DNA from: an uncultured Selenomonadales bacterium
GTDB lineage: Bacteria; Bacillota; Negativicutes; Acidaminococcales; Acidaminococcaceae
Direction of reading: 5' to 3'
Length of the DNA stretch: 64,000 bases
Assembly (NCBI GenBank): GCA_900315345.1
Contig: OMYP01000007.1
Location: 1-64,000 of the forward strand
Every line of letters starts with the position of its first letter. Within the stretch, counting starts at the first letter, position 1. Under the pieces are notes generated by a model, which worked only from the letters and a program-made list of their open reading frames with translations, made no database searches and was not told where the DNA came from. Positions 1 through 64,000 of the stretch are shown here, piece by piece. The position numbers and the translations under genes were made by a program.

Positions 1-519
1 GTTTTCCATTTGCTTCGGGTTATCCATAACCAGCATCCGCGCCATCAGCAAAGCCGTGTAAACCTCGGCATGTTCTTTCATTTCATCATAACGATAGTGT
101 TTGCAGGTCTCCTCAGATTTTATACCGGGGATCCAATGAATGTAGGCATTAGAAATCTGCATAAAATCAAAGGGCGTCTTATGGATTTTATAAGAGCTTC
201 TTTCAATAATGTTACTCATGCTTTTGTGTCTTTCGGCTAAGTCCTGCACCTTCTGTATTTTGGCTATAGCATTGAAATGAGATTTCAGCGCTTCTTCAGA
301 CCCCAGGTATTGAACCGCTTCCCTGGTCGCCGCTTCATATGCTTTCGCTTTTGCCTCGTCGGCAGTCAGCCCGTTCACCGTTATGCCAAGAAGCTGGGTA
401 AACTTTTTGACATCGCGCAATTGGTACTCCCCATTCATCGGGAAATGCTGCAGCTCCGCAAAAGAACTGTTTGCGATACACAAAGCAATAATTGTTAACC
501 CAATAATCTTTTTTAACAT
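1..519 (-). CDS. Exported protein of unknown function (3' end outside window)
   Basis: An open frame of 173 codons runs from an ATG at 519 to the left edge without a stop, so the C-terminus is missing. The first 21 residues (Met, two Lys, a hydrophobic stretch, then a Ser-Ser-Phe-Ala end) look like a Sec signal peptide, so the product is probably secreted or periplasmic. A GGGTGA ribosome site precedes the start. The mature part is mostly polar and helical, and I do not recognise a family. It opens the left part of the mobile element and reads in the same direction as the next small gene. Confidence 0.6.
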   Translation of the reverse strand, partial: MLKKIIGLTIIALCIANSSFAELQHFPMNGEYQLRDVKKFTQLLGITVNGLTADEAKAKAYEAATREAVQYLGSEEALKSHFNAIAKIQKVQDLAERHKSMSNIIERSSYKIHKTPFDFMQISNAYIHWIPGIKSEETCKHYRYDEMKEHAEVYTALLMARMLVMDNPKQMEN

Positions 520-539
520 GTCATTCACCCTTTTCGCCT

Positions 540-785
540 TTATCCTTTTTCCATGACTTTATACAAATTAAACCATCGTTCCGCTGCCATTTCATACAAA
601 ATAACCAAGTCATCTCTGCCGCAGCTTCTTGCCCGTTCTGCCCATCTTTCATATTCAGCCGCTTTATGCAAATAAAAAACAGCATCGACTCCTTCATCCA
701 TTCCCTCATCGTTAGCATCCGGGTCAGGGAAATTGTAGGTTACTGGTTTTTGGATATTTTTACCTTTCTTTGTAACCGTAGCCAT
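540..785 (-). CDS. Small acidic protein of unknown function, 81 aa
   Basis: The frame could be extended upstream, but the ATG at 785 is preceded by a GAGGCGAG ribosome site and gives a compact protein. The N-terminus is basic, an Asp/Glu-rich segment follows, and the C-terminal half is helical and rich in Ala, Glu, Arg and Trp. I recognise no family. It lies 20 bases upstream of the exported protein and probably shares its transcript. A perfect inverted repeat (868-901) sits in its upstream region and may control it. Confidence 0.5.
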   Translation of the reverse strand: MATVTKKGKNIQKPVTYNFPDPDANDEGMDEGVDAVFYLHKAAEYERWAERARSCGRDDLVILYEMAAERWFNLYKVMEKG

Positions 786-867
786 ATCATCTCGCCTCGC
801 TTTGTTAATTTTTTGCACTGTAAAAATTATAATCAAGTCTATGTACATTTTTTTACACATAAAAGAT

Positions 868-901
868 CCCTGTTTATCACTAACATTAGTAATAAACAGG
901 G
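868..901. promoter_or_regulatory. 34-bp inverted repeat, operator or hairpin
   Basis: Arms CCCTGTTTAT and ATAAACAGGG flank a second nested pair ACTAA/TTAGT, giving an almost continuous hairpin. It lies upstream of the small gene at 540-785 and downstream of the broken recombinase. There is no long T-run beside it, so an operator or attenuator fits better than a terminator. A looser relative with CCTGTTAATC arms occurs at 24628-24664. Confidence 0.5.
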
Positions 902-972
902 ACTTCTGTATTCTGTTAAGGCATAACACAGGATTTCTTCCTGAATCCACAGGGAACGTTGTTTTTTTCTTG

Positions 973-1493
973 TTACTGCTTCTCATACCGCTTTACCAAC
1001 CGGTAAAAAGTTGTTCTTGGCAGGTTTTCCTTTTTCATGAACTCCACCGCGGTTAGTTTCCCGCCCATCCACAGTTTGTAGTTACCGGCAAAGGTTTCTG
1101 ACAGCACCGCCGGCGGCCTGCCATACGGACGGTCTAAGCCCTTCTTCCTGTCTTCCAGTACGAGATTGATCCCTTCCCGCTGGCGCTGCAGGGTGTTTTC
1201 CCTTTCCAACTGGTACAAGGCAGCAAAGACGGATAACATGAACTTAGCAGCTCTACTATGTTCAGAAAATCCCTTGTGTTCCTGGCCAGACGGGAGATGC
1301 TTTCAATATAGACTGTATCCCCTTCCCTGACATAGGCCAGCATCGCTTTTAATTCAGGCCGGTCGGTATTCTTGCCGGAGACTTTTTCCTCGTATGTCTT
1401 GTCAGCGACTATCCCCCGTTCTTTCAACAGCTCATACTGCCGGCCCGTGTTCTGTTCTTTTGTACTTACCCGGATGTATGCTATCTTTGCCAT
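973..1493 (-). pseudogene. Serine recombinase (resolvase/invertase), broken by internal deletion
   Basis: The N-terminal part (from ATG at 1493) carries the resolvase catalytic start, AYIRVSTKEQ, with the nucleophilic Ser, and later the ISRLARN motif. The C-terminal part (973-1239, another frame) carries FAALYQLERE and a helix-turn-helix ending in RTTFYRLVKRY. They join near 1245-1255, where about 20 residues expected between NIVELL and KFMLSVFAAL are missing and the frame shifts. Full-length small resolvases are about 185-200 aa, so this is a deletion derivative. It probably once resolved plasmid multimers or inverted a segment of this element. Confidence 0.85.
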
Positions 1494-1726
1494 CTGTATC
1501 CCCTTTCTGTGCCAATATGTCCCTAAAAATATCGGTACGTTCCAAAAATGCAAATCTGACTTTTTGGGACGCATATTACGCCAGTACCTATATGTACACT
1601 TTTTGAAACGATCTGAAAACAAGTTTTGAAAACACCAGAACCTGCATTCTTACTGATTCAGGCTTCCGTTTTTAAATCTGTACAGTTATGAATACAAAAT
1701 GGCACTGACGACTCAGCCAGGGGAAA

Positions 1727-1897
1727 TTAATCCCCCAGCTCCACTTCCAAAATCTCAGCCCGAAAACCTTCCGGAGTCATATCAAGAGCACATTCCTCAG
1801 CTCCAGAAAGTGTCCTAAAAGCCATGATACCAGATTGCAGGTCACCTGCAGGAGAATAAACACGTACCACAAACACAGAAGCATTCTTTTCGTTCAT
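1727..1897 (-). CDS. Small protein of unknown function, 56 aa, coupled to repB
   Basis: The ATG at 1897 overlaps the stop of the replication gene by four bases, a translational-coupling arrangement. The product is acidic, has a beta-rich N-terminal half (VFVVRVYSP) and ends in ILEVELGD. It has no recognisable family. Its position directly behind a replication initiator suggests a replicon accessory or copy-control role, but that is context only. The 230 bases between it and the recombinase remnant show nothing I can identify. Confidence 0.45.
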   Translation of the reverse strand: MNEKNASVFVVRVYSPAGDLQSGIMAFRTLSGAEECALDMTPEGFRAEILEVELGD

Positions 1898-2991
1898 TTC
1901 TTTTCCTCGCTTTCATTTTCATATTTATTGACAAGATTATCAAAAAATTGATCTGACGGCTGAGCCGCTTTACCATGGTAAAAGACTTTCGGTGGATCTA
2001 CCCGGCCTGAATCCCGAAGCTTTCTCTTATTCGGATTGCCCGTCGAAGCGTATCTACGAATAGGATACAAAGGATGGTAATAGATAAAACCATGCATCTC
2101 CTGGTATTCCGCAAGATCTGAAATGAGATTTTCCCAATTATTAGGGAATTCCTTCTTAATTTTAGACAGTTCCGAATCAGTCAACTTAACGGGAAACTGC
2201 CCATCAGACCCATTTGCAATACACACGTACGCAGGCTCTTTATCACCTAAACTTTCATTGACAACGAAGTCAAATACCCAATTATTGACGGCGCCTTTCT
2301 TATTCACAAACGGCCTAACACTGACAGATATATCAGAATCCTCGTTAATATTTTGAATGGCCTGGCAGATCATCTTTTTTTGATCGCCAATAGCATATTT
2401 GCTTCCACCTTCATATCCGGCTCTAATAGGATAATATGAAGGCTTCTGCAAAATTTCATCTGCCAACTCCCAAGGAGACAATGAAAAACAATTACTGTGC
2501 CGCACAAAACTCAAACGAGCCAACAAATACAAGCGTATAGCTAGAGCAGAATAAAATGAACGCAATAATACCGGACTAATGCCAACATAATATCCCCCAG
2601 GACCACCATTCAATTTTGCTATTTCAGAATGTAACAATGAATCAAACTGATACCAAATGTAACCACGCGAATATTCAATTTTCCGAAACCATTGCACCTT
2701 CGTAAATTTTTTCTCATTCGCCTTCCTAAAAACAATAAACGCAGACATCAATTCGTTTGTAGCTTTGTCAACCGTTTCGTACAAATTTTTTGTGTCAAAA
2801 AAATCTATATCAGAAACATAAATCGACCGGGGCTCAAATGCATCCTCTGATAATTCCAGTTGCTCAGAATTAATATAGTTTGCAAAGTCATCAATAATAT
2901 AAAACAACAATTTTAATGCATTAATTCCAAGAGAAAATTTCCCTTCTACAATCGCTAAAGAAAGTCTAATGATTTTACCGGATTGTGCCAT
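1894..2991 (-). CDS. repB: RepB-type plasmid replication initiator (Rep3-like)
   Basis: At 365 aa this resembles initiator proteins of the Rep3/RepB winged-helix group: it starts with a helical dimerisation segment (LGINALKLLFYIIDD), continues with FRKIEYSRGYIWYQFD-like strands, and has a second winged-helix region around RSFYSALAIRLYLLARL. Such proteins bind iterons next to their gene and open the origin. Here seven direct repeats (3033-3196) lie immediately upstream of the start, as expected. The gene overlaps the following 56-aa gene by 4 bp. Family assignment rests on length, composition, typical motifs and the iterons. Confidence 0.75.
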   Translation of the reverse strand: MAQSGKIIRLSLAIVEGKFSLGINALKLLFYIIDDFANYINSEQLELSEDAFEPRSIYVSDIDFFDTKNLYETVDKATNELMSAFIVFRKANEKKFTKVQWFRKIEYSRGYIWYQFDSLLHSEIAKLNGGPGGYYVGISPVLLRSFYSALAIRLYLLARLSFVRHSNCFSLSPWELADEILQKPSYYPIRAGYEGGSKYAIGDQKKMICQAIQNINEDSDISVSVRPFVNKKGAVNNWVFDFVVNESLGDKEPAYVCIANGSDGQFPVKLTDSELSKIKKEFPNNWENLISDLAEYQEMHGFIYYHPLYPIRRYASTGNPNKRKLRDSGRVDPPKVFYHGKAAQPSDQFFDNLVNKYENESEEKK

Positions 2992-3032
2992 GTACGCCTC
3001 CTGTTATAAAAATGAATCATAAAATAGAAAAA

Positions 3033-3196
3033 GTTAGATTTTTTTCATATCGTTAGATTTTTTCCCTACTGTTAGATTTTTTCCCAACCATTTTGAAAAT
3101 TGAAAAGTTAGATTTTTTCCCAACCATAGTTAGATTTTTTTCCTACCATTTCTTAGATTTTTTCCCAACCATAGTTAGATTTTTTCCCTACCATTT
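3033..3196. repeat. Iteron array of the RepB replicon (7 copies)
   Basis: Seven direct repeats with core TTAGATTTTTTCCC start at 3034, 3053, 3072, 3108, 3130, 3153 and 3175, spaced 19, 19, 36, 22, 23 and 22 bases. Most are followed by AACCAT or TACCAT. Helical-turn spacing directly upstream of an initiator gene is the hallmark of an iteron origin. Missing or altered bases in copies 1 and 2 suggest they are weaker sites. Confidence 0.85.
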
Positions 3197-3562
3197 CATC
3201 CACCGTCCTTTAAAATAAAGGTTTCTGCACAAGCCTATTTATTACTATTAAAAAAAGTAACTAAAATTTAAGAAACAAAACCAAACCAACCTATATTTAT
3301 TATGGTTTTAAATAGCACGCGTCGGAACCCGAAAACAATCGGGGAAGAAAAGAAAAATGAATTGCCGATAAAGGAAATTGATTTAGTCCCAAACAAAAAA
3401 ACAATCCGGGAATAAAAGAGTCGGGGAATTAAAAAGTTAATTGCCGATAAAAAGAAAATGTCCGGTGGCAAAAAAGAAAAACAACCAGAAGTTGTTCCGC
3501 GCGGCAAGATATTGTATCAATACCTTGATAAATCAGCTTAATTAATACGCGCAGCAAGATAT
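3197..3562. other. Intergenic region without a convincing gene
   Basis: This A-rich stretch has two loosely repeated blocks containing TCGGGGAA and TTGCCGATAAA (around 3340-3375 and 3410-3442), and a GTATCAATAC palindrome near 3515 that recurs near 3932. It probably belongs to the RepB origin or to the control of the neighbouring RHH-type gene. A plus-strand frame (3302-3541) is interrupted by a stop and lacks a ribosome site. Confidence 0.4.
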
Positions 3563-3784
3563 TTATGAAAGCTCTTGAGCCTCATTCGGATCCACAGCAA
3601 ATTCAGCCGGAATTTCGGCATCCTGTTCCGTAGCGGTTACCATTGCCTCAAGAAGTTCTGAATAAGACATCCCAAAATGCTTGCACAGACGTAAAAAACG
3701 ATTACGCACAGTAGGCGTCACCTTGATATAGATAATCTCACTCTTGATTTCTTTTTTAGGTCCTTTTTTAAATACCGGATTCAT
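3563..3784 (-). CDS. Small RHH-type (CopG-like) DNA-binding protein
   Basis: The ATG at 3784 follows a strong AGGAGG site; longer upstream starts have none. The 73-aa product has a basic N-terminus, a short strand (IIYIKVTP) and two helices (VRNRFLRLCKHFG, SYSELLEAMVTATE), the order of a ribbon-helix-helix fold. Such proteins repress plasmid replication or partition operons as dimers. GTATCAATAC palindromes on both sides (about 3515 and 3932) are possible operators. It resembles the C-terminal parts of the two proteins flanking ParA. No database search supports the fold. Confidence 0.6.
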   Translation of the reverse strand: MNPVFKKGPKKEIKSEIIYIKVTPTVRNRFLRLCKHFGMSYSELLEAMVTATEQDAEIPAEFAVDPNEAQELS

Positions 3785-4033
3785 GAAACTACCTCCTTGA
3801 CTATTAAAAAAAACACACCATTGGCACACAACAAAAGAAAAATTGCTGTGCGTCAATGGTGATGAATAAACAGCCCGTTAATCGGGTGGGAAACTCGCAC
3901 ATAGACAGCAGATTGTGTATTTATTAAAGAAATTGTATCAATACCAATAAATACTTGTCAAGGCCAAAAAAATCTAATTTTCTTCTTTAACGGCAACAAA
4001 CCCATGGACAATGCGTAGCTTTGCGGAGCGGTT

Positions 4034-4288
4034 TCACTTATCCAGTTTCTGCGGATCAGGTTTTTCCATGAACCACTTATTATCATCACAGAAGATATCG
4101 ACCTCTTTGCCACATACCCGGCACCGATACCGGGTCCCGACACCACCAGCCTTAAGCGCTGCAGCACGACAAATATCAATAACACGGTCAATCACGTAGG
4201 CTTTCCCATTGTCCGGCCAAATAAAATACCTCGGACGAATCATCCCCACGGAATTCACATCCAGATTGATTGTCAACGGAATTTTCAC
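4034..4288 (-). CDS. Small Cys-containing protein next to Y-family polymerase, 84 aa
   Basis: I place the start at a GTG (4288) behind AAGGTGGG because the resulting N-terminus (MKIPLTINLDV) matches its paralogue next door (MKVNLAVNADF). The two proteins align throughout: an IxPxxFxWPD segment, an ID-type strand, then RYRCRVCGKEVDIFC with a CxxC pair and a further Cys, and a terminal KWFMEKP. Small proteins of this kind are frequent next to mobile Y-family polymerases in Firmicutes; their function is unknown to me. The Cys residues could bind zinc. Confidence 0.55.
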   Translation of the reverse strand: MKIPLTINLDVNSVGMIRPRYFIWPDNGKAYVIDRVIDICRAAALKAGGVGTRYRCRVCGKEVDIFCDDNKWFMEKPDPQKLDK

Positions 4289-4350
4289 TGCACCCACCTT
4301 CTTCCTGATTTTTCAATTTTCTTCTATTAGGTATGTGCAATCAGACACAA

Positions 4351-4602
4351 CTATTTGCAACTACTTTTTTTGTCCGGCAGATTAATGTACCACTGGCTCC
4401 CGGCGCAAAACAACGCAATATCCTTCCCGCAGGCCCTGCAAAGATATTTGATACCAACAATCATTAAGTCAGCTGGTTCAGGAAATTCCCGCTTATAAAA
4501 TGTTTCTATCTGAAACTTTCTACCGTCAGGCCAGGTAAAGCTTTTTGGGGTAATTAACCCTTCCGCAGAAAAATCAGCATTTACAGCTAAATTGACTTTC
4601 AT
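4351..4602 (-). CDS. Paralogue of the preceding Cys-containing protein, 83 aa
   Basis: It has the same layout as the 84-aa neighbour: N-terminal MKVNLAVNADF, then SFTWPDGRKFQIE, then YLCRACGKDIALFC (CxxC plus Cys) and QWYINLPD. It sits between the polymerase (stop at 4633) and its paralogue in one minus-strand run, so the three genes probably form a unit. Tandem duplication followed by divergence is the simplest origin. Its role in translesion synthesis, if any, is unknown. Confidence 0.6.
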   Translation of the reverse strand: MKVNLAVNADFSAEGLITPKSFTWPDGRKFQIETFYKREFPEPADLMIVGIKYLCRACGKDIALFCAGSQWYINLPDKKSSCK

Positions 4603-4632
4603 TTAAATGAACTCCTTTCTGAAATAAACAAA

Positions 4633-5886
4633 CTACCGAAAATACGAATACGGATGAATCGTATGATCTTCCTTCGGGCTGAATCCTGTCAGTTTCTTGT
4701 CCAACAGGGAAGATGCCCGTAGCACAGCATTGTGGCCGTACCGGAAACGGATCCAGTCTACCGTCTTTTCCAGCTTCTCCAGTGACAGCATACGTTCCAC
4801 ATCATCATCAAACAAAGACAGCTGAAACGTATCCTTGCCTGAGCCTACTACCAGGTTAATAGCTGACAGCCCCAGCCCCCGGAGTGGACGTTGCCAGCGC
4901 CAGTATGAATGGAACAAATCCATAGCGGCATCTACTAAAGGCACTGAGGTACATACTGGCATCTCCATCTGCTTCTGCCGGGTACAGGACGCCAGTGCGC
5001 TATCCCGGAGGAATATCTGTACACCCTTGGCCTTCATTCCTAATTCCCGCAGCCTTGCAGCCACTGAATCCGCCAGAACCTGAAAGACCAAAAGCACATC
5101 CTGGTCTGTTTGAAGGTCACGATGGCAGGTAATCCCATTACCGACGCTCTTGACCTGTTCCGATTCACCTATTCTACGGACTGGTGCGGTATCCAACCCA
5201 TTAGCGAAATCATGAAGAATTTCACCATATTTACCTAATTTCCAGCGAATAAGCTCCCGGTCATACCGGGCCAGGTCACCTATTGTATTCACTGCAACAA
5301 GCTGAAGCTTCTTCTTCGTCGCAGGACCAACATACAGCAAGTCTGATACCGGTAAAGGCCAGACAAGGTCTCTAAACGTTTCATAGGGTATCACTGTCGT
5401 AGCATCCGGCTTCTTCAGATCAGAACCCAATTTAGCAAAGATTTTATTAAAGGAGACACCTACACTAACAGTAATACCCAGTTCCCGCTTCACACGTTCC
5501 CGAATCGAATTGGCAATAGAGACCGGGTCACTATGCAGGTACTGCAGTGAATCCGTCAGATCAATCCAGTTTTCGTCCAGTCCAAAGGCTTCCACCTGAT
5601 CCGAATACTCAGAATAGATTTCCCGAGCCATCCGGGAGAACCGAAGGTATTTCCTATAGTCCGGAGGTACCAACACCAACCCTGGCGCCTTCTGCTTTGC
5701 TTCCCATATAGCTTCCCCGGTTGTCACACCCAATTTTTTCGCTATCATATTCTTTGCTAAAATAATGCCGTGCCGGTTCTCCGGGTCTCCGGCAACAGCC
5801 ACCGGGTATTTACGGATTTCTGGATGGTACAGGCATTCAACAGACGCATAAAAATTGTTACAATCGACATGAAGTATCTTACGCAT
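4633..5886 (-). CDS. Y-family translesion DNA polymerase (DinB/UmuC type)
   Basis: The 417-aa protein begins MRKILHVDCNNFYASVE, the first catalytic motif (the Asp of HVD binds metal), and has the second catalytic acidic motif as FGLDENWIDLT near residue 103. It continues with the SVGVSFNKIFAKLGSDLKKP segment and a helix-hairpin-helix (VNTIGDLARYD), and ends with a little-finger domain. It lacks an obvious beta-clamp QLxLF motif except FQLSLFDDD near residue 370, which fits well. Plasmid UmuC-like polymerases raise survival and mutation after DNA damage. The upstream region shares inverted repeats with the divergent gene, so both may be co-regulated. Confidence 0.9.
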   Translation of the reverse strand: MRKILHVDCNNFYASVECLYHPEIRKYPVAVAGDPENRHGIILAKNMIAKKLGVTTGEAIWEAKQKAPGLVLVPPDYRKYLRFSRMAREIYSEYSDQVEAFGLDENWIDLTDSLQYLHSDPVSIANSIRERVKRELGITVSVGVSFNKIFAKLGSDLKKPDATTVIPYETFRDLVWPLPVSDLLYVGPATKKKLQLVAVNTIGDLARYDRELIRWKLGKYGEILHDFANGLDTAPVRRIGESEQVKSVGNGITCHRDLQTDQDVLLVFQVLADSVAARLRELGMKAKGVQIFLRDSALASCTRQKQMEMPVCTSVPLVDAAMDLFHSYWRWQRPLRGLGLSAINLVVGSGKDTFQLSLFDDDVERMLSLEKLEKTVDWIRFRYGHNAVLRASSLLDKKLTGFSPKEDHTIHPYSYFR

Positions 5887-5919
5887 TTTTTAACTTATAC
5901 CACACAACATATTTTAGTT

Positions 5920-5972
5920 AAAACAAACTCATATTTATTATTTAATTTATGTTGCAAACTCAAGTTTGTTTT
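5920..5972. promoter_or_regulatory. Inverted repeats in the divergent polymerase promoter region
   Basis: AAAACAAACT (5920-5929) and its complement AGTTTGTTTT (5963-5972) face each other across 33 bases, and a compact palindrome CAAACTCAAGTTTG occupies 5955-5968. The region separates the Y-family polymerase (minus) from the gene at 6039 (plus); a TATAAT-like box follows at about 5977. A damage-responsive or plasmid repressor could bind here, but I do not recognise a LexA consensus. Confidence 0.5.
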
Positions 5973-6038
5973 GGTATTATAATTATATCACCAGGCAAAA
6001 ATACTTGGCAAGAAAAAATTTCAATAAAGGAGCCGATC

Positions 6039-6359
6039 ATGGAAAACCAAAAAAGTATTATTATGAAAATCGAACTGGACGAAAAACGTATTAATTTAGA
6101 GGGAATATATTCAGTTCCTAAGATGTGGAAAGTGATTGATGAGTTTTGTTCTCGTTATTTTACTAAGGTTTCTGAAGGTCGTTATCGTCTTAATGAAGGT
6201 GAGGATATTTTAGGAGCTATGTTGGCTTTGTCTTATATGTTTGAGTCTGAGACATGGCTGATTCCTAATCTTTCCAGGTGGGTTGCCGGTGATGAGAGAC
6301 ATCAAGACGATTATTTAGCTGCATATTATCGTAGTATTGAAGAAGCAAAAAGTTTGTAA
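6039..6359 (+). CDS. Protein of unknown function, 106 aa, divergent from polymerase
   Basis: The ATG at 6039 is preceded by AAAGGAG at good spacing, so the longer frame from 5949 is not used. The product is acidic and mostly helical (PKMWKVIDEFCSRYF, GEDILGAMLALSYMFE), with no membrane segment. I do not recognise it. It is one of few plus-strand genes in the element and is transcribed divergently from the Y-family polymerase, with shared inverted repeats between them. A hairpin terminator follows at 6396-6430. Confidence 0.55.
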   Translation: MENQKSIIMKIELDEKRINLEGIYSVPKMWKVIDEFCSRYFTKVSEGRYRLNEGEDILGAMLALSYMFESETWLIPNLSRWVAGDERHQDDYLAAYYRSIEEAKSL

Positions 6360-6395
6360 CCCTAAACATCCAAAGACAATTCCCAGACCAAAATT

Positions 6396-6430
6396 AATGC
6401 CAGCCCCCTAAAAATTAGAGGACTGGCATT
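6396..6430. terminator. Bidirectional hairpin between convergent genes
   Basis: AATGCCAG (6396-6403) pairs with CTGGCATT (6423-6430), with a further CCC/GG contact inside. It lies between the stops of convergent genes at 6359 and 6446, the usual place for a shared terminator. The T-run is short in both directions. Confidence 0.6.
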
Positions 6431-6445
6431 ATCTGTTTATTAATA

Positions 6446-6676
6446 TTAACTTTTTCTATCTTCCAAAAATTTTTCTGTTGTAGTAACCAATAACGAATCG
6501 CCAAGGCAAGCGGCAAGACCCTTTACTGCAATCAGATACAGATCTTCAATCGTTTTGTCACCATCTCTCATTCCCTTGAACAACTCAAACGGTGCCTGCC
6601 CGGCAACTTGTTTGTTTTTCTCATATTGTTGGCCAATCGCAAGAAAAACTGGATCAGCTTTGTTTAATTCTGCCAT
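6446..6676 (-). CDS. Small protein of unknown function, 76 aa, last gene of the R-M-like operon
   Basis: It starts at an ATG with GGAGA upstream, 34 bases after the helicase gene. The sequence is mostly helical (DPVFLAIGQQYEKNKQVAG, IEDLYLIAVKGLAACLGDSLL). No family is recognised. Being last in a defence-like operon it could be an accessory or immunity factor, but nothing in the sequence proves that. Confidence 0.5.
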   Translation of the reverse strand: MAELNKADPVFLAIGQQYEKNKQVAGQAPFELFKGMRDGDKTIEDLYLIAVKGLAACLGDSLLVTTTEKFLEDRKS

Positions 6677-6710
6677 ATTCTCTCCACATATCTAATAACT
6701 AATTATGAAA

Positions 6711-9700
6711 TCAATCCCCGTACAGTTCATCCAACAGTTCCTGCAACTTCCCTTCTTTTGCATACGGAAGCGCATCAGCTTGCCGGAAATTATGTTTCGG
6801 AATCACAACATCATCATCAAATCCCAGGATATAGCTGATAGCAATCTTATAAATAATTTCCGTCGGGGCAAGCCCATACACCTGCTTCTCGAAAATATGC
6901 CGCAGCCGTTCTTCTTTATCCGGATACAATTCCTGCATCTTTGGAGAACGATATAATCGTTTCACAATTTCCGTAATATACAGTCCCGACTTCATATACA
7001 GGTCAATGAACGTCTTATCCGGCAGATCGAAACATCCAGGATTTTCCTGTTCCAGCATATCGACCATCTTCTGAACCACCGTCTTCGGGGTAAATATCTG
7101 GTTGGTCTTCTGGGGCGGGATATAATCAAAGATGTCCTCAATGGCCTTTTCATCAAAGTAATCCGCCAGCTTCTTCTTCAATGATAGGAACTCTTTGACG
7201 GAATCGTCAAACACCACGGAATCAAACAACTGCCCGTTGAAGTGTTTGGTCTCTCCCGTTTCCTTGTCCACATAGTCCCCACCGTCTCGTAGCAAGCGGA
7301 ACTGTTCCAAGGTGATGCTGGTCACTTCCGTAAAGACCTTCCCGGGGACGACCGTATCGAAGGTAGCCAACGTCACTGTATTGTCCCCGTACGCCATCAG
7401 GAAGGACGGTATGGTACGAGTAAAGCCACGCAAATGCTTACGTACCTCATCCTCGATAGTTTCCTTTTCCTTCTGCTTCTGGGAAGTCTCTACAGTCTTA
7501 ATCGTTTCCTTCTTCGTATCATCGGTAATCGTATTCAATAGCTCGGTAACTTCTTCCTTGAAGGACTGGTTAACGGCCTGCTTCTTTTCCTCATACTCCC
7601 GGTCAATTTCTTCCACGGTACGGTGAGTCTTATCCCGTTCCTGCATCGCCGTCTTCCGTTCTTCTTCCAGCACCTTATGGTTAATATCATGCTGGGCAAA
7701 CGCTTTATCAATCTTGCGGTCGGATTCGGCGGTAAGCTGTCTCGTCAGCCGGTTCTGCTCCGTAGGTTTTAACTGGTATTTTTCGGAAGCGTCCGATACA
7801 ATCTGCTCAATCTGCTTTTCTTTTACCAACTTTTTCAGGGAATCCGCAAGGGTCGAGGTGTTCCCTTCGTCTACATGTTCGTCCACCTCTTTGATGGCTT
7901 CCTGCGTATCATAGACTTTATCCCCGAACACTTCCGCTTCCTTGCCGATGACATATTCTTCCTTGACTTCTACCTCGCCGTCTTCGTTAAGGCAGAGGTC
8001 ATCCTTTACTTCCGGAGGAAGGTTTACCTTGTCAAGCTTCCCTTCTTCCATCGGCTCGAACTGATTGATGATGTCCTGAATTTCTTTCGGGGCACCGAAG
8101 ATATGGGAAATATTGCAGAAGAGGAAGTCGGACATAAAGCCACGCCGTACCACTTCCACGGACTTAATCTTGCGGGGAATCAACAATACCTTTTCCGCAT
8201 CCAGTTCTACCATTTCCCCGTTCTCGTCTTCCCCGATGACCGGGAAGAAGTTTAACAGGGTGCGGATGTTTTCCTTACGGTCATCGACACTGCCACGGCC
8301 TGCTGCCGTATTGGACGATAAATCATTGGCAAATTCTTCAAAAATCGTCAGCGTACGGGCCGGGTCAAAGTCGAACACATAAGAATTTTCTTTACGTTCA
8401 AAGCCGTTTGCCGTCTTGAACAGACAAGGGTTCTGTGCACGGAACGCCGCCTGCATATACAATGCGGGGCTCTTTACGTTGGACAGCATCAATACCGCCG
8501 TCCATTCGGGAATGGTCACCCCGGTAGTCAGCTGACCGACTGATAAGGTAATGGTCTTATCATGGGTAGCAATCGCTTCTTTTACTTTATCGAAAGATTT
8601 CTTGTTCTCATCGTCGTCGTCGATTTTACCATCGCCGGCAGCCAGTATGATTTCGTAATCTTTAAATACCGGATGCTCCTGTAACTTACGTGCCAGTACA
8701 CGGGCGCTTTCCACACGGTTCAGCAACCAGAAGGTATGCTTTAATTTCCCCCGGAGTTCTTCGGTAGAGAACGGGAACTTTTCCTGCGTGGTCAACGCAT
8801 CCAAGAACTTATCGACCGAAGAGCTATGGACAAACTGCCCGTTGTTGTTGGTGGCAAAGAACTCGTTCAGGTCAAAGGCATATTCCACTGTCTCCCCGTT
8901 GATTTCAATGCCCTGCTTCAAATCATCCCGGACGATTTCACTCATCTGATATGTAAACAGATTCAGTTTCGGTAATGTACCATAGGGGTTATCCCCCTCG
9001 CCCTGCCAGTCCCGTTTTGCTTCCTGCTCGTCAGCATACGTCCAGTTATAAATGGCGTCTTCGGAGAACTTATTGTTCGCCAGCGCCTTGAACGGGGTAC
9101 CGGAAAGATGCAGGGTGAACTTGCGGTTGATTTGGTCAAAAGCCACGTCGGTCTTATAGGTATCAACCCCTTCGTGCGCCTCGTCGATGACCAACATATC
9201 CCACGGCTGTTTGGCTACTTCACCTAACTTATTATAATGCCCGCCAAAATGGATAGACCCCTTCATGTCCTGCAACGATACAAACTCGATGTATTTTGTA
9301 TCTAATGTCAGGATTTTCATCAAATCTTCCCGGGACAACACACCGGGGCGATCTTTCAACGCATCGACTTCCGACACGAATAAGTACCCATTCTCCTGCC
9401 CAACGAACTTCTTATAATCATCGAACCATGAGTTAGCTATGGCAGGACGGTTGGTTACAATCAGGACGGTCTTTGCCCCCAGCTTCTGTACCAGGTCATA
9501 CGTGGATAATGTTTTACCGAACCGTGGCTTTGCGTTCCACAGGAATTCCCCGTGGGGATGTGTCTGGGCGTACTTCACGGTCATATCCACCGCAAGCTGC
9601 TGTTCGTTCCGGAGGGTATAAGGGATAACGACATCGTCCAAGCCTGCCCCCCGGGTCTCCCGGAACTCATAGAATTTTACCTTGGACTCTTTCCCCGTAA

Positions 9701-9995
9701 TATGGAACCACTCGTTATTTTTCCCGGCCTCCTGTTCATACCCGCACTTGCGGAGGTACGAATGGAATTCCTTGTCCTGAAACTGTTCGTTCGTCCCCTC
9801 ATAAACTGCATTTCCATGCCATTCCAAGTTCCACAAAATATCAGCTGTATGCGTCTGCTGATTGATACGGGTCGCTACGTCCTGCTCCGTATAACCAATC
9901 TTCGTCCAACCGTCGTGACGGGCAATTTCAGGAGTGGTATAGGCATATAATTGCGGAATTACAGACTTGGTAGTCTGAATTGATATTTGTGCCAT
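6711..9995 (-). CDS. Restriction-type SF2 helicase with GIY-YIG-like N-terminus and half methyltransferase
   Basis: The 1094-aa protein has an N-terminal GIY-YIG/T5orf172-like segment (LYAYT near 16-20, KIGYT near 32-36, Arg 43). An SF2 translocase follows with Walker A AKPRFGKT (155-162), DEAH (271-274), SGT (298-300) and a late QAAFRAQNP motif. A charged coiled-coil stretch fills about 720-900. The last about 150 residues hold methyltransferase motif X (FTPKTVVQKMVDML) and a motif I variant (FIDLYMKSGLYITEI), but not motif IV, which is in the separate gene upstream. It probably cleaves or translocates unmodified DNA. The start is 1 base after the preceding stop, so the genes are coupled. 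Confidence 0.85.
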   Translation of the reverse strand: MAQISIQTTKSVIPQLYAYTTPEIARHDGWTKIGYTEQDVATRINQQTHTADILWNLEWHGNAVYEGTNEQFQDKEFHSYLRKCGYEQEAGKNNEWFHITGKESKVKFYEFRETRGAGLDDVVIPYTLRNEQQLAVDMTVKYAQTHPHGEFLWNAKPRFGKTLSTYDLVQKLGAKTVLIVTNRPAIANSWFDDYKKFVGQENGYLFVSEVDALKDRPGVLSREDLMKILTLDTKYIEFVSLQDMKGSIHFGGHYNKLGEVAKQPWDMLVIDEAHEGVDTYKTDVAFDQINRKFTLHLSGTPFKALANNKFSEDAIYNWTYADEQEAKRDWQGEGDNPYGTLPKLNLFTYQMSEIVRDDLKQGIEINGETVEYAFDLNEFFATNNNGQFVHSSSVDKFLDALTTQEKFPFSTEELRGKLKHTFWLLNRVESARVLARKLQEHPVFKDYEIILAAGDGKIDDDDENKKSFDKVKEAIATHDKTITLSVGQLTTGVTIPEWTAVLMLSNVKSPALYMQAAFRAQNPCLFKTANGFERKENSYVFDFDPARTLTIFEEFANDLSSNTAAGRGSVDDRKENIRTLLNFFPVIGEDENGEMVELDAEKVLLIPRKIKSVEVVRRGFMSDFLFCNISHIFGAPKEIQDIINQFEPMEEGKLDKVNLPPEVKDDLCLNEDGEVEVKEEYVIGKEAEVFGDKVYDTQEAIKEVDEHVDEGNTSTLADSLKKLVKEKQIEQIVSDASEKYQLKPTEQNRLTRQLTAESDRKIDKAFAQHDINHKVLEEERKTAMQERDKTHRTVEEIDREYEEKKQAVNQSFKEEVTELLNTITDDTKKETIKTVETSQKQKEKETIEDEVRKHLRGFTRTIPSFLMAYGDNTVTLATFDTVVPGKVFTEVTSITLEQFRLLRDGGDYVDKETGETKHFNGQLFDSVVFDDSVKEFLSLKKKLADYFDEKAIEDIFDYIPPQKTNQIFTPKTVVQKMVDMLEQENPGCFDLPDKTFIDLYMKSGLYITEIVKRLYRSPKMQELYPDKEERLRHIFEKQVYGLAPTEIIYKIAISYILGFDDDVVIPKHNFRQADALPYAKEGKLQELLDELYGD

Positions 9996-9996
9996 T

Positions 9997-11076
9997 TTAT
10001 TTCACCCCTTTCTTATTACTTCCGTTAATAACCTCTTTAACATATGTTATCTCATTATCGGTTAATCCCAATAATTTGTTTAACTGATTATCAATATCTT
10101 CTTTAGAGAAATCCACAAAAATATTTTCATCAGTATAATCTAATATGTCCGGCACTTGTTTTCCTAATGCACTTAATGCTTCATCAGTCATTAAAAACGC
10201 ATATCTTACTATATCCGTTTTTACATAATTATAAAAGTTTTGAGCTTCCTTCAATGTTTTAAACGACCGCAAAGCTACACGAGCACGTCCAAAGGCAGAA
10301 CAATTATCTATTATTGCCAATTGATTATCTCGTCCTTCCTGCCCGCCCCCATGTGCGCTGGAAACAACAACCTGCCATTCTTTAATTAAATTTCTGTTAG
10401 AAGTAATTAAGCCTTCTTTCACAATAAACCATTTACTTCTACCTGCTGACCCAGCTTTGTCATTAGTAAACAGTTTTATTTCATCACTTGCCAACTTACA
10501 GCCTTCATAATATTCACGAACTTTATCCGGATTTTTCTCAACAAAATCACTTTCTACTGAAAACAATGACCTTGGTAAAATACTATCGTGTAAAAAATGT
10601 AATTTATTCTTAACAACAAAATTTGAAATCTTATTAACAATCAAAATGTCATTCGGGTTTAAAGGCATTAACTTTTCCCCGGGATTATCTGTATGAATCT
10701 TATTTTCTGTTCCTTTAACAGCGTAAATATAATTAAATCCAGCATCCACTTTATTGTTGTTCTTCACAACAATGGATATTCCATCGGGGATATCTATAGA
10801 GTTATTAAACACTTCTTTAGAATCAGGAAAAAATTCTATTGTAGAAACTTTCTTATCATTAATTAATTCTTTACCAAACTGTTGCAAGCCTTTTCCCGAT
10901 TGATGTATCCAGCGACCGCCGGGATATATCATGACCGAACTTTGCTTTGTAATCTTATCCGCTTCAATCTGAAAATAATGAAAAATATTCTTACGAGGTT
11001 TTTGCCCATTAATTGTAGATTCCGTCTCAGATTCTTCCTGATACGGCGGATTGCCAATCGCAAAATCGAATTTCAT
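9997..11076 (-). CDS. Methyltransferase half with NPPY motif and putative target-recognition region
   Basis: The 359-aa protein starts MKFDFAIGNPPYQEE, so the catalytic motif IV (NPPY) of an N6-adenine methyltransferase lies at residue 9-12. A complete enzyme would have motifs X and I before it; these are at the C-terminus of the next gene (6711-9995). The rest (residues about 60-359) resembles the Eco57I/type IIG C-terminal part, with a probable DNA-recognition region. The two gene products likely assemble into one enzyme. The gene ends one base before the helicase start. Confidence 0.8.
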   Translation of the reverse strand: MKFDFAIGNPPYQEESETESTINGQKPRKNIFHYFQIEADKITKQSSVMIYPGGRWIHQSGKGLQQFGKELINDKKVSTIEFFPDSKEVFNNSIDIPDGISIVVKNNNKVDAGFNYIYAVKGTENKIHTDNPGEKLMPLNPNDILIVNKISNFVVKNKLHFLHDSILPRSLFSVESDFVEKNPDKVREYYEGCKLASDEIKLFTNDKAGSAGRSKWFIVKEGLITSNRNLIKEWQVVVSSAHGGGQEGRDNQLAIIDNCSAFGRARVALRSFKTLKEAQNFYNYVKTDIVRYAFLMTDEALSALGKQVPDILDYTDENIFVDFSKEDIDNQLNKLLGLTDNEITYVKEVINGSNKKGVK

Positions 11077-11094
11077 AATCGTTGCCCCTTTAAT

Positions 11095-12024
11095 TTACAT
11101 GTATTTCTTAAAAGACTTCTTCATTTTCAACATTACATTTATTAACCAATCGAACTGTTTATCCCATTGCGATTTGTCGTCAAAAGACACGCCGGTCTTT
11201 ATGATAATCCGTGAAGCCTTCCGTTCCGGTAATTCCCGCCAGTCAAAGGAAAGCCCGCTTTCTTTTTCAATCGCTTCCTTGTTCTGGAACAGTGAACGGA
11301 ACAGTTCTTTATCTTCATCAATATATAACTCTACCGCCAGCTCGTCCGTTTTACGCAGCTGTAACACGGAAATATGACAACCGGAAGTCCCGATAAAGAA
11401 ATTCATCCAGTGATCATAGCAGGGTTTCCTGCGGTTAAAGCTTTTGGCAAAGTCTTTATCTTGAAACGCATAATCCTGAAATCCGACCCAGTAATCGAAC
11501 CGTTTCTGGCTTGTTTCCGTATGAACAAGTTCTGCCTTCTTAATTGTTTTGGACCAACCGTTCGGTTGTTCAATCACTTCAAACTTCACCGCCGGGTCCG
11601 ACCCACCAATACGATATAATTTAATCTCGCAAAGGAAGAACGCCATGTTCTCGTCCGTGCGGTTATTCAACCATTCGATAGCCGCCCGGTGTTCCTCACG
11701 GGCATGCTTTACTATCCATATGACGATGTCCGCACCCTTGCCTGAAGCATAGGTAATCAACTTGCCCAAATGGTCATGATTGGTATCTTCCAACTGGTTT
11801 TCTATAATAATCTTCCGGTCGGTTCCTGTTTCAAAAGCATAAATATCCGCATTGAAATCCCCGACGGAAGATTCTTTTTCTTTGACCGTGATGTCAATGC
11901 CAATGGCATCAGACAACAAAACGATATTATCCTCTTGGGATAACCACGGGGTAAAATCCGTTGCTTCATGAGGCCATACCGTTCGTAAATCCTTAATTTC
12001 TTCCAATTTTTTGAGCGTCACCAT
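11095..12024 (-). CDS. PD-(D/E)XK-like nuclease with DUF4268-type C-terminus
   Basis: Residues about 50-90 contain a nuclease-like core: GDFNADIYAF, then a strand RKIIIENQLEDTNHDHLGKLITYA, giving a D...E-x-Q-x8-H-like variant of the PD-(D/E)XK signature. The C-terminal 150 residues (FDYWVGFQDYA, then an RASRIIIKTG strand) look like the DUF4268 domain often found on stand-alone nucleases in defence islands. It stands between the two methyltransferase genes (gaps 20 and 18 bases) in the same operon. It could be the cutting subunit of the system. The family call is from memory. Confidence 0.7.
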   Translation of the reverse strand: MVTLKKLEEIKDLRTVWPHEATDFTPWLSQEDNIVLLSDAIGIDITVKEKESSVGDFNADIYAFETGTDRKIIIENQLEDTNHDHLGKLITYASGKGADIVIWIVKHAREEHRAAIEWLNNRTDENMAFFLCEIKLYRIGGSDPAVKFEVIEQPNGWSKTIKKAELVHTETSQKRFDYWVGFQDYAFQDKDFAKSFNRRKPCYDHWMNFFIGTSGCHISVLQLRKTDELAVELYIDEDKELFRSLFQNKEAIEKESGLSFDWRELPERKASRIIIKTGVSFDDKSQWDKQFDWLINVMLKMKKSFKKYM

Positions 12025-12044
12025 AACAATGCTTCCTTTGCTTT

Positions 12045-13001
12045 TTATTTGTTACTTCGCTTAATACTATTAAACGTCATGGAACTCTTGTCACGCCAAT
12101 CTTGTATCCGACATTCAACGGCATCTCCCTGAGCTTCACCATCTTGCAAAATAAAATCAAACAGACTATCCTGTAATGTTTCCATTTTACTGAACGGCAC
12201 GAGTCCTGTTAACCCGTCCATCTGCCAAATGTTCCACACAATGATATTCGCAACTTTTTCCAATTCTTTTTTTGTTGGAGTCTGATGCCACCTGTCTTCC
12301 ATATAATCAACGAAAGACACAAGTAGGTTTATCCGGGCAATTAAAAGGTTATCTCCCTGGAACTCATATCCATAAACTGACTGAAATGCACGATACGTCC
12401 ATTTCAACCAGTCATCATAATCTTCAGTGTTCTCATTCACAATACGCATCTTACGATCGAGAATACCAATACGCTCATGCAAAGGAATCATGTTCCCCGT
12501 AGCAGCATCATACCGGGAAACAATATAAGGAGCTTCCCCGCAGGTAATTTCCAACCGTTTGGAATCAACATACCGCTGCCAACGTTTTTTCTTCGGGAAT
12601 TCTATTCTACCTTCGGTAATGACCCAAATATGTTTTCCGTCTTCCGTATCTACTTCCTTATTAAATACATCCTTACGACCAAACCATTCCTCATCGCAAT
12701 GATTATTCATCCGATTACAGATCCAGGCAGGCGTAAAGACTTCTGCCTTCTTCTTTGTCCGCTCCGCCTGTTCTGCCTGGGACTTTAACACCCGGGGCTG
12801 GATAGATAATGTATCCAAACCAAAAAGTAAGGCAGACGTAATTTCCGTTGTCTTCCCAGCATCCAACTTTTCCGACTTGTACGCATCCGTAGCGAAAATA
12901 ATATTCCGTTTTGTTGTTTTATCCTGCAGAAGTTTATCCAACACATCTATCACAGGATAACGATTAAGCTGAATCAAAGTATTATTTAAAACATCTTCCA
13001 T
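12045..13001 (-). CDS. Restriction-modification 'subunit M'-like protein, 318 aa
   Basis: The protein has AEVFTPAWICNRMN, matching a motif X-like TPxW segment at residue about 87. It then has LEITCGEAPYIVSRYDAATG, GILDRKMRIVNENT and FQGDNLLIARINLLVSFVDYM. This set is typical of short proteins annotated as restriction endonuclease subunit M that travel with GIY-YIG/DEAD helicases. A classical NPPY is absent, so whether it methylates is unclear. It is the first gene of the operon. The start is an ATG behind GAGGA, and a TATAAT-like box lies about 30 bases upstream. Confidence 0.7.
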   Translation of the reverse strand: MEDVLNNTLIQLNRYPVIDVLDKLLQDKTTKRNIIFATDAYKSEKLDAGKTTEITSALLFGLDTLSIQPRVLKSQAEQAERTKKKAEVFTPAWICNRMNNHCDEEWFGRKDVFNKEVDTEDGKHIWVITEGRIEFPKKKRWQRYVDSKRLEITCGEAPYIVSRYDAATGNMIPLHERIGILDRKMRIVNENTEDYDDWLKWTYRAFQSVYGYEFQGDNLLIARINLLVSFVDYMEDRWHQTPTKKELEKVANIIVWNIWQMDGLTGLVPFSKMETLQDSLFDFILQDGEAQGDAVECRIQDWRDKSSMTFNSIKRSNK

Positions 13002-13075
13002 AGCTAATCCTCATTTTTTTACTTACATTATATTATATCACAACATTACCGTATTTTTCTTTTTTATCGGCAAAA

Positions 13076-13105
13076 CCGCCGTCAATGCGTTAGCTTTGGC
13101 GGCGG
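13076..13105 (-). terminator. Terminator hairpin with GC-rich apex (hairpin family member)
   Basis: CCGCC (13076-13080) pairs with GGCGG, with a CAA/TTT inner stem around GCGTTAGC. Read on the minus strand it follows the stop of the 59-aa gene at 13126 and runs into TTTT. It shares its apex with hairpins at 14690, 18062, 18871 and others, although the stems differ. Confidence 0.6.
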
Positions 13106-13125
13106 ATTTTTTATCGGCACTTAAT

Positions 13126-13305
13126 TTACCGACACTGTAATTTTTTAATTTCTAAAATAATTTTACGCTGCAGCGCTTGATAGTCTTCCTTTGTCTGACA
13201 TCTTTTTTCTTCCTCTGCCAGACCAAGCATCGCAACCACATCTGCAAAAATTTTCATTGCGTAGGGCGTCCTAATTTTATTTCTGCTTACAGTTTTTTGT
13301 TCCAT
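13126..13305 (-). CDS. 59-aa protein, single copy of a repeated helical module
   Basis: The ATG at 13305 has GAAAGGGGA upstream; longer starts do not. Its sequence, TPYAMKIFADVVAMLG, LAEEEKRC and EDYQALQRKII in order, matches two regions of the coiled-coil protein directly upstream (13319-14143). It appears to be a stand-alone copy of that module and may bind or cap the larger protein. No known family recognised. The terminator at 13076-13105 ends the transcript. Confidence 0.55.
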   Translation of the reverse strand: MEQKTVSRNKIRTPYAMKIFADVVAMLGLAEEEKRCQTKEDYQALQRKIILEIKKLQCR

Positions 13306-13318
13306 AACAAATCCCCTT

Positions 13319-14143
13319 TCAATTTTCCTCTGCATCTTTTTGCACATTGTTAACCTTACCTACCGCCGTGGTAAACCACCTTAAAATCTTTCCAACTACG
13401 GCCCGGTACTCCTCAACAGATTTGCAATTTTCTAATTCATCACGCAAACCAACCTTCGATGCAATCGTAAAAACTGTGGGAACAAAACAATCAAACTGCG
13501 TCAGGTCAACATCATTAAACCTATGGTTAACTTTAAGTGCTTCTTCTTTTTCTTGTAACAATTTTTCGTTTTCCGCCTTCAGGGCTGCCAACTCGTCTAT
13601 CAACGTTTTCTGGGTATCATCATTTTTGATAGCAGAGATTTCTTCTTCCAAATTTTCCTTTTCCGCCCTCAAGGCTTCCAGCTCATCTGTCAACTTTTTT
13701 GAGGTATCATCATCTTTAATAGAAGCAAGCTCTGTCTCCAATTTTTCTTTTTCGGCCTGCAGGGCTGCCAGTTCCTCTTGCATTTTTTTGATAGTATCAT
13801 CTGATTCAGCCGCAATATCAATATCACCATTTTTGGCAGCAACATCATCAGCAGTCTTTTTCCAATCAGTAATTTTTTTGACGATTTCCTCCCGCAGGCC
13901 TTTGAACTCGTTGCGCGTAAAACAATCAGCATCCTGATCTGTCATCCCACAGGCAGCTATCACAGTTTCAGCCAACTCCGGAAGGAAAGCTTTTCGGTAC
14001 CCATCTCTTTTTGCAGATATTTCCTTGTCATACGCTTCCACTTCTTTTTGCAATTCTTCAATCTTTTTAAGTTTATCATCACGTAACCGGCGCAAATCTT
14101 TTTGGGCTTTCATCCTTTTCTTCTCTTCTGCCACTACTCCCAT
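13319..14143 (-). CDS. Coiled-coil protein with a repeated terminal module, 274 aa
   Basis: The start follows GAGGAGGGG. Residues about 1-45 are a basic coiled coil. Module copy 1 (FLPELAETVIAACGM, DCFTRNEFKGLREEIV) lies at about 48-95. Three coiled-coil repeats of about 31 residues, each ending in DDDT or NDDTQ, fill about 110-205. Module copy 2 (FVPTVFTIASKVGL, NCKSVEEYRAVVGKIL) closes the protein at about 220-265. The same module forms the neighbouring 59-aa protein. It lies beside the candidate oriT and faces away from the relaxase, so a DNA-processing or structural role is conceivable but unproven. Confidence 0.6.
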   Translation of the reverse strand: MGVVAEEKKRMKAQKDLRRLRDDKLKKIEELQKEVEAYDKEISAKRDGYRKAFLPELAETVIAACGMTDQDADCFTRNEFKGLREEIVKKITDWKKTADDVAAKNGDIDIAAESDDTIKKMQEELAALQAEKEKLETELASIKDDDTSKKLTDELEALRAEKENLEEEISAIKNDDTQKTLIDELAALKAENEKLLQEKEEALKVNHRFNDVDLTQFDCFVPTVFTIASKVGLRDELENCKSVEEYRAVVGKILRWFTTAVGKVNNVQKDAEEN

Positions 14144-14350
14144 AATTAACCCCTCCTCGTTTTAATAAATGTGTTTACAAAAATTAAATTCTAAAAATTA
14201 TATTAACTTTTACTTGCAAAAGTATTTCAATCGCATTATACTATAACCATAAAAATAATGCAAGCAATAATCAAACCAAAACAAGAAAAAATTGCAAAAA
14301 TTGTGTCCACCATCATGTCCGTCCGGGAGCCAAAAATCCCGAATGATAAT
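14144..14350. other. A+T-rich intergenic stretch before the candidate oriT
   Basis: I see no convincing gene here. It separates the divergent coiled-coil gene (minus) from the oriT-like region and relaxase (plus). Confidence 0.4.
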
Positions 14351-14403
14351 GAGGGCGCGTCTGGGGACCGAAATTTTTTGCGATGCAAAAACTTCCCGTC
14401 CCC
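14351..14403. other. Candidate oriT: long hairpin followed by a MOBQ-like nic core
   Basis: On the minus strand GGGGACGGGAAGTTTTTGC pairs with the facing arm (17 of 19 positions, loop ATC; 14363-14403). Immediately after it comes AGACGCGCCCTC (14362-14351). MOBQ origins such as RSF1010 and pSK41-type plasmids have an inverted repeat followed by TAAGTGCGCCCT, so the GCGCCCT core and layout agree, while the first five bases differ. It lies about 420 bases upstream of the MOBQ relaxase gene. The nick position is not proven. Confidence 0.5.
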
Positions 14404-14410
14404 ATCCTTG

Positions 14411-14497
14411 CCGCCAAGAAGGCGGAAACGCGGCTACCTCGAATCCGCCGGTTCTTCGGTAGCCGCTTAGCCCGGACAAGATCCGCCGGTCTTGTCC
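14411..14497. repeat. Cluster of three further hairpins next to the candidate oriT
   Basis: CCGCC/GGCGG (14411-14425), GCGGCTACC/GGTAGCCGC (14430-14466) and GGACAAGA/TCTTGTCC (14474-14497) follow one another. Such clusters are common binding or single-strand structure sites in transfer origins. The two outer repeats contain the same loop element TCCGCCGG. Confidence 0.55.
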
Positions 14498-14682
14498 TGC
14501 CACCATATAGCGATGCAATATAACAACGATATAAATCAGCACAAAGATATACAACAACAGATACGCCCGTCCTACAAAAGAAAGCGATGCATTCTTTTAG
14601 TCCGGGCCTAAACAAAAAGGAGAACACCAAACAAAGGGGAACAAATGCGTAGCTTTTGCGACCGATAAAAAAAGAAAGCCGG

Positions 14683-14704
14683 CCGGAAATGCGTAGCTTT
14701 TCCG
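14683..14704. repeat. Apex-conserved hairpin (family member)
   Basis: CGGAAA and TTTTCCG flank TGCGTAGC. Another, looser copy lies at 14643-14656. On the minus strand a T-rich run follows. See the finding on this hairpin family. Confidence 0.5.
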
Positions 14705-14753
14705 AGACGGCAACTAAAAATAAAACGGCAACTGTCCAAACAAAAAACAAAAA

Positions 14754-14792
14754 CCGTCCTTCAAAAAAGCGTAGCTTTTTTTGAAAGGACGG
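14754..14792 (-). terminator. Strong apex-conserved hairpin upstream of the relaxase gene
   Basis: CCGTCC plus TCAAAAAA pairs with TTTTTTTGA plus GGACGG around GCGTAGC. Read on the minus strand it runs into a TTTTTG tract, so it would stop transcription coming back from the relaxase side. It ends only 30 bases before the relaxase start. Confidence 0.55.
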
Positions 14793-14821
14793 CACAAAAA
14801 ATAATAGCGAGGAAAAATAAA

Positions 14822-17668
14822 TTGGCAATAGCAGGATTTGACGGAAAAAATATAACTAAAAAAATAACTGCCAAAAATCCGAACGGACAAAACATGGTAG
14901 CAAAGTCATCCTATAATAGTCGGTCAATAGTTTTAGACCAGAATGATAATACAAAAAAATATCCGCACGCTCCTAAAAGTGATTTGGAATGTGCTTCAGA
15001 GATTATTTTACCGCCTGGCGCTCCGGAACGATATAAAAATCCATCAACTCTCTGGTCTGAGATTCAGGGAATGAAATATGAAAATATCGGTAAAGCAATG
15101 ATATTAAACTTGCCACATGAAGCCACGGAAGAACAACGACATGAAATGGTTGAGCTGTTTGTTCGAAGAAATTTGACAAGTCAGTTTTTATTTTGCCAGG
15201 TTGATTATCACAAACCTAAAATGATTCCATCAGAAAGCGACCCCAATATTTTAGTTTCAAATAATAATTATCACGCACACATATTGGCGTCAGAACTTCA
15301 AATGATAGGTGGAGAATGGGCAGAAAAAAAATCCGTAAAACCATATGTAGATATAAATGGAGTACCTTTACAAAAAACTAACACGCCAAAACTTAAAAAT
15401 AAAAAATTGCAATACGATGCAGAAGGTAACATTGTATTTAAAAAGGGATGGCAAAAGTTAAAATATAATAACGACGGATCACCCAAATTAAACGAAGACG
15501 GAACCCCAGTCTTAATTGATATCCGCACACCAGAAACCGATGAACAGGGTAACCAAGTTTATAAAATTGATAAGGGCAAACCCAGACCAGTATGGAAACG
15601 AAGAGAAATCCATGCGGCATCCGTAACAAAATTTGGATGGATCCGGGACTTCAGAGAGAGCTGGGGAGAGTGCCAAAACGAAATCTTAAGAAAATATAAT
15701 ATCCGGAACAAAGAAGGCGAACTTGTCCAGGTTGATATGAGGTCATACGCAAGACAGGACGCAGAGCTCAATGATGGCATGAAACGTATTCCGCAAATTA
15801 AAGTGTTCGATCCGTATGTTGAATTAACTGATGATGAAAAAAATTTATCACAACAAACCAAAATAGACATCATAAAAGAAAACAAAAAACGAAAGGCACG
15901 CAACGCGGCCATTAATGAAATCCGAAAATTAAGGAAAGAAAAAAGCAAACTGGATGACTCAATCAAAGTTCAGGCAGAGATCGAACAGAAAGAAAAAGAA
16001 GTCATTTCACAGATTGATCCAAAATCCGAATGGTCACAGGTATGGGTAACCCAGGCAGAAGACCTGTATAAATTTACTTCCAGTTATTATCGCTACACAA
16101 ATGTGCAATTGATTAAAACAATTAACAAAGCCCGTCAATTTATTGAATCAATGCCGAAAAATTTAACAAGAAAAAATCGGATTGAAAAATCAAGGATTAT
16201 AAAACATCATAATCTAATGATAAAATTGGGAAAAAACGTGCGATTGGAAAACCTGACCACCACGGAAACAATTAAAAAATTAGCGGAAGAAGCTTGGGAT
16301 AATCTGAGTGACCAGCAAAAAGTTTCTTTTGTCAGGGACAGGTACGGTTTTGAGACAGGTAAAATTTATGCAAGAGTATTAGCCAGAGAAAAGGACAACC
16401 TCGACATCGTTGACGGGTTGGAACAACCTGCTCCGGAAATTCCGGACGAAAAAACTAATGAAAACATCATCCGTACAGAGTCAGAACATATCTGTGAGAC
16501 ACGGGATTTTATGAGATATCAAGACGCAGCCTATGCAAAATGGGATACCGCATCCTACCAGGCTCCGCCGGTAGAAGTAATTAATGTGCTTGATGTCTGC
16601 GCTACTGTTGACAGATACTATGCAGCTAAACTCACGAAACAATCATGGAACGCCGTCAGTACCGTAGGCGGATTTAATTATAATGTCGAAGATATAGAAA
16701 ACGAAGCACGCCGGGAATACGAACAGCTGGCAGAAAAGGAAGCTGCAGCCAAAGCAAAAGCCGAAGCAGAACAGAAACACAAAGCTGAAGCTGAACGGAA
16801 ACAAAAAGAAGCCGAAGCTACTGCCAAGGCAAAAGTGGAAACAGAGCAGAAACAGAAAGCCGAAGCCGCAGCTAAAGCTAAAATTGCAGCAGAACAGAAG
16901 CAACAGGCAGAACTGATACGACAAGCGGAACTGCAAAAACAACAAGCAGAATATCGCAAACAGCAGGTGCGGATCGGCTACGCGCGACTCATTCCGCAGG
17001 TCCAGCTTGCTGTTAAACAAAAAGATCAGGATACTGTCAACAAAATATCAACACTGGTTCGCAGTGCCTTTACGGAAGAAGAAATTGAAATGAAATATAA
17101 AGGATCTAAATCCTGGAGAGACACGGAAATGAATTCCATGATCAACAAGCTTATTGATATCAAAAGTTATGGCGGTATCAATGAAGATGCTAAGCGAGAA
17201 TTGGAAAAACAGATCTTTAATAAACGCGGTAAACCGGGTAAACCGATCCTCCGTACAATAAATAAAATGATTGCAGAGCACAATCAGACTGCATCGAAAT
17301 ATAACCAAATCGACGTAAAAGAGTATAGAAAATATAGCGATGAAGCGAACTTCTGGTATATAATACAAAATCCTGACAAAGCCATCCGCAGCAACAAGGC
17401 AGAACCCCCTGCCATTAGCAAAGGAACACCGGAACTGCAGAATGAGACACCCAAGAGGCGTAGTGCAAGAAGCCTCCCCGAACCTACGTCTAATCAGCAT
17501 GGGACCGTCCCTGCTTGGGAAGTTCTGCCAGACGGGACTGTTAAGCCCATGGCCATCGGTCCGAATGTGTTGAAAAAAGATAACGACCACGAAAAATCAG
17601 AGATGGAAAAAGCAGAGGACGAACTTTACCAAGGCTGGGACCCGGGGAAACATGGACACGGGATGTAA
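14822..17668 (+). CDS. MOBQ-family conjugative relaxase (MobA/MobL)
   Basis: The 948-aa protein starts at a TTG behind GAGGAAA. Residues about 25-150 have the relaxase order: SSYNSR (with the likely nicking Tyr), YPHAPKSDLECASEIILPPGAPERY, TLWSEIQGMKYENIGKAMILNLP, and the metal-binding NNYHAHI (HxH) motif. A long helical C-terminal region follows, with a strongly Ala/Glu/Lys-rich coiled coil at about residues 635-720. It would nick oriT, bind the 5' end covalently and lead transfer. No type IV secretion genes are visible in the window, so the element is at least mobilisable. Confidence 0.85.
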   Translation: MAIAGFDGKNITKKITAKNPNGQNMVAKSSYNSRSIVLDQNDNTKKYPHAPKSDLECASEIILPPGAPERYKNPSTLWSEIQGMKYENIGKAMILNLPHEATEEQRHEMVELFVRRNLTSQFLFCQVDYHKPKMIPSESDPNILVSNNNYHAHILASELQMIGGEWAEKKSVKPYVDINGVPLQKTNTPKLKNKKLQYDAEGNIVFKKGWQKLKYNNDGSPKLNEDGTPVLIDIRTPETDEQGNQVYKIDKGKPRPVWKRREIHAASVTKFGWIRDFRESWGECQNEILRKYNIRNKEGELVQVDMRSYARQDAELNDGMKRIPQIKVFDPYVELTDDEKNLSQQTKIDIIKENKKRKARNAAINEIRKLRKEKSKLDDSIKVQAEIEQKEKEVISQIDPKSEWSQVWVTQAEDLYKFTSSYYRYTNVQLIKTINKARQFIESMPKNLTRKNRIEKSRIIKHHNLMIKLGKNVRLENLTTTETIKKLAEEAWDNLSDQQKVSFVRDRYGFETGKIYARVLAREKDNLDIVDGLEQPAPEIPDEKTNENIIRTESEHICETRDFMRYQDAAYAKWDTASYQAPPVEVINVLDVCATVDRYYAAKLTKQSWNAVSTVGGFNYNVEDIENEARREYEQLAEKEAAAKAKAEAEQKHKAEAERKQKEAEATAKAKVETEQKQKAEAAAKAKIAAEQKQQAELIRQAELQKQQAEYRKQQVRIGYARLIPQVQLAVKQKDQDTVNKISTLVRSAFTEEEIEMKYKGSKSWRDTEMNSMINKLIDIKSYGGINEDAKRELEKQIFNKRGKPGKPILRTINKMIAEHNQTASKYNQIDVKEYRKYSDEANFWYIIQNPDKAIRSNKAEPPAISKGTPELQNETPKRRSARSLPEPTSNQHGTVPAWEVLPDGTVKPMAIGPNVLKKDNDHEKSEMEKAEDELYQGWDPGKHGHGM

Positions 17669-18039
17669 CAGCGGAAGCGAAGGCAAATGCATCGCTTTTG
17701 CCAAGCCCCTTCCCTACTCCATCCGGAAATAAAGAACTGCCACATCAAGTCCCTTTTTCCCGCCACCCGCCAGTCTGCCATTTTTTCACAGAGCCTTCAG
17801 CCCTGTCAAGCCTTCCGGCTTGACAGTTCCTCGGTCTGTGATGGCAGCCAAAAAAACGGCGGGGTTGCCGGAAAAAGGTTCTATTGGTTGGCTCGGTTCC
17901 CTGCAGGACACGAAGCCGCAAGACAGGTGAGCAGCGGAAGGAAATGCGTAACTTTTCCTGTAGCTGTTCACCTGATTTTTCGTTCGGTTCCTTTTTTGTT
18001 ACTAATGCCTGTTTTTTATTTCAGGTTTTTTTCGCAAAA
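17669..18039. other. Non-coding region rich in hairpins behind the relaxase gene
   Basis: Apex-conserved hairpins lie at 17682-17702 (GGCAAA/TTTTGCC around TGCATCGC) and 17939-17959 (AGGAAA/TTTTCCT around TGCGTAAC). A separate perfect hairpin, CTGTCAAGC/GCTTGACAG, occupies 17803-17826. I see no gene. Frames crossing it carry none of the usual start signals. Confidence 0.5.
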
Positions 18040-18090
18040 AAGCCTGCCCTACCGGAAGCAATGCGTAGCTTTGCGACGGTGGGCAGGCTT
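18040..18090 (-). terminator. Terminator of the toxin-antitoxin operon (hairpin family member)
   Basis: AAGCCTGCCC (18040-18049) pairs with GGGCAGGCTT (18081-18090), continued by ACCG/CGGT inside, and the apex is the shared GCGTAGC. On the minus strand it lies 17 bases after the toxin stop and runs into TTTTTTG. Confidence 0.75.
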
Positions 18091-18106
18091 GGTTTCCAAT
18101 AAAAAA

Positions 18107-18433
18107 CTATTCAATAGACTTCTTACGTTTTTCTGCTATATCATATACTTCATCATCTTCACGAATCCCGATAACAACAATAAGCATTTGGCTTTCGGTT
18201 CGTATCAATTTGTATACGATTCGAACTCCTTCCTTTAAAAGTTTAATTTTGAGAAAATTGGTCAAGTTCTTTCCGTGTTTTTTACCTAACGGTTTGCCGT
18301 ATCCATTTTCACTTTGAGGTAAAGGATTTTGTTGAACCTTCTTAATAGCTTTTAATATCGTTATTTGTGTAGATTTATTAAAGCTTTCTAAATCGTCTTG
18401 TGCCTCCGGCAAGTATTTGACAGTCCAAGTCAT
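18107..18433 (-). CDS. RelE/ParE-superfamily toxin
   Basis: The 108-aa protein starts MTWTVKYLPEAQDDLESF, the typical N-terminal strand and helix of RelE/ParE toxins. It continues with PLGKKHGKNLTNFLKIKLLKEGVRIVYKLI and ends with IVVIGIREDDEVYDIAEKR, matching the conserved central and C-terminal strands. Its start overlaps the antitoxin stop by 4 bases. RelE members cut ribosome-bound mRNA and ParE members target gyrase; the sequence alone does not decide. As part of a plasmid-like element it likely stabilises inheritance. Confidence 0.85.
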   Translation of the reverse strand: MTWTVKYLPEAQDDLESFNKSTQITILKAIKKVQQNPLPQSENGYGKPLGKKHGKNLTNFLKIKLLKEGVRIVYKLIRTESQMLIVVIGIREDDEVYDIAEKRKKSIE

Positions 18434-18756
18434 CCGATTTCCACCTCTTCAAAACCTTTTAAATCTTCTTCGGTTATACCAAGGCGGCGGTTGGATTCGT
18501 CTTCAGATATTAGTGTGTCGGTATTAATGTTTTGTGTCCGTTCAATGGCAGTGGCCAACAGACGTGCATCGTTAACTTCGTCAATTAGTGCCATATACTG
18601 TTCCGGTGACATCAACACACATTCAGCTACGTTGTTTTTCATTACGACCTTTGCGCCATTTGATTTTACGTCCTTAAAAATCTTGCTTGCCAATCCTCTA
18701 TTAAACTGTGTTATCGCAACGGTATTTGTGATTGCGCTTGTTAAACTGGACATCAT
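18430..18756 (-). CDS. Phd/YefM-type antitoxin
   Basis: The ATG at 18756 (or the next one at 18753) follows CGGAGGAAC; the upstream frame lies across the promoter. Residues about 5-60, AITNTVAITQFNRGLASKIF then GAKVVMKNNVAECVLMSPEQYMAL, match the Phd/YefM N-terminal DNA-binding fold. The acidic C-terminus would wrap the toxin. A consensus promoter lies directly upstream, and antitoxins of this type autorepress with their toxin. Confidence 0.85.
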   Translation of the reverse strand: MMSSLTSAITNTVAITQFNRGLASKIFKDVKSNGAKVVMKNNVAECVLMSPEQYMALIDEVNDARLLATAIERTQNINTDTLISEDESNRRLGITEEDLKGFEEVEIG

Positions 18757-18781
18757 ATGTTCCTCCGATCTTTTTGCTTTG

Positions 18782-18810
18782 ATTATACAATCAATGCAAA
18801 ACGTTGTCAA
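18782..18810 (-). promoter_or_regulatory. Sigma-70-type promoter of the toxin-antitoxin operon
   Basis: On the minus strand TTGACA (18810-18805), a 17-base spacer and TATAAT (18787-18782) form a perfect consensus, ending 25 bases before the antitoxin start. Confidence 0.8.
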
Positions 18811-18862
18811 TAAATTTAACGATAAATAAATCGTTATTAAAAACAAACTTGCATCAATGAAG

Positions 18863-18886
18863 CCGGCAAATGCGTAGCTTTGCCGG
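18863..18886. repeat. Apex-conserved hairpin CCGGCAAA / TTTGCCGG
   Basis: Eight-base perfect arms surround TGCGTAGC. It lies between the antitoxin promoter and the 3' end of the RNA-maintenance operon, and has no T-run on either side. Confidence 0.6.
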
Positions 18887-18909
18887 GCACAGCCACAAGA
18901 GACAAAAAA

Positions 18910-18934
18910 CGGCGGAATGCATCGCTTTCCGCCG
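18910..18934 (-). terminator. Terminator of the RNA-maintenance operon (hairpin family member)
   Basis: CGGCGGAA pairs with TTTCCGCCG around TGCATCGC. Read on the minus strand it lies 32 bases behind the PTH2-like stop and runs into TTTTTTG. Confidence 0.7.
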
Positions 18935-18966
18935 AACAGTCTACAATAGGAAAAATTACAAAAGAA

Positions 18967-19410
18967 CTATTTATACAGTTGTAAACGCTTAACCACAGGC
19001 TTCACCCGACTAACCTCCATGGGCCGGAAGCCAATCGCAATGAAACAACGGTCGCTACCGTCATCAGGAAGCAGCTCCGTCAAGCAATTGTCCCTGATGC
19101 AGAAAAAATCCTTGCCTTCGACCAGCCCATTCTCCTTTGCCGTTACCACTACTTTTTCCAAAGCATGCAGATTTTTAGCTTCCAGTAAGACTTTAGTAAA
19201 AATCCCTGTCAACCAACACAAGGTATCGTCGTCTAAATCAAAAGCAACATGTCCTTCCTTTTCGTTATCCAACACCAGGTTAGACAAGAAAGCCATAGAA
19301 GCATGAGCCACCATCACAGCAAGCTTATGAGCCGATACAGGCTCGCCTGTTACCGTACGTGCATCTTTACGAACAACAAGGTATTGTTTTATAGTTTCAA
19401 CGTTATTCAT
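18967..19410 (-). CDS. PTH2-family (peptidyl-tRNA hydrolase-like) protein
   Basis: The 147-aa protein has KQYLVVRKD, then SAHKLAVMVAHASMAFL, a central ALEKVVVTAKENGL and a C-terminal CFIAIGFRPMEVSRVKPVVKRLQLYK. These correspond to the PTH2 core: first strand with Lys-Asp, the helix with HAS, and the late AIGP-like and LY segments. PTH2 enzymes free tRNA from peptidyl-tRNA. The usual KGK before the helix is not clear, so activity is uncertain. It overlaps the next upstream gene (19407) by four bases and is the last gene of the operon. Confidence 0.65.
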   Translation of the reverse strand: MNNVETIKQYLVVRKDARTVTGEPVSAHKLAVMVAHASMAFLSNLVLDNEKEGHVAFDLDDDTLCWLTGIFTKVLLEAKNLHALEKVVVTAKENGLVEGKDFFCIRDNCLTELLPDDGSDRCFIAIGFRPMEVSRVKPVVKRLQLYK

Positions 19411-19943
19411 AATACACCCTCGAAAAACGCTACGATTTCTTCTAGGCTTACTGGCCGGAAATCGTTCGCATCCACCCCTACGTCGAATTGGTGTCGCCCA
19501 TTTTCCCGGTTCGCCAGATTGTATTCCACCGGGCTGTGCAGATGACCATGCAGATTATAGGACCCATGGGAATCCTTGTTCCACGCCACAAAAGGGTAAT
19601 GGCACAACACGAACGTCCGGTTCTGCCAGTGCAGCTCATGATACATTTTGACCCATTCGATACCGGAAGCCCTCGGATCAAACGTCTTCTCTCGCGCAAA
19701 ATAGTCGTGATTGCCCATGAGCAGATATTTTCTGCCTTTTAATCTGGCAATAATTTCGGTAGCCCGGGCAGGACGCACCATGGTCACGTCGCCCAAAATG
19801 AAGACCTCATCGTTCTGATGGACAGTCTTGTTCCAGTATTCTATCAGCTTTTCATTCATCTCTTCTATCGTCTCGAAAGGCCGGTTGGTATAAACAATGG
19901 CATTCTTATGCCAAAAATGCAAATCAGAAGTACAATAAATCAT
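19407..19943 (-). CDS. Calcineurin-like metallophosphoesterase 1, 178 aa
   Basis: All metal-binding motifs are present: SDLHFWH (residues 6-12), GDV, GNHD, CHYP and HGHLH. This is a small single-domain enzyme of the type common in phages and mobile elements. It resembles the next gene (19960-20487) over its whole length, so the pair is a tandem duplication. The substrate is unknown; given its neighbours a phosphate at an RNA end or a cyclic nucleotide phosphate is a reasonable guess. Confidence 0.85.
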   Translation of the reverse strand: MIYCTSDLHFWHKNAIVYTNRPFETIEEMNEKLIEYWNKTVHQNDEVFILGDVTMVRPARATEIIARLKGRKYLLMGNHDYFAREKTFDPRASGIEWVKMYHELHWQNRTFVLCHYPFVAWNKDSHGSYNLHGHLHSPVEYNLANRENGRHQFDVGVDANDFRPVSLEEIVAFFEGVL

Positions 19944-19959
19944 TTAACATCACCTATTT

Positions 19960-20487
19960 CTATCCAAAAAACTTAACAACATTTTCAATGTTAACAGGCT
20001 TATAATTATTGGCATCAACACCCACGTCATACCTCTTCAGCCCAGCCTGCAGCTGCTGATAGTTATACACTGCCTTATTATGCTGGTGCCCGTGCAAATG
20101 GATGGCGCCTTTGTAAAAATCGGCCCATTCCGTAATCGGATAATGGAACAGCACAAATTTCTGGTTGCTCACAACCAGTTCATGATATTCCTTAACCCAC
20201 AGAAAGACCCAGCCGTACTCTTTCCACGCATGATTATCTACAAAATAGTCATGGTTCCCTTTAACCAGATATTTTTTCCCTGTCAACCGGGACAGCACGG
20301 CAAAGGCCTGTTCCGGCCCTTTCATGGTCACATCGCCCAGGATATAGACTTCGTCATCCGGGCCGACGGTACCGTTCCAATTTTGTATTAATCTTTCGTT
20401 CATTTCCTGCACATCCCGGAACGGACGGCTGCAATGCCGGATAATTTTTTCATGGTAAAAATGCTGATCTGAAGTAAAGTAAATCAT
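19960..20487 (-). CDS. Calcineurin-like metallophosphoesterase 2, 175 aa
   Basis: It has SDQHFYH at the N-terminus, GDVTM, GNHDYF, FHYPITEW and HGHQH, all conserved metal ligands. The first motif has Gln in place of the Leu of its paralogue, not of a ligand. Gaps to both neighbours are only 14-16 bases. The two paralogues were kept side by side, which suggests distinct substrates or partners. Confidence 0.85.
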   Translation of the reverse strand: MIYFTSDQHFYHEKIIRHCSRPFRDVQEMNERLIQNWNGTVGPDDEVYILGDVTMKGPEQAFAVLSRLTGKKYLVKGNHDYFVDNHAWKEYGWVFLWVKEYHELVVSNQKFVLFHYPITEWADFYKGAIHLHGHQHNKAVYNYQQLQAGLKRYDVGVDANNYKPVNIENVVKFFG

Positions 20488-20501
20488 TTTTCATCTCCTT
20501 T

Positions 20502-21221
20502 TCATGCCTGCCAAAACTTTTTACTCAACACATCCACACAACTTAATTTGCCCCCGTCCATGCATGCGCCAGTATCGCACAGGATAATATTGTTCTCCAA
20601 AAACTGCGGCGTTGTCGGAGGCGTATCAGAACCCATCCAATGCTTCTTCTTCAAAACACGCGTCGGTGTATGCCCGACCACAATCGTGCCATTCCGCCCG
20701 TCGTACAAATCAAAGAAACCTTCCCGCATCCAAATTAAATCACTTTCCCGCTGCTTTTTCAGGGGGATATAGGGTTGTATCCCGGCATGGCAGAAATAGT
20801 AATCACCTACCTGATAGTGATTAGGCAACATCTTCATCCAGCGCAACCGTTTCTGCAGTTCAGGCTTTTTCAATGTCTTGAACTGTTTAAAAGTATCTCT
20901 CCCGCCATTATCCAGCCAGACCAGAACCATCTGCTTGCCAAAATTATCCATCAGGGAACGTTTCCGTGCTTCGTAATCATAGTAATTGATACACATGGCC
21001 TCGTGGTTCCCCAATAACGGGATTACCCGCTCAGGGTACATTTGCTGAAGATTCATCACGTAATCCAGGCATTCCAAGGATTGCGGTCCCCGGTCAATGT
21101 AGTCACCCAGAAAGATCAGCAGATCGTCTTCCGGATCGAATTTTACTTTTTCCAGTAGCGCAATTAACTTACCATACATGCCGTGGATATCACCAACGGC
21201 TAAAATACGTTTAAATTCCAT
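20502..21221 (-). CDS. PPP-family phosphatase (PrpE / lambda phosphatase / ApaH-like)
   Basis: The 239-aa protein contains GDIHG (residues 12-16), GDYIDRG, GNHEAM, CHAGI and VVGHTPT, the PPP-family signature. Members remove phosphate from proteins or cut dinucleoside tetraphosphates, including cap-like NpnN ends on RNA. It is a different branch of the metallophosphatase fold from the two genes downstream, giving three such enzymes in one operon. It starts 5 bases after the stop of the RlaP-like gene. Confidence 0.85.
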   Translation of the reverse strand: MEFKRILAVGDIHGMYGKLIALLEKVKFDPEDDLLIFLGDYIDRGPQSLECLDYVMNLQQMYPERVIPLLGNHEAMCINYYDYEARKRSLMDNFGKQMVLVWLDNGGRDTFKQFKTLKKPELQKRLRWMKMLPNHYQVGDYYFCHAGIQPYIPLKKQRESDLIWMREGFFDLYDGRNGTIVVGHTPTRVLKKKHWMGSDTPPTTPQFLENNIILCDTGACMDGGKLSCVDVLSKKFWQA

Positions 21222-21226
21222 AATTC

Positions 21227-22225
21227 TTACTCTCGATTAACAGTTTCCCTATTTACTTCAATAACAAATTCTTCAATCCGAGCCATATCCGCTTTCTCTG
21301 GAAGCGATGTGTTTTCCGCCGCATACTGGAATTTCTTTTCCCATTCGTTGACCAAATCAAAAAACTCAGATTTAAAAGTGTGATCGCTGTTTTGGAATTT
21401 ACCGTTACGGATATCCATCAATAAATCATGTTCCTTTTCCCTGTACGTATGCAACGTTCCTTTTTCCAGCAGTTCCGTACCAGTGCAAAACAGACGTACC
21501 AGGTGCATCGCATGTTTGTTCAGATGCCTATCATCCTTCTTACTATTTCGATGGTTCAACTTTTCAAAGGCACGGATCGCAGCCACCATCTCAGACAGCA
21601 TACCATGCGCCTGCCGGAGCGGATATCCTTTTACTTCCATATCCGTCAGCAACTGCCCACCTTCAATATAAACCTTCATTTTATATTGTTCGTTATACCG
21701 GTCATTGAACGTCATAAGCATTGTCTGCAACGTTCCTAAAATATGTTTCTGCTTTTCCTCATCCGGATAGGCATCATGAGCCAGCGCATTTTGCAGGCGG
21801 CGAAGCTGGGCATTTGCATATCCTCCAAATGTAGCTACCGCCCGTCTGGAAAAGAACATATCCTGATTTGCAATCAGCTTTTTCCCCGTTTCATCTAAAA
21901 TCAGATAGTCTTCTTTCCGCAGACCAATCATATCCAAAATACTGGGATTACATTCTGCCAGCAGGCCGATCACTTTATTGAACGCATACACTGTGGTATC
22001 TGTATTATCGTCAATTATCTGTTCAAACTTTTGCAGTCCCAAAATAGATTCTTTCGTATTATAAGCAATGCCGCGAATATCAATATCGCTGCCCGGCACA
22101 TTGGTACCATACGCATGGCTGCCAGAAAATCCAAGCAAAAAGATTCCTTCTTTCAATTCCGGAATCGTTTTAAGGAACTGATACTCTGGCAAGCCCAACA
22201 GATTTTTCTTCTCATTCCTGTTCAT
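21227..22225 (-). CDS. RlaP/YcgL-type nucleotidyltransferase (PF10127-like)
   Basis: The 332-aa protein has GSHAYGTNVPGSDIDIRG at residues 35-52, the diagnostic GSxAYG...SDxDxRG motif of this DNA-polymerase-beta-fold family, with Asp 47 and 49 as metal ligands. The family was named RlaP because it is predicted to act in RNA repair. A helical C-terminal domain (KHAMHLVRLFCTGTELL) follows. It overlaps the CCA-adding enzyme gene by four bases (ATGA), so both products are made together. Its true substrate is unknown. Confidence 0.85.
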   Translation of the reverse strand: MNRNEKKNLLGLPEYQFLKTIPELKEGIFLLGFSGSHAYGTNVPGSDIDIRGIAYNTKESILGLQKFEQIIDDNTDTTVYAFNKVIGLLAECNPSILDMIGLRKEDYLILDETGKKLIANQDMFFSRRAVATFGGYANAQLRRLQNALAHDAYPDEEKQKHILGTLQTMLMTFNDRYNEQYKMKVYIEGGQLLTDMEVKGYPLRQAHGMLSEMVAAIRAFEKLNHRNSKKDDRHLNKHAMHLVRLFCTGTELLEKGTLHTYREKEHDLLMDIRNGKFQNSDHTFKSEFFDLVNEWEKKFQYAAENTSLPEKADMARIEEFVIEVNRETVNRE

Positions 22226-23709
22226 TTCTTCAGCCTCTTTTCCCTTAAAACTATATTCATCACTGCATCAGCTAAAGCAGCTTCTTCATTTTTTATTGAA
22301 CCATCCTGCACACGTTTCAGCAGATAATCAAACACGTCACGAATATCCAGCCCTGTGCCTTGAATCATAGCCAAAACCGAAGAGCCCTTTATAGCCAAAT
22401 CACTACTATGTACCGGGAACTGTTCCTCAATCAGCCGGTGGACAAACACCATCTTTTCATGCAAAGTTTCCAGTTCCTCTTCACTGTGGCGGCTAGCGCC
22501 CAGGTCTGCTGCAAAAATCTTTTCCAGTTCTTTAAACGCAGCAGCCAAATCCTTTTGCGTACGGAAGTCCGCCACCTTGCTTCGCACCCAATGCTTCATC
22601 TGTCGCTTATTCGCTGTCAGCAAAACAGGCATGGCCATGTGATTTTTCACTAACCAGCAAACTTCTTTTACAAAGCTGTCATTGTAGCCAAATGCGGTCA
22701 ACGCTTCCGCAACAATGCGGGCCGATTCCGCCTCATGTCCATAATCTGTCGGCATTCCGGTTTCGGGCTTGATCCGGCGCACGGTTTCCAATCCTTTTCC
22801 AGCGTCATGGAACAGCATCGCCCAACGCAGTTTAAGATCCTGCTGCACGAGGCGTACCGCCTGAAGTGTATGGTTCCATGCGTCATACATATGGTACTTT
22901 GGATTCTGTTCCAAATTTTCCAAATGAGATAATGATTCCAACGGTTCTTCGTAAATCATTATTCCTTTTTTCTTAACAACGAACGGGCTATGAATCAATC
23001 CGCTTGTCATCAACAGAGACAGCCCTTTGACAGGTTCCGGTCCGCTCAACAGTTTTTCCATTTCCTGTCTGACACGTTCCATGGAAAGATTTTTAGCATT
23101 GCATTCCTGCCAGAAATCTCTTCTTACAAATACAGAGCTTGCCTTACCTACATCGTTCTCAGTGTAAGTAAAACCCAGCTGAGAAACAAACCGACAGGCA
23201 CGGTACATCCGTAAGGGATCTTCCATATAACACTCTACCGGATCGCCGACAGTGCGCAACAATTTTTTCTTTATATCTTCCCTGCCATGCCAGGGATCAA
23301 TGATATTTCCCTCGCTGTCTATCGCCATGGCATTCATTGTAAAGTCACGGCGCACCAGGTCTTCCTCAATCGTTTTGGAAAAAGTTACCGATTCAAGCCG
23401 GTGGGCATTTTTCGAACCATATACCTCATTGCGGAACGTTGCAATCTCAATCGGCAAGCCGTCAAACAGGCCTACTACGACACCAAAATTATTACCCAGC
23501 TTTTCTACTACCGGAATATTTTCAATTTTAAGCGCTGCCAGCACCTCTTCAGGCGTCAGGTCAGACGCAATATCATAATCATGAGGCTTTTTACTCATGA
23601 TCAAATCCCGAACAGCGCCGCCAACAATATAAGGTTTACCACCTGCCTGCTTCAGAACAAACATTGCACGCATCACTGACTTTGGCAGTTTATCCAATAC
23701 ATTCATCAT
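22222..23709 (-). CDS. cca: CCA-adding tRNA nucleotidyltransferase with HD domain
   Basis: The 495-aa protein has GGAVRDL and HDYDIASD (residues 30-50; Asp 44 and 46 bind metal), then GTVxR-type FTMNAMAID and the PLRMYRACRF region. A C-terminal HD phosphohydrolase domain follows (LFHDAGKG, GHEAESA, KNHM). It builds or repairs the 3' CCA of tRNA, and the HD domain can remove 2',3'-cyclic phosphates. Bacteria normally have this gene on the chromosome; here it is carried by the mobile element. ATG at 23709 or 23706 are equally possible starts. Confidence 0.9.
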   Translation of the reverse strand: MMNVLDKLPKSVMRAMFVLKQAGGKPYIVGGAVRDLIMSKKPHDYDIASDLTPEEVLAALKIENIPVVEKLGNNFGVVVGLFDGLPIEIATFRNEVYGSKNAHRLESVTFSKTIEEDLVRRDFTMNAMAIDSEGNIIDPWHGREDIKKKLLRTVGDPVECYMEDPLRMYRACRFVSQLGFTYTENDVGKASSVFVRRDFWQECNAKNLSMERVRQEMEKLLSGPEPVKGLSLLMTSGLIHSPFVVKKKGIMIYEEPLESLSHLENLEQNPKYHMYDAWNHTLQAVRLVQQDLKLRWAMLFHDAGKGLETVRRIKPETGMPTDYGHEAESARIVAEALTAFGYNDSFVKEVCWLVKNHMAMPVLLTANKRQMKHWVRSKVADFRTQKDLAAAFKELEKIFAADLGASRHSEEELETLHEKMVFVHRLIEEQFPVHSSDLAIKGSSVLAMIQGTGLDIRDVFDYLLKRVQDGSIKNEEAALADAVMNIVLREKRLKK

Positions 23710-23773
23710 AAATCACCATATTCTTATATTCCGTAACTCTTATCCGCAATTGACAATTTTCTTATTTACGCTC

Positions 23774-24304
23774 TTACCCTTTCGCCTGTTCAATATCAAT
23801 GCCATTGCAACTCAAAAGAATGTCATGCCTTACTTTAGCATCCGTCCCGTTAATATCTTCATCAGACAGGAAGCTTTCCAATTTAGCTTTCTTCCCAATG
23901 GCCAAGTATAAATGCCCTAATTTTGATATATAATTTTTCTGATACACATTCGGGCCATAATTCATACTATCTTTTACTTTATAGGGCACCAAATACTGTT
24001 CTTCGCTGCCGTCTTCATAATACACTTTGATTTGGGTGATATCCGAATACGAAACAATTCTGTTTATTATTGACATAGTAATGTTGCCTTCTTTGCAGGA
24101 ATTAAGAGTTTCGTCATCAACTTCAGCAAAAATTTCTATAAATACCTTTTTGGCAATCTTATGTTTTTCTATAGCGTTTGATGCGGTTCTTTCAACTTTA
24201 GTACTGATTCTGCCAATATAAAAGACACCAAGGAAGCTAAAAGGTATCCTGACATACTCGCAGTTTTCAAAAACGATATCAATGAACTTCACAAATTTTG
24301 ACAT
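23774..24304 (-). CDS. Protein of unknown function, 176 aa, first gene of the RNA-maintenance operon
   Basis: It starts with AAGGAG upstream. It is rich in beta strands early (FVKFIDIVFENCEYVRIPFSFLGVFYIGRI) and ends with a helical segment. No membrane segment, and no RNA-ligase motif KxDG is visible. It precedes the cca gene by 64 bases with no terminator between, so it likely belongs to the same transcript. I do not recognise the family. Confidence 0.5.
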   Translation of the reverse strand: MSKFVKFIDIVFENCEYVRIPFSFLGVFYIGRISTKVERTASNAIEKHKIAKKVFIEIFAEVDDETLNSCKEGNITMSIINRIVSYSDITQIKVYYEDGSEEQYLVPYKVKDSMNYGPNVYQKNYISKLGHLYLAIGKKAKLESFLSDEDINGTDAKVRHDILLSCNGIDIEQAKG

Positions 24305-24733
24305 ACTGACGTCTCCTTCACATTTTTACTAATAACCCACTCCCAATAAAGGAGAATTTCTTTCTATTTTCCCGCAGCACAGAAATCGCCGCCCAGTCAG
24401 TAGGATGTGTCAACCAAACAATCAAAAACAAAAAGCGAGATAAGCGCACACATCCGTTAGCTACGTCGTATGCTACCCATCCCGCTTTGCCGGCCGACCC
24501 GGTAGTCGCTGCGTCAAGTATTAGCGCTTAACTTCAAGAGTCGAGTGCCTTGCCCGGTCAGAACATACCCCGGGTCATTAAAATGATATCAGATACCAAC
24601 AATTCCTGTCAACACAATTTGCGCAATCCTGTTAATCGGGTGTATCAAACCAGTGATTAACAGGGAACTACAATACAAACAGAGACGCAAAAAAAAATCA
24701 AAAATTTTTGCCGATAAAAAAGAAATTCCAACA
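24305..24733. other. Structured non-coding region upstream of the RNA-maintenance operon
   Basis: On the minus strand AGCGGGAT pairs with ATCTCGCT (about 24434-24490) and runs into TTTTTGTTTTTG, a terminator-like end. Further pairs GTTAAGCGC/GCGCTTATC and GGATGTGT/ACACATCC lie around it. A hairpin with CCTGTTAATC/GATTAACAGG arms follows at 24628-24664. This could be a leader attenuator or a small RNA, or carry a parS-like site for the ParA system. I see no gene in it. Confidence 0.45.
24628..24664. promoter_or_regulatory. Inverted repeat behind the parA operon
   Basis: CCTGTTAATC and GATTAACAGG flank 17 bases. It lies 70 bases beyond the stop of the ParA partner gene and could be its terminator, centromere-like site or operator. 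Related arms occur at 868-901. Confidence 0.45.
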
Positions 24734-25144
24734 TCAAGACTTCCAACCATCCATCAGAGCCTGCTCCTTAGCAAAAACCATCAAAGCAGCTAAAAAATCA
24801 CTCTGAGAGTAACCGTAAAATTGTCGGACAGCATCAAAATCTTCCTTCACATCAGAAGTAGTCCGAATCGTCATTGTTACATCTTTTGCACTTTTCTCCT
24901 GTTTATGCAGATAACAGCCATCTGACCACGTTTTTTGTTTGTCATTCTGTTTGTCTTTCTGTTTTACATCTTCTTTTACATTTTGTTTTGCATTATTTTC
25001 GGGTTTGTCTTTTTCTTCAGAGCCCACCATTTTCGTCTTAACAGCATCAACACGCTGAACGCCCAGCCCGGCCTGCTGGCTCTGCACCCGGCTAACCATT
25101 GCAAGCGCAGGATTATTTAAACTAATATTTTTCTTATCCATCAT
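24734..25144 (-). CDS. ParA partner with RHH-like C-terminus, 136 aa
   Basis: The ATG at 25144 overlaps the parA stop by 4 bases. Residues about 35-75 are a low-complexity Lys/Asp/Gln/Asn linker; the C-terminal 50 (VTMTIRTTSDVKEDF, FYGYSQSDFLAALMVFA) look like a ribbon-helix-helix unit. It stands where ParB/ParR centromere-binding proteins are usually encoded. A classical ParB with HTH is absent. The same C-terminal pattern recurs in the gene on the other side of parA. Confidence 0.6.
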   Translation of the reverse strand: MMDKKNISLNNPALAMVSRVQSQQAGLGVQRVDAVKTKMVGSEEKDKPENNAKQNVKEDVKQKDKQNDKQKTWSDGCYLHKQEKSAKDVTMTIRTTSDVKEDFDAVRQFYGYSQSDFLAALMVFAKEQALMDGWKS

Positions 25145-25893
25145 GCAACCCCCAGTTCTTTAAGGAATTTCTCATAGTCATACGCAACATTACTTGTCAT
25201 TTTATCATCATAGTCGAATAAACCAACCTGCCGGGCCATCGCTTCCGAGATAGTCACGCCCTCTCGGATTTTCGTATGGAAAACTTTGGTTCCAATAGCT
25301 TCCGCCGTTTCTTCAATCATTTCACGCATCTGACGGTTGATAATTAATCGTTCCTTAAATCGGGTCAGAAGGATCCCCTCAATTTTAACAGACGGGTCCT
25401 GGACAGCCTGTACCAGCTCATACATCCCTCCCAGCCCCTGTAAATTAAACACATCCGCAGCCATCGGAATAACCACACTATCTGCAGCAGACAAAGCTAA
25501 AACGGTGAGGGTACCCAATGCAGGAGCCGTGTCAATAATAATATAATCTACAATATCATCCAAAGCATTCAGTTCTTGCTTCAAATTCACAGCAACTGAA
25601 TCAATACCGTTTTCTATGTTAGCCAAGGAAGCAGAACCAGACAACAAATACATACCTTCTTTCCCCTGATACAGCTGTAACGCTTCACGGACAGCAATCT
25701 TTCCAGTCAAGACATCATACAGCCCGGGCTGCTCTAAAACTGCTGCCAACGAATAAGACGCATTTGCCTGGCTATCTGCATCAACCAACAATACACGTTT
25801 CTCAGAAACAGAACCTAAATACGAAAACATAGCAGTCGCAGTTGTAGTCTTGCCACAGCCGCCTTTTCTGTTAGATACCACAAAAATTTTCAT
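25141..25893 (-). CDS. parA: ParA-type partition ATPase
   Basis: The ATG at 25893 follows AAAGGAGG. The 250-aa protein starts MKIFVVSNRKGGCGKTTTA, the deviant Walker A motif with the signature Lys, followed by VLLVDADSQANAS and later YIIIDTAPALG (Walker B region). It lacks an N-terminal HTH, so it is the small (type Ib) form, whose operon is usually autoregulated by the small partner protein. It moves plasmid copies along the nucleoid. A perfect 13-bp palindrome lies in its leader. Confidence 0.9.
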   Translation of the reverse strand: MKIFVVSNRKGGCGKTTTATAMFSYLGSVSEKRVLLVDADSQANASYSLAAVLEQPGLYDVLTGKIAVREALQLYQGKEGMYLLSGSASLANIENGIDSVAVNLKQELNALDDIVDYIIIDTAPALGTLTVLALSAADSVVIPMAADVFNLQGLGGMYELVQAVQDPSVKIEGILLTRFKERLIINRQMREMIEETAEAIGTKVFHTKIREGVTISEAMARQVGLFDYDDKMTSNVAYDYEKFLKELGVA

Positions 25894-25939
25894 TATAAAG
25901 CCTCCTTTTTCGCAGACACACACAAAGACAATCAAAATA

Positions 25940-25952
25940 ACAAACAGTTTGT
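25940..25952. promoter_or_regulatory. 13-bp palindrome upstream of parA, probable operator
   Basis: ACAAACAGTTTGT is a perfect palindrome around a central A, 47 bases before the parA start. Small partner proteins of ParA commonly bind such sites and repress the operon. Similar CAAACT/AGTTTG elements occur before the polymerase gene (5955-5968). Confidence 0.55.
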
Positions 25953-26013
25953 CAATTGTAAAACATAAAGTTACAACTATAGGCGGGGGCTGCTCCCCCG
26001 CCAGTTCGTCCAA

Positions 26014-26277
26014 TCAACAGGCCGGATTGTCCGGAACGCCATCCCGCCTGGCTTCGTCATGAATATAGCCAGTCAAAGCCGCCAAAAATTCATAACGAGA
26101 CATAAAAAGCTGCTGACGGACTGCAGCCATCGTAACCTCAAAATCTTTTTTGTTCGCAATCTTAGCAGCAACAACAGCTTCTTTTTTTACCGGCACTTTT
26201 TTTTCTTTAACAACAATCATTTTTTCCATACTAATACCACCCCTTTTTAAAATTCTTCTAATAAATTTTTTAGCCAT
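26014..26277 (-). CDS. Small RHH-like protein upstream of parA, 87 aa
   Basis: I choose the ATG at 26277 behind AAAGGAG; a GTG nine bases earlier and an ATG at 26229 are alternatives. The N-terminus is strongly basic. The C-terminal VTMAAVRQQLFMSRYEFLAALTGYI is similar to the C-terminus of the gene on the other side of parA, so both may recognise related DNA sites. It follows the primase-helicase stop by 25 bases on the same strand. Confidence 0.55.
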   Translation of the reverse strand: MAKKFIRRILKRGGISMEKMIVVKEKKVPVKKEAVVAAKIANKKDFEVTMAAVRQQLFMSRYEFLAALTGYIHDEARRDGVPDNPAC

Positions 26278-26302
26278 ATTAACCACCTCTCCTTTATAAA
26301 AA

Positions 26303-28402
26303 CTATTTCATAATTACAACCTGTGGAGCAGCTTTATTACTATCAGACACAGCAATATCCGCGACATCAGCCCCATAATCAGCAGCAGATTCACCCGCAA
26401 TACCAACTTCAGAAGAATCCATTGTTGATTCCGAATCCAAAAAGCCAGTATCTTCAAAATAATTGTATTTCGCATAATAATCAAACTTAATTGATGCAGA
26501 ATCATCACCGTAACGGTTTTTCAAAAAATGAATAACAATTTTACGTGGAAACTTATGCTTTTCATTTCTCAATTCTACAGGGTCAAGTGACGACTCCACA
26601 AAATCCAAAACCATAAGGCAGTCTGCGTATGACTCAATCCCAGACGAACCAGAAAAATTAGTCATACCAACGTTTAAATTTCGATTCCTGTTAAAAGAAC
26701 TCATAATAAAAACAGGAGACTTTAACTTAGTCGTTATATCCACAAGACCTTTTATATTAGCATCAATATTCTGTTTATCAGTTGTATTATTCCCGACACT
26801 TGCCATAATCTGAAGATAATCTACAAAAACCACAGGCGCCTGGCCGGTTATTTCATAATGCATCTTTGCACGATTAAAAATTTCAGTACCATTAAAAATT
26901 CCGGAGACTGGAATCATATGATAACCTATTTTTTCATACATTTTAAAAGCGTCATCAAAAACAGCTTTTTCAGTTTCATTATAAAATTCATGCAACAATA
27001 TACTCCGCGAATCTTTTGCGCAAGAAACTCCATAACCACTTGCGCTGCTAACATAAAACGTTAAACGACTCAAACTTCTGGATACAATTGCTTCCTGGGA
27101 CATTTCCATACCGAAATACAAAACATCTTGACCAGTGCGCGAAATGTTTTCCGCAATCTGAATCGCCAATGTCGACTTACCAAACCCAGGGCTCGCGCCC
27201 AAAAAGTAAAAGCCAGGAAACAACCCTCCGTGCAACGCCTTATCTAAATTAGTAAAACCTGTAGCAATAAATTTTTTATCGGCATTATCATCATGAATAC
27301 TCCGTGCAGGTTTAACAGCGTTATAACCCTGATAATAGACCAGCTTCTTTAAACCCTTCACATCACAAATGTCACGCACACATTGTTTAAATTCTTCAGG
27401 ATTAACGCATAACGCCTCGTTCATATCCTTACAGCCGCAAAATAGCGTATTCAAACAATATGATTCAACATCCTTTCCCTTTAACAGCTTATACAATTCA
27501 CGATTAGCATTCATCCCAGGGACATCGTTATCACAAGCTAAAATAACAACAGGCTTTTTACCAGTCTTCTTAACAGCCTCATCCAAGGCAAACAAAAAAC
27601 TATTAAATTCTTTGCCACGCAACGCTACTGCCTGGCCACCTACAGAAATAATAGAAAGCGCATCCATTTCGCCTTCCGTCACAAATACAGGGACTCCGGA
27701 TTCACACGCCGTTACAATTGCGTCAGGATTAAAAAGACTGCCATTAACGCCACGCCCAAACTTTAAATACCGATCCTTAAAATTTCCGGAAATATCACGG
27801 ACAGACAAACGATACTTATCCACCGGGATAACAACTCCAACGCCATCAGTACCTAAAAAATTAAACTTCGGTAAATAACCAATACAAAAATCATAAGCCA
27901 GAGAACGGCGGATGCCACGGCTTTGCAAATAGTCAGCAGCTTTATTTATATTACATAAGCCAGCATTAATCATAGACGTACAATCTTTTAACGGGTTACC
28001 ATCGTCATCAACTTCCGGCAAAAGTCCATCCCTGATCAAAAAATTATGATTCCCGTTAAAAAAAGAAATCTTTTCCTGTGCAAACCGGAAAGGCTCAACA
28101 CCAAACAAATCCGCCACAAACCTCACTTTATCTTTAAACTCATCAATATTCTCCAAAAAACCTGCCATATCAAAAATATCAAAATTAGGATTTGCCACAC
28201 AGTTACCAAAGCAATGAACCTTATTGTGGACTGAATCATATGACATTGAACCAGTATTTTTATTGTGAACATGTTCAGGATTCACACAAAGAAAATTTTT
28301 ATCTGTAGGCAAATTATATAAGCGTAAAAATTCTGGCAACCGAGAACGTAAATCCTGTAAATACATCTCATATTGACTTTTCTGAGCATCTGACAAAATC
28401 AC
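26303..28402 (-). CDS. Bifunctional primase-helicase (CHC2-like zinc, TOPRIM and DnaB-like domains)
   Basis: The start is a GTG at 28402 behind TTTGGAGG; the longer frame has no ribosome site. Residues about 38-75 form a zinc-finger primase motif (CVNPEHVHNKNTGSM, then CFGNC). A TOPRIM domain follows (VFVTEGEMDALS, CDNDVPGMNA). The C-terminal half is a RecA-fold helicase with Walker A GASPGFGKST and Walker B VVFVDYLQIM. This layout is like phage T7 gp4, so the element can prime and unwind by itself. The gene is next to the second iteron origin. Confidence 0.9.
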   Translation of the reverse strand: MILSDAQKSQYEMYLQDLRSRLPEFLRLYNLPTDKNFLCVNPEHVHNKNTGSMSYDSVHNKVHCFGNCVANPNFDIFDMAGFLENIDEFKDKVRFVADLFGVEPFRFAQEKISFFNGNHNFLIRDGLLPEVDDDGNPLKDCTSMINAGLCNINKAADYLQSRGIRRSLAYDFCIGYLPKFNFLGTDGVGVVIPVDKYRLSVRDISGNFKDRYLKFGRGVNGSLFNPDAIVTACESGVPVFVTEGEMDALSIISVGGQAVALRGKEFNSFLFALDEAVKKTGKKPVVILACDNDVPGMNANRELYKLLKGKDVESYCLNTLFCGCKDMNEALCVNPEEFKQCVRDICDVKGLKKLVYYQGYNAVKPARSIHDDNADKKFIATGFTNLDKALHGGLFPGFYFLGASPGFGKSTLAIQIAENISRTGQDVLYFGMEMSQEAIVSRSLSRLTFYVSSASGYGVSCAKDSRSILLHEFYNETEKAVFDDAFKMYEKIGYHMIPVSGIFNGTEIFNRAKMHYEITGQAPVVFVDYLQIMASVGNNTTDKQNIDANIKGLVDITTKLKSPVFIMSSFNRNRNLNVGMTNFSGSSGIESYADCLMVLDFVESSLDPVELRNEKHKFPRKIVIHFLKNRYGDDSASIKFDYYAKYNYFEDTGFLDSESTMDSSEVGIAGESAADYGADVADIAVSDSNKAAPQVVIMK

Positions 28403-28535
28403 AAGCAAACCTCCAAACTTCATCACACATACCCAATTATTATTTTTATCGGCATTCATTTTTTCAAACGAACAAACAGACAAACTACTTTAGTAAAATC
28501 CAAAGAGGGATTTTTTTGTAACCAGGGAGGGGGAG

Positions 28536-28566
28536 GGGGGTCCACCGCGTAAGCCGGTGGACCCCC
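28536..28566. terminator. Strong GC-rich hairpin beside the second origin
   Basis: GGGGGTCCACCG pairs perfectly with CGGTGGACCCCC around the loop CGTAAGC. On the plus strand it is followed by CCCTTTTTATT. Its apex GCGTAAGC is close to that of the hairpin family in the left part of the element. Confidence 0.65.
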
Positions 28567-28570
28567 ACCC

Positions 28571-28622
28571 CTTTTTATTAATATATCTTAATATATATTA
28601 ATAATCTTAGGAGTTATCCACA
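28571..28622. other. Origin core: A+T-rich unwinding region plus DnaA box
   Basis: A run of TTAATATATCTTAATATA-like sequence (28571-28610) is followed by a perfect DnaA box TTATCCACA at 28614-28622. Together with the iterons at 28663-28863 this makes a complete theta-type plasmid origin between the rep and primase-helicase genes. Confidence 0.8.
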
Positions 28623-28662
28623 GGTTCAAACCCGCATGGTTGACGCATTTAAAAATCGGTTT

Positions 28663-28863
28663 CATACTTGCTGCCTACCAATTCATACTTGCTGCCTACC
28701 AATTCATACTTGCTGCCTACCAATTCATACTTGCTGCCTACCAAATTCTCATACTTGCTACCTACCAGTTTTCATACTTGCTGCCTACCAATTTTCATAC
28801 TTGCTGCCTACCAATTTTCATACTTGCTACCTACCAATTTTCATACTTGCTACGTACCAATTT
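28663..28863. repeat. Iteron array of the second replicon (9 copies)
   Basis: Nine direct repeats with core CATACTTGCTGCCTACCA start at 28663, 28684, 28705, 28726, 28750, 28773, 28796, 28819 and 28842. Spacing is 21 bases for the first three steps and then 24, 23, 23, 23 and 23. Copies 5, 8 and 9 have a TACC or TACG variant after TTGC. It is unlike the RepB iterons in sequence. Confidence 0.9.
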
Positions 28864-28880
28864 TGCCAACACCAAATTTA

Positions 28881-29915
28881 TTATTTTTTTAACGGAACTA
28901 ATTTCATTCTTTTTCCGTCCGCATTAATTAATTCAACCTCAGCACCTTCAAACAAACTTTCTTCCTTCATAGGAAAGTCAATAAAATCAAAATAAACCTT
29001 CATGTTAATAAACTTATCGTAGTCCAAAGAATCCATATCGCCTTCAAAACGCTCATTAGTAACATTATCAATGAAGTACCAGCATTTTATTACTCCATAA
29101 TCAACCAATGCATTCATATCACGTATAAACGGACGTATAATGCGTTGCCTAAGTCCACCAATAACATTCAACGTTTCACGTTTCGGAATATCCGGAGCTA
29201 CATCAACAAGTTCCGCAACTGATACAATATTCCGGCGAGGCTTATAAAAGTTCATCTTATATAAAACATTAAGGTGTTTACCCAACGCATACGCATTAGG
29301 AAACTTAGTAGTCTTAATTGAAAATAAAGCCACAGAATACGGCATGATCGACGCTGAAGGTAGATATTCAGCCAATTTATCACCAAGAATAACTTTAATC
29401 TTAGAATTCTTTATTGAACTTTCATCTACCGAGCAGCCAACACCCTGCAAAATAACAGACTTCCATACAGTAGCATCTTCAGGTTTCTTGTTTCGGCCCC
29501 TGACAGAAATATTAAGCTGTTCAATTTTAATATTTTGTAAATTATTAATTGTTTCAATGACCAGTTCACGAGTAGAATGCATAGACATTTTAAATAACGC
29601 AGAAATCTCATGCAGGTCTAAAATCATTTCCTTATTTGCATTAATTACATCTTTTGGCGCATTAGCAGGAACTTTAGCAGTGAACTTCGTAACAATGTAG
29701 TCAAACATCTGCGCCGTACGGCAAGACATGTTGACCCGTTTCGGAAAAATCCAATACACTACATTATCGTCAAGCCGTCGAGCAACTGGCAATTCTACAT
29801 TACCGTCATTTTTCTTTAGAAAACGCTTAATAAGGTTTAAAGAAAACATAGACAAATTATTAGTGACAGGTGATTGAAAGATAGGCGCATAAATTCCTTT
29901 ACAAACATCAGTCAT
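28881..29915 (-). CDS. Second replication initiator (Rep), 344 aa
   Basis: The 344-aa protein is adjacent to nine iterons and a DnaA box, and begins with TDVCKGIYAPIFQSPVTNNLSMFSL, followed by a helical region (SCRTAQMFDYIVTKF) and paired strand-helix segments such as IMPYSVALFSIKTTKFPNAYALGKHL. The pattern fits a winged-helix plasmid initiator, but I cannot name the family. It is not similar to the first RepB. The iterons lie beyond its 3' end, 18 bases from the stop, so the origin is downstream of the gene instead of upstream. Confidence 0.65.
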   Translation of the reverse strand: MTDVCKGIYAPIFQSPVTNNLSMFSLNLIKRFLKKNDGNVELPVARRLDDNVVYWIFPKRVNMSCRTAQMFDYIVTKFTAKVPANAPKDVINANKEMILDLHEISALFKMSMHSTRELVIETINNLQNIKIEQLNISVRGRNKKPEDATVWKSVILQGVGCSVDESSIKNSKIKVILGDKLAEYLPSASIMPYSVALFSIKTTKFPNAYALGKHLNVLYKMNFYKPRRNIVSVAELVDVAPDIPKRETLNVIGGLRQRIIRPFIRDMNALVDYGVIKCWYFIDNVTNERFEGDMDSLDYDKFINMKVYFDFIDFPMKEESLFEGAEVELINADGKRMKLVPLKK

Positions 29916-29928
29916 AAAACCACCTCAC

Positions 29929-31215
29929 TTAATCATCCTCCAGCAGCCCGGCCATTGCGTCCGCCGCCGTCCGATCCTGATCAGGCATCACGTGTGCATA
30001 GGTCCGCAGAGTAAACGCCACGTTGCTGTGGCCCAAACGTTGGCTGATGACCTTGATATTGACCCCTGCCCGCAACAGCTGGGTGGCATGTGTATGCCGC
30101 AGTGAATGATACGTGCATCCCGGCGGCAACTGTGCAGCCTTCATCATATTTGCCCACTGCCTTCCCCGGAAGTTATCGTATCGGACTGGTACCCCGCTGA
30201 TCGAAGTAAACAGCAAATCAAGCTCATTCTCATACTTATCACCAACCGATTTCCCGTACTCCCTTTGTTGCTTTTTCCATTCTTTCAATCGCCGCATGGT
30301 ATCTGCATCAACAGAAATTTTACGAATGCTGTAGCTTGTTTTAGGCCTTTTCAGAACCCCATCCTGCAGATTGTTATGAATGTAAATAGTACCACCCGTA
30401 AAATCCACATCTGACCACTTCAGACCGAATGTTTCGCCCCAACGCATCCCCGTGGCAAGGGTCAATCTTACGGCCATCGCATAACAACGAATCAAGTACA
30501 CGATACCATCATCTTCCATCACAGCCGGATAAGTTTCGTAGTATTCGCCAGAATCTGCCACTTTTAACAGCCGTTTAATCTCATCCTGATACAAAAACAC
30601 GATTTCTTTATGAACCACATCTACCGGAGGCTTCGTTTTTTTAACAGGATTCTTAACCAAAAAGCCATTGTCAATGGCAGCTTCAAGCGCCGTCGCCAGG
30701 GTGGTTCTAACGCTTTTAACCGTTTTAACCGACAGTGTTCCTTCCTTTTTTATGCGACCATGGGCCAGTAGGTCCGACAACATGCCCTGAATCATCGCCG
30801 GCGTTATGTCCGCCAACCGCTTTTTTCGCAGCGATTCTGGTACATATTTGACCATCGACCGATAAAATACCGATGTGCTGGGCTGCACTGTGTCTTTCAA
30901 AATCCTTTCCTGCCAATAGTCCAAAAAGCTACCCAAACTAACGTCTCTTGTGCCCTCCGGTCCTACTTCCATCCGCATCCGTTCAATTTTGGCTACCAAT
31001 TCCTTTTTCGTAGAAGCCGTCAAAGACCTGCGGGACTTTTTTCCACCAGGCATGCCAACCATGTACTGGTATACCCAACGATCTTGTCGATCCCTTTTAC
31101 CGCATTTAACTTCCGGGGCATCTTTCTTTAAGCATCCTTCGCGCTGCGGACACACATCGCAAGAAACAGGCGTTACGTGATAAATAGTCCCTTCGCCTTT
31201 CGCTCTCCTGGCCAT
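29929..31215 (-). CDS. int: Tyrosine integrase of the element
   Basis: The ATG at 31215 lies directly after the excisionase stop. Catalytic residues are present: Arg in ATGMRWGE, HSLRHTHAT (H-x-x-R), LGHSN (His) and TYAHVM (Tyr). The core-binding domain precedes them. The N-terminal arm-binding region contains an unusual insert with four Cys (CDVC, then Cys in REGC and VKC) that could bind zinc. The enzyme integrates the element by site-specific recombination, most likely at the tRNA-Arg gene 1.5 kb away. Confidence 0.9.
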   Translation of the reverse strand: MARRAKGEGTIYHVTPVSCDVCPQREGCLKKDAPEVKCGKRDRQDRWVYQYMVGMPGGKKSRRSLTASTKKELVAKIERMRMEVGPEGTRDVSLGSFLDYWQERILKDTVQPSTSVFYRSMVKYVPESLRKKRLADITPAMIQGMLSDLLAHGRIKKEGTLSVKTVKSVRTTLATALEAAIDNGFLVKNPVKKTKPPVDVVHKEIVFLYQDEIKRLLKVADSGEYYETYPAVMEDDGIVYLIRCYAMAVRLTLATGMRWGETFGLKWSDVDFTGGTIYIHNNLQDGVLKRPKTSYSIRKISVDADTMRRLKEWKKQQREYGKSVGDKYENELDLLFTSISGVPVRYDNFRGRQWANMMKAAQLPPGCTYHSLRHTHATQLLRAGVNIKVISQRLGHSNVAFTLRTYAHVMPDQDRTAADAMAGLLEDD

Positions 31216-31216
31216 A

Positions 31217-31444
31217 TCATGCGCCTTTCTGAGCACCAGCAGCATCCTCCGGCAGGGCGGTCATGTCTGCGATGTATTTATCCACCCATGCTGCCGGAAT
31301 AACAAGCTTTCCACCGAGCCGCCTGGTCACAATTTCACCGCGTTTGACCATCGTATACAGATACGCCTTGCTCACAATACCGCCTAATACCTGATGCAGT
31401 TCAGGTACTGTGTAAAATAATTTTTTACCTTCGTAATTGTTCAT
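31217..31444 (-). CDS. xis: Excisionase (MerR-type HTH)
   Basis: The 75-aa protein has a helix-turn-helix (FYTVPELHQVLGGIVSKAYLYTMVKRGEI) followed by a wing-like RRLGGKLVIPAAWVDKYI, the pattern of small recombination directionality factors. Its stop touches the integrase start. The two genes share the promoter at 31512-31540, so excision and integration functions are co-expressed. Confidence 0.8.
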   Translation of the reverse strand: MNNYEGKKLFYTVPELHQVLGGIVSKAYLYTMVKRGEIVTRRLGGKLVIPAAWVDKYIADMTALPEDAAGAQKGA

Positions 31445-31511
31445 AATGTCATCCTTTCTTTTTCTTTAAAATGATTATTAAAAGCATCATTCAATCATCT
31501 TTCTTGATTTT

Positions 31512-31540
31512 ATAATATCGAATATGATAATACTTGTCAA
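31512..31540 (-). promoter_or_regulatory. xis-int promoter with probable repressor site
   Basis: On the minus strand TTGACA (31540-31535), 17 bases and TATTAT (31517-31512) form a strong promoter. The 14-base site ATCGAATATGATAA (31517-31530) lies between the two boxes. It recurs almost identically in the divergent promoter, which suggests a common repressor. Confidence 0.8.
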
Positions 31541-31626
31541 GCAATTATTTCTCAATAAAAAGAATTTTTTGCGTTAACAAAAAATAATAAAGTCAAAATA
31601 CATAGTTAACTCTCTTGAATGGCACG

Positions 31627-31655
31627 TTGAAACCATTAATCGGATATGATAAAAT
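31627..31655 (+). promoter_or_regulatory. Promoter of the regulator gene with probable operator
   Basis: TTGAAA (31627-31632), 17 bases and TAAAAT (31650-31655) precede the regulator start by 38 bases. ATCGGATATGATAA (31639-31652) overlaps the -10 box and is a near copy of the site in the xis-int promoter, consistent with autoregulation. Confidence 0.75.
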
Positions 31656-31692
31656 GTTCATACAATATATTCTTGAAAAGAAGGAACTATGT

Positions 31693-32328
31693 ATGAGCAG
31701 CACAGATAAAACAAAAAAAATAAAGCAAATACTTAGCGAAGCTGAAAAGAATGACGAAAACATTCGCAAAATTTTCTACGAATCAGCAAACGCAAAAATA
31801 AGGGAAGACAAAGAACAAAAACGGAAAGAAATCTTACAGGTGTTTGCATCAAATTTGAGAAAATACCGAGAAGAAGCAGGTTTAAACAAATTACAGTTAG
31901 GCAACATGCTTGGTTTGTTACCGCAAAACTACCACCGCTACGAAAGTGGTACACAAGAGCCAGGCGCCACCACGGCAATACAAATGGCATCAATTCTCGG
32001 AATCAGTGTTGATAAATTGTTTGAATCAGAATCAAGCAAAATCATTGACACGTTAAAATGCCAAAGCTGGCTTGAATCTGTGGGATTTAAAACATTCTTT
32101 GACAATGAAAACACAATCGTAATTTCTGCAGAAGGTTTCCCCACAAAAACTGTCAGTATAGAAGAAGCAAAAGAAATAATAGAAAACACCAAACAAATAC
32201 TTAAGCCTGTAATACAGCTTATGGTTACATCCGAAACAGATAAAATCCAATACAACAAAAACAAAACAGAACACGATAAAAGAATTGCTGCGGCATTAAA
32301 ACTCACAAGAAACAAAAAAACAGATTAA
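31693..32328 (+). CDS. XRE-family repressor, 211 aa
   Basis: The ATG at 31693 follows AAGGAAC. Residues about 1-55 are a basic coiled coil. An HTH of the Cro/CI kind follows (residues about 60-110: FASNLRKYREEAGLNKLQLGNML then YHRYESGTQEPG). The C-terminal domain ends in a helical region and is not a clear LexA-type protease (no Ser-Lys dyad visible). It is divergently transcribed from xis-int and shares an operator-like site with it, so it probably keeps the element integrated. Confidence 0.8.
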   Translation: MSSTDKTKKIKQILSEAEKNDENIRKIFYESANAKIREDKEQKRKEILQVFASNLRKYREEAGLNKLQLGNMLGLLPQNYHRYESGTQEPGATTAIQMASILGISVDKLFESESSKIIDTLKCQSWLESVGFKTFFDNENTIVISAEGFPTKTVSIEEAKEIIENTKQILKPVIQLMVTSETDKIQYNKNKTEHDKRIAAALKLTRNKKTD

Positions 32329-32332
32329 AAGA

Positions 32333-32374
32333 AACTGCGTTCCCCGGTCCGATACCGAAGAACGCAGTTTTTTT
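32333..32374 (+). terminator. Terminator of the regulator gene
   Basis: AACTGCGTTC pairs with GAACGCAGTT and is followed by TTTTTT, 5 bases behind the stop at 32328. Confidence 0.85.
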
Positions 32375-32403
32375 ACATAATTAATTAAGAGAAAAATAAA
32401 AAA

Positions 32404-32445
32404 AAGCCGCACTATCACCACGTAAACGCAGTAACAATGCGGCTT
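32404..32445. repeat. Inverted repeat AAGCCGCA / TGCGGCTT
   Basis: Perfect 8-base arms flank 26 bases, preceded by an A-run. It could be a minus-strand terminator. Confidence 0.4.
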
Positions 32446-32624
32446 CAGAAGTCTTTACCGACAGAAAACAAAGAGGTTGCTAACAAAAATTCTTCTTTTT
32501 ATCGGCAAAAAACTTTTAAATTGTAAATCAGGTTTTCTCGAAAAATGGTAATTTTAGCAACAAAATAAGCAGGGTTTTACCAGTCCAAAAATAAATTTCA
32601 AAATATGCATACTATAAGCATGCA

Positions 32625-32658
32625 AAATAAAAAATCCGCAAGGCGAACCTTGCGGATT
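32625..32658 (-). terminator. Terminator behind the tRNA-Arg gene
   Basis: On the minus strand AATCCGCAAGG pairs with CCTTGCGGATT and runs into TTTTTTATTTT. It lies 10 bases beyond the CCA end. If the element joins inside the tRNA, this terminator is supplied by the element. Confidence 0.75.
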
Positions 32659-32667
32659 AGCTTGTCA

Positions 32668-32744
<77 letters not shown>

Positions 32745-32830
32745 ACATCAGCGCTGTTTTTCAACAGCAAAGCTATTATAACTAAAACCGGGCTGATTGT
32801 CAACACTTTTTCTAAAAAAGATTCCCAAAA

Positions 32831-33544
32831 TTACAAAACCCGCACCGGCGTAAAATTCTGCGTATCACAGGACACCAGCTTATAGGAGCAGTTATCCCGC
32901 ACTCCTTCAAAAATTGAGGCAGCCCCGTCCTCCCCGTGGATATGCCCGAACACGCAGCGCTTAACTCCGTATTCATCGATGATCTGTTTAAAGAGGGAGT
33001 TTTCTTCCGGGGAATAAAAAGGCGGGTAGTGCAAGGCCAGAATAATATTTTCATAGCCGGCCTGTCTGGCCGCGTCCAGGGAAGCCCGGATGCGCAAATC
33101 TTCATGGCGCAAGATACCGTCGTCGGTTTCCGGTTTATAGCCTTCGCAGACCGGTGTCAGCCAGCCACGGGAGCCGCAAACGGCAACCGGTCCTTCTTCC
33201 TGTTCCACAGGGAAAAAATTATTTTGCAAAAAGAAGAACGCACCAGCGGTTGCCTGTTTCATTTTGGTAAGGCTCGTCCACCAGTAATCATGGTTGCCCC
33301 GTAGCATTACTTTTGTTCCCGGAAGCTCCGCTATATCCTGCAAGTCCTCAGTCACTGCATCCTGCAATTTCATGGCCCAGGAAATATCGCCGCAAAGTAT
33401 GACAGTGTCTTCCGGCGCAACAATTTGTTTCCAGTTTTCGATTACGCGCTGCCGGTGGTTTTTCCAGTGTTCCCCGAATACATCCATGGGTTTGGATGCA
33501 GGCACTCCGGAAAAATGCAGGTCTCCGATAGCATAAATGGACAT
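32831..33544 (-). CDS. Calcineurin-like metallophosphoesterase, 237 aa
   Basis: Motifs GDLHFSG (residues 7-13), GDISW, GNHDYWW, ALHYPPF and FGHIHG provide the metal ligands. This is a chromosomal enzyme, distinct in size and detail from the three phosphatases on the mobile element. It lies behind the dipeptidase gene on the same strand with a 16-base gap, so they may be cotranscribed. Substrate unknown. Confidence 0.85.
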   Translation of the reverse strand: MSIYAIGDLHFSGVPASKPMDVFGEHWKNHRQRVIENWKQIVAPEDTVILCGDISWAMKLQDAVTEDLQDIAELPGTKVMLRGNHDYWWTSLTKMKQATAGAFFFLQNNFFPVEQEEGPVAVCGSRGWLTPVCEGYKPETDDGILRHEDLRIRASLDAARQAGYENIILALHYPPFYSPEENSLFKQIIDEYGVKRCVFGHIHGEDGAASIFEGVRDNCSYKLVSCDTQNFTPVRVL

Positions 33545-33560
33545 TTTCTTTTCCGTCTCC

Positions 33561-35165
33561 TCAGTATTTCAGCACTTTATCGGATTTCAGCTTACGGGAT
33601 TTGTCATAATCAATGCGATGATCCAGATCGTGCTTCGTCAGAAGTTTTCCGTGGAAATCTTTCCAGGCAGACAGCGTTTTCTCCGCATTATCACGAAGGG
33701 CCTGGGCGAAAAGTTCTGCAGGCAGCGTGGAGGCATCCCCCACCAGCTCCATGGCACGTTGTTCTTCTTTTTTCGCTGCTTCCCGCACTTCCGGAGCCAG
33801 GACGCTGTAGTACCCCCGAGTCAGGGTCGTCACCTGACCGGAGATCCACCAGGCTTTTTCACCCTCATATTTTTTACGGTCTGCCTTTTCGTAGGCTTCC
33901 GGCAACGGCGAAACTGCCAGGGGAATGTAAACGCTTTCCGCCGGCGCATTCATGGACAGCCAGAAAATGGGACACGGCAGCGTATCCTTGGCCTGAGTGA
34001 TCCATGTATAGGCAATGTTGCGGCTGGTAATGGAACGCTCCCACTTATTGTCCCCATAGCGGTAGGGCGAAGCAAACAGCCCCGCTCCTTCCCCGTTTCT
34101 CCGGTCAACAGGCGTACCTTCATAAGCATCCCGGTGCAGATCCATCACTTCGGCCAGGGTAAGGGGATGATCCGGTTTCACAGAAAAGGGATATCTCTCC
34201 GTATCCCAGTTTTTTACTTTCATAGGAAGTTTTGCGGAAGGAGCCACAAGGCTTAATGCCCGCCATACCCGGCGTAATGCAAAATAGGGATGGAAATCTT
34301 CCGCCGCCTGCATGGAACGCACCCAGTCCACGTTACCCTGTTTATCGTAAGCAGCCCAGCCGGCTTTTTTCAGCATCTCCGGCAGTTCCGGATTATAAAT
34401 CTGGTTGGGATCATCTTTCCGAATCCCCCGGATCCGGAACTGGTTGGCTGCTACAAAAAATTCCCCGTCAGGCACCCGCTGGGCGATCCAAAAGCCCCCA
34501 TTGCCCGAGGGCGTAGGCTGCATCTCCACCACCCAGCCTTCGTTCCGGTCTGCCACCAGCAGGGTCTCGCCGGTTCCCCACAGTCCGTATGTATCAATGA
34601 GGCTGCCGATAAGATGCACCGCGTCCCGGGCTGTCCGGCAGCGTTCCAGAGCTACCCGCCCCAGTTCGGAAGCGTAGAAGATGCCGCGGCCTTCCTTCGG
34701 CTCCAGATATTCCAGATGCCGGGAATTGTTGGTGCATTCTCCCAGCATGAGGCCGTGCTCGTTCATGACGCCGTAATCGCTGTCAATGTATGCATAAGTG
34801 TGAGCCGCTTCCGGAATCTCCCCCAGGGGCTTTGTCCGTTCCCGGTCCGGGTAATCATACCCGGGAGCCCGCTCCGGAGCCACCAGGCGGGGATTGTCAT
34901 AACAGGAATATTCCGGCAGATTATCCCAGGCAATGGCGGAAGGGTACACCTTGCGCACAGCCCCGGCGGGATGATCCTTGGCCGGAATATAAACGATACT
35001 GGGATCGCTGGAAAAAGAATCGTTGGAATGGGTTACAAAAGTGCTGCCGTCCGCGGAAGCTCCTTTCGTCACAATCGTTGTGGTGCAGGCGTCCGCAGAA
35101 GAAATAAGACAGCTTCCCAAAATAGCTGCCAGCACTGCCGGGACAAGAATTGTTTTCCGAATCAT
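33561..35165 (-). CDS. C69-family dipeptidase, exported
   Basis: The ATG at 35165 gives a signal peptide (MIRKTILVPAVLAAILGSCLISSADA), and cleavage leaves Cys as the first mature residue (CTTTIVTKGASADG). In C69 (PepD-like) enzymes an N-terminal Cys is the nucleophile. Further C69 features are THSNDSFSSDP, DSDYGVMNEHGLMLGE and ITSRNIAYTWITQA. The 534-aa length is normal. It probably cuts dipeptides in the periplasm, in line with amino-acid fermentation. Confidence 0.9.
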   Translation of the reverse strand: MIRKTILVPAVLAAILGSCLISSADACTTTIVTKGASADGSTFVTHSNDSFSSDPSIVYIPAKDHPAGAVRKVYPSAIAWDNLPEYSCYDNPRLVAPERAPGYDYPDRERTKPLGEIPEAAHTYAYIDSDYGVMNEHGLMLGECTNNSRHLEYLEPKEGRGIFYASELGRVALERCRTARDAVHLIGSLIDTYGLWGTGETLLVADRNEGWVVEMQPTPSGNGGFWIAQRVPDGEFFVAANQFRIRGIRKDDPNQIYNPELPEMLKKAGWAAYDKQGNVDWVRSMQAAEDFHPYFALRRVWRALSLVAPSAKLPMKVKNWDTERYPFSVKPDHPLTLAEVMDLHRDAYEGTPVDRRNGEGAGLFASPYRYGDNKWERSITSRNIAYTWITQAKDTLPCPIFWLSMNAPAESVYIPLAVSPLPEAYEKADRKKYEGEKAWWISGQVTTLTRGYYSVLAPEVREAAKKEEQRAMELVGDASTLPAELFAQALRDNAEKTLSAWKDFHGKLLTKHDLDHRIDYDKSRKLKSDKVLKY

Positions 35166-35531
35166 AAATTTCTCCGTTCCACCGCCGCAAACCGGCGGCG
35201 CAAGATTGAAAAAAAAATTTACGCTAACTTGCCAGATGTAATACATGGTTGTTACGCAATTATTATTAATTATACCACGACAATTATACCACGACTGCCT
35301 GCTTAATTTCTTCACATTTTCGCCAAACTTTTGTTACAAATTCAATTACCAGACTCTTTATAATGAAATCGGTCCGGGAAAATAATTTGTCCGGTTCCCT
35401 CTCGATAATTTTTAAAAAACACTGATTCATTTACTATTCGTTTTCACGCTTAAATCAGTTTTTCCTTACGTTAACAACTCTCACGGATAACGCGGTTATC
35501 ACTGTTATTGTAATTTTCAGGAGGAACAAAC
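35166..35531. other. Intergenic region between divergent genes
   Basis: It holds the promoters of the divergent dipeptidase and TM2 genes. A hairpin-like pair ACTGATT/AATCAGT (about 35422-35458) ends in TTTTT. No gene is apparent. Confidence 0.45.
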
Positions 35532-35891
35532 ATGGACGCACAGACCAGATTGGAAATTCAGAATTTAACCGAACAGCAGCAGCAGTATGTGATCCAGACG
35601 CTGCCTGCCAAAGAAAAAACTGTTTCTTCCGCATATATTTTCTGGGTGTTGCTGGGAGCCCACTATTTTTACCTGAACAAACCGTTTAAAAATCTTTTCC
35701 TGTGGGCATTGAGTTACATCTGGATCGGCATCATCTGGTGGGTCTACGATGCCTTCCGCATGAAACGGCTGGTAGAGGAATGCAACCGGGAAATCGCCAA
35801 ACAGGTGATCCATGATGCCATATTGCTTTACCCCAAACCCCCGAAGCTCCACAGCGAAACCATCGATGCGGAATTTAAAGAAACAAAGTAA
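35532..35891 (+). CDS. TM2-domain membrane protein, 119 aa
   Basis: The start follows AGGAGG. Two hydrophobic segments (AYIFWVLLGAHYFYLNK and LFLWALSYIWIGIIWWVYDAF, residues about 34-78) form the TM2 pair, with a short turn. A soluble helical N-terminus and an acidic C-terminal tail flank them. TM2 proteins are widespread inner-membrane proteins of uncertain function. Confidence 0.8.
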   Translation: MDAQTRLEIQNLTEQQQQYVIQTLPAKEKTVSSAYIFWVLLGAHYFYLNKPFKNLFLWALSYIWIGIIWWVYDAFRMKRLVEECNREIAKQVIHDAILLYPKPPKLHSETIDAEFKETK

Positions 35892-35902
35892 CAGTAAAAA
35901 AT

Positions 35903-35947
35903 ACGCCTTCCCGAATCCGGCAAAACAGCCGGGCAAAGGGAAGGCGT
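35903..35947. terminator. Bidirectional terminator
   Basis: ACGCCTTCCC pairs with GGGAAGGCGT, with CCGG/CCGG pairing inside, followed by AATTTTTTA on the plus strand and preceded by AAAAAAT. It separates convergent genes ending at 35891 and 35964. Confidence 0.85.
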
Positions 35948-35963
35948 AATTTTTTATAGTTTG

Positions 35964-36407
35964 TTACATCTCCGCGCTGTCAAACAACAGCGTCACCGGT
36001 CCGTCGTTAACGGAAGCCACCTGCATGTCCGCGCCGAACTCGCCGTGCTCTACAGCAAACCCTCTGGCCCGGCAGGCATCCATAAATTTTTCGTACAGGG
36101 GAATGGCAATGTCAGGCTTCGCTGCATGGGAAAATCCGGGCCTGCGCTTTTTCAGATCCGCATACAGGGTGAACTGGGACACTACCAGCAAGGCCCCCCC
36201 CACCTGGTCCAGGCTCAGGTTCATCTTTCCGTTTTCATCTTCAAAGACCCGGCAGTTGCAGATTTTTTCCGCCATCTTTACAGTTTCGGCTTCCGTGTCT
36301 TCGGGGCCGATGCCCAACAGCACTAAAAATCCCTTTTCAATCTTTCCGGTAATCTTTCCTTCAATCTCAACAGACGCTTCTTTTACTCTGGTCACTACTG
36401 CTCGCAT
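35964..36407 (-). CDS. dtd: D-aminoacyl-tRNA deacylase
   Basis: The 147-aa protein starts [15 protein letters not shown] and carries the two hallmark motifs SQFTLYAD (residue about 77) and NDGPVT near the C-terminus, which form the chiral-proofreading pocket of Dtd. It hydrolyses D-amino acids wrongly attached to tRNA. Length and motifs are typical. It follows the TrpB2 gene by 34 bases on the same strand. Confidence 0.95.
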
Positions 36408-36441
36408 AAGGGCCTCCGATATTTATGGATTCGTTCTTCAA

Positions 36442-37824
36442 TTACTCTTGGATTCCCGGGATCTTCGGCAGGCGGTTCATGCTGACCGCCAGTTCCTCAT
36501 CCGTAGGAATGTAATCGTTCATCTTGCCGGTCTGGTAATTTTCGTAAGCGGTCATATCAAAGAAACCGGTGCCGGTGAGACCGAACAGGATGGTTTCGCT
36601 GCGGCCTTCTTCCTTACAGCGTTTCGCTTCTTCAATGGCGCCCCAGATGGCGTGGGCCGATTCCGGCGCCGGTAAAATGCTTTCATATTTGGCGAACAGC
36701 ACCGCTGCGTCAAACACGCTGGTCTGCACTACGGACTTGGCTTCCATGTACCCGTCATGATACAGTTTGGACAGGATGGGCGCCATGCCGTGATACCGCA
36801 GCCCTCCCGCGTGAATGGGAGACGGAGTGAAGGTGCAGCCTAAGGTGTACATTTTCGCCATGGGAGTGATCTTCCCCGTATCGCAGAAATCGTAAGCAAA
36901 CCGGCCCCGGGTCAGGGATGGGCAGGATGCAGGCTCAACGGCCACCAGACGGGGATTCGCCTTACCCTGCAGTTTATCTTTGGCAAACGGCGCGATGAGG
37001 CCGCCCAGATTGGAGCCGCCGCCGGCGCAGCCTACCACCACGTCCGGGTATTCGTCTAACAGGGACAGGGCCGCAGCGCTTTCCAGCCCTACGACAGACT
37101 GGTGCAGCAGCACCTGGTTCAGTACGGAACCCAATACGTATTTTACATTATCGCCGGTTACAGCCCGTTCCACCGCTTCCGAAATGGCGCAGCCAAGGCT
37201 GCCGGGATTGTCCGGCATTTCCGCCAAAATTTTCCGTCCTGCGTTGGTAGTATCGCTGGGGCTTGCTACCACGCTGGCCCCGAAGGTCTGCATTATCGCT
37301 TTACGGAAGGGTTTCTGATTGTACGAGGCCTTTACCATAAACACTTCCAGAGGCAGGCCGAAATAGCAGCAGGCCTCTGCCAGAGCAGTGCCCCACTGAC
37401 CGGCGCCGGTTTCCGTGGTAACGCCCTTCAGGCCCTGCTTCTTGGCATAATAAGCCTGGGGGATGGCGCTGTTCAGTTTATGGCTTCCGGATGTGTTGTT
37501 ACCTTCAAACTTGTAATAAATCTTCGCCGGGGTATCCAGGGCCTTTTCCAGATTGTAGGCCCGGCACAGAGGAGACGGACGGTAATTTTTGTACATCTCC
37601 AGCACTTCCGGCGGAATTTCAATGTACGGCGTATCGTTGTCCATTTCCTGATGGGCCAGCTCCTTGCAGAACACCGGGTACAGATCTTCCTCGGACACCG
37701 GTTTTCCCGTGGCGGGATTCAGCATGGGTTCCGGTTTTTCCTTCATATCCGCCCGCAGATTATACCAGGCTGTTGGCATCTGCTCTTCCGTTAAATATAA
37801 TCTGTGGGGTACTTTTTTGATCAT
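36442..37824 (-). CDS. trpB: TrpB2-type tryptophan synthase beta chain
   Basis: The 460-aa protein has the PLP-lysine motif NNTSGSHKLNSA and the GETGAGQWG-like TETGAGQWGTAL segment, with GCAGGGSNLGG binding the PLP phosphate. The long N-terminal extension (LYLTEEQMPTAWYN) and length mark it as the TrpB2 type, which may use serine and indole without TrpA. No other trp genes are near. The upstream T-box reads a Trp codon, which supports a role in tryptophan supply. Confidence 0.9.
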   Translation of the reverse strand: MIKKVPHRLYLTEEQMPTAWYNLRADMKEKPEPMLNPATGKPVSEEDLYPVFCKELAHQEMDNDTPYIEIPPEVLEMYKNYRPSPLCRAYNLEKALDTPAKIYYKFEGNNTSGSHKLNSAIPQAYYAKKQGLKGVTTETGAGQWGTALAEACCYFGLPLEVFMVKASYNQKPFRKAIMQTFGASVVASPSDTTNAGRKILAEMPDNPGSLGCAISEAVERAVTGDNVKYVLGSVLNQVLLHQSVVGLESAAALSLLDEYPDVVVGCAGGGSNLGGLIAPFAKDKLQGKANPRLVAVEPASCPSLTRGRFAYDFCDTGKITPMAKMYTLGCTFTPSPIHAGGLRYHGMAPILSKLYHDGYMEAKSVVQTSVFDAAVLFAKYESILPAPESAHAIWGAIEEAKRCKEEGRSETILFGLTGTGFFDMTAYENYQTGKMNDYIPTDEELAVSMNRLPKIPGIQE

Positions 37825-37839
37825 GATCCATTCCTCCAG

Positions 37840-38200
37840 TTTTTTTACATTATTTATGAAATTTTTTCTGTTTTACCGTTTCCCCAGTTTTACTATTTAT
37901 CAGATACCATAAAAAAGAGCTTTTGTCCCAATTATGAGACAAAAGCTCTGCTTCTGCGGTACCACTCATTTTGGCGGAAATGCTTCCGCCCACTCACAAG
38001 GCTTCTTTGGTAACGGGAGAAGAACCCGGCGGCTGCTACTCGTAAAAGCGCTGCGTTGTCATCAGATACACTGCACGCTGCATTTTCGTTCCGCCCTTAA
38101 AAGTCCATTCGGCAAATTCTACCCGCCGCCTTTCCAGCACCGGCGGCTCTCTGCAGGGAATTTCCTTTGCTTACTCTTCTTTATCATCGGTTTAAAAAAA
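37840..38200 (-). promoter_or_regulatory. T-box riboswitch (Trp) with terminator ahead of trpB
   Basis: On the minus strand the antiterminator signature AGTGGTACCGC lies at 37967-37957, and a terminator hairpin AGAGCTTTTGTC/GACAAAAGCTCT with a TTTTTT tail at 37949-37911. The stem I region (about 38190-38090) contains GAATGGAC, where TGG in specifier position predicts tRNA-Trp binding. Uncharged tRNA-Trp would turn on trpB. Exact leader start not determined. Confidence 0.85.
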
Positions 38201-38326
38201 TTTTAATTTATTTTTTATTTTACTTACAAGTTTTAAATTGTCAAGAAAAACACGTAAATTCGTAAAAATAAACGGTTGCTTCTTTACAATCTGTAATATT
38301 CTTTACAGGTAATGAAGAACTGCTGA

Positions 38327-39157
38327 TCACCAGGCGCTGAGGATGCTGCCCTTAAAGTGATCGGTAATAAACTTTTTGTTTTCTTCGGAACGGTACACTT
38401 TTTCGATCTGTTTGATGCGGGGATCGTTAAAGTTTTTCTCCGTTGTAACAAAAATGTTTACATACGGGTTGTCCGCCCCTTCCACAATGATGGCATCCTT
38501 CAGAGGATTCAGCTTAGCCGGCAGCGCATAGTTTACATTGATGCAGGCAATAGTCACATCGTTAATGCTTCTGGGAATGCTGGCCGCGTCCAGTTCACGG
38601 AACTGGAAGTTATGTTTGTTTTCCGTAATATCCGTTAAGGAAGCAACCGGGTTCTTCTTGTCTTTTACTTTGATGAGGCCCGCGTCGTCCAGCATCAGCA
38701 GGGCCCGGCCCCCGTTAGACGGATCGTTGGGAATGGCAACGGTAGCGCCGTCAGGAATGGTTTCACCCTTTTTCACCTTCGTGGAATACACAGCCATGGG
38801 GAAGATTACGGTCTTGAAGCATTCTTTCAATTTAAAGCTGGGTTCCTTTTTCAGGGTCGCCGCCAGATACGGCGCATGCTGCATGCTGTTGGCAAACAGT
38901 TCGCCCTGGTTCAGTGCCACGTTGGGAGTCACAAAGTCGCTGAACTCCACCACTTCGATCTTCAGGCCCTGTTTTTCCGCCAGTTTCTTTACGTTATCCA
39001 TAATTTCGGCATGAGGACCTGCGGTTACGCCAATTTTAATCGGCTTGTCCGCAGCCGGCGCCGCTTTTTTATCGTCCTTTTTTTCGCCGCCGCAGCCTAT
39101 CAGGCCTAAAGCTAAAATACCCGTTGCCAGAATCAGTGAAAGTTTTTTCAATAACAT
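38327..39157 (-). CDS. metQ: Methionine-binding lipoprotein MetQ/NlpA
   Basis: It has a lipoprotein signal with lipobox LIGC (Cys 22), followed by the KIGVTAGPHAEIMDNV start of the NlpA/MetQ family, and FANSMQHAPYL, AIPNDPSNGGRAL and CINVNYAL. The product binds methionine for an ABC importer. No metN or metI gene is beside it, so it may serve an importer encoded elsewhere. The 276-aa length is normal. Confidence 0.9.
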   Translation of the reverse strand: MLLKKLSLILATGILALGLIGCGGEKKDDKKAAPAADKPIKIGVTAGPHAEIMDNVKKLAEKQGLKIEVVEFSDFVTPNVALNQGELFANSMQHAPYLAATLKKEPSFKLKECFKTVIFPMAVYSTKVKKGETIPDGATVAIPNDPSNGGRALLMLDDAGLIKVKDKKNPVASLTDITENKHNFQFRELDAASIPRSINDVTIACINVNYALPAKLNPLKDAIIVEGADNPYVNIFVTTEKNFNDPRIKQIEKVYRSEENKKFITDHFKGSILSAW

Positions 39158-39261
39158 TTGTAATCCCCTCCATCTTTCTTACGGAACCGCCGATCCATGT
39201 ATCTGCGCCCTTGCAGGTACTATTTACACAGACTCATGGAATCATCGTTTCCAAACTTCCA

Positions 39262-39286
39262 ATATCATATTTAAAAAGTATGATAT
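39262..39286. promoter_or_regulatory. Palindromic operator upstream of metQ
   Basis: ATATCATA and TATGATAT flank 9 bases. It lies about 105 bases before the metQ start. The leader between it and the gene can form a long stem (GATTCCATG against CATGGATC plus TCTG/CAGA) but I do not recognise a known SAM riboswitch. The remaining 39158-39493 interval shows no gene. Confidence 0.5.
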
Positions 39287-39493
39287 AGAACTATTATTTC
39301 AAATTATATCGGTCTTTTCAGGTCTGTCAATTTATTTTTTTATTTTTTTCAGAAATTGAGTATATTTTACAGCAAATTGTACTAAAAGTTACAAAAACAA
39401 AACGTTGCCCATCAAAAAGAAATGCTTCAGGCGATTTCGTTTCCAGTCTTTTCATCGTCCGTCCTAATTTTCCATTCAGACCGCTCCGTCCTT

Positions 39494-40144
39494 TCATTTC
39501 AGCCGGCCGAAGGGCTGCTTCAGGCGAAATTCCTCCGGAATATGGTCATCCTTGCTCCAGTAGGCGATCTCCGCCTTGTCATCATCATCCACCGTAACGA
39601 TGTTCAGGGCCCCGTTGGTGATGGGATGCTGCCACACTTCGTCCAGAGGAAAACCGGCGACGGTAAGTAAAATGCTGCTGATGCACATCATGTGGGAAAC
39701 CAGCAGTACGGTGCCGCCCCGGTTTTCCCTTACGATTTTCCAAAAGGTTTTCATGGCGCGTTCCCGGGTTTTTTCAAAGGGTTCCGCCCCTTGTAACTGA
39801 ATTTGCGAAGGATGTGTGCGCCAAACATCATACAGGCCCGGATATTTTTCGTCGATCTCCGAGACCAGCAGGCCTTCCCATTCCCCTACGCCCATCTCTT
39901 TCAAGCCTTCTTCCGCGTAAACAGGAATGTTACGCTCCCCCCGGATGATGGAAGCCGTTTCCATGGCCCGCTGCAGGGGACTGGTATAAATGGCGGTGAG
40001 GGTCGTACCTTCCAGTCCCAGTTTGGCAAACCCCGCCTGCTTTCTTCCCGTTTCATTCAGAGGCACATCGGAAATTCCCTGGAAGCGGTGCAGCACATTC
40101 CATTCCGTTTCCCCGTGCCGGATCAAAATAATTGTTGTCGTCAT
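39494..40144 (-). CDS. Histidine phosphatase (phosphoglycerate mutase family)
   Basis: The 216-aa protein has the catalytic LIRHGETEWN (residues 7-16), the RAMETASII segment, a GEWEGL motif and VSHMM with the second His. This is the cofactor-dependent mutase/phosphatase fold. Small members include CobC, GpmB-like and broad phosphatases; which one this is cannot be read from the sequence. Confidence 0.9.
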   Translation of the reverse strand: MTTTIILIRHGETEWNVLHRFQGISDVPLNETGRKQAGFAKLGLEGTTLTAIYTSPLQRAMETASIIRGERNIPVYAEEGLKEMGVGEWEGLLVSEIDEKYPGLYDVWRTHPSQIQLQGAEPFEKTRERAMKTFWKIVRENRGGTVLLVSHMMCISSILLTVAGFPLDEVWQHPITNGALNIVTVDDDDKAEIAYWSKDDHIPEEFRLKQPFGRLK

Positions 40145-40336
40145 AGTCTGAACCCGTTATCCAAATTATTATTTTACCCAAAATATTTTTAAATTTTTTC
40201 ATCTGCCAAAAAAGATTATAGCGATCCGGACGCAACACTCATCCCCCGCAATCCTTATTGGGATTCCAAAATTTTTCAAATTCGTCAAATGCTTGCCGCC
40301 CGGTTGTGCTATACTTATCATAAAGCAATGTAGTCT

Positions 40337-40356
40337 GTGTTATACTACTATAACAC
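40337..40356. promoter_or_regulatory. Palindrome upstream of an exported-protein gene
   Basis: GTGTTATA and TATAACAC flank CTAC, giving a perfect 8-base arm palindrome 38 bases before the start at 40394. It is likely an operator overlapping the promoter (TTATAC-like box). Confidence 0.55.
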
Positions 40357-40393
40357 AAAAAAATATTTACCGATACAGCCGCAGGAGGATAAA

Positions 40394-41140
40394 ATGAAAA
40401 AATTTCTGGTACTGCTTCTTTCGTTACTTGTTGTAAGCTTCAGCGCAACCGCCTTCGCCAAATGGGAAGACCGTGATATCGTAGAACGGATCCGGGCCGT
40501 AGGCAATACGCCGGCATCACAGAAAAAAGCCGATAAAATTTTCAGCCAGCGGATTAAAGAGGCGGCGGAAGCCCGGGCCAGGGAGCAGGCAGAAGCGGCC
40601 CAGGGCTACCGTACTGTAAGCCGCAGACCCGTCGTTGCCATTGTATATGAAAACAACGCCAAAACAAAATACGACCACACCATCGACAAAAAGCTCTTTG
40701 AATACCTGGATGCAGCCATGCCTGTTTCCACCTACGACCTTGTAGACGGAAAGCCCTACCGGGAACGGCTGGCGGAAATCGGTATCGAAGATATTGCCGA
40801 CGCGGAGCGGGCCGACATTATTGACGCGCTGGCAGACAGCGACGTGGATTACTTCCTTTACTTAGGCGTGGGCCCTGTCAGCGTAAAAGATAAAGGCAGC
40901 CTGCTGGCTGCAGGGAAACGGGCCAACTCCACCATTCCCTTCCGCATCATCGACATCCGTAACAACAAATACATTTACACCAAAACCTACACCGAAGCCG
41001 CCCAGACCACTTCGGCCATCGGCAGCGTAGGCAGCAAATCCGTAACCCTGGAGATCATGACCCGGGTAGGCAAACAGATCCAGGCCGCCATTGAAGAGCG
41101 GCTGCCAAAATCCGTCACCTACAGGGAATATATTCGATAA
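40394..41140 (+). CDS. Exported protein of unknown function, 248 aa
   Basis: The ATG at 40394 follows GGAGGA and gives a signal peptide ending FSATAFA. The mature protein contains Arg/Ala-rich helices followed by alternating strands (VVAIVYENN, DVDYFLYLGVGPVS, IPFRIIDIRNNKYIYTKTYTEA). The last pattern resembles periplasmic proteins with a lipoprotein or secretin-like fold. I do not recognise a family. Confidence 0.6.
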   Translation: MKKFLVLLLSLLVVSFSATAFAKWEDRDIVERIRAVGNTPASQKKADKIFSQRIKEAAEARAREQAEAAQGYRTVSRRPVVAIVYENNAKTKYDHTIDKKLFEYLDAAMPVSTYDLVDGKPYRERLAEIGIEDIADAERADIIDALADSDVDYFLYLGVGPVSVKDKGSLLAAGKRANSTIPFRIIDIRNNKYIYTKTYTEAAQTTSAIGSVGSKSVTLEIMTRVGKQIQAAIEERLPKSVTYREYIR

Positions 41141-41227
41141 GGAGCAGAATCTCCAGCCGCTTCCCTTTTTGATTTTCATCGTGTTGATAACAAAAAATAT
41201 TCTGCCAACCCCCAATCAAATGAATAA

Positions 41228-41261
41228 CTCCCTGCCGGAATGTTTCATCCTGAGCAGGGAG
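41228..41261. terminator. Shared terminator hairpin CTCCCTGC / GCAGGGAG
   Basis: It separates the exported-protein gene (plus) from the Rpn-like gene (minus). A near copy, together with the 3' end of the neighbouring gene, recurs at 42426-42459. Confidence 0.8.
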
Positions 41262-41288
41262 CTGTTTTAATTTTGACCTTTTAAATTT

Positions 41289-42155
41289 TTACAGTACCGC
41301 TACGCCCATAGACTCAGCGAGTTTACGAATAGCAGCTTCCGGAAGTTTGCTGTACTTTTTAATTTTTGCAAGCGATTCACCATCCCGTATCATATCCGTC
41401 GCAACGCGTTCATTGATTTTATTTTCTGTACGTATTTCCGTTTCTTTCCGTTCCTGCGCTAACACTTTTTCTTCGTCATATTCCGTCAACAGCATTCGTC
41501 TCACCTCCGCCCTGTTCGCTATCAGAAAGTTCCGGATTTCAAACTCCTCCGGCATCTCCTGTATCGCGGCTTCTACCGCCGCCTCAAAATTCCGCAGCGC
41601 CTTCTGATAATACCGTACCTTGTCTACCAGCCACGCGTATTCCCGTAACGGCTGGCACGCTTCCATCAATGCCCGGTTCTTGCCGTAATTGATGTTCAGC
41701 ATCGTTACCTTTACTTCAATATCCGCTTCACCGCCAAAAGCATCACTCAGCTTCAGCACTTGCCGTTCAGGCTGTTCCGCTCTGCCATTATAAAAGCAAA
41801 CGCAATTGGGTTTCGGCAAAGCCTGCAAACTTCTGCTGAACAGATAATATTCGCTGGAGGCAATGTATTTTTCGTACAACTGTGTTCCATACGTAAGGAA
41901 ACGCATAGGCATGTTGGGGTTAAAGCTGCTCTGGTGCTCCCACAGGTTCATTTCGCTCCGGATGATAAAGGACACATCGTTCTTCATTCCCATATACACA
42001 GCGTCTTCTATTGTGTTGAACTGGATTTCATCCGGATTCCGGTACTGTGACCCGTTCACTGCATTGTATAGCGACAGGGTCCACTTTTTGTTTTCAGGGT
42101 TCCCGAAAATAAATTTGAATACTCGATCTTTGTATTCACGGTTAAGTACAGTCAA
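41289..42155 (-). CDS. Rpn-like PD-(D/E)XK nuclease, 288 aa
   Basis: The best start is a TTG at 42155 behind AAAGGAG; the frame upstream has no ribosome site. The N-terminal LNREYKDRVFKFIFGNP and MKNDVSFIIRSEMNLWEHQSSFNPNMPMRFLTYGTQLY (Asp, Glu-x-Gln) are typical of the Rpn/PD-(D/E)XK 'transposase' family. Such proteins are now known mainly as nucleases in mobile-element and phage conflicts. The last about 40 residues are almost identical to the neighbouring Rpn gene although the rest differs. Confidence 0.75.
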   Translation of the reverse strand: MTVLNREYKDRVFKFIFGNPENKKWTLSLYNAVNGSQYRNPDEIQFNTIEDAVYMGMKNDVSFIIRSEMNLWEHQSSFNPNMPMRFLTYGTQLYEKYIASSEYYLFSRSLQALPKPNCVCFYNGRAEQPERQVLKLSDAFGGEADIEVKVTMLNINYGKNRALMEACQPLREYAWLVDKVRYYQKALRNFEAAVEAAIQEMPEEFEIRNFLIANRAEVRRMLLTEYDEEKVLAQERKETEIRTENKINERVATDMIRDGESLAKIKKYSKLPEAAIRKLAESMGVAVL

Positions 42156-42425
42156 ACATAAACTCCTTTCACACTCGTACCTGACTCTGCCGTGACAATA
42201 AAAGAAAATCTGGTTACTATTATTGTAAGTCGTAATAGTTTTGTTGGCAAGAAATTGGCAATGGTAGATATGAAATTTTTGTGAATTGATTGATGAAACA
42301 AAAAAAGCAAAACAAAAGAAAAAACCTCCCGTTGTATTTCTGGCCATATCGCACCCTGAATAATCAATTCAGTCCACGCATCCCTTCTCTATTAATTTTT
42401 AACAAATTTCAAATTAAATGAACAA

Positions 42426-42459
42426 CTCCCTGCCAGGATTTTTCATCTTAAGCAGGGAG
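42426..42459. terminator. Near copy of the terminator at 41228
   Basis: CTCCCTGC/GCAGGGAG arms recur, with the surrounding sequence also similar. It ends the second Rpn gene on the minus strand. The rest of 42156-42486 shows no gene. Confidence 0.75.
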
Positions 42460-42486
42460 TCGTTTCAATTTTAACCTTTTAAATTC

Positions 42487-43365
42487 TTACAATACCGCAA
42501 CACCCATGGACTTGGCCAGCTTGCGGATGGCCGCTTCCGGAAGTTTGCTGTACTTTTTGATTTTCGCGAGCGGTTCGCCATCCCGTATCATATCCGTCGC
42601 TACACGCTCATTTACTTCTGCTTCTTTTTTGGCTTCGCCAATTTTTATATAATCGTCAATAATCTTACACATATTCCAACTGCCTCCTTCCACAGCCTTT
42701 TCGTAATACAGCTTCTCATACCGGTCATCGTGCTCCATCACGCTCAAAAGCATCACCAGCTCCTGCACGTGCCGGATCGTTTCTTCTGAAGCTATATATG
42801 CGCCCGTTTTCCGTTTCTGCACAAAATAATCCGCTACAATACGGAAATCACTTTTGAACCTTCTGACCTGATCTTCTTCAAGCCACGCTACCTCGAAAAC
42901 ATTTATCTTCGTGTTAGTAACGTAAGGTTTAAACACATCCGGCACATTCACCGCTTCATACAACGTCTTCGCTTCCGTCCAACGCCTTTCGCACCCAAAG
43001 TAAAGCACCAGAGTAATGACAGGGTATGGTGGCTTATCCTCATTTTCCTTCAGACACTGGGCCCGGTACTCCGCCCCGTCATAGCCTAACACCCGCAGCA
43101 CCATTAGGGGATCTGGCGCCGTCTGGTTTTCAAAGCCTACGCAGGCAATACGGATATCGTTCTTCTTCCACCGCTTGGCCACGTCACGCTCCATATCGTG
43201 GAGTTTCTGTTCTGCCCGGTAGGCGGAACGGCCGGGCATGTCTTCCAGTTCTTCCGGTTTGATCACCTCTTCGCCGTCAAAGAGGAAACCGTTCACAATA
43301 TCGGCGAAGACGTCCGGGTAATCTTCCAGGATCTTCTCCGCATCAAAAAAATTAAGAGCACGCAA
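42487..43365 (-). CDS. Rpn-like nuclease copy 1, start region damaged
   Basis: The 292-aa frame has AEKILEDYPDVFADIVNGFLFDGEEVIKPEEL, a VLYFGCERRWTEAKTLYEAVN segment and a C-terminal coiled part. Compared with the copy at 50436-50790 about 37 bases around the natural ribosome site and ATG are missing, leaving only a TTG (43365) without a good ribosome site. It may thus be poorly expressed or silent. The central Rpn core looks intact. Confidence 0.65.
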   Translation of the reverse strand: MRALNFFDAEKILEDYPDVFADIVNGFLFDGEEVIKPEELEDMPGRSAYRAEQKLHDMERDVAKRWKKNDIRIACVGFENQTAPDPLMVLRVLGYDGAEYRAQCLKENEDKPPYPVITLVLYFGCERRWTEAKTLYEAVNVPDVFKPYVTNTKINVFEVAWLEEDQVRRFKSDFRIVADYFVQKRKTGAYIASEETIRHVQELVMLLSVMEHDDRYEKLYYEKAVEGGSWNMCKIIDDYIKIGEAKKEAEVNERVATDMIRDGEPLAKIKKYSKLPEAAIRKLAKSMGVAVL

Positions 43366-43448
43366 TGCCTGAACATATACCCAATTTTGTTATTACTTGC
43401 ACTTTCATTATAGAAAAAGCAAATTTAAATTGCAAGAAGAACTTAAGA

Positions 43449-43534
43449 AAACGCTGTTTCATTCATCTGCATGCTTACCGGTGCTTTTTGAAAATGACTT
43501 CGGCAATCGCACGAACTCATTTATCAGTAGCTCC
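43449..43534. repeat. Dispersed short repeat, copy 1
   Basis: It shares CATTCATCTGCATGCTTAC-like and GAACTCATTTATCAGTAG-like segments with 63332-63399. Function unknown; it could be a small palindromic element. The two copies are only partly similar. Confidence 0.4.
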
Positions 43535-43633
43535 ATAAAAAAACGCAGCCTGCGGTTAAGCAGACTGCGAGTGTATGAAATATATTTTAATAAAATCCTG
43601 CTCTTTCAACGACTGAGGCTCAAAGCCTGCGCC

Positions 43634-46615
43634 TTATTTTCCAATCTTCGCTTCCAGCGCTGCCAGTCTTTCTTCCAGCTTCGCATTATAGGCTTCCAGA
43701 GATTGTATCTTGGCGTCTTGTTCCGCAATCCTGTCACCCTGGGCCTTGATGGTTCTCGCCATGGCCGCCTTGCTGGTCCCAACGCCTTTATCCAGCGCAA
43801 AGCTTACGCCGGCGTTGATCATGTTCTCGCCGTTGCCCATGGCGCCGCCTACGCTGAACATCACCTTATCCGTAGGCCGGTAGAACATGCCCAGTGCCAT
43901 GGCGTTGGCGTTCCGGTAATTGCCGAAGCCCGCCGCCATAGTGAACTTGTTATCCGTATCCAGGGGATGCAGGGCCGCCAGAGCCGCCGCCCCCGCGCCT
44001 ACCTTGTTCACCTTGCTGTCCAGGTTGCTGATGCGGTGGGTAACTTCTTCCAGGCCTGCGCCGGTTCCGCCTGCCAGCGCTTTCAACTGACCTACGGTTG
44101 CAGCGTCGGTGTCATCCGTGCCGTCCTTCACATGCTTGATCTGCCGTTCGCCACCATCAGAGCCAACGGATACCGCGTCCGCTTCCGCCTTGGAACCGGC
44201 GCCCAGCACCACCGCGTTATCTACGTCCGCCGTCACGTTATTGCCCAAGACGAAAGTATCGTTACCGCCGATCGTATTATTGTTACCAACTGCATAACTG
44301 CCAGTACCACTCACCGTGTTCGGGTCGCCGAAGGCGCCGCTGTTGTTGCCGCTGACCTTATTGCCGAAGCCAATTGCAATAGACTGACTTCCGGTTGCCG
44401 AGCTGCCTTTGCCGATGGAAATCTTCGTGCTGTTCGCTCCAAAAGAAAGCTCTTCCTGATTCAGGAAATCATAACTTGCAAACTTGCTATCCGCTTCCGG
44501 TTTTGTATATGCATCTATAATTCCATAGCCGGCTAACGTGGTCGCTTTATCTGCCTTGCCGGCCACTGCCGCATTAATTGCACTGTCTGCCTGCGTCGTA
44601 GTATATGCATCTGTAATACCATAACCAGCCAACGTGGTCGCTTTATCCGCTTTTCCGGCTAATGCGGTGTCGGTTTCGTCCTTCGTGTACGCATCTGTAA
44701 TACCATAGCCTGCCAACGTGGTCGCTTTATCCGCTTTTCCGGCTAATGCGGTGTCGGTTTCACCCTTCGTGTATGCGTCCGTAATTCCGTAACCAGCCAA
44801 CGTGGTCGCTTTATCCGCTTTTCCAGCTAATGCGGTGTCGGTTTCGTCCTTCGTGTACGCATCCGTAATACCGTAACCGGCTAACGTGGTCGCTTTATCT
44901 GCCTTGGCATCAATCGTTTCTTTTACAGTCTTACCACCCCAGTCCCCTGCAAGTAAATCTTCCGTGACTTTTAGGCGGCCTTCATTCGCCGCAACTTTGT
45001 TACCTAAAGTTTTCAGCTGGGCCACATTGACAGCGTCGGTATCTTTGGATCCTGCCGCCACGCCGGTGATCTGGCGGGTAACGGTATCGTCGTTACCTAC
45101 CGCAATAGCATTGTGGGTAGATACCCACGCATTGCCTGTATTGCTTCCTTTCAGATACGCATCCGTCGCCCCAGCTTCCCGGGAAGCAACAGACTCGCTG
45201 CCCAACGCCACTGTATCCGCAACGGTAACTTTTGCACCCTGGCCGATGGCTGCGGAATTGGTTGCCGCCGTTTCCACGATGCCGCCCAACGCCGCCAGGG
45301 AGTTTTTCGCTTTTGCTTCAGAAGAAATGCCAAAGGCCGTGGAAGCCTCGCCGCTGGCCGTTGTTTTCTCACCAAACGCCGTGGAAGCTTTGCCGCTGGC
45401 CGTGCCGCCTTTGACATAATCCGAGCCATCGTCGTAACCGCCCCACGCAGTGGCGCCACTATCGCTGGCTTCCGTCTCAACGCCAAAGGCCGTGGAAGCA
45501 TCACCTGTGGCCCTTGTGCCTTGCCCGAACGCCGTGGCCTGGGCGCCCATTTTGGTCAGGGCGGTGTTATTGTAAGCAGACCAATAGGTAGTAAAACCAT
45601 CTTTTTTCATTGTACCATTCTGGGCATCCACAATCATATATTTAGTTTCCCCGCTAACTGTATCTGTATAACTCTTAATGGTTACCTCTGTTGTACCATA
45701 GAGCAACTGCCCCGCCTGTGTATTTGCCCCGAACGCCGTGGAGCCCTGGCCGATGGCCTTTGTACCTGCCCCAAACGCCGTAGATTCCTGGCCGCTGGCC
45801 TTTGTCAGTACGCCGAACGCCGTAGAATCCGGGCCGCCCGCCAATGAATATGCCCCAAACGCTGTGGAACGAACTTCGAGTGCTTCTGCCCCTGCCCCAA
45901 ACGCCGTGGAAACAGCGCCGCTGGCCACTGTTTCAACACCAAACGCCGTGGAATAATTGCCGCTGGCCGTTGTTTTATACCCAAACGCCGTGGAAGCTTC
46001 GCCGCTGGCTTTCGTTCCATTCCCGAACGCCGTAGCCTGGGCTCCCACTTTGGTCAGGCTGCTGTCGTTGTAAGCGTCTTCATAGGAAGCAAAACCCCCT
46101 TTTAATGTCTTACCATCCTGGGCATTTACAATCTTAAATTTTACACCATCACTTGTATCTACCTCAATGGTTGCTACTTTTTTATCCGTACCATAGAGCA
46201 GCTGACCCGCCTGTGTATCATACCCGAACGCTGTGGAACCCTCGCCGAGGGCATCTGCCCCTGCCCCGAACGTCGTGGAAAAATCGCCGAGGGCCGCTGT
46301 GAATGAACCGAATGCCATAGAATCTTTACCGCCGGCCAGTGAACTATACCCGAACGTCGTGGAAGCCTCGCCGCTGGCTCTTCCTTGAACTCCAAACGCC
46401 GTGGAATAATCGCCGCTGGCAGTTGTACCCACACCCCAGGCAGAAGCAGCTGTTGCGCCAGGATCAATTGTAACATCCTCCCCATGAATTGCCGCATTAT
46501 CTGCCCCCCACGCTACCGGTTCGCCATATCCCCCTACCAAATACGTGCCCAGCAATAACGTGCACAACACCCGCGCCGCCAAATACTTTTTCGTTCTTCT
46601 CTTTGTCATGGTCAT
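43634..46615 (-). CDS. YadA-type trimeric autotransporter adhesin, 993 aa
   Basis: It starts with a signal peptide (TKKYLAARVLCTLLLGTYLVGG), then a head of many 14-residue repeats of the STAFGxxTxASGEA kind. An ISNLDSKVNKVGAG-like neck and the conserved YadA anchor (ALHPLDTDNKFTMAAGFGNYRNANAMALGMFYRPTDKVMFSVGG) close the protein, with a small C-terminal coiled coil. The stalk has five repeats with KADKATTLAGYGITDAYT (about 44480-44920), reminiscent of phage tail-fibre sequences. It forms an adhesive surface trimer and needs an outer membrane. Confidence 0.95.
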   Translation of the reverse strand: MTMTKRRTKKYLAARVLCTLLLGTYLVGGYGEPVAWGADNAAIHGEDVTIDPGATAASAWGVGTTASGDYSTAFGVQGRASGEASTTFGYSSLAGGKDSMAFGSFTAALGDFSTTFGAGADALGEGSTAFGYDTQAGQLLYGTDKKVATIEVDTSDGVKFKIVNAQDGKTLKGGFASYEDAYNDSSLTKVGAQATAFGNGTKASGEASTAFGYKTTASGNYSTAFGVETVASGAVSTAFGAGAEALEVRSTAFGAYSLAGGPDSTAFGVLTKASGQESTAFGAGTKAIGQGSTAFGANTQAGQLLYGTTEVTIKSYTDTVSGETKYMIVDAQNGTMKKDGFTTYWSAYNNTALTKMGAQATAFGQGTRATGDASTAFGVETEASDSGATAWGGYDDGSDYVKGGTASGKASTAFGEKTTASGEASTAFGISSEAKAKNSLAALGGIVETAATNSAAIGQGAKVTVADTVALGSESVASREAGATDAYLKGSNTGNAWVSTHNAIAVGNDDTVTRQITGVAAGSKDTDAVNVAQLKTLGNKVAANEGRLKVTEDLLAGDWGGKTVKETIDAKADKATTLAGYGITDAYTKDETDTALAGKADKATTLAGYGITDAYTKGETDTALAGKADKATTLAGYGITDAYTKDETDTALAGKADKATTLAGYGITDAYTTTQADSAINAAVAGKADKATTLAGYGIIDAYTKPEADSKFASYDFLNQEELSFGANSTKISIGKGSSATGSQSIAIGFGNKVSGNNSGAFGDPNTVSGTGSYAVGNNNTIGGNDTFVLGNNVTADVDNAVVLGAGSKAEADAVSVGSDGGERQIKHVKDGTDDTDAATVGQLKALAGGTGAGLEEVTHRISNLDSKVNKVGAGAAALAALHPLDTDNKFTMAAGFGNYRNANAMALGMFYRPTDKVMFSVGGAMGNGENMINAGVSFALDKGVGTSKAAMARTIKAQGDRIAEQDAKIQSLEAYNAKLEERLAALEAKIGK

Positions 46616-46874
46616 GTTATCAGCCCCCCTTGTCTGCTGTGTGGCATTGCGCCAGCTCAGTTAAATGTTTAAGCGTTTATAAAATATTCGTTACCCAATT
46701 TAATTTTTTTTACAATATACTTTTTTTATATTATAGCGTATGTTTGAGTTTATATCAAAGTCCAATAGTGTAAACTTTATTACACTTTTCTGTTTGTACG
46801 GCATTTCTTTTTATAAAAATTAATCTTAACTTCCTGAATTTCATAAAAAGTTGATAACTGGATGAAATACAAAA

Positions 46875-46894
46875 GCCTCCCCGGCTGGGGAGGC
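46875..46894. terminator. Terminator hairpin GCCTCCCC / GGGGAGGC
   Basis: It lies between the adhesin promoter side and the stop of the Fic gene (46923), pointing to the minus-strand end of the Fic gene. The A+T-rich stretch 46616-46870 should contain the adhesin promoter. Confidence 0.75.
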
Positions 46895-46922
46895 AAATTT
46901 GTATGTTTCACTTGTAACCCGT

Positions 46923-47963
46923 TCACACCTTTATGTATCTTGCGTTCTTAAAAGTGCCTATTTTTTTTATCTTGTTTTCTTTCATCATTTTGCGTAGTAC
47001 CAATTCCACCGTTTTAACGCTGATATCGGGCACTTTTTCTACAATATCCTGTTTCGAAATCGGAACAACAGCGTTGCGTAATACACACTCTACTCTTTCC
47101 GATTTCTTTGCCTTTTTTAATGATATCTCTGTAAAGGCATTATCAAGTTTCTTAAAGCACCCGTAGAGTATTTGCAAAAAATTGATAATAAACGGCACAT
47201 AATTATTTCTATTTTCATGCCATAAATCCGAAGAAACCTTCAACGCTTCATAATAGCTTTCCTTATACTTATCGATCTGCCCTTCATAAGAGATGTACTT
47301 AACGATATCGTATCCAGATAAATACAATAGCAATACGGTTAACAATCTCGAAACACGTCCGTTTCCATCTGTAAAAGGATGTATGCAGAGAAAATCCAAA
47401 ACAAAGCACGGGATCAATAAGAGCGGCGAAATTTCGGAGTCCTGTCTCGCATCATAATAAGCCAGCATCAATTGTTGCATATCGGCCTGCACATCTTTAG
47501 CCAAAACCGGTTTAAACCGTATCCGTCTGCTGCCGTCTGCGCAATATTCCATAATGTAATTATTGAACGTTTTGTATTTTCCCGCCTCTTGATAGTTCGT
47601 CTGCTCCTCTATCATTTTATGGATACCCAGGATCATATCTTCGTCAATATCCAGATTCACATGGTTTGCATGGATAAAACTAAGGGCATCTTTATAACCG
47701 GAAATTTCCATTTCATCATGCGTCACAGGCATTGCGCCATTCACAATCTCTTTGATCCGGGCTTCCGTAGTAATAATGCCTTCTATCGCATTACTGCCTT
47801 TTACAGACTCAACCATTGCTTTTTGGCGCAAGCGTTCGAAGGTTTCTCCATACTGTTGCCTCCGGAACGCCTCCTTGGATCTCAAATCCGCAATTATTGT
47901 TGTAAGTCCTATTATATTACCGGGGATCCCGTCTTTCAGAAAAGAATAATCATATTTGTGCAT
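46923..47963 (-). CDS. Fic-domain protein, 346 aa
   Basis: The catalytic motif HPFTDGNGRVSR (HxFx(D/E)GNGRxxR) lies near residue 196. An upstream helix GSNAIEG near residue 57 matches the inhibitory (S/T)xxxE(G/N) motif, so the enzyme can lock itself. It is a typical free-standing Fic/DUF4172-like protein with a C-terminal winged-helix part (AVVPISKQDIVEKVPDISVKTVELVLRKM). Fic enzymes transfer AMP or other nucleotides to proteins; the target is unknown. Confidence 0.9.
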   Translation of the reverse strand: MHKYDYSFLKDGIPGNIIGLTTIIADLRSKEAFRRQQYGETFERLRQKAMVESVKGSNAIEGIITTEARIKEIVNGAMPVTHDEMEISGYKDALSFIHANHVNLDIDEDMILGIHKMIEEQTNYQEAGKYKTFNNYIMEYCADGSRRIRFKPVLAKDVQADMQQLMLAYYDARQDSEISPLLLIPCFVLDFLCIHPFTDGNGRVSRLLTVLLLYLSGYDIVKYISYEGQIDKYKESYYEALKVSSDLWHENRNNYVPFIINFLQILYGCFKKLDNAFTEISLKKAKKSERVECVLRNAVVPISKQDIVEKVPDISVKTVELVLRKMMKENKIKKIGTFKNARYIKV

Positions 47964-48131
47964 ATTAATTTTCCTTAAAATAAAATTTACTACCTAAATT
48001 TTATCATTTTTTAGGTAGTAAATCAATGATGTTTTAATCTTAACTTCCTGAATGTGTTTTTATAAAAAATCCTTCCAAAGATGTATAAATTTTATAAAAA
48101 AATACGTTTAAAAATCATACCCCATCGTCAT

Positions 48132-48415
48132 TATATAAGTGGAGCGGAAAAATTTTCGCTTTGTGAAAAAAAACTGGTTGCATTTCCAGGGGGTAAGGAG
48201 ACTGTATAAGTAGAGAGAAAAACTTTTTCAAATTTTTCATTTTTGTTGGTTTAAATTTTACCACCCTTAGGGATTATATAAGTGAGGAGTGATTCGTATT
48301 GAAATTTTAAAAAAAACTGTTCCGTTTTTTGGTCCTCATTTGTTTGTATAAAGTGAAGAGGAAATTTTTTTCGAACTCCGGTTGCATTTTAGGGGATTCA
48401 GTTGTTTATACAAGT
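48132..48415. repeat. Five spaced repeats upstream of the helicase gene
   Basis: TATATAAGT-like cores lie at 48132, 48203, 48275, 48345 and 48407, each followed by a purine block (GGAG, AGAG or GAGG) and A/T tracts, at 62 to 72 base spacing. No gene lies in 47964-48453. The regular spacing resembles replication-origin or regulator sites for the SF3 helicase module. Confidence 0.6.
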
Positions 48416-48453
48416 AGGAGGACTTTTAAAAATTTTTCAGGAGGTGTAAACAT

Positions 48454-49950
48454 TTGGAAGAAGCAAAAATTATTTACCTGATGAACCTGCCGCTAACGGA
48501 CGCCGGCAACGCCAACCGTCTTCATTCCCTGCTGGGGGATGACTGGAAGTTTGTGCCCCAGCTGGGCCGCTGGCTCCACTGGAACGGACAGCGCTGGCAG
48601 GAGGAAACCGACGGATCCATCCGGGTGGCCGCCATGGAAGCTTTTCGGAACCTGGCGGCAGACATTCGCAGCCTGCCCAGCTGCCACGACATGAAGGAGA
48701 TGCAGCACCGGCAGAAAGTAGCGGACGGGCTGGGCCGGGCAGAGTCCATCGGCCGGGTCAGGGGCGCCCTCAGCTTTCTGGAGGGGCTGGCCCTGAAGCA
48801 GTACGGGGAATTCGACACGGACCCGTTCCTGCTGAACCTGCAGAACGGCACGCTGAATTTGTCCACGGGGGAACTGCGCCCCCATAACAAAAAGGATTTC
48901 ATCACAAAAATCTGCGGCGCGTCGTATAAATCCCAATCCGTTGCAAAAAATTATTCCCGGGCAGAAAAGCCTGCAAGCGAAACGGTTTCGTCCGCAGGAG
49001 AAACTACGGCAAAGGAAAGCGGAATGAACGTCGATATTCTTTCTGAAAACAACTCTGCAACTTCTCTTTGGGAGGAAACCGTTTGCGCCATCCTGCCAGA
49101 CCCTGCCGTACGCCGTTGGCTGCAAAAGTTCATGGGCTACTGCCTTACCGGCAGCACGGAAGAAGAAAAGTTTGTGGTAGCCTACGGCCCCGGCGGCTGC
49201 GGCAAGGGCACCTTCTTCGAGACCGTTGCGGCGGCCATGGGGGACTACAAATCCGTGGTGCCCGTGGACATACTCCTTACCAGCAACGTGTACAACGGCG
49301 GCAACAATCCCACCCCGGAACTGGCCAAGCTGCCGGGGAAACGGTATGTGCTTTCCAGCGAAAGCAACAAAAACCGCCGCATGGACGAAGCGAAAGTGAA
49401 GCTCCTGACCGGCGGCGACACCCTCACCGCCCGCCATCTGCACGCGGATCCTTTTGAGTTTCACCCTTCCTTCAAATTAGTTTTGCAGACCAACTACCTG
49501 CCCTCAATTTCCGACGCCATGGACAAAGGCATCCGCCGCCGGCTGGTCATTGTCCCCTTCACGGCAAAAATTGAAAAACGGGATCCGAAGCTGAAACAGA
49601 AACTGCTGCAGCCGGAAAACCAGCAGGCCTGCCTGGCCTGGTGCGTGGAAGGGGCAAAGCTTTGGCGGCAGGAAGGACTGGAAGATTTTCCCACGGAAAT
49701 GCAAAAGGCCGCGAACTCCTTTTACGAAGAAAGCGACCTGCTGCAGCAGTGGCTGGATGAACGGACGGAACCCAGTCTGGGCTTTTTGAAATTCGACCGG
49801 GCCCTGAAGGATTTTAACGAATGGCTGGCCACGGGCGGCAACAGTTTTTACCAGCGCAAAAGTTTTTCCGAAGCCATGCAGGCCCACGGGAAAATGAAAA
49901 CACGGAGGAACCAGGGCTACGGCTACCCGGGGATAGCGCTGCGGGCGTAG
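48454..49950 (+). CDS. SF3-type helicase of phage/plasmid primase family, 498 aa
   Basis: The TTG start at 48454 follows AGGAGG. Residues about 95-150 resemble the D5 N-terminal region (LLNLQNGTLNLSTGELRPHNKKDFITK). The helicase core has Walker A YGPGGCGKGTF and further SF3 segments (LSSESNKNRRMDEAKVKLLTGGDTLTARHLH, FKLVLQTNYLP, GIRRRLVIVPF). It would unwind DNA during replication of a phage-plasmid-like element. No integrase is visible nearby. The module is unusual because the helicase gene precedes the primase-like gene. Confidence 0.85.
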   Translation: MEEAKIIYLMNLPLTDAGNANRLHSLLGDDWKFVPQLGRWLHWNGQRWQEETDGSIRVAAMEAFRNLAADIRSLPSCHDMKEMQHRQKVADGLGRAESIGRVRGALSFLEGLALKQYGEFDTDPFLLNLQNGTLNLSTGELRPHNKKDFITKICGASYKSQSVAKNYSRAEKPASETVSSAGETTAKESGMNVDILSENNSATSLWEETVCAILPDPAVRRWLQKFMGYCLTGSTEEEKFVVAYGPGGCGKGTFFETVAAAMGDYKSVVPVDILLTSNVYNGGNNPTPELAKLPGKRYVLSSESNKNRRMDEAKVKLLTGGDTLTARHLHADPFEFHPSFKLVLQTNYLPSISDAMDKGIRRRLVIVPFTAKIEKRDPKLKQKLLQPENQQACLAWCVEGAKLWRQEGLEDFPTEMQKAANSFYEESDLLQQWLDERTEPSLGFLKFDRALKDFNEWLATGGNSFYQRKSFSEAMQAHGKMKTRRNQGYGYPGIALRA

Positions 49951-50057
49951 TGGCGGAAAAGGATTCGCCAAAAGGCTGCAGCGTTTGTGCTAATAAGTTT
50001 CCACCACCGGTGAATATACCGATGGCTCGGCAACATACCCTCCTAAATTTCCACCGG

Positions 50058-50330
50058 TGTATTTTAGTGCACTTACGTGCACTTTTCCCAAAAAAGTTCA
50101 CCTGCCGAAAACACAGGCCGGAAGCGGAACGAAAGCACTTCAGTGTACTTTGGTGTACTTTTTTCCCTGTGTTTTTTATATATATCACCAGCTAATTTAT
50201 AAAAAACATGTAAGAAAAAGTTCACCAAAATACACCTGCACCCTATAACCTCAGGCCTGGAGCGGATTCAAAGCAGGTGTACTTTTTTCGAAACCGGTGC
50301 ACTTCAGTGCACTTTGATGCATTTTTCCTC
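50058..50330. repeat. Block of GTGCACTT-type direct repeats
   Basis: Repeats such as TAGTGCACTTACGTGCAC, CACTTCAGTGTACTTTGGTG and CACTTCAGTGCACTTTGATG are spread over 270 bases, interrupted by TTTTTCC tracts. The arrangement looks like iterons or repeated operator sites, with no gene between 49951 and 50435. It is probably the origin of the decayed island. Confidence 0.6.
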
Positions 50331-50435
50331 CAATGTAAAACGGCAGGAAATACAAAAGCCTCCCTTTCCAGGGAGGCTGAAGATGCATATGCGAACCACA
50401 ACTATTGCGCAAACGCAAAAATATTTAACTTCATT

Positions 50436-50790
50436 TTACAAAACGGCAACGCCCATGGAGTCTGCCAGCTTACGAATGGATGCTTCCGGAAGTTTGCTGA
50501 TTTTTTTAATCGCTTCTAACGGATACTTATCACGTATCATATCCGTCGCTACACGCTCATTTACTTCTGCTTCTTTTTTGGCTTCGCCAATTTTTATATA
50601 ATCGTCAATAATCTTGCACATATTCCAACTTCCTCCTTCCAAAGCCTTTTCGTAATACAGCTTCTCATACCGGTCATCGTGCTCCATCACGCTCAAAAGC
50701 ATCAACATCAAAGAGGAAACCGTTCACAATATCGGCGAAAACGTCCGGGTAATCTTCCAGGATCTTCTCCGCAATATCTTTTTCACCCAT
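50436..50790 (-). pseudogene. Rpn-like nuclease copy 2, collapsed by internal deletion
   Basis: The N-terminal part (ATG at 50790, MGEKDIAEKILEDYPDVFADIVNGFLFD) and the C-terminal 88 residues (MLLSVMEHDDRYEKLYYEK to GVAVL) match copy 1 at 42487-43365. About 174 residues of the nuclease core are missing and the two parts are in different frames. The upstream 110 bases also match copy 1. The C-terminal frame is intact (from about 50711), so a short protein could still be made. Confidence 0.8.
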
Positions 50791-51059
50791 GCAACGCATG
50801 CTCCTTTCAAAAAAATTAAGAGCACGCAATGCCTGAATATATACCCAAAATCTTGTTACTACTTGCACTTTCATTATAGAAAAAGAAAATTTAAATTGCA
50901 AGAAGAACTTAAGAAAACACTGATATAACATTTCAGCGTCTGTTGTTTAAAAAAACTGTTCGGACTGTATGGAAAATTTTCCCGGTCAGGCAATATTCTG
51001 TTTCCGTTGCACAACAAAATTTTTCTTCATGAAAAGCTAACTCACGAAAGGAGGATGCT

Positions 51060-52223
51060 ATGATTACAGACATCTCAAAAATTTTAACAGTAAACGCCGA
51101 CGGCATTCCCGGCTTTTTAAAAAGCAAGCCCTATTGGATCAACTGGAAGCCTGTCTGCGCTGATGGAAAAGTAAAAAAGCTTCCCACTTATGGGGAAGCG
51201 GTGCTGCGGGGCCGGTACTGGGACACTTCTGGCCGGACTTTCGCCGAAGCCTTCCGCACCATGCCGGAACAGGGCGGCGTGAGCCTGCTGCTTTCCATGG
51301 AAAACCCACTGGCCTGCATCGACATTGACGACTGCAATGGGGATGACCCAAGACTGCTGAAAATTTTACAGCTTGTCCCCAACGCTTGGCATGAGCTATC
51401 CCCTTCCGGCCATGGGGTCCATGTGTGGGGCGTGCTGCCGGATAAGAAAGCCTACCTTTTGCCCGGACGAAATCAGATCGGCTATCACGGCAACGAATAC
51501 GAATGGTACGGATCCGGCCGGGCCATTACGGTGACGGGACATCCGCTAAAAGAAAACCGCCAGACGAATCCCAAAAATGCAGCAGCAGTTACCGAAAATC
51601 ATTTTCCGGGAACAAGGCCTCCTGCCGGTTCCTGTGAAGCGGCTTTACAGGAATATTATTTCCGGGGAAATTGCCTTCCTGATTTAACCCCTGCAGTTGC
51701 TTTTTGCGAAAGCCTGCGTCCGAAAATGAAAGAAAGCCCACACAGGGAAAATTCTTCTGCAGCCTTTTCAGACGAACTGATTGAAAGCGCCTGTTTGAAA
51801 AATTCTTCCACAATGTTTTTAGACGCAGGCCCTTGCAATGCTGCTGACCTACAGTTTTCACTCCCTGATAACTCCACAACTCTTTCCACCGCAACCCAGC
51901 CTGCAAAAACCTTTTTTCAAAAATCCCTTTCCACCGCACCCCTGCCCGTGGAAAGCATTTTGCAAAAAGCCTTTGCCTGCGACCCGGAACTGCAGCGCAT
52001 GTTCTATGAAGGCCACAGCTGGCAGGATAAAAGCCGGGAAGATTTTTCCTTCTGCTGCCGTTTGTGGTTCTGGCTTGGGAGCCACGGTGCCCGCGCTATC
52101 GAAACCGTATTTGAGCGTTCCGCCCTGTACCGGAGATCCAAAGGCGCCCACTATGTGGGGCTTACCGTACGCAACGCCGGAAAACGCTGGGACGGGAATT
52201 ACTATGGAAAAAGGTTTTTATAA
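51060..52223 (+). CDS. Primase-like protein of the decayed island, 387 aa
   Basis: Residues about 20-165 look like a primase-polymerase N-terminus: YWINWKP, PLACIDIDDCNGDD (acidic pair), WHELSPSGHGVHVWGVL and NEYEWYGSGRAITVTG. The C-terminal part (YEGHSWQDKSREDFSFCCRLWFWLG, then AHYVGLTVRNAGKRW) is typical of phage primases of the DUF3987/NrS-1 kind. The middle (about 190-300) is low-complexity Ser/Thr/Pro. It may work with the helicase 1.1 kb upstream, although the two lie in reversed order. Confidence 0.75.
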   Translation: MITDISKILTVNADGIPGFLKSKPYWINWKPVCADGKVKKLPTYGEAVLRGRYWDTSGRTFAEAFRTMPEQGGVSLLLSMENPLACIDIDDCNGDDPRLLKILQLVPNAWHELSPSGHGVHVWGVLPDKKAYLLPGRNQIGYHGNEYEWYGSGRAITVTGHPLKENRQTNPKNAAAVTENHFPGTRPPAGSCEAALQEYYFRGNCLPDLTPAVAFCESLRPKMKESPHRENSSAAFSDELIESACLKNSSTMFLDAGPCNAADLQFSLPDNSTTLSTATQPAKTFFQKSLSTAPLPVESILQKAFACDPELQRMFYEGHSWQDKSREDFSFCCRLWFWLGSHGARAIETVFERSALYRRSKGAHYVGLTVRNAGKRWDGNYYGKRFL

Positions 52224-52343
52224 TACTATATAACTAAATGTAATTTTTCCTACCAGTTCTCGTACCGCCGTTGCCGGTTCAGCCCGGCGATTTTCTCCAT
52301 TTAAAAAAAAACAATGATTAAATGAGTTCTAAATAAATCCAAT

Positions 52344-52832
52344 TTATTTTTTCTGGCTGAGCATAGCGTGCAGCCCGTCGCGGAATTCCCTGAAATGCTT
52401 CGGAAAATTTTCCGAACCCTCCGCTTTGATTTTCCGTCCGTTGTTGACCGTCGCTTGCAGCGAGAACATGATCCCGTCCTTCACGCCGCTTGGATGCTTG
52501 CCGTGAAAGCCGTCCCACGCCATCAGCTCGCAGTCGTTCAACAGCTTCATTACCTTTTCGGCACTGCACGCGGCCTGGCGCTCAGGTACGCGCTTTTCAT
52601 CCATATCATACCGTATCCGGTACTCAGTGACCCGGGCAGCATCTCCTTTCATTACAATCTCATAATCGGTCGTGCCCCGCATACCGCTGATACGCAACGT
52701 GACGGTCTCAAACGATTCTATTTTTTCCGTTGGCCTGGCGCCGCCAAACGACAGGGGAACAGACGTGCAGCCTAACAACACGACACTTAATACCAAAAGA
52801 GTAAAAATTTTTTTCGCATAACTCCTGTACAT
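52344..52832 (-). CDS. Lipoprotein of unknown function, 162 aa
   Basis: A signal peptide ends in the lipobox VVLLGC (Cys 22). The mature part contains VTLRISGMRGTTDYEIVMKGDAARVTEYR and a C-terminal helix, GLHAML. No family is recognised. It is chromosomal in composition. Confidence 0.7.
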   Translation of the reverse strand: MYRSYAKKIFTLLVLSVVLLGCTSVPLSFGGARPTEKIESFETVTLRISGMRGTTDYEIVMKGDAARVTEYRIRYDMDEKRVPERQAACSAEKVMKLLNDCELMAWDGFHGKHPSGVKDGIMFSLQATVNNGRKIKAEGSENFPKHFREFRDGLHAMLSQKK

Positions 52833-52856
52833 TTTGTTCCACCTCCGTTAAAAACT

Positions 52857-53063
52857 GAATTTCTGTGCCTAAGTTATGCTGTCAGGCAAAGGCATCGCAA
52901 ACCCGTCACCGATTGCTATTCCATGGACTCATTCGCCTGTGGCTTCGAAACTCGGGACTTCTCGCCACGACGGCGAATTTCATCTCATGGAATGACGCAA
53001 TCGCTTCCGATGGTTTGCTCACGCCTTTACCTTGCCGCATAATTTTATGCACACATAAACTTC
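52857..53063 (-). repeat. MITE-like element, copy A
   Basis: The ends are imperfect inverted repeats: AGTTATGCTGTCAGGCAAAG on one side and AATTATGCGGCAAGGTAAAG (complement) on the other, about 40 bases each. The middle (52905-53000) matches copy B. Inverted relative to copies B and C. No transposase inside. Confidence 0.8.
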
Positions 53064-53146
53064 ATTTTACTTTCCCAACTTAATTATACCAAAACAGCCG
53101 TGGAAAAATCCACGGCTGAAAAAGTTAACTTTTAAATTTTAAACCA

Positions 53147-54337
53147 CTACTTCAATCCTTCCACAAACTCCCGGCCAAACCGGCGGCACTCTTCCATGTG
53201 GGCCGTATCGGGAACCCACTGGCAACGGATGCCATCGTTTACAACCGCAAAGCCTGCGCCCTGCAGCAGCTCGGTGATTTGCTTCACCGCTTCGCCGCTC
53301 CAGCCGTAGCTGCCAAAGGCAGCCGCCTTTTTGTTCTTGAACTTCAGGCCCCGGATCAGCTCCATAATGCCGCCGATAGAATAGGCGTAGCCGTAGTTGA
53401 TGGTTGGCGAACCCACAAGGATCGCTTTGGATTTAAACACTTCCGTAGTAATGTCACTCTTATCTTCCTTGGCTGCGTTCATCAGCTTGATCACCACGTC
53501 CGGGTCCGCCTGCCGGATCCCTTCCGCAATGCATTCCGCCATGCGCCGGGTGGATTCCCACATGGTGTCGTAGATAAGGGTGATCTGGTTTTCCTGGTAA
53601 TTGTTCGCCCACTTCTGGTAAGTCTCCACGATCTGCATGGGGTTGTCCCGCCAGATGATGCCGTGGCTGGGGCAGATCATATCCACCGGCACGTTCATGG
53701 CCAGGATCTCTTTGATCTTCCGGGTCACCATGGGGCTGTAGGGATTCAGGATGTTCACGTAATATTTCATGGCCTCGCTGTACACTTCGTGAAGGTCCAC
53801 TTTGTCATTGAACATTTCTTCGCTGGCAAAATGCTGGCCGAAGCCGTCGTTGCTGAACAAAATGTTTTCGCCGGTCATGTAGGTGAACATGGTGTCGGGC
53901 CAGTGAAGCATGGGCGCTTCTATAAAAACCAGTTTGCTGTCGCCCAGGTCCAGGGTGTCCCCGGTCTTTACGTTCACAAAGTTCCAGTCCTGATGGTAAT
54001 GGCCCCGGATGATGCCCTCGCCCTTTTTTGTGCAGTAGATGGGCACATTGGGAATTTCTTTCATGAGGGCCGGCAAGGCGCCGCTATGATCGATTTCATT
54101 ATGGTTCATGATCACGTAATCGATCTTTTGCAGGTCAATGGTTTCTTTCAGATGATTTACGTATTCTTCATCATAGGGTTTCCAGCAGGTATCGATCAGG
54201 GCAGTCTTCTGATCCTGCACCAGATAGGAGTTATAGGAAGAGCCTTTATATGTAGACAGTTCATGGCCGTGGAAATACACTAACTCCCAGTCGATTTTTC
54301 CCACCCAGGTCACTTTATCTGTAATTTTTTTTGCCAT
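53147..54337 (-). CDS. fprA: Flavodiiron protein (A-type flavoprotein)
   Basis: The ATG at 54337 follows AAAGGAG. The N-terminal metallo-beta-lactamase-like domain carries the diiron ligand motif NHNEIDHSG (residues about 77-85), and a later HWPDTM, and a C-terminal flavodoxin domain starts at TLIYDTMWESTRRMAE. Such enzymes reduce oxygen and/or nitric oxide, protecting anaerobes. At 396 aa it has no rubredoxin extension. Confidence 0.95.
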   Translation of the reverse strand: MAKKITDKVTWVGKIDWELVYFHGHELSTYKGSSYNSYLVQDQKTALIDTCWKPYDEEYVNHLKETIDLQKIDYVIMNHNEIDHSGALPALMKEIPNVPIYCTKKGEGIIRGHYHQDWNFVNVKTGDTLDLGDSKLVFIEAPMLHWPDTMFTYMTGENILFSNDGFGQHFASEEMFNDKVDLHEVYSEAMKYYVNILNPYSPMVTRKIKEILAMNVPVDMICPSHGIIWRDNPMQIVETYQKWANNYQENQITLIYDTMWESTRRMAECIAEGIRQADPDVVIKLMNAAKEDKSDITTEVFKSKAILVGSPTINYGYAYSIGGIMELIRGLKFKNKKAAAFGSYGWSGEAVKQITELLQGAGFAVVNDGIRCQWVPDTAHMEECRRFGREFVEGLK

Positions 54338-54361
54338 AAGGGCTCCTTTCATATTATCTGT

Positions 54362-55711
54362 TTATCTGTGGCTGCGGAAATAATTCAGTGCCACTTCCGG
54401 GAACAGGGCGTAGGACAGAACGTCTTCCGTGCTCAGGCCCGGATAGCCCGCTGCGTCCAGCTGGTCCCGCATAGCCTTCATCTGGGGCTTAATATCGTCA
54501 GCGGGACGATGGTCGATGACCGGATCGTCCCCGATTGCCATTTTCTGCACATCCGGATTGATGGGTCCCGGCGTTTTTCCGTAACGGCCCCGGATCAGTT
54601 CCTTAACTTCACGGGGAATCATTTTATAACGGCCCATGGCTACATTCATGACAGCCATAGAACCTACGATCTGGCTGGTAGGCGTTACCAGGGGCGGATA
54701 TCCCAGATCTTTCCGCACCCGGGGCATTTCCTTCAGCACTTCGTCCAGCTTGTCTTCAATTCCCATGCCTGCCATCTGGCTGCGAAGGTTGGACAGCATG
54801 CCGCCGGGAATCTGGTAGACCAGTACTTTGGGATTTACGTTAAAGTTCGGGTTCACATGGAACTCATTTACAATTTTACTCTTGACGCCGGTGAAATATT
54901 CCGCCAGCTCATTCAATGTTTCCAGATTCAGTCCGGTATCCCGGGGACTTTCCTGCAACGTGGACACCATAGCTTCCGTACAGGGCTGGCTTGTAGTTCC
55001 GGAGAAGGGGGCCAGCGCCGTGTCCAGAATGTCCACGCCGGCTTCCGCCGCTTTCAGGGCCGTCATGTGGCCCAGGCCTGTGGTGCAGTGGTTGTGCAGT
55101 TCCAGGGGAACCGTTATTTCCTTTTTCAGCGCTTTGATCAGGTTTTCCGCGCCATAAGGACTCAGCAGGCCCGCCATGTCTTTAATACAGATCGAATCGG
55201 CCCCCATCTGTACCATTTCCTTGGCCAGCCGCACAAAGTCTGCCGGTTTATGATAAGGACTGGTGGTATAGACCAGCGCGCCCTGCATATGGGCGCCGGC
55301 TTTTTTCCCTGCCCTAAAGGAAGTTTCCAGGTTTCTCGTATCATTGAGGGCGTCAAACACACGGATAATGGAGACGCCGTTCTCCACACTCTTTTTGATA
55401 AACTCCGTTACCACGTCGTCGGCATAATGGTTGTAACCCAGCAGGTTCTGGCCGCGCAGCAGCATCTGGATGGGCGTATGGGGCATCCGGTGACGGAGGA
55501 TGCGAAGGCGCCCCCAGGGATCTTCATCCAGAAAACGCAAGCAAGCGTCAAAGGTAGCGCCGCCCCAGGCTTCAATGGCATGATACCCCACGTTGTCCAG
55601 TTTTTCCAGAACGGGGATCATATCCTGCACCCGCATCCGGGTCGCAACTAAAGACTGGGGACCGTCCCGCAGTACAGTTTCAGTAATCTGCAAAGGTTTT
55701 ACTTCGGTCAT
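54362..55711 (-). CDS. oadA: Oxaloacetate decarboxylase alpha / pyruvate carboxylase B-type carboxyltransferase
   Basis: The 449-aa protein begins with the carboxyltransferase fold ITETVLRDGPQSLVATRM and has DALNDTRNLE, IKDMAGLL (metal/lysine) and LHNHCTTGLG motifs. It ends at LNYFRSHR, so the C-terminal biotinyl domain found in long OadA proteins is absent and must be supplied by another gene. In Negativicutes such subunits belong to sodium-pumping decarboxylases or pyruvate carboxylase. Exact partner unknown. Confidence 0.85.
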   Translation of the reverse strand: MTEVKPLQITETVLRDGPQSLVATRMRVQDMIPVLEKLDNVGYHAIEAWGGATFDACLRFLDEDPWGRLRILRHRMPHTPIQMLLRGQNLLGYNHYADDVVTEFIKKSVENGVSIIRVFDALNDTRNLETSFRAGKKAGAHMQGALVYTTSPYHKPADFVRLAKEMVQMGADSICIKDMAGLLSPYGAENLIKALKKEITVPLELHNHCTTGLGHMTALKAAEAGVDILDTALAPFSGTTSQPCTEAMVSTLQESPRDTGLNLETLNELAEYFTGVKSKIVNEFHVNPNFNVNPKVLVYQIPGGMLSNLRSQMAGMGIEDKLDEVLKEMPRVRKDLGYPPLVTPTSQIVGSMAVMNVAMGRYKMIPREVKELIRGRYGKTPGPINPDVQKMAIGDDPVIDHRPADDIKPQMKAMRDQLDAAGYPGLSTEDVLSYALFPEVALNYFRSHR

Positions 55712-55857
55712 TGTACATTCGCTCCTTTACTAACTTTATCAAAAAAATCTTAATCATTTTAAGCATAGCGCATTCTGCATCTGTATCGGTTAATTATATC
55801 ACAGAAACGACTGTTATGTATACAGAATACACAAGACAATTTCCTAATAAGATAAAA

Positions 55858-55882
55858 AAGACTGCGGACATTCCGCAGTCTT
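55858..55882 (-). terminator. Terminator of the leuA gene
   Basis: On the minus strand AAGACTGCGG pairs with CCGCAGTCTT and is followed by TTTTTTATC. It lies 38 bases after the LeuA stop (55921). Confidence 0.9.
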
Positions 55883-55920
55883 GTGAAAATGAAAACATTA
55901 AGAAATCGCTGTTTACATTG

Positions 55921-57618
55921 TTACGCTTTTTGTTTTTCCGCACGGTTGATGGCGCACAAAATTCCCAGCAGGGATGCCACCACGATGCCGCTGTGTATGC
56001 CCACGCCAAAAATGTGGCCCCCGTCCGGTTTCTGCAATTCGATATAGCAGATTGCCTTGGCGTCGGAACCGCCGCTGATGGCATGTTCATCGTAGTTGAT
56101 AAACTTATACCCGGTAATGCCCACCTTGGCCAGCGCATTGAAGAAGGCGTCGATAGGCCCGTTGCCCCGGCCCATCATGTCCAAGTGTTCCCCGTCCACA
56201 GAAATAACGCCGGTAAAGATGGTGGGGTTGTCATTGTCTGCGGAAGACTGTTTCAGATACACGAAGTGCCGTTCAACCAGTTCATATTTCCCTTTCAGTT
56301 CAATGAATTCTTTGTTGAACAGGTCCACGATCTGGTATTCGTTCAGCTCGTCGCCGTAAGCATCTGCCGCTGCTTTCACGATATCGCCGAATTCAGGCTG
56401 CATGGCCTTGGGCAAACGGTAGCCCCGGGCCTGCTCCAGCACGAAAGCCGCGCCGCCCTTGCCGGACTGGCTGTTGATGCGGATAATGGGTTCGTACTGG
56501 CGGTTAATATCCGCAGGGTTAATGGGCAGATAGGGAACCTCCCAGTATTCCGTCCCCGTGTCTTTCATATAGTCGAAGCCTTTTTTGATGGCGTCCTGGT
56601 GGGAACCGGAGAACGCGGTAAAAGCCAGCTGCCCCGCGTAGGGCTGCCGGGGCGGGATCTCCATCTTAGTGCATTCTTCGTACACTTTGCCCACCGCCAG
56701 AATATCGTGGAAGTCCAGTTTCGGGTCCACGCCCTGGGTGTACATGTTCAGGGCCACCGTGACGATGTCCAGATTGCCGGTACGTTCCCCGTTGCCGAAA
56801 AGGCAGCCTTCGATCCGTTCTGCCCCGGCCAGAAGGCCCAGTTCGGCGCAGGCCACGCCGGTGCCCCGGTCGTTATGGGGATGGAGGCTGATGATGGCCG
56901 CTTCCCGGTTGGGCAGATGCTTGATGAAATATTCGATCTGGTCCGCATAGGTGTTGGGGGTGCACATTTCCACCGTTGCCGGCAGGTTGAGAATGACAGG
57001 ATTTTCTTTGGTAGCACCCAGCGCTTCCATAACCTCGTGGCAGATCCGGACAGCAAAATCCTGTTCCGTTCCCGTATAGCTTTCCGGGGAATATTCATAA
57101 CGGATGTTCATGCCGCTGCGGGCGATTTCATCCTCCGTCAGTTTCCGGATCAGTTTGGCGCCTTCCACGGCAATATCCACAATGCCGTCCATATCCTTCC
57201 GGAATACAATCTTCCGCTGCAGTGTGGAGGTGGAATTATAAAAATGAATGATTACGTTTTTCGCGCCCTTCACCGCTTCGAAGGTTTTATGGATCAGCTC
57301 CGGCCTTGCCTGTACCAGCACCTGCAGGACCACGTCGTCCGGCACCAGGTTCTGCTCGATAAGGGTGCGGATGATTTCGTATTCGGTTTCCGAAGCGGAA
57401 GGGAAACCGATTTCGATTTCCTTGAAGCCAATATCTATTAAAGTCTGGAACATGCGCAGCTTTTCATGAAGCTGCATGGGCGTGATCAGGGCCTGGTTCC
57501 CGTCCCGCAGGTCCACGCTGCACCAGACGGGCGCTTTGTCAATGACCCGGTCGGGCCACTCCCGATGCTCCAGGGGGATCTGTTCAAACGGAATGTACTT
57601 CTTTGCCGGTTTTTTCAT
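55921..57618 (-). CDS. leuA: 2-isopropylmalate synthase
   Basis: The 565-aa protein has WCSVDLRDGNQAL (active-site region), IEIGFPSASETEYEI, SLHPHNDRGTGVA (metal-binding HPHND) and GCLFGNGERTGNLD, then a C-terminal regulatory domain. Length and motifs match the longer LeuA type (leuA2). It makes 2-isopropylmalate from acetyl-CoA and 2-oxoisovalerate. A T-box leader precedes it. Confidence 0.95.
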   Translation of the reverse strand: MKKPAKKYIPFEQIPLEHREWPDRVIDKAPVWCSVDLRDGNQALITPMQLHEKLRMFQTLIDIGFKEIEIGFPSASETEYEIIRTLIEQNLVPDDVVLQVLVQARPELIHKTFEAVKGAKNVIIHFYNSTSTLQRKIVFRKDMDGIVDIAVEGAKLIRKLTEDEIARSGMNIRYEYSPESYTGTEQDFAVRICHEVMEALGATKENPVILNLPATVEMCTPNTYADQIEYFIKHLPNREAAIISLHPHNDRGTGVACAELGLLAGAERIEGCLFGNGERTGNLDIVTVALNMYTQGVDPKLDFHDILAVGKVYEECTKMEIPPRQPYAGQLAFTAFSGSHQDAIKKGFDYMKDTGTEYWEVPYLPINPADINRQYEPIIRINSQSGKGGAAFVLEQARGYRLPKAMQPEFGDIVKAAADAYGDELNEYQIVDLFNKEFIELKGKYELVERHFVYLKQSSADNDNPTIFTGVISVDGEHLDMMGRGNGPIDAFFNALAKVGITGYKFINYDEHAISGGSDAKAICYIELQKPDGGHIFGVGIHSGIVVASLLGILCAINRAEKQKA

Positions 57619-57639
57619 AAAAACTACCTCTCTTCTCTG

Positions 57640-58035
57640 AATAAACTCCTGGCGTTGTGCCGGATCGCAGATTTTTATTTTGCTTTTTCAGGCATTTTGC
57701 CAGGCTTTGTCCTGTAAATTTAACCAATACAGAAAAATTTCAAAACAAAAACCCCGCTCCCATGCATTACACAAGGGGCGGGGAAATATTCCACGCGGTA
57801 CCACCCTTTTTCGGCCGGCCTGCGCCGACCCTCTCAGCCTCCAACAAGGCTTTTACCAATAACGCGGCAATACGTCCTGCCCTACAATTTCAGGCAGGCG
57901 GCTCCGGGACCAGTCATACATACAGGCGCTGCCACCGGTTCGCACCAGCCACCGGCTCTCTTAGGCATACATCCCGCATCTTTTTCCCTTCACAGCTTTT
58001 AGGGGAAACAGTATTTGATTGTTATTGTCGATAAT
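57640..58035 (-). promoter_or_regulatory. T-box riboswitch ahead of leuA
   Basis: On the minus strand the antiterminator GGGTGGTACCGC lies at 57806-57795 and the terminator CCCCGC/GCGGGG with a TTTTTG tail at 57784-57748. The stem I region contains ATGACTGGTC, where CTG (Leu) in specifier position fits leuA; TGG in another register cannot be ruled out from sequence alone. Confidence 0.85.
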
Positions 58036-58072
58036 TATAACAACTTGAAACCAATAAGTCAAACCAATTTAT

Positions 58073-58101
58073 TTGACCTTACGGATAATTTTCCTTATAA
58101 T
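58073..58101 (+). promoter_or_regulatory. Promoter of the CorC-type gene
   Basis: TTGACC (58073-58078), 17 bases and TATAAT (58096-58101) form a near-consensus sigma-70 promoter, placing the start of transcription at about 58108. Confidence 0.8.
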
Positions 58102-58125
58102 TGTATTCAACCAACAGGATTGCGA

Positions 58126-58234
58126 ACAGGTTAAAGGAAAATACCGATGGTCATGGACGACCGGCAGCCCGGCCCGGAATTTTCAGTTCCTCAATCAGCG
58201 ACGCGGAACGTCGATCGGCGGTCCTTTTACCTGT
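58126..58234 (+). ncRNA. Structured leader RNA of unknown class
   Basis: The ends pair: ACAGGTTAAAGGA with TCCTTTTACCTGT. Inside, ACCGATGGTC/GACGACCGG and GCGACG/CGTCG hairpins can form. The structure closes 8 bases before the ribosome site of the transporter gene, so it could regulate translation. I could not match it to a named riboswitch (Mn2+, M-box, NiCo and others were considered). Confidence 0.55.
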
Positions 58235-58254
58235 GGTAGGAAGGATTTTATTTT

Positions 58255-59538
58255 ATGACTGATGATACCGAACTATACAAATATCTGATCATCCTTGTTC
58301 TTTTTCTCTGCGGCTCCGCTTTTTATTCCGCTTCGGAAACGGCCCTGAGCACTGTCAATAAAATCCGCATCAAGAACCTGGCCCGTAACGGAAACCAGGA
58401 CGCGGTGGGAATTTTAAAACTCATCGACCACTTCGACGAAGTGCTTTCCACGATTCTGGTCGGCAACAACATCGTCAATATCGGCACGGCATCTATCGCC
58501 ACCCTGCTGTGCATCACCCTCATCGGCGACCGCAACAGCGTTTCCATCGCCACCACGGTTACCACCATTGTCATACTGGTCGTAGGGGAAATTTCACCGA
58601 AAAGCCTTGCGAAAGAATTTCCCGAATCCTTTTTGCTGGCCACCCATAAACTGTTATGGTGGAATACCTGGCTGTTCATGCCCCTTAACTGGCTTTTCAA
58701 GCAGCTGAAGATCCGGCTCAGCCATATGGTTTCCGGCAATAAAACAGAAAAGCCGGCCATTACGGAAGCCGAATTAAAAGTTATGGTAGACGAAGTTGAA
58801 AACGAGGGAACCATCAGCGAGGACGAAAGCGATCTGATCAAATCGGCCATTGAATTTAACGACATCCGGGTCAAGGAAATCTTCACCCCCCGGGTAGATA
58901 TGGTGGCCTGCAACATCACCGACAGCAACGCGGAAATCTACCGCACGTTCACTACCAATAATTTTACCCGCATCCCCGTCTACGACGAAGAAGAAGATAC
59001 GATCATCGGACTTCTCCACTCCCGGGATTTTTATCATTCCTATTTGCGGAACCCGAAATTTAATTTGAAGACCATCATCAAAAATATTGCCTACGTGCAC
59101 CGTTCCACCAAAATTTCCCTTTTACTGAAAAATCTCCAGCGGAACAAGCTGCAGATGGCCGCCGTCATCGACAGCTACGGCAGCGTGGTGGGAATCGTCA
59201 CCATAGAAGACATTATGGAAGAGTTGGTAGGGGAAATCTGGGACGAACACGACGACGACGTTTCCGTATTTTACAAACTGGGAAACGACCGGTACCTGGT
59301 CTCCTGCGACAGCAATTCCCAGAACGCCAGCCTGCGGGACCTGTTCGACTACATGCAGCTGGACTTTGACCTGTACGGACTGGAGAACCAGTCCATCAGC
59401 GGCTGGGTGGTGGATTCACTGGGGCAGCTTCCACAAAAGGGCGACGAATTCACCTGTCAGGACCTTAGGGTAGAAGTTACGAAGGTAGAACAGCACCGGC
59501 TGAAGAAAATTATTGTAACGCATTTGCAGAAAAATTGA
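58255..59538 (+). CDS. CorC/HlyC family transporter (CNNM domain plus CBS pair)
   Basis: The N-terminal about 180 residues form a CNNM membrane domain with FYSASETALSTVNKIRI and a later VVGEISPKSLAKEFP motif. Two CBS segments follow (IFTPRVDMVACNI; VGIVTIEDIMEELVGEIWDEHDD), then the C-terminal CorC_HlyC domain. Members move magnesium or related ions. The leader RNA upstream suggests control by an ion or metabolite, which is inference. Confidence 0.9.
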   Translation: MTDDTELYKYLIILVLFLCGSAFYSASETALSTVNKIRIKNLARNGNQDAVGILKLIDHFDEVLSTILVGNNIVNIGTASIATLLCITLIGDRNSVSIATTVTTIVILVVGEISPKSLAKEFPESFLLATHKLLWWNTWLFMPLNWLFKQLKIRLSHMVSGNKTEKPAITEAELKVMVDEVENEGTISEDESDLIKSAIEFNDIRVKEIFTPRVDMVACNITDSNAEIYRTFTTNNFTRIPVYDEEEDTIIGLLHSRDFYHSYLRNPKFNLKTIIKNIAYVHRSTKISLLLKNLQRNKLQMAAVIDSYGSVVGIVTIEDIMEELVGEIWDEHDDDVSVFYKLGNDRYLVSCDSNSQNASLRDLFDYMQLDFDLYGLENQSISGWVVDSLGQLPQKGDEFTCQDLRVEVTKVEQHRLKKIIVTHLQKN

Positions 59539-59551
59539 TTTTGCTCATAAA

Positions 59552-59580
59552 AAAACGGCAAGGAATTCTTGCCGTTTTTT
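59552..59580. terminator. Terminator of the CorC-type gene
   Basis: AAAACGGCAAG pairs with CTTGCCGTTTT, with T-runs; 14 bases after the stop. Confidence 0.9.
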
Positions 59581-59593
59581 TGTGCCATAAATT

Positions 59594-59813
59594 GAAGTGT
59601 GTGTGCCTAAAATTATGCGGCATGGAAAAGGCGTGAGCAAACCATCGGAGGCGATTGCGTCATTCCATGAGATGAAATTCGCCGTCGTGGCGAGACTGTT
59701 TGAGGGGCAAAGCCCCGAGTTTCGAAGCCACAGGCGAATGAGTCCATGGAATAGCAATCGGTGACGGGTTTGCGATGCCTTTGCCTGACAGCATAACTTA
59801 GGCGCAGAAATTC
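59594..59813 (+). repeat. MITE-like element, copy B
   Basis: It has the same inverted ends as copy A, in opposite orientation, and a middle with AGGGGCAAAGCCCCGAG (about 59703-59722) that copy A lacks. It occupies almost the whole interval between the terminator at 59580 and the P-ATPase stop. Confidence 0.8.
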
Positions 59814-59830
59814 TGTTTTCAACACATCAA

Positions 59831-62473
59831 TCACTTATTCGTTGGTGCATGAAATCCAAACTGCCGACGGAACAGCTTGCGAATCCAGTCCACAAGAATT
59901 ATGGAAATGGCGCAGATCAGCACCACGCCCCACTCTTGCCCCAAAAGCGGCGCTGTCCGTAAAATATTTCCTCCAACCAGGGTGGATATGTACTGAATGG
60001 CAAGGATTCCGCCCATAACCTGCAAAAAGCCTAAATTGCCGGAAATGTGATCCAGCAGGTCCAGGCCTTCCACACGCACATTGAAAGCATTGGCCACAGC
60101 CATAAAGATATACGCGCAGAAGAATCCGGTGTAGGTATAGATGTGATCTGGCGCGCTCCGGAACAGGGAATCCACCCAGGGGCTTTTATAAAAAGCTACG
60201 GCCACAAGGGTCATCCACAACCCGCTTAGTACGATGGTAGCAGCCATGCCTTTGGAAACAATGGCCCCGTCCCGCTTTTTCGGTTCTTCCTGCATATACC
60301 GTTCCAGTGCAGGTTCGCCTCCAAAGGCCAGTGCCGCAAGGGTATCCATGACCAGGTTGATCCACAGAATCTGGATAATGGTCAGGGGTTTTTCCACGCC
60401 GATAAAGGGCGCTATAAAATTGATCAGCACTGCCGAAACGTTTATGGAAAGCTGGAAGGTAATAAATTTGCAGATGGAATTATAAATCGTGCGACCATAC
60501 AAAATAGCCTGTTTGATAGACAGGAAGTTATCGTCCAGTATCACGATATCCCCTGCCTCCTTTGCCACTTCCGTGCCGCTTCCCATGGCAAATCCTACAT
60601 CCGAACGCTTTAGCGCCGGGGAATCATTGACACCGTCGCCGGTCATGCCCACCACCAGATTCATTTCCTGGGCAATGGTAACAAGGCGCAGCTTATCCAA
60701 CGGCAACGCCCGCGACACAACCCGCAACTTACGAAGATTTTGTTTCACTTCTTCATCGGTCATGGCAGCCAGTTCCTGACTGGTCCAGACCTGATCCTCC
60801 GGCTTTTGTAGCAGCCCTGCGTCTTTTGCGATAGCGACGGCAGTTTCTTTCCTGTCCCCGGTGATCATAACGATCTGGACGCCGGCTTCGTGCACTTTTT
60901 TGATCGCCTCTACCGCTTCCGGCCGCACTTCGTCCCGGATTGCCAGGATTCCTGTCAGTACCAGCTCCTCTTTCGGCAGTTCCCTGCCAGAAACGGCTTT
61001 GGGATAAGTGCATAACGCCAGCATACGGATAGCGCGGCCTGCCAGTTCCAACATCTTGTTTTCCAGCGCCTGTTTCATAGCGTCTGTCAGAGGAAGCCTT
61101 CGTCCCTGTTCATCCCAGTAATAATCGCACAACGGCACCAATTTTTCCGGCGCTCCTTTGGCAATGGTATATTCCTGCGTTCCAAGAACACTGGCAAAGG
61201 AATATTTATTGGCGCTGTTAAAAGGAACAAAACTGTTCCGCAGCGGCAGGTTCCCCGTCCGGTATTCCCCGATAAACTGGCTTAAAGCCCGCTCGGTAAT
61301 ATTACCGCCTACTATTTTCCCGTTGGCCATGGCCGCCGATGTATTCAGGACTATGTTTTCGTATGTATATTCTTTTATTACGTCCGGCAGTTTTTCAAAA
61401 GAATCATATTCTTTCAGATTCCCTGTAATAAAGCCGGTTACTTCCAGTTTTCCCTTTGTAATAGTTCCTGTCTTATCCGTAAATAGCAGATTCAGGCTTC
61501 CTGCCGTCTCAATGCCGGTCAGTTTCCGTACCAGCACATTGTCGCGAAGCATCTTCCGCATATTTAAAGAAGACACGATGGCAATCATCAGGGGCAGTCC
61601 TTCCGGCACTGCCATGACGATGATGATAACCGCCAGGATCAGGGCCTGCATCAAATCGCCAAAGACCCGGGGCATATCAGCAATATAGGCAGACCAGCCC
61701 CCCGCAAGAAACATTTTATGCAGCAATACGGCAAAAAATATCAGCACGCCCCCCGCATAGCCAAAATAACTGATCTTGTCCGCCAGTTGTTTCAGTTTCA
61801 GCTTTAAGGGACTGTCCCGGTCAACTTCCTTCAGTTCCTGGGTCAGCTGTCCGTATACAGAAGCATCCCCGATTTTTTCGGCCCGCATCACTCCCTGTCC
61901 TTCTACCACTACAGAACCGCGGTACAGGCGATAGGGATTCAGAAAGTCTGTGGTCTCCCCCCAGGAAAATCCTTCCGGCGCCGGTTTTTTTGGCGCTTCT
62001 TCGCTTTCCCCGTTCAGGGCGGCCTGGTCCAGTTTTAGTTCCCCTACCAATAAAATGCCATCTACCGGCACTTTATCACCGCTTTCCAACTGAACTGCGT
62101 CACCGGTTACAATGTCATCGATCCGGATCTCCGTAGGTTCCCCATTCCGCCATACTTTGCAGGTAATGCGGCTGGCTTCCTCCTGCAATTTCTGGAAAGC
62201 ATTTTCGTTATTGTACTCCGACCATGTAGAAACAAAAGTGGCCAGTATGATGGCCACAAAAATTCCCGCCGTTTCAAGCCAGTCCGCATGTCCCATGTAC
62301 GCAAAGACAACATTGACAAGCAGCGCTACCATCAGGATCCGGATGATAGGATCCTGAAAGTTATCCAGCAGCTTGTCAAAAAAAGTTTGTTGAGGCGGTT
62401 TACTTAATGCATTGTTACCGAATTTTTTTAATGATTGGGCAGCTTCCTCGCTGGTCAATCCGACTTTTTTCAT
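59831..62473 (-). CDS. Calcium-type P-type ATPase (P2A/P2B)
   Basis: The ATG at 62473 follows AAGGAG. The 880-aa protein contains the A-domain LNGESEEAP, the phosphorylation motif LLFTDKTGTITKG, and the hinge motif MTGDGVNDSPALKRSDVGFAMG. N-terminal cation-ATPase segment and the C-terminal six-helix domain are present. It exports Ca2+ (or Mn2+) using ATP. It is bracketed on both sides by direct MITE copies B and C. Confidence 0.9.
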   Translation of the reverse strand: MKKVGLTSEEAAQSLKKFGNNALSKPPQQTFFDKLLDNFQDPIIRILMVALLVNVVFAYMGHADWLETAGIFVAIILATFVSTWSEYNNENAFQKLQEEASRITCKVWRNGEPTEIRIDDIVTGDAVQLESGDKVPVDGILLVGELKLDQAALNGESEEAPKKPAPEGFSWGETTDFLNPYRLYRGSVVVEGQGVMRAEKIGDASVYGQLTQELKEVDRDSPLKLKLKQLADKISYFGYAGGVLIFFAVLLHKMFLAGGWSAYIADMPRVFGDLMQALILAVIIIVMAVPEGLPLMIAIVSSLNMRKMLRDNVLVRKLTGIETAGSLNLLFTDKTGTITKGKLEVTGFITGNLKEYDSFEKLPDVIKEYTYENIVLNTSAAMANGKIVGGNITERALSQFIGEYRTGNLPLRNSFVPFNSANKYSFASVLGTQEYTIAKGAPEKLVPLCDYYWDEQGRRLPLTDAMKQALENKMLELAGRAIRMLALCTYPKAVSGRELPKEELVLTGILAIRDEVRPEAVEAIKKVHEAGVQIVMITGDRKETAVAIAKDAGLLQKPEDQVWTSQELAAMTDEEVKQNLRKLRVVSRALPLDKLRLVTIAQEMNLVVGMTGDGVNDSPALKRSDVGFAMGSGTEVAKEAGDIVILDDNFLSIKQAILYGRTIYNSICKFITFQLSINVSAVLINFIAPFIGVEKPLTIIQILWINLVMDTLAALAFGGEPALERYMQEEPKKRDGAIVSKGMAATIVLSGLWMTLVAVAFYKSPWVDSLFRSAPDHIYTYTGFFCAYIFMAVANAFNVRVEGLDLLDHISGNLGFLQVMGGILAIQYISTLVGGNILRTAPLLGQEWGVVLICAISIILVDWIRKLFRRQFGFHAPTNK

Positions 62474-62489
62474 GGATTCTCCTTGCAAA

Positions 62490-62714
62490 CTTAAATTTGT
62501 GTACATAATATTATGCGGCAGGGGAAAGGCGTGAGCAAACCGTCGGAGGCGATTGTGTCATTCCATGAGATGAAATTCGCCGTCGTGGCGAGACTGTTAC
62601 GATAAAAGTTCAAGAAGCAAGCCCGCAGGGCGAAGCTGATTGAAAACTTTTATCTATACGGTGACGGGTTTGCGATGCCTTTGCCTGACAGCATAACTTT
62701 GGCACACAAACTTC
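62490..62714 (+). repeat. MITE-like element, copy C
   Basis: The ends and outer parts match copy B in the same orientation, but the central about 60 bases (62600-62657: AAAAGTTCAAGAAGC, then a GAAAACTTTTATC end) are different. It fills the space between the P-ATPase start and the YbjN-like stop, so it lies in the promoter position of the P-ATPase gene. Confidence 0.8.
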
Positions 62715-62726
62715 AATTTTCTTCCC

Positions 62727-63266
62727 TTAGTGCACAGGACGGATGGGGCGCTCATCCTCCGCCTCTTCTTCCCCTACATGGACGCCAACAGGACCGCCCA
62801 CCACTGCAGGCAGACGCAGCAGCTCACTTTCCAGATGGGGCTGGATCACATTCAGCAGCATCACCATGATCACTTCCGGATCAAAGGTCTCGTCATTGGC
62901 AATCAGGCTGCAGTCCAGTTCCAGATTTCCATCGGGAGTTACAATATATTTGAAGGCGCCGAAACGCTGGTTCAGCTGGTTCAGATACTCCAGCACCCTG
63001 CCCCGGTTCTCCTCATTGACTGCTTTATGCCCTACCAATACTTTGATCATCCCGTAAATGGAATCGTTCAGCAATACCTGGACAAACTGCTGCTGTCCGG
63101 CCGTCTGCAACCCGCTGAAATAAATTACGGTACGGAACTGGTCATCGTATTCTTCCTTATGGAAGCCGCTTACTTCCCGTTCTTTCATGAACGCGTCAAA
63201 TTTTTCCGCTTTTACTCTGGGCTGGTTTCCCATGTTCATCTGATCGCCAACATTTTCAATTGCCAT
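62727..63266 (-). CDS. YbjN-like protein, 179 aa
   Basis: The core, FRTVIYFSGLQTAGQQQFVQVLLNDSIYGMIKVLVG then VLEYLNQLNQRFGAFKYIVTPDGNLELDCSL, matches the YbjN/T3SS-chaperone-like fold. An acidic C-terminal tail (GEEEAEDE) follows. Function unknown; the family occurs in stress-response contexts. Confidence 0.65.
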   Translation of the reverse strand: MAIENVGDQMNMGNQPRVKAEKFDAFMKEREVSGFHKEEYDDQFRTVIYFSGLQTAGQQQFVQVLLNDSIYGMIKVLVGHKAVNEENRGRVLEYLNQLNQRFGAFKYIVTPDGNLELDCSLIANDETFDPEVIMVMLLNVIQPHLESELLRLPAVVGGPVGVHVGEEEAEDERPIRPVH

Positions 63267-63331
63267 AATCGCACCTCTCTGATAATTTTTTTATTAATGG
63301 TTTAACTGATTTTGTCAAAGTAAAACTTACG

Positions 63332-63399
63332 GAACCGCTGATTAATTCATCCGCACGCTTACTCTGTGTAAGCGCTCAAACTCATTTAATCAGCAGTTC
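63332..63399. repeat. Dispersed short repeat, copy 2, with long inverted ends
   Basis: GAACCGCTGATTAA pairs with TTAATCAGCAGTTC, with an inner CGCTTAC/GTAAGCG hairpin. Partly similar to 43449-43534. It lies between two minus-strand genes. Confidence 0.5.
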
Positions 63400-63417
63400 A
63401 TTATAAATTTCATTATA

Positions 63418-64000
63418 TCACAGGGCTTCTTTTTCTTTCCAGTACAGGGAATGATTTTCCTTATCCAAGTATAGCACATTCTGGTGATATTTGCTTAAGG
63501 TACTCCGGTGCCCTACGCTGACCAGCGTAGTGGAGGAAGCATCCGTCATCAGCAGTGTGTAGACCTTGGCTTCTGTTTCTTCGTCCAAAGCAGACGATGC
63601 TTCATCCAGGAACAGCCACAGGGGTTTGTAGATCAGGGCCCGTACAAAGGCCAGCCGCTGCTGTTCCCCGATGGAAAGGACATGGCTCCAGTCCGCTTCA
63701 ATGTAGAGTTTTTCAAACAGATAGCCGATGCTGCAGGAGTCCATCAGTTCTTTTAATTCTTCATCCGTCCGTGTCTTTGTGCCGGGATATAACAGGGATT
63801 CCTTTAACGTTCCCAAAGGCAGGTAAGGACGCTGGGGAATAAACATGATCCTGTCGTCGGCGGGAATTTCCAGTGTTCCCTTGGCATAGGGCCAGATACC
63901 GGCCAGCACCCGCAGCAGGGTACTTTTCCCGCTGCCGGAAACGCCTTTGATCAGCACATTGGTTCCGGGTTCCAGCGTAAAGGAAACCTGTTTTAACACA
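63418..64000 (-). CDS. ABC transporter ATP-binding domain (5' end outside window)
   Basis: The frame is open to the right edge, so this is the C-terminal part of a longer protein. It has Walker A GVSGSGKST, the signature LSIGEQQRLAF and Walker B WLFLDEASSALDEET. The PQRPYLPLGTLKESLLYPG segment is typical of the SbmA/YddA/ABCD group, where a membrane domain precedes the ATPase domain in the same protein. Substrate unknown. Confidence 0.85.
   Translation of the reverse strand, partial: VLKQVSFTLEPGTNVLIKGVSGSGKSTLLRVLAGIWPYAKGTLEIPADDRIMFIPQRPYLPLGTLKESLLYPGTKTRTDEELKELMDSCSIGYLFEKLYIEADWSHVLSIGEQQRLAFVRALIYKPLWLFLDEASSALDEETEAKVYTLLMTDASSTTLVSVGHRSTLSKYHQNVLYLDKENHSLYWKEKEAL

Follow-up and report, generated by a model that had tools for sequence, protein, structure and literature searches.

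Seven adjacent genes on a plasmid-like element of an uncultured Selenomonadales bacterium encode a CCA-adding-type enzyme, an RlaP-family nucleotidyltransferase, three phosphatases, a PTH2-like protein and a protein of an uncharacterized phage family, which raises the question of whether they act as one system that restores damaged tRNA, as a sequence-only reading of the locus had proposed. We analyzed the 64,000-nt stretch of DNA that contains them (hereafter, the window) together with the host genome and the same gene families in viruses and plasmids.

Layout and carrier of the operon

The seven ORFs, named A to G in order of transcription, all lie on the (−) strand, with ends matching those given earlier and intergenic distances of 64, −4, 5, 14, 16 and −4 nt. 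Thus, the gaps of at most 64 bases, the two 4-base overlaps and the terminator that had been described were all found as stated. The predicted intrinsic terminator (positions 18910 to 18934, [−] strand) consists of an 8-pair hairpin, which has a 2-pair inner stem, and a U6 tail downstream of it, and its fold of −19.1 kcal/mol (56 nt folded) was equaled by 3 of 200 shuffles; it is absent from the list returned by the consensus scan. This layout suggests that the seven genes form a single transcript. Upstream, a promoter-like site (24612 to 24583, [−] strand; TTGACA-18-TATCAT, 11/12 consensus plus TG) lies 279 nt from the ATG of gene A, but it is weak evidence and proves nothing, because the region is poorer in such sites (n = 10) than its shuffles (mean, 14.4). 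Folding of the 146-nt leader upstream was not more stable than that of its shuffles, and a search for RNA leaders or riboswitches across the operon returned a single match, to a human lncRNA model, far under the gathering score.

The carrier had been described as an integrated plasmid. Its plasmid character is borne out by gene content (Rep3, ParA, MobA/MobL, DnaB/Toprim and integrase), and no virion protein was found among the element's ORFs that were scanned, which are a part of all its ORFs. Integration, for which the tRNA-Arg gene was considered as the site, is only putative: the contig begins at window base 1, and the 3′ end of tRNA-Arg has no second copy within the window. Among 380 genomes of the class, RlaP occurs in 22 and PTH2 in 1.

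Domain composition of the seven proteins

Profile searches upheld the earlier family assignments (CCA enzyme with HD domain, RlaP, PPP phosphatase, two tandem metallophosphoesterases and PTH2-like protein), with Pfam E-values far from chance. Gene A (23774 to 24304, [−] strand; 176 aa) encodes a beta-rich protein that matches the uncharacterized phage family phrog_2349, while a single-sequence scan of viruses returned two partial relatives only. Gene B (22222 to 23709, [−] strand; 495 aa) encodes a class II CCA-adding-type tRNA nucleotidyltransferase with RNA-binding and HD domains (PF01743, 6.6e-33; PF12627, 4.3e-08; PF01966, 1.4e-07). The head, RNA-binding domain and catalytic motifs of class II enzymes are present, with GGAVRD (30), DYD (44), RRDFT (120) and HDAGK (301) intact, and the best profile match to a solved CCA enzyme reached 6.3e-44. 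Against the NCBIfam equivalog, the protein scored 214, below the cutoff of 290, a score that does not assign CCA-adding versus A- or CC-adding specificity. Since the same genome carries a second CCA enzyme (contig C8, 76519 to 76902), gene B is an extra copy.

Gene C (21227 to 22225, [−] strand; 332 aa) encodes an RlaP-family nucleotidyltransferase of the DNA-polymerase-beta fold, scoring 63 bits against a PF10127 cutoff of 23 (4.5e-17). Gene D (20502 to 21221, [−] strand; 239 aa) encodes a PPP-type metallophosphatase (PF00149, 1.3e-22; phrog_246, 7.6e-56) with intact GDIHG, GDYIDRG, GNHE and GHTP motifs; it scored 83, 69 and 36 bits with the ApaH, PPP and Pnkp models, respectively, all under the curated cutoffs. 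The tandem genes E (19960 to 20487, [−] strand; 175 aa) and F (19407 to 19943, [−] strand; 178 aa) encode small metallophosphoesterases of the phrog_547 type (3.5e-48 and 2.9e-52; PF00149, 5e-06 and 6.8e-08, respectively) that are 48% identical, with metal motifs intact in E and motifs likewise intact in F. As judged from these family matches, the products of D, E and F are candidate RNA-end phosphatases, but they could also act on nucleotides or proteins.

Gene G (18967 to 19410, [−] strand; 147 aa) encodes a PTH2 (archaeal/eukaryotic-type) peptidyl-tRNA hydrolase, scoring 41.3 bits against a PF01981 cutoff of 23 (2e-10) and 31.6 against an NCBIfam equivalog cutoff of 126, under which it falls. 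Its best profile match among solved peptidyl-tRNA hydrolases is 24bt (2.6e-11). K29 and D107 are invariant in a 31-row alignment and T111 is conserved in at least 90%; all three align with a solved PTH2, and we take them to be the catalytic Lys, Asp and Thr of PTH2.

No RNA ligase, kinase, methyltransferase or HEPN toxin domain was found in the seven proteins with Pfam, and PADLOC returned only weak matches (best E-value 0.00038, PDC-S10 for gene D). The earlier observation that no RNA ligase motif is visible could be extended to the whole host genome (98% complete) for two ligase families: neither RtcB (PF01139; positive control, 9/14) nor PF09414 (positive control, 6/14) was found. For a third family, PF09511 (Rnl1), the control gave no match.

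Linkage of RlaP, the CCA enzyme and PTH2 in mobile elements

The predicted recurrence of RlaP with CCA genes in mobile elements was found in viruses. RlaP and a CCA gene lie within 10 kb of each other in 28 of 44 non-redundant viral loci and adjoin with a gap of <100 nt in 20 of them. The gene order is RlaP-CCA in 26 of these 28 loci, whereas it is CCA-RlaP in the window. In phylogenetic analysis, the window CCA enzyme grouped with bacterial CCA enzymes (24-row split, support 100/99) and fell outside a 36-row viral CCA group (support 99/99); on this placement, it is of bacterial, not phage, descent. Because of this descent and the reversed gene order, the CCA-RlaP pairing was probably assembled separately here, which argues for a joint function. 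A scan of 118 RlaP-neighbor ORFs yielded matches that include RNA ligases, RtcB, Thg1, TROVE, HAD_SAK_2 and cREC, as well as phrog_547 and phrog_246, the phosphatase families of the window. PF09414 matched in 14 of the 44 RlaP viral records, and RtcB/ligase ORFs were present in 15 of 62 RlaP loci (three queries).

The expectation that PTH2 would join this pair held only in part. Among 50 long PTH2-bearing viral records, 22 contain RlaP, 21 PF09414 and 12 a CCA gene, but close linkage is nearly absent: within 10 kb of PTH2, RlaP occurs in 1 of 122 loci and CCA in none (0/122), which weighs against the proposed co-occurrence with PTH2. RlaP and CCA are both present in 7 of the 50 records versus 5.3 under independence, i.e., about equal, and 4 of the 44 RlaP viral records contain PTH2, two of them weakly. 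Contig-length coincidences between homologue lists (PTH2-CCA, 3; RlaP-CCA, 2; PTH2-RlaP, 1) would hint at more contigs that hold both PTH2 and CCA but are given no weight here, because shift controls with means of 0.33, 0.30 and 0.19 reach the same numbers (maxima 3, 2 and 1). The window PTH2 retrieved no plasmid record and two distant phage records by tblastn, and a single-sequence scan of viruses retrieved none; the whole operon had no DNA-level match in plasmids or phages. We saw the complete set within one operon at no other locus.

Among the closest known gene sets is a C. difficile RNA-repair island on a 130-kb circular replicon, recorded once as a phage (Clostridioides phage AR1086-1, OR397124) and once as a plasmid (CD161, NZ_CP029155). 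Both records contain KptA, RlaP, PTH2, phrog_2349 and RtcB within 20 kb. The island thus shares RlaP, PTH2 (diverged in the CD161 plasmid) and the gene A family with the window, but it has KptA and RtcB and spreads its genes over 18 to 20 kb, whereas the window carries a compact operon. No CCA match was found in the 41- and 38-kb stretches searched, and in related records, an ATP-grasp ligase homologue lies near RlaP.

Ligase-based RNA repair systems (RtcB, Rnl, Pnkp-Hen1), reportedly described by Burroughs and Aravind in 2016, resemble the window in RlaP and the candidate end-healing phosphatases but possess a ligase, whereas the operon is without ligase, kinase and methyltransferase domains. 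A section of a study on jumbo phages predicts that RlaP, CCA-adding enzyme, PTH2 and calcineurin-like/HD phosphatases, all common to the window, serve RNA repair or ribosome rescue and reverse attack on tRNA (Iyer et al. 2021, section 3.4.9, PMC7824862). According to the same section, RlaP owes its name to an association with RNA ligases, which its distribution follows in jumbo phages. The RNA-repair idea for these parts has therefore already been put forward; that repertoire, as presented there, is carried by large phages with RNA ligases, while the novelty here is a single compact operon, probably free of ligases, on a mobilizable element.

A possible route of tRNA restoration and its alternatives

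Our leading interpretation, which falls a little short of an even chance, is that the seven genes may form a ligase-free kit for tRNAs that RNA-targeting toxins or defenses have damaged or blocked, restoring their acceptor ends. First, tRNA 3′ ends would be rid of 3′ or 2′,3′-cyclic phosphates or of pyrophosphates by the metallophosphatases and HD domain. Lost 3′ nucleotides would then be put back by the CCA enzyme, with RlaP perhaps taking part, and PTH2 would release tRNAs held as peptidyl-tRNA or N-acyl-aminoacyl-tRNA, after which the restored tRNA could be recharged and both element and host would go on translating. We infer that the attack repaired is more likely to fall on the acceptor end than on the anticodon loop, since mending a break in that loop would require a ligase. 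There are examples of attack at the acceptor end and of rescue from it: toxSAS enzymes attach pyrophosphate to the tRNA CCA end, from which a phage SSU5 small alarmone hydrolase, a single enzyme rather than an operon, removes it (PMC11559606); TacT is reversed by Pth (PMC9241777); and CdiA-CT cuts 3′ acceptor regions (PMC9071432).

Since RNA ligases go with RlaP where the jumbo-phage section describes them (PMC7824862), a ligase may instead be supplied in trans. The phosphatases would then heal anticodon-loop cuts, RlaP would restore the lost nucleotide, and resealing would fall to a ligase that is either unrecognized or encoded by a co-resident phage. The ligase matches in RlaP and PTH2 viral records and in RlaP loci agree with such classical repair, but the failure to find RtcB or PF09414 in the host genome or a ligase in the seven proteins, together with the action of CCA enzymes and PTH2 at the acceptor end, makes it unlikely in our judgment. 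Only marginally less probable is a loose accretion of phage-type housekeeping genes, in which CCA maintenance, nucleotide clean-up and protein dephosphorylation are separate and transcription alone is shared. The single sighting of the full set, the missing linkage of PTH2 with RlaP-CCA elsewhere and the greater similarity of gene D to ApaH/PPP enzymes than to Pnkp would fit this, whereas the overlapping stop and start codons, the shared functional theme, the RNA-repair neighbors of RlaP and the separate descent of its CCA partner speak against it. We consider it quite improbable that the set modifies rather than repairs, with RlaP as an AMP-transferring antitoxin of the MNT type or with nucleotidyltransferase and phosphatases making and breaking a nucleotide signal, given that the seven proteins contain no HEPN toxin domain, that their PADLOC matches are weak, and that CCA enzymes and PTH2 act on tRNA.

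As for the proposal that tRNA-damage restoration is the work of one system, the RlaP-CCA linkage and the RNA-repair neighbors favor it, while the rarity of PTH2 linkage and the occurrence of the full set only here do not. More tentative still than acceptor-end restoration itself is its extended form, a transmissible, ligase-independent operon that was assembled apart from phage RlaP-CCA cassettes, has a CCA enzyme of bacterial origin and might let plasmid and host survive tRNA-directed toxins and abortive-infection defenses.

RlaP is a very large family (6,853 matches among 7,998 candidates scored), and we know of no test of its activity. A compact ligase-free operon offers a small, reconstitutable system in which to study the activity of RlaP and the reasons for which bacterial mobile elements carry PTH2. 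If the restoration reading is true, plasmids, and not jumbo phages alone, would carry a general tRNA insurance that could simultaneously weaken a large number of toxin and abortive-infection systems.

Operon and carrier element

All seven open reading frames of the operon lie on the minus strand between 24304 and 18967, as the sequence-only reading had placed them, with spacings of 64, −4, 5, 14, 16, and −4 nt, and its terminator was borne out by a GC-rich hairpin and U6 tract 3′ of the last gene (G). Pfam, NCBIfam, and PHROGs were concordant on the operon's contents and upheld the families named in the sequence-only reading: gene B encodes a CCA-adding-type nucleotidyltransferase with an RNA-binding domain and an HD domain; C, RlaP (reportedly named by Burroughs and Aravind in 2016); D, a PPP-type metallophosphatase; E and F, tandem small metallophosphoesterases of family phrog_547 that share 48% identity; and G, PTH2. 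The product of gene A belongs to the uncharacterised family phrog_2349, and all seven proteins matched phage protein families in PHROGs. In B to G, the motifs that we take to be catalytic are intact. Just downstream of the operon terminator, 18107–18846 encodes a ParE-like toxin and a YefM/Phd-like antitoxin, the latter scoring below the Pfam cut-off, and this pair has perfect −35 and −10 elements (TTGACA-17-TATAAT at 18810–18782).

Judging by gene content, the window left of a tRNA-Arg gene (32668–32744) looks like a plasmid. It encodes MobA/MobL (14822–17668), ParA (25141–26013), a resolvase, a Y-family polymerase, a DnaB/Toprim protein, and a restriction-like cluster (6711–12024) comprising a ResIII helicase with a T5orf172 domain, a 359-aa Eco57I-type methylase ORF, and a DUF4268 protein; a tyrosine integrase gene adjoins tRNA-Arg. 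A Rep3 initiator (1894–2991) adjoins an iteron-like array (3032–3197), and a weaker Rep3-like protein below the Pfam cut-off (28881–29915) adjoins a second array of different sequence (28640–28887), which would fit either a double replicon or two fused plasmids. The G+C content is 0.436 in the operon and 0.40–0.42 in two further parts of the element, against 0.493 beyond 33 kb. The earlier description as an integrated plasmid agrees with the plasmid gene content, but a second copy of the tRNA-Arg end was not found within the window, at whose base 1 the contig starts. With no more than one mismatch, the 15-base motif TTTGCCGATAAAAAA occurs three times (13060, 24707, and 32495; 0.04 expected), each copy lying between main genes. 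A family of 20-base sequences starting AATGCGTAGCTTT has five copies across the element; both repeats are possible recombination or binding sites. Right of tRNA-Arg, the minus strand carries two T-box leaders (37932–38196 and 57771–58002).

Recurrence of the operon families

Among 62 viral RlaP loci (44 after removal of near copies), a CCA gene lay within 10 kb of RlaP in 39 (28 of 44) and abutted it, with a gap of <100 nt, in 27 (20 of 44). The order was RlaP–CCA in 26 of 28 viral loci, the reverse of that in the operon. A scan of 118 ORFs neighboring viral RlaP revealed matches to RNA ligases (PF09414, four; RtcB, two; Rnl1, one), Thg1 (three), metallophosphoesterases (four), phrog_547 (two; the E/F family), and phrog_246 (two; the D family), as well as TROVE, HAD_SAK_2, and cREC, with HNH endonucleases about equally common. 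In one 164-kb viral contig (the L114 record, G426), genes for RlaP, a PF09414 RNA ligase, and a CCA enzyme all fall inside a 5-kb stretch (133760–138412), with PTH2 elsewhere on the contig.

The PTH2 survey covered 122 loci (78 viral and 44 from genomes), with PTH2 detected in 121 at the threshold used. RlaP lay within 10 kb of PTH2 in one locus, and a phrog_547-type phosphoesterase was present in 19 (near copies included), directly abutting in one (L066). The 50 long viral PTH2 records contained RlaP in 22 (18 over the cut-off), CCA in 12, and a PF09414 match in 21 (14 over the cut-off); all three of PTH2, RlaP, and CCA occurred in seven, near the 5.3 expected under independence, with RlaP and CCA at most 4 kb apart in three of these. 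Counted from the RlaP side, PTH2 was present in 4 of 44 viral records, two of them weak.

In Clostridioides difficile AR1086-1 (recorded as a phage) and CD161 (recorded as a plasmid), a stretch of about 20 kb holds KptA, RlaP, PTH2, RtcB, and phrog_2349, the family of gene A (records L232, OR397124 78821–119819, and L233, NZ_CP029155 1–37985). Related records L208–L213 and L221 are presumably linked to C. difficile, given their likeness to the named ones; an ATP-grasp ligase homologue lies ~0.5 kb from RlaP in related records, with a length of ~1.3 kb in L208 and L213 but only a short ORF in L209–L211 and L221. Pairs and triples of operon families thus recur, both in mobile replicons and amid RNA-repair genes. 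The proposed recurrent co-occurrence in mobile elements holds for RlaP–CCA and other pairs and triples, but CCA was within 10 kb of PTH2 in none of the 122 loci, and the complete compact operon was found once, in this window, within the collections searched (metagenome contigs excluded).

Descent and host background

In the maximum-likelihood phylogeny, the CCA enzyme of the window fell among bacterial ones (24 rows, 100/99), that of the host included, and not in a 36-row viral group (99/99); one viral row (L173) was placed elsewhere on a long branch. This tree has only a midpoint root, and its unnamed-protein rows were picked because they resemble the window protein, so their grouping is of limited weight. 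The window RlaP fell in a group of its own, largely of unnamed proteins (18 rows, 100/100), apart from the main viral groups, as did PTH2 (25 rows, 100/99), which was also apart from archaeal PTH2 and had one huge-phage row (L048) inside. The descent of the CCA enzyme and the reversed gene order suggest that RlaP was joined to a CCA enzyme more than once; repeated joining would, in turn, argue for joint function.

Since the host carries another CCA enzyme gene on the same contig, right of tRNA-Arg, B is an extra copy. The host's own enzyme groups with one attributed to Succiniclasticum ruminis, a hint as to its kin. PTH2 is single-copy in the host genome, within the operon, and had no match in the 379 other genomes of the class; RlaP matched in 22 of 380, and both together occurred only in the host. 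Neither a PF09414 RNA ligase nor RtcB was found in the host genome (given as 98% complete).

Proposed restoration of tRNA acceptor ends

CCA enzymes restore tRNA 3′ ends. Acyl blocks, pyrophosphate blocks, and CCA loss would be mendable without joining two RNA pieces; deeper acceptor cuts would need additional nucleotides, which RlaP may supply. The HD domain of B may contribute 2′,3′-cyclic phosphodiesterase activity, by analogy with a plasmid record's annotation of E. coli cca. Acceptor-end damage of several kinds has been described: toxSAS toxins put a pyrophosphate block on the CCA end, which a phage SSU5 hydrolase takes off (PMC11559606), CdiA-type toxins cut acceptor regions (PMC9071432), and MenT toxins extend acceptor ends (PMC10435456). 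Bacterial Pth releases tRNA from peptides and undoes N-acetylation by TacT (PMC9241777); carrying this activity over to PTH2 would be an extrapolation. Because healing-type phosphatases occur in the operon together with two nucleotidyltransferases and a hydrolase that frees tRNA, and neither RtcB nor PF09414 was detected in the genome, we infer that acceptor-end restoration fits it better than anticodon-loop repair.

RlaP, CCA enzymes, PTH2, and calcineurin-like/HD phosphatases have been predicted to serve jumbo phages in tRNA repair and ribosome rescue, and RlaP tracks ligases in them (Iyer et al. 2021, PMC7824862). Among the titles and abstract openings listed, a scope mostly outside subscription papers, none described such an operon on a plasmid. 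The tRNA-restoration system proposed from the sequence was right in theme, but its single-system part comes from one complete example and recurrent pairs, on which a single system of seven genes is plausible. What is new here is the ligase-free, acceptor-end reading of an RNA-repair theme already predicted for phages.
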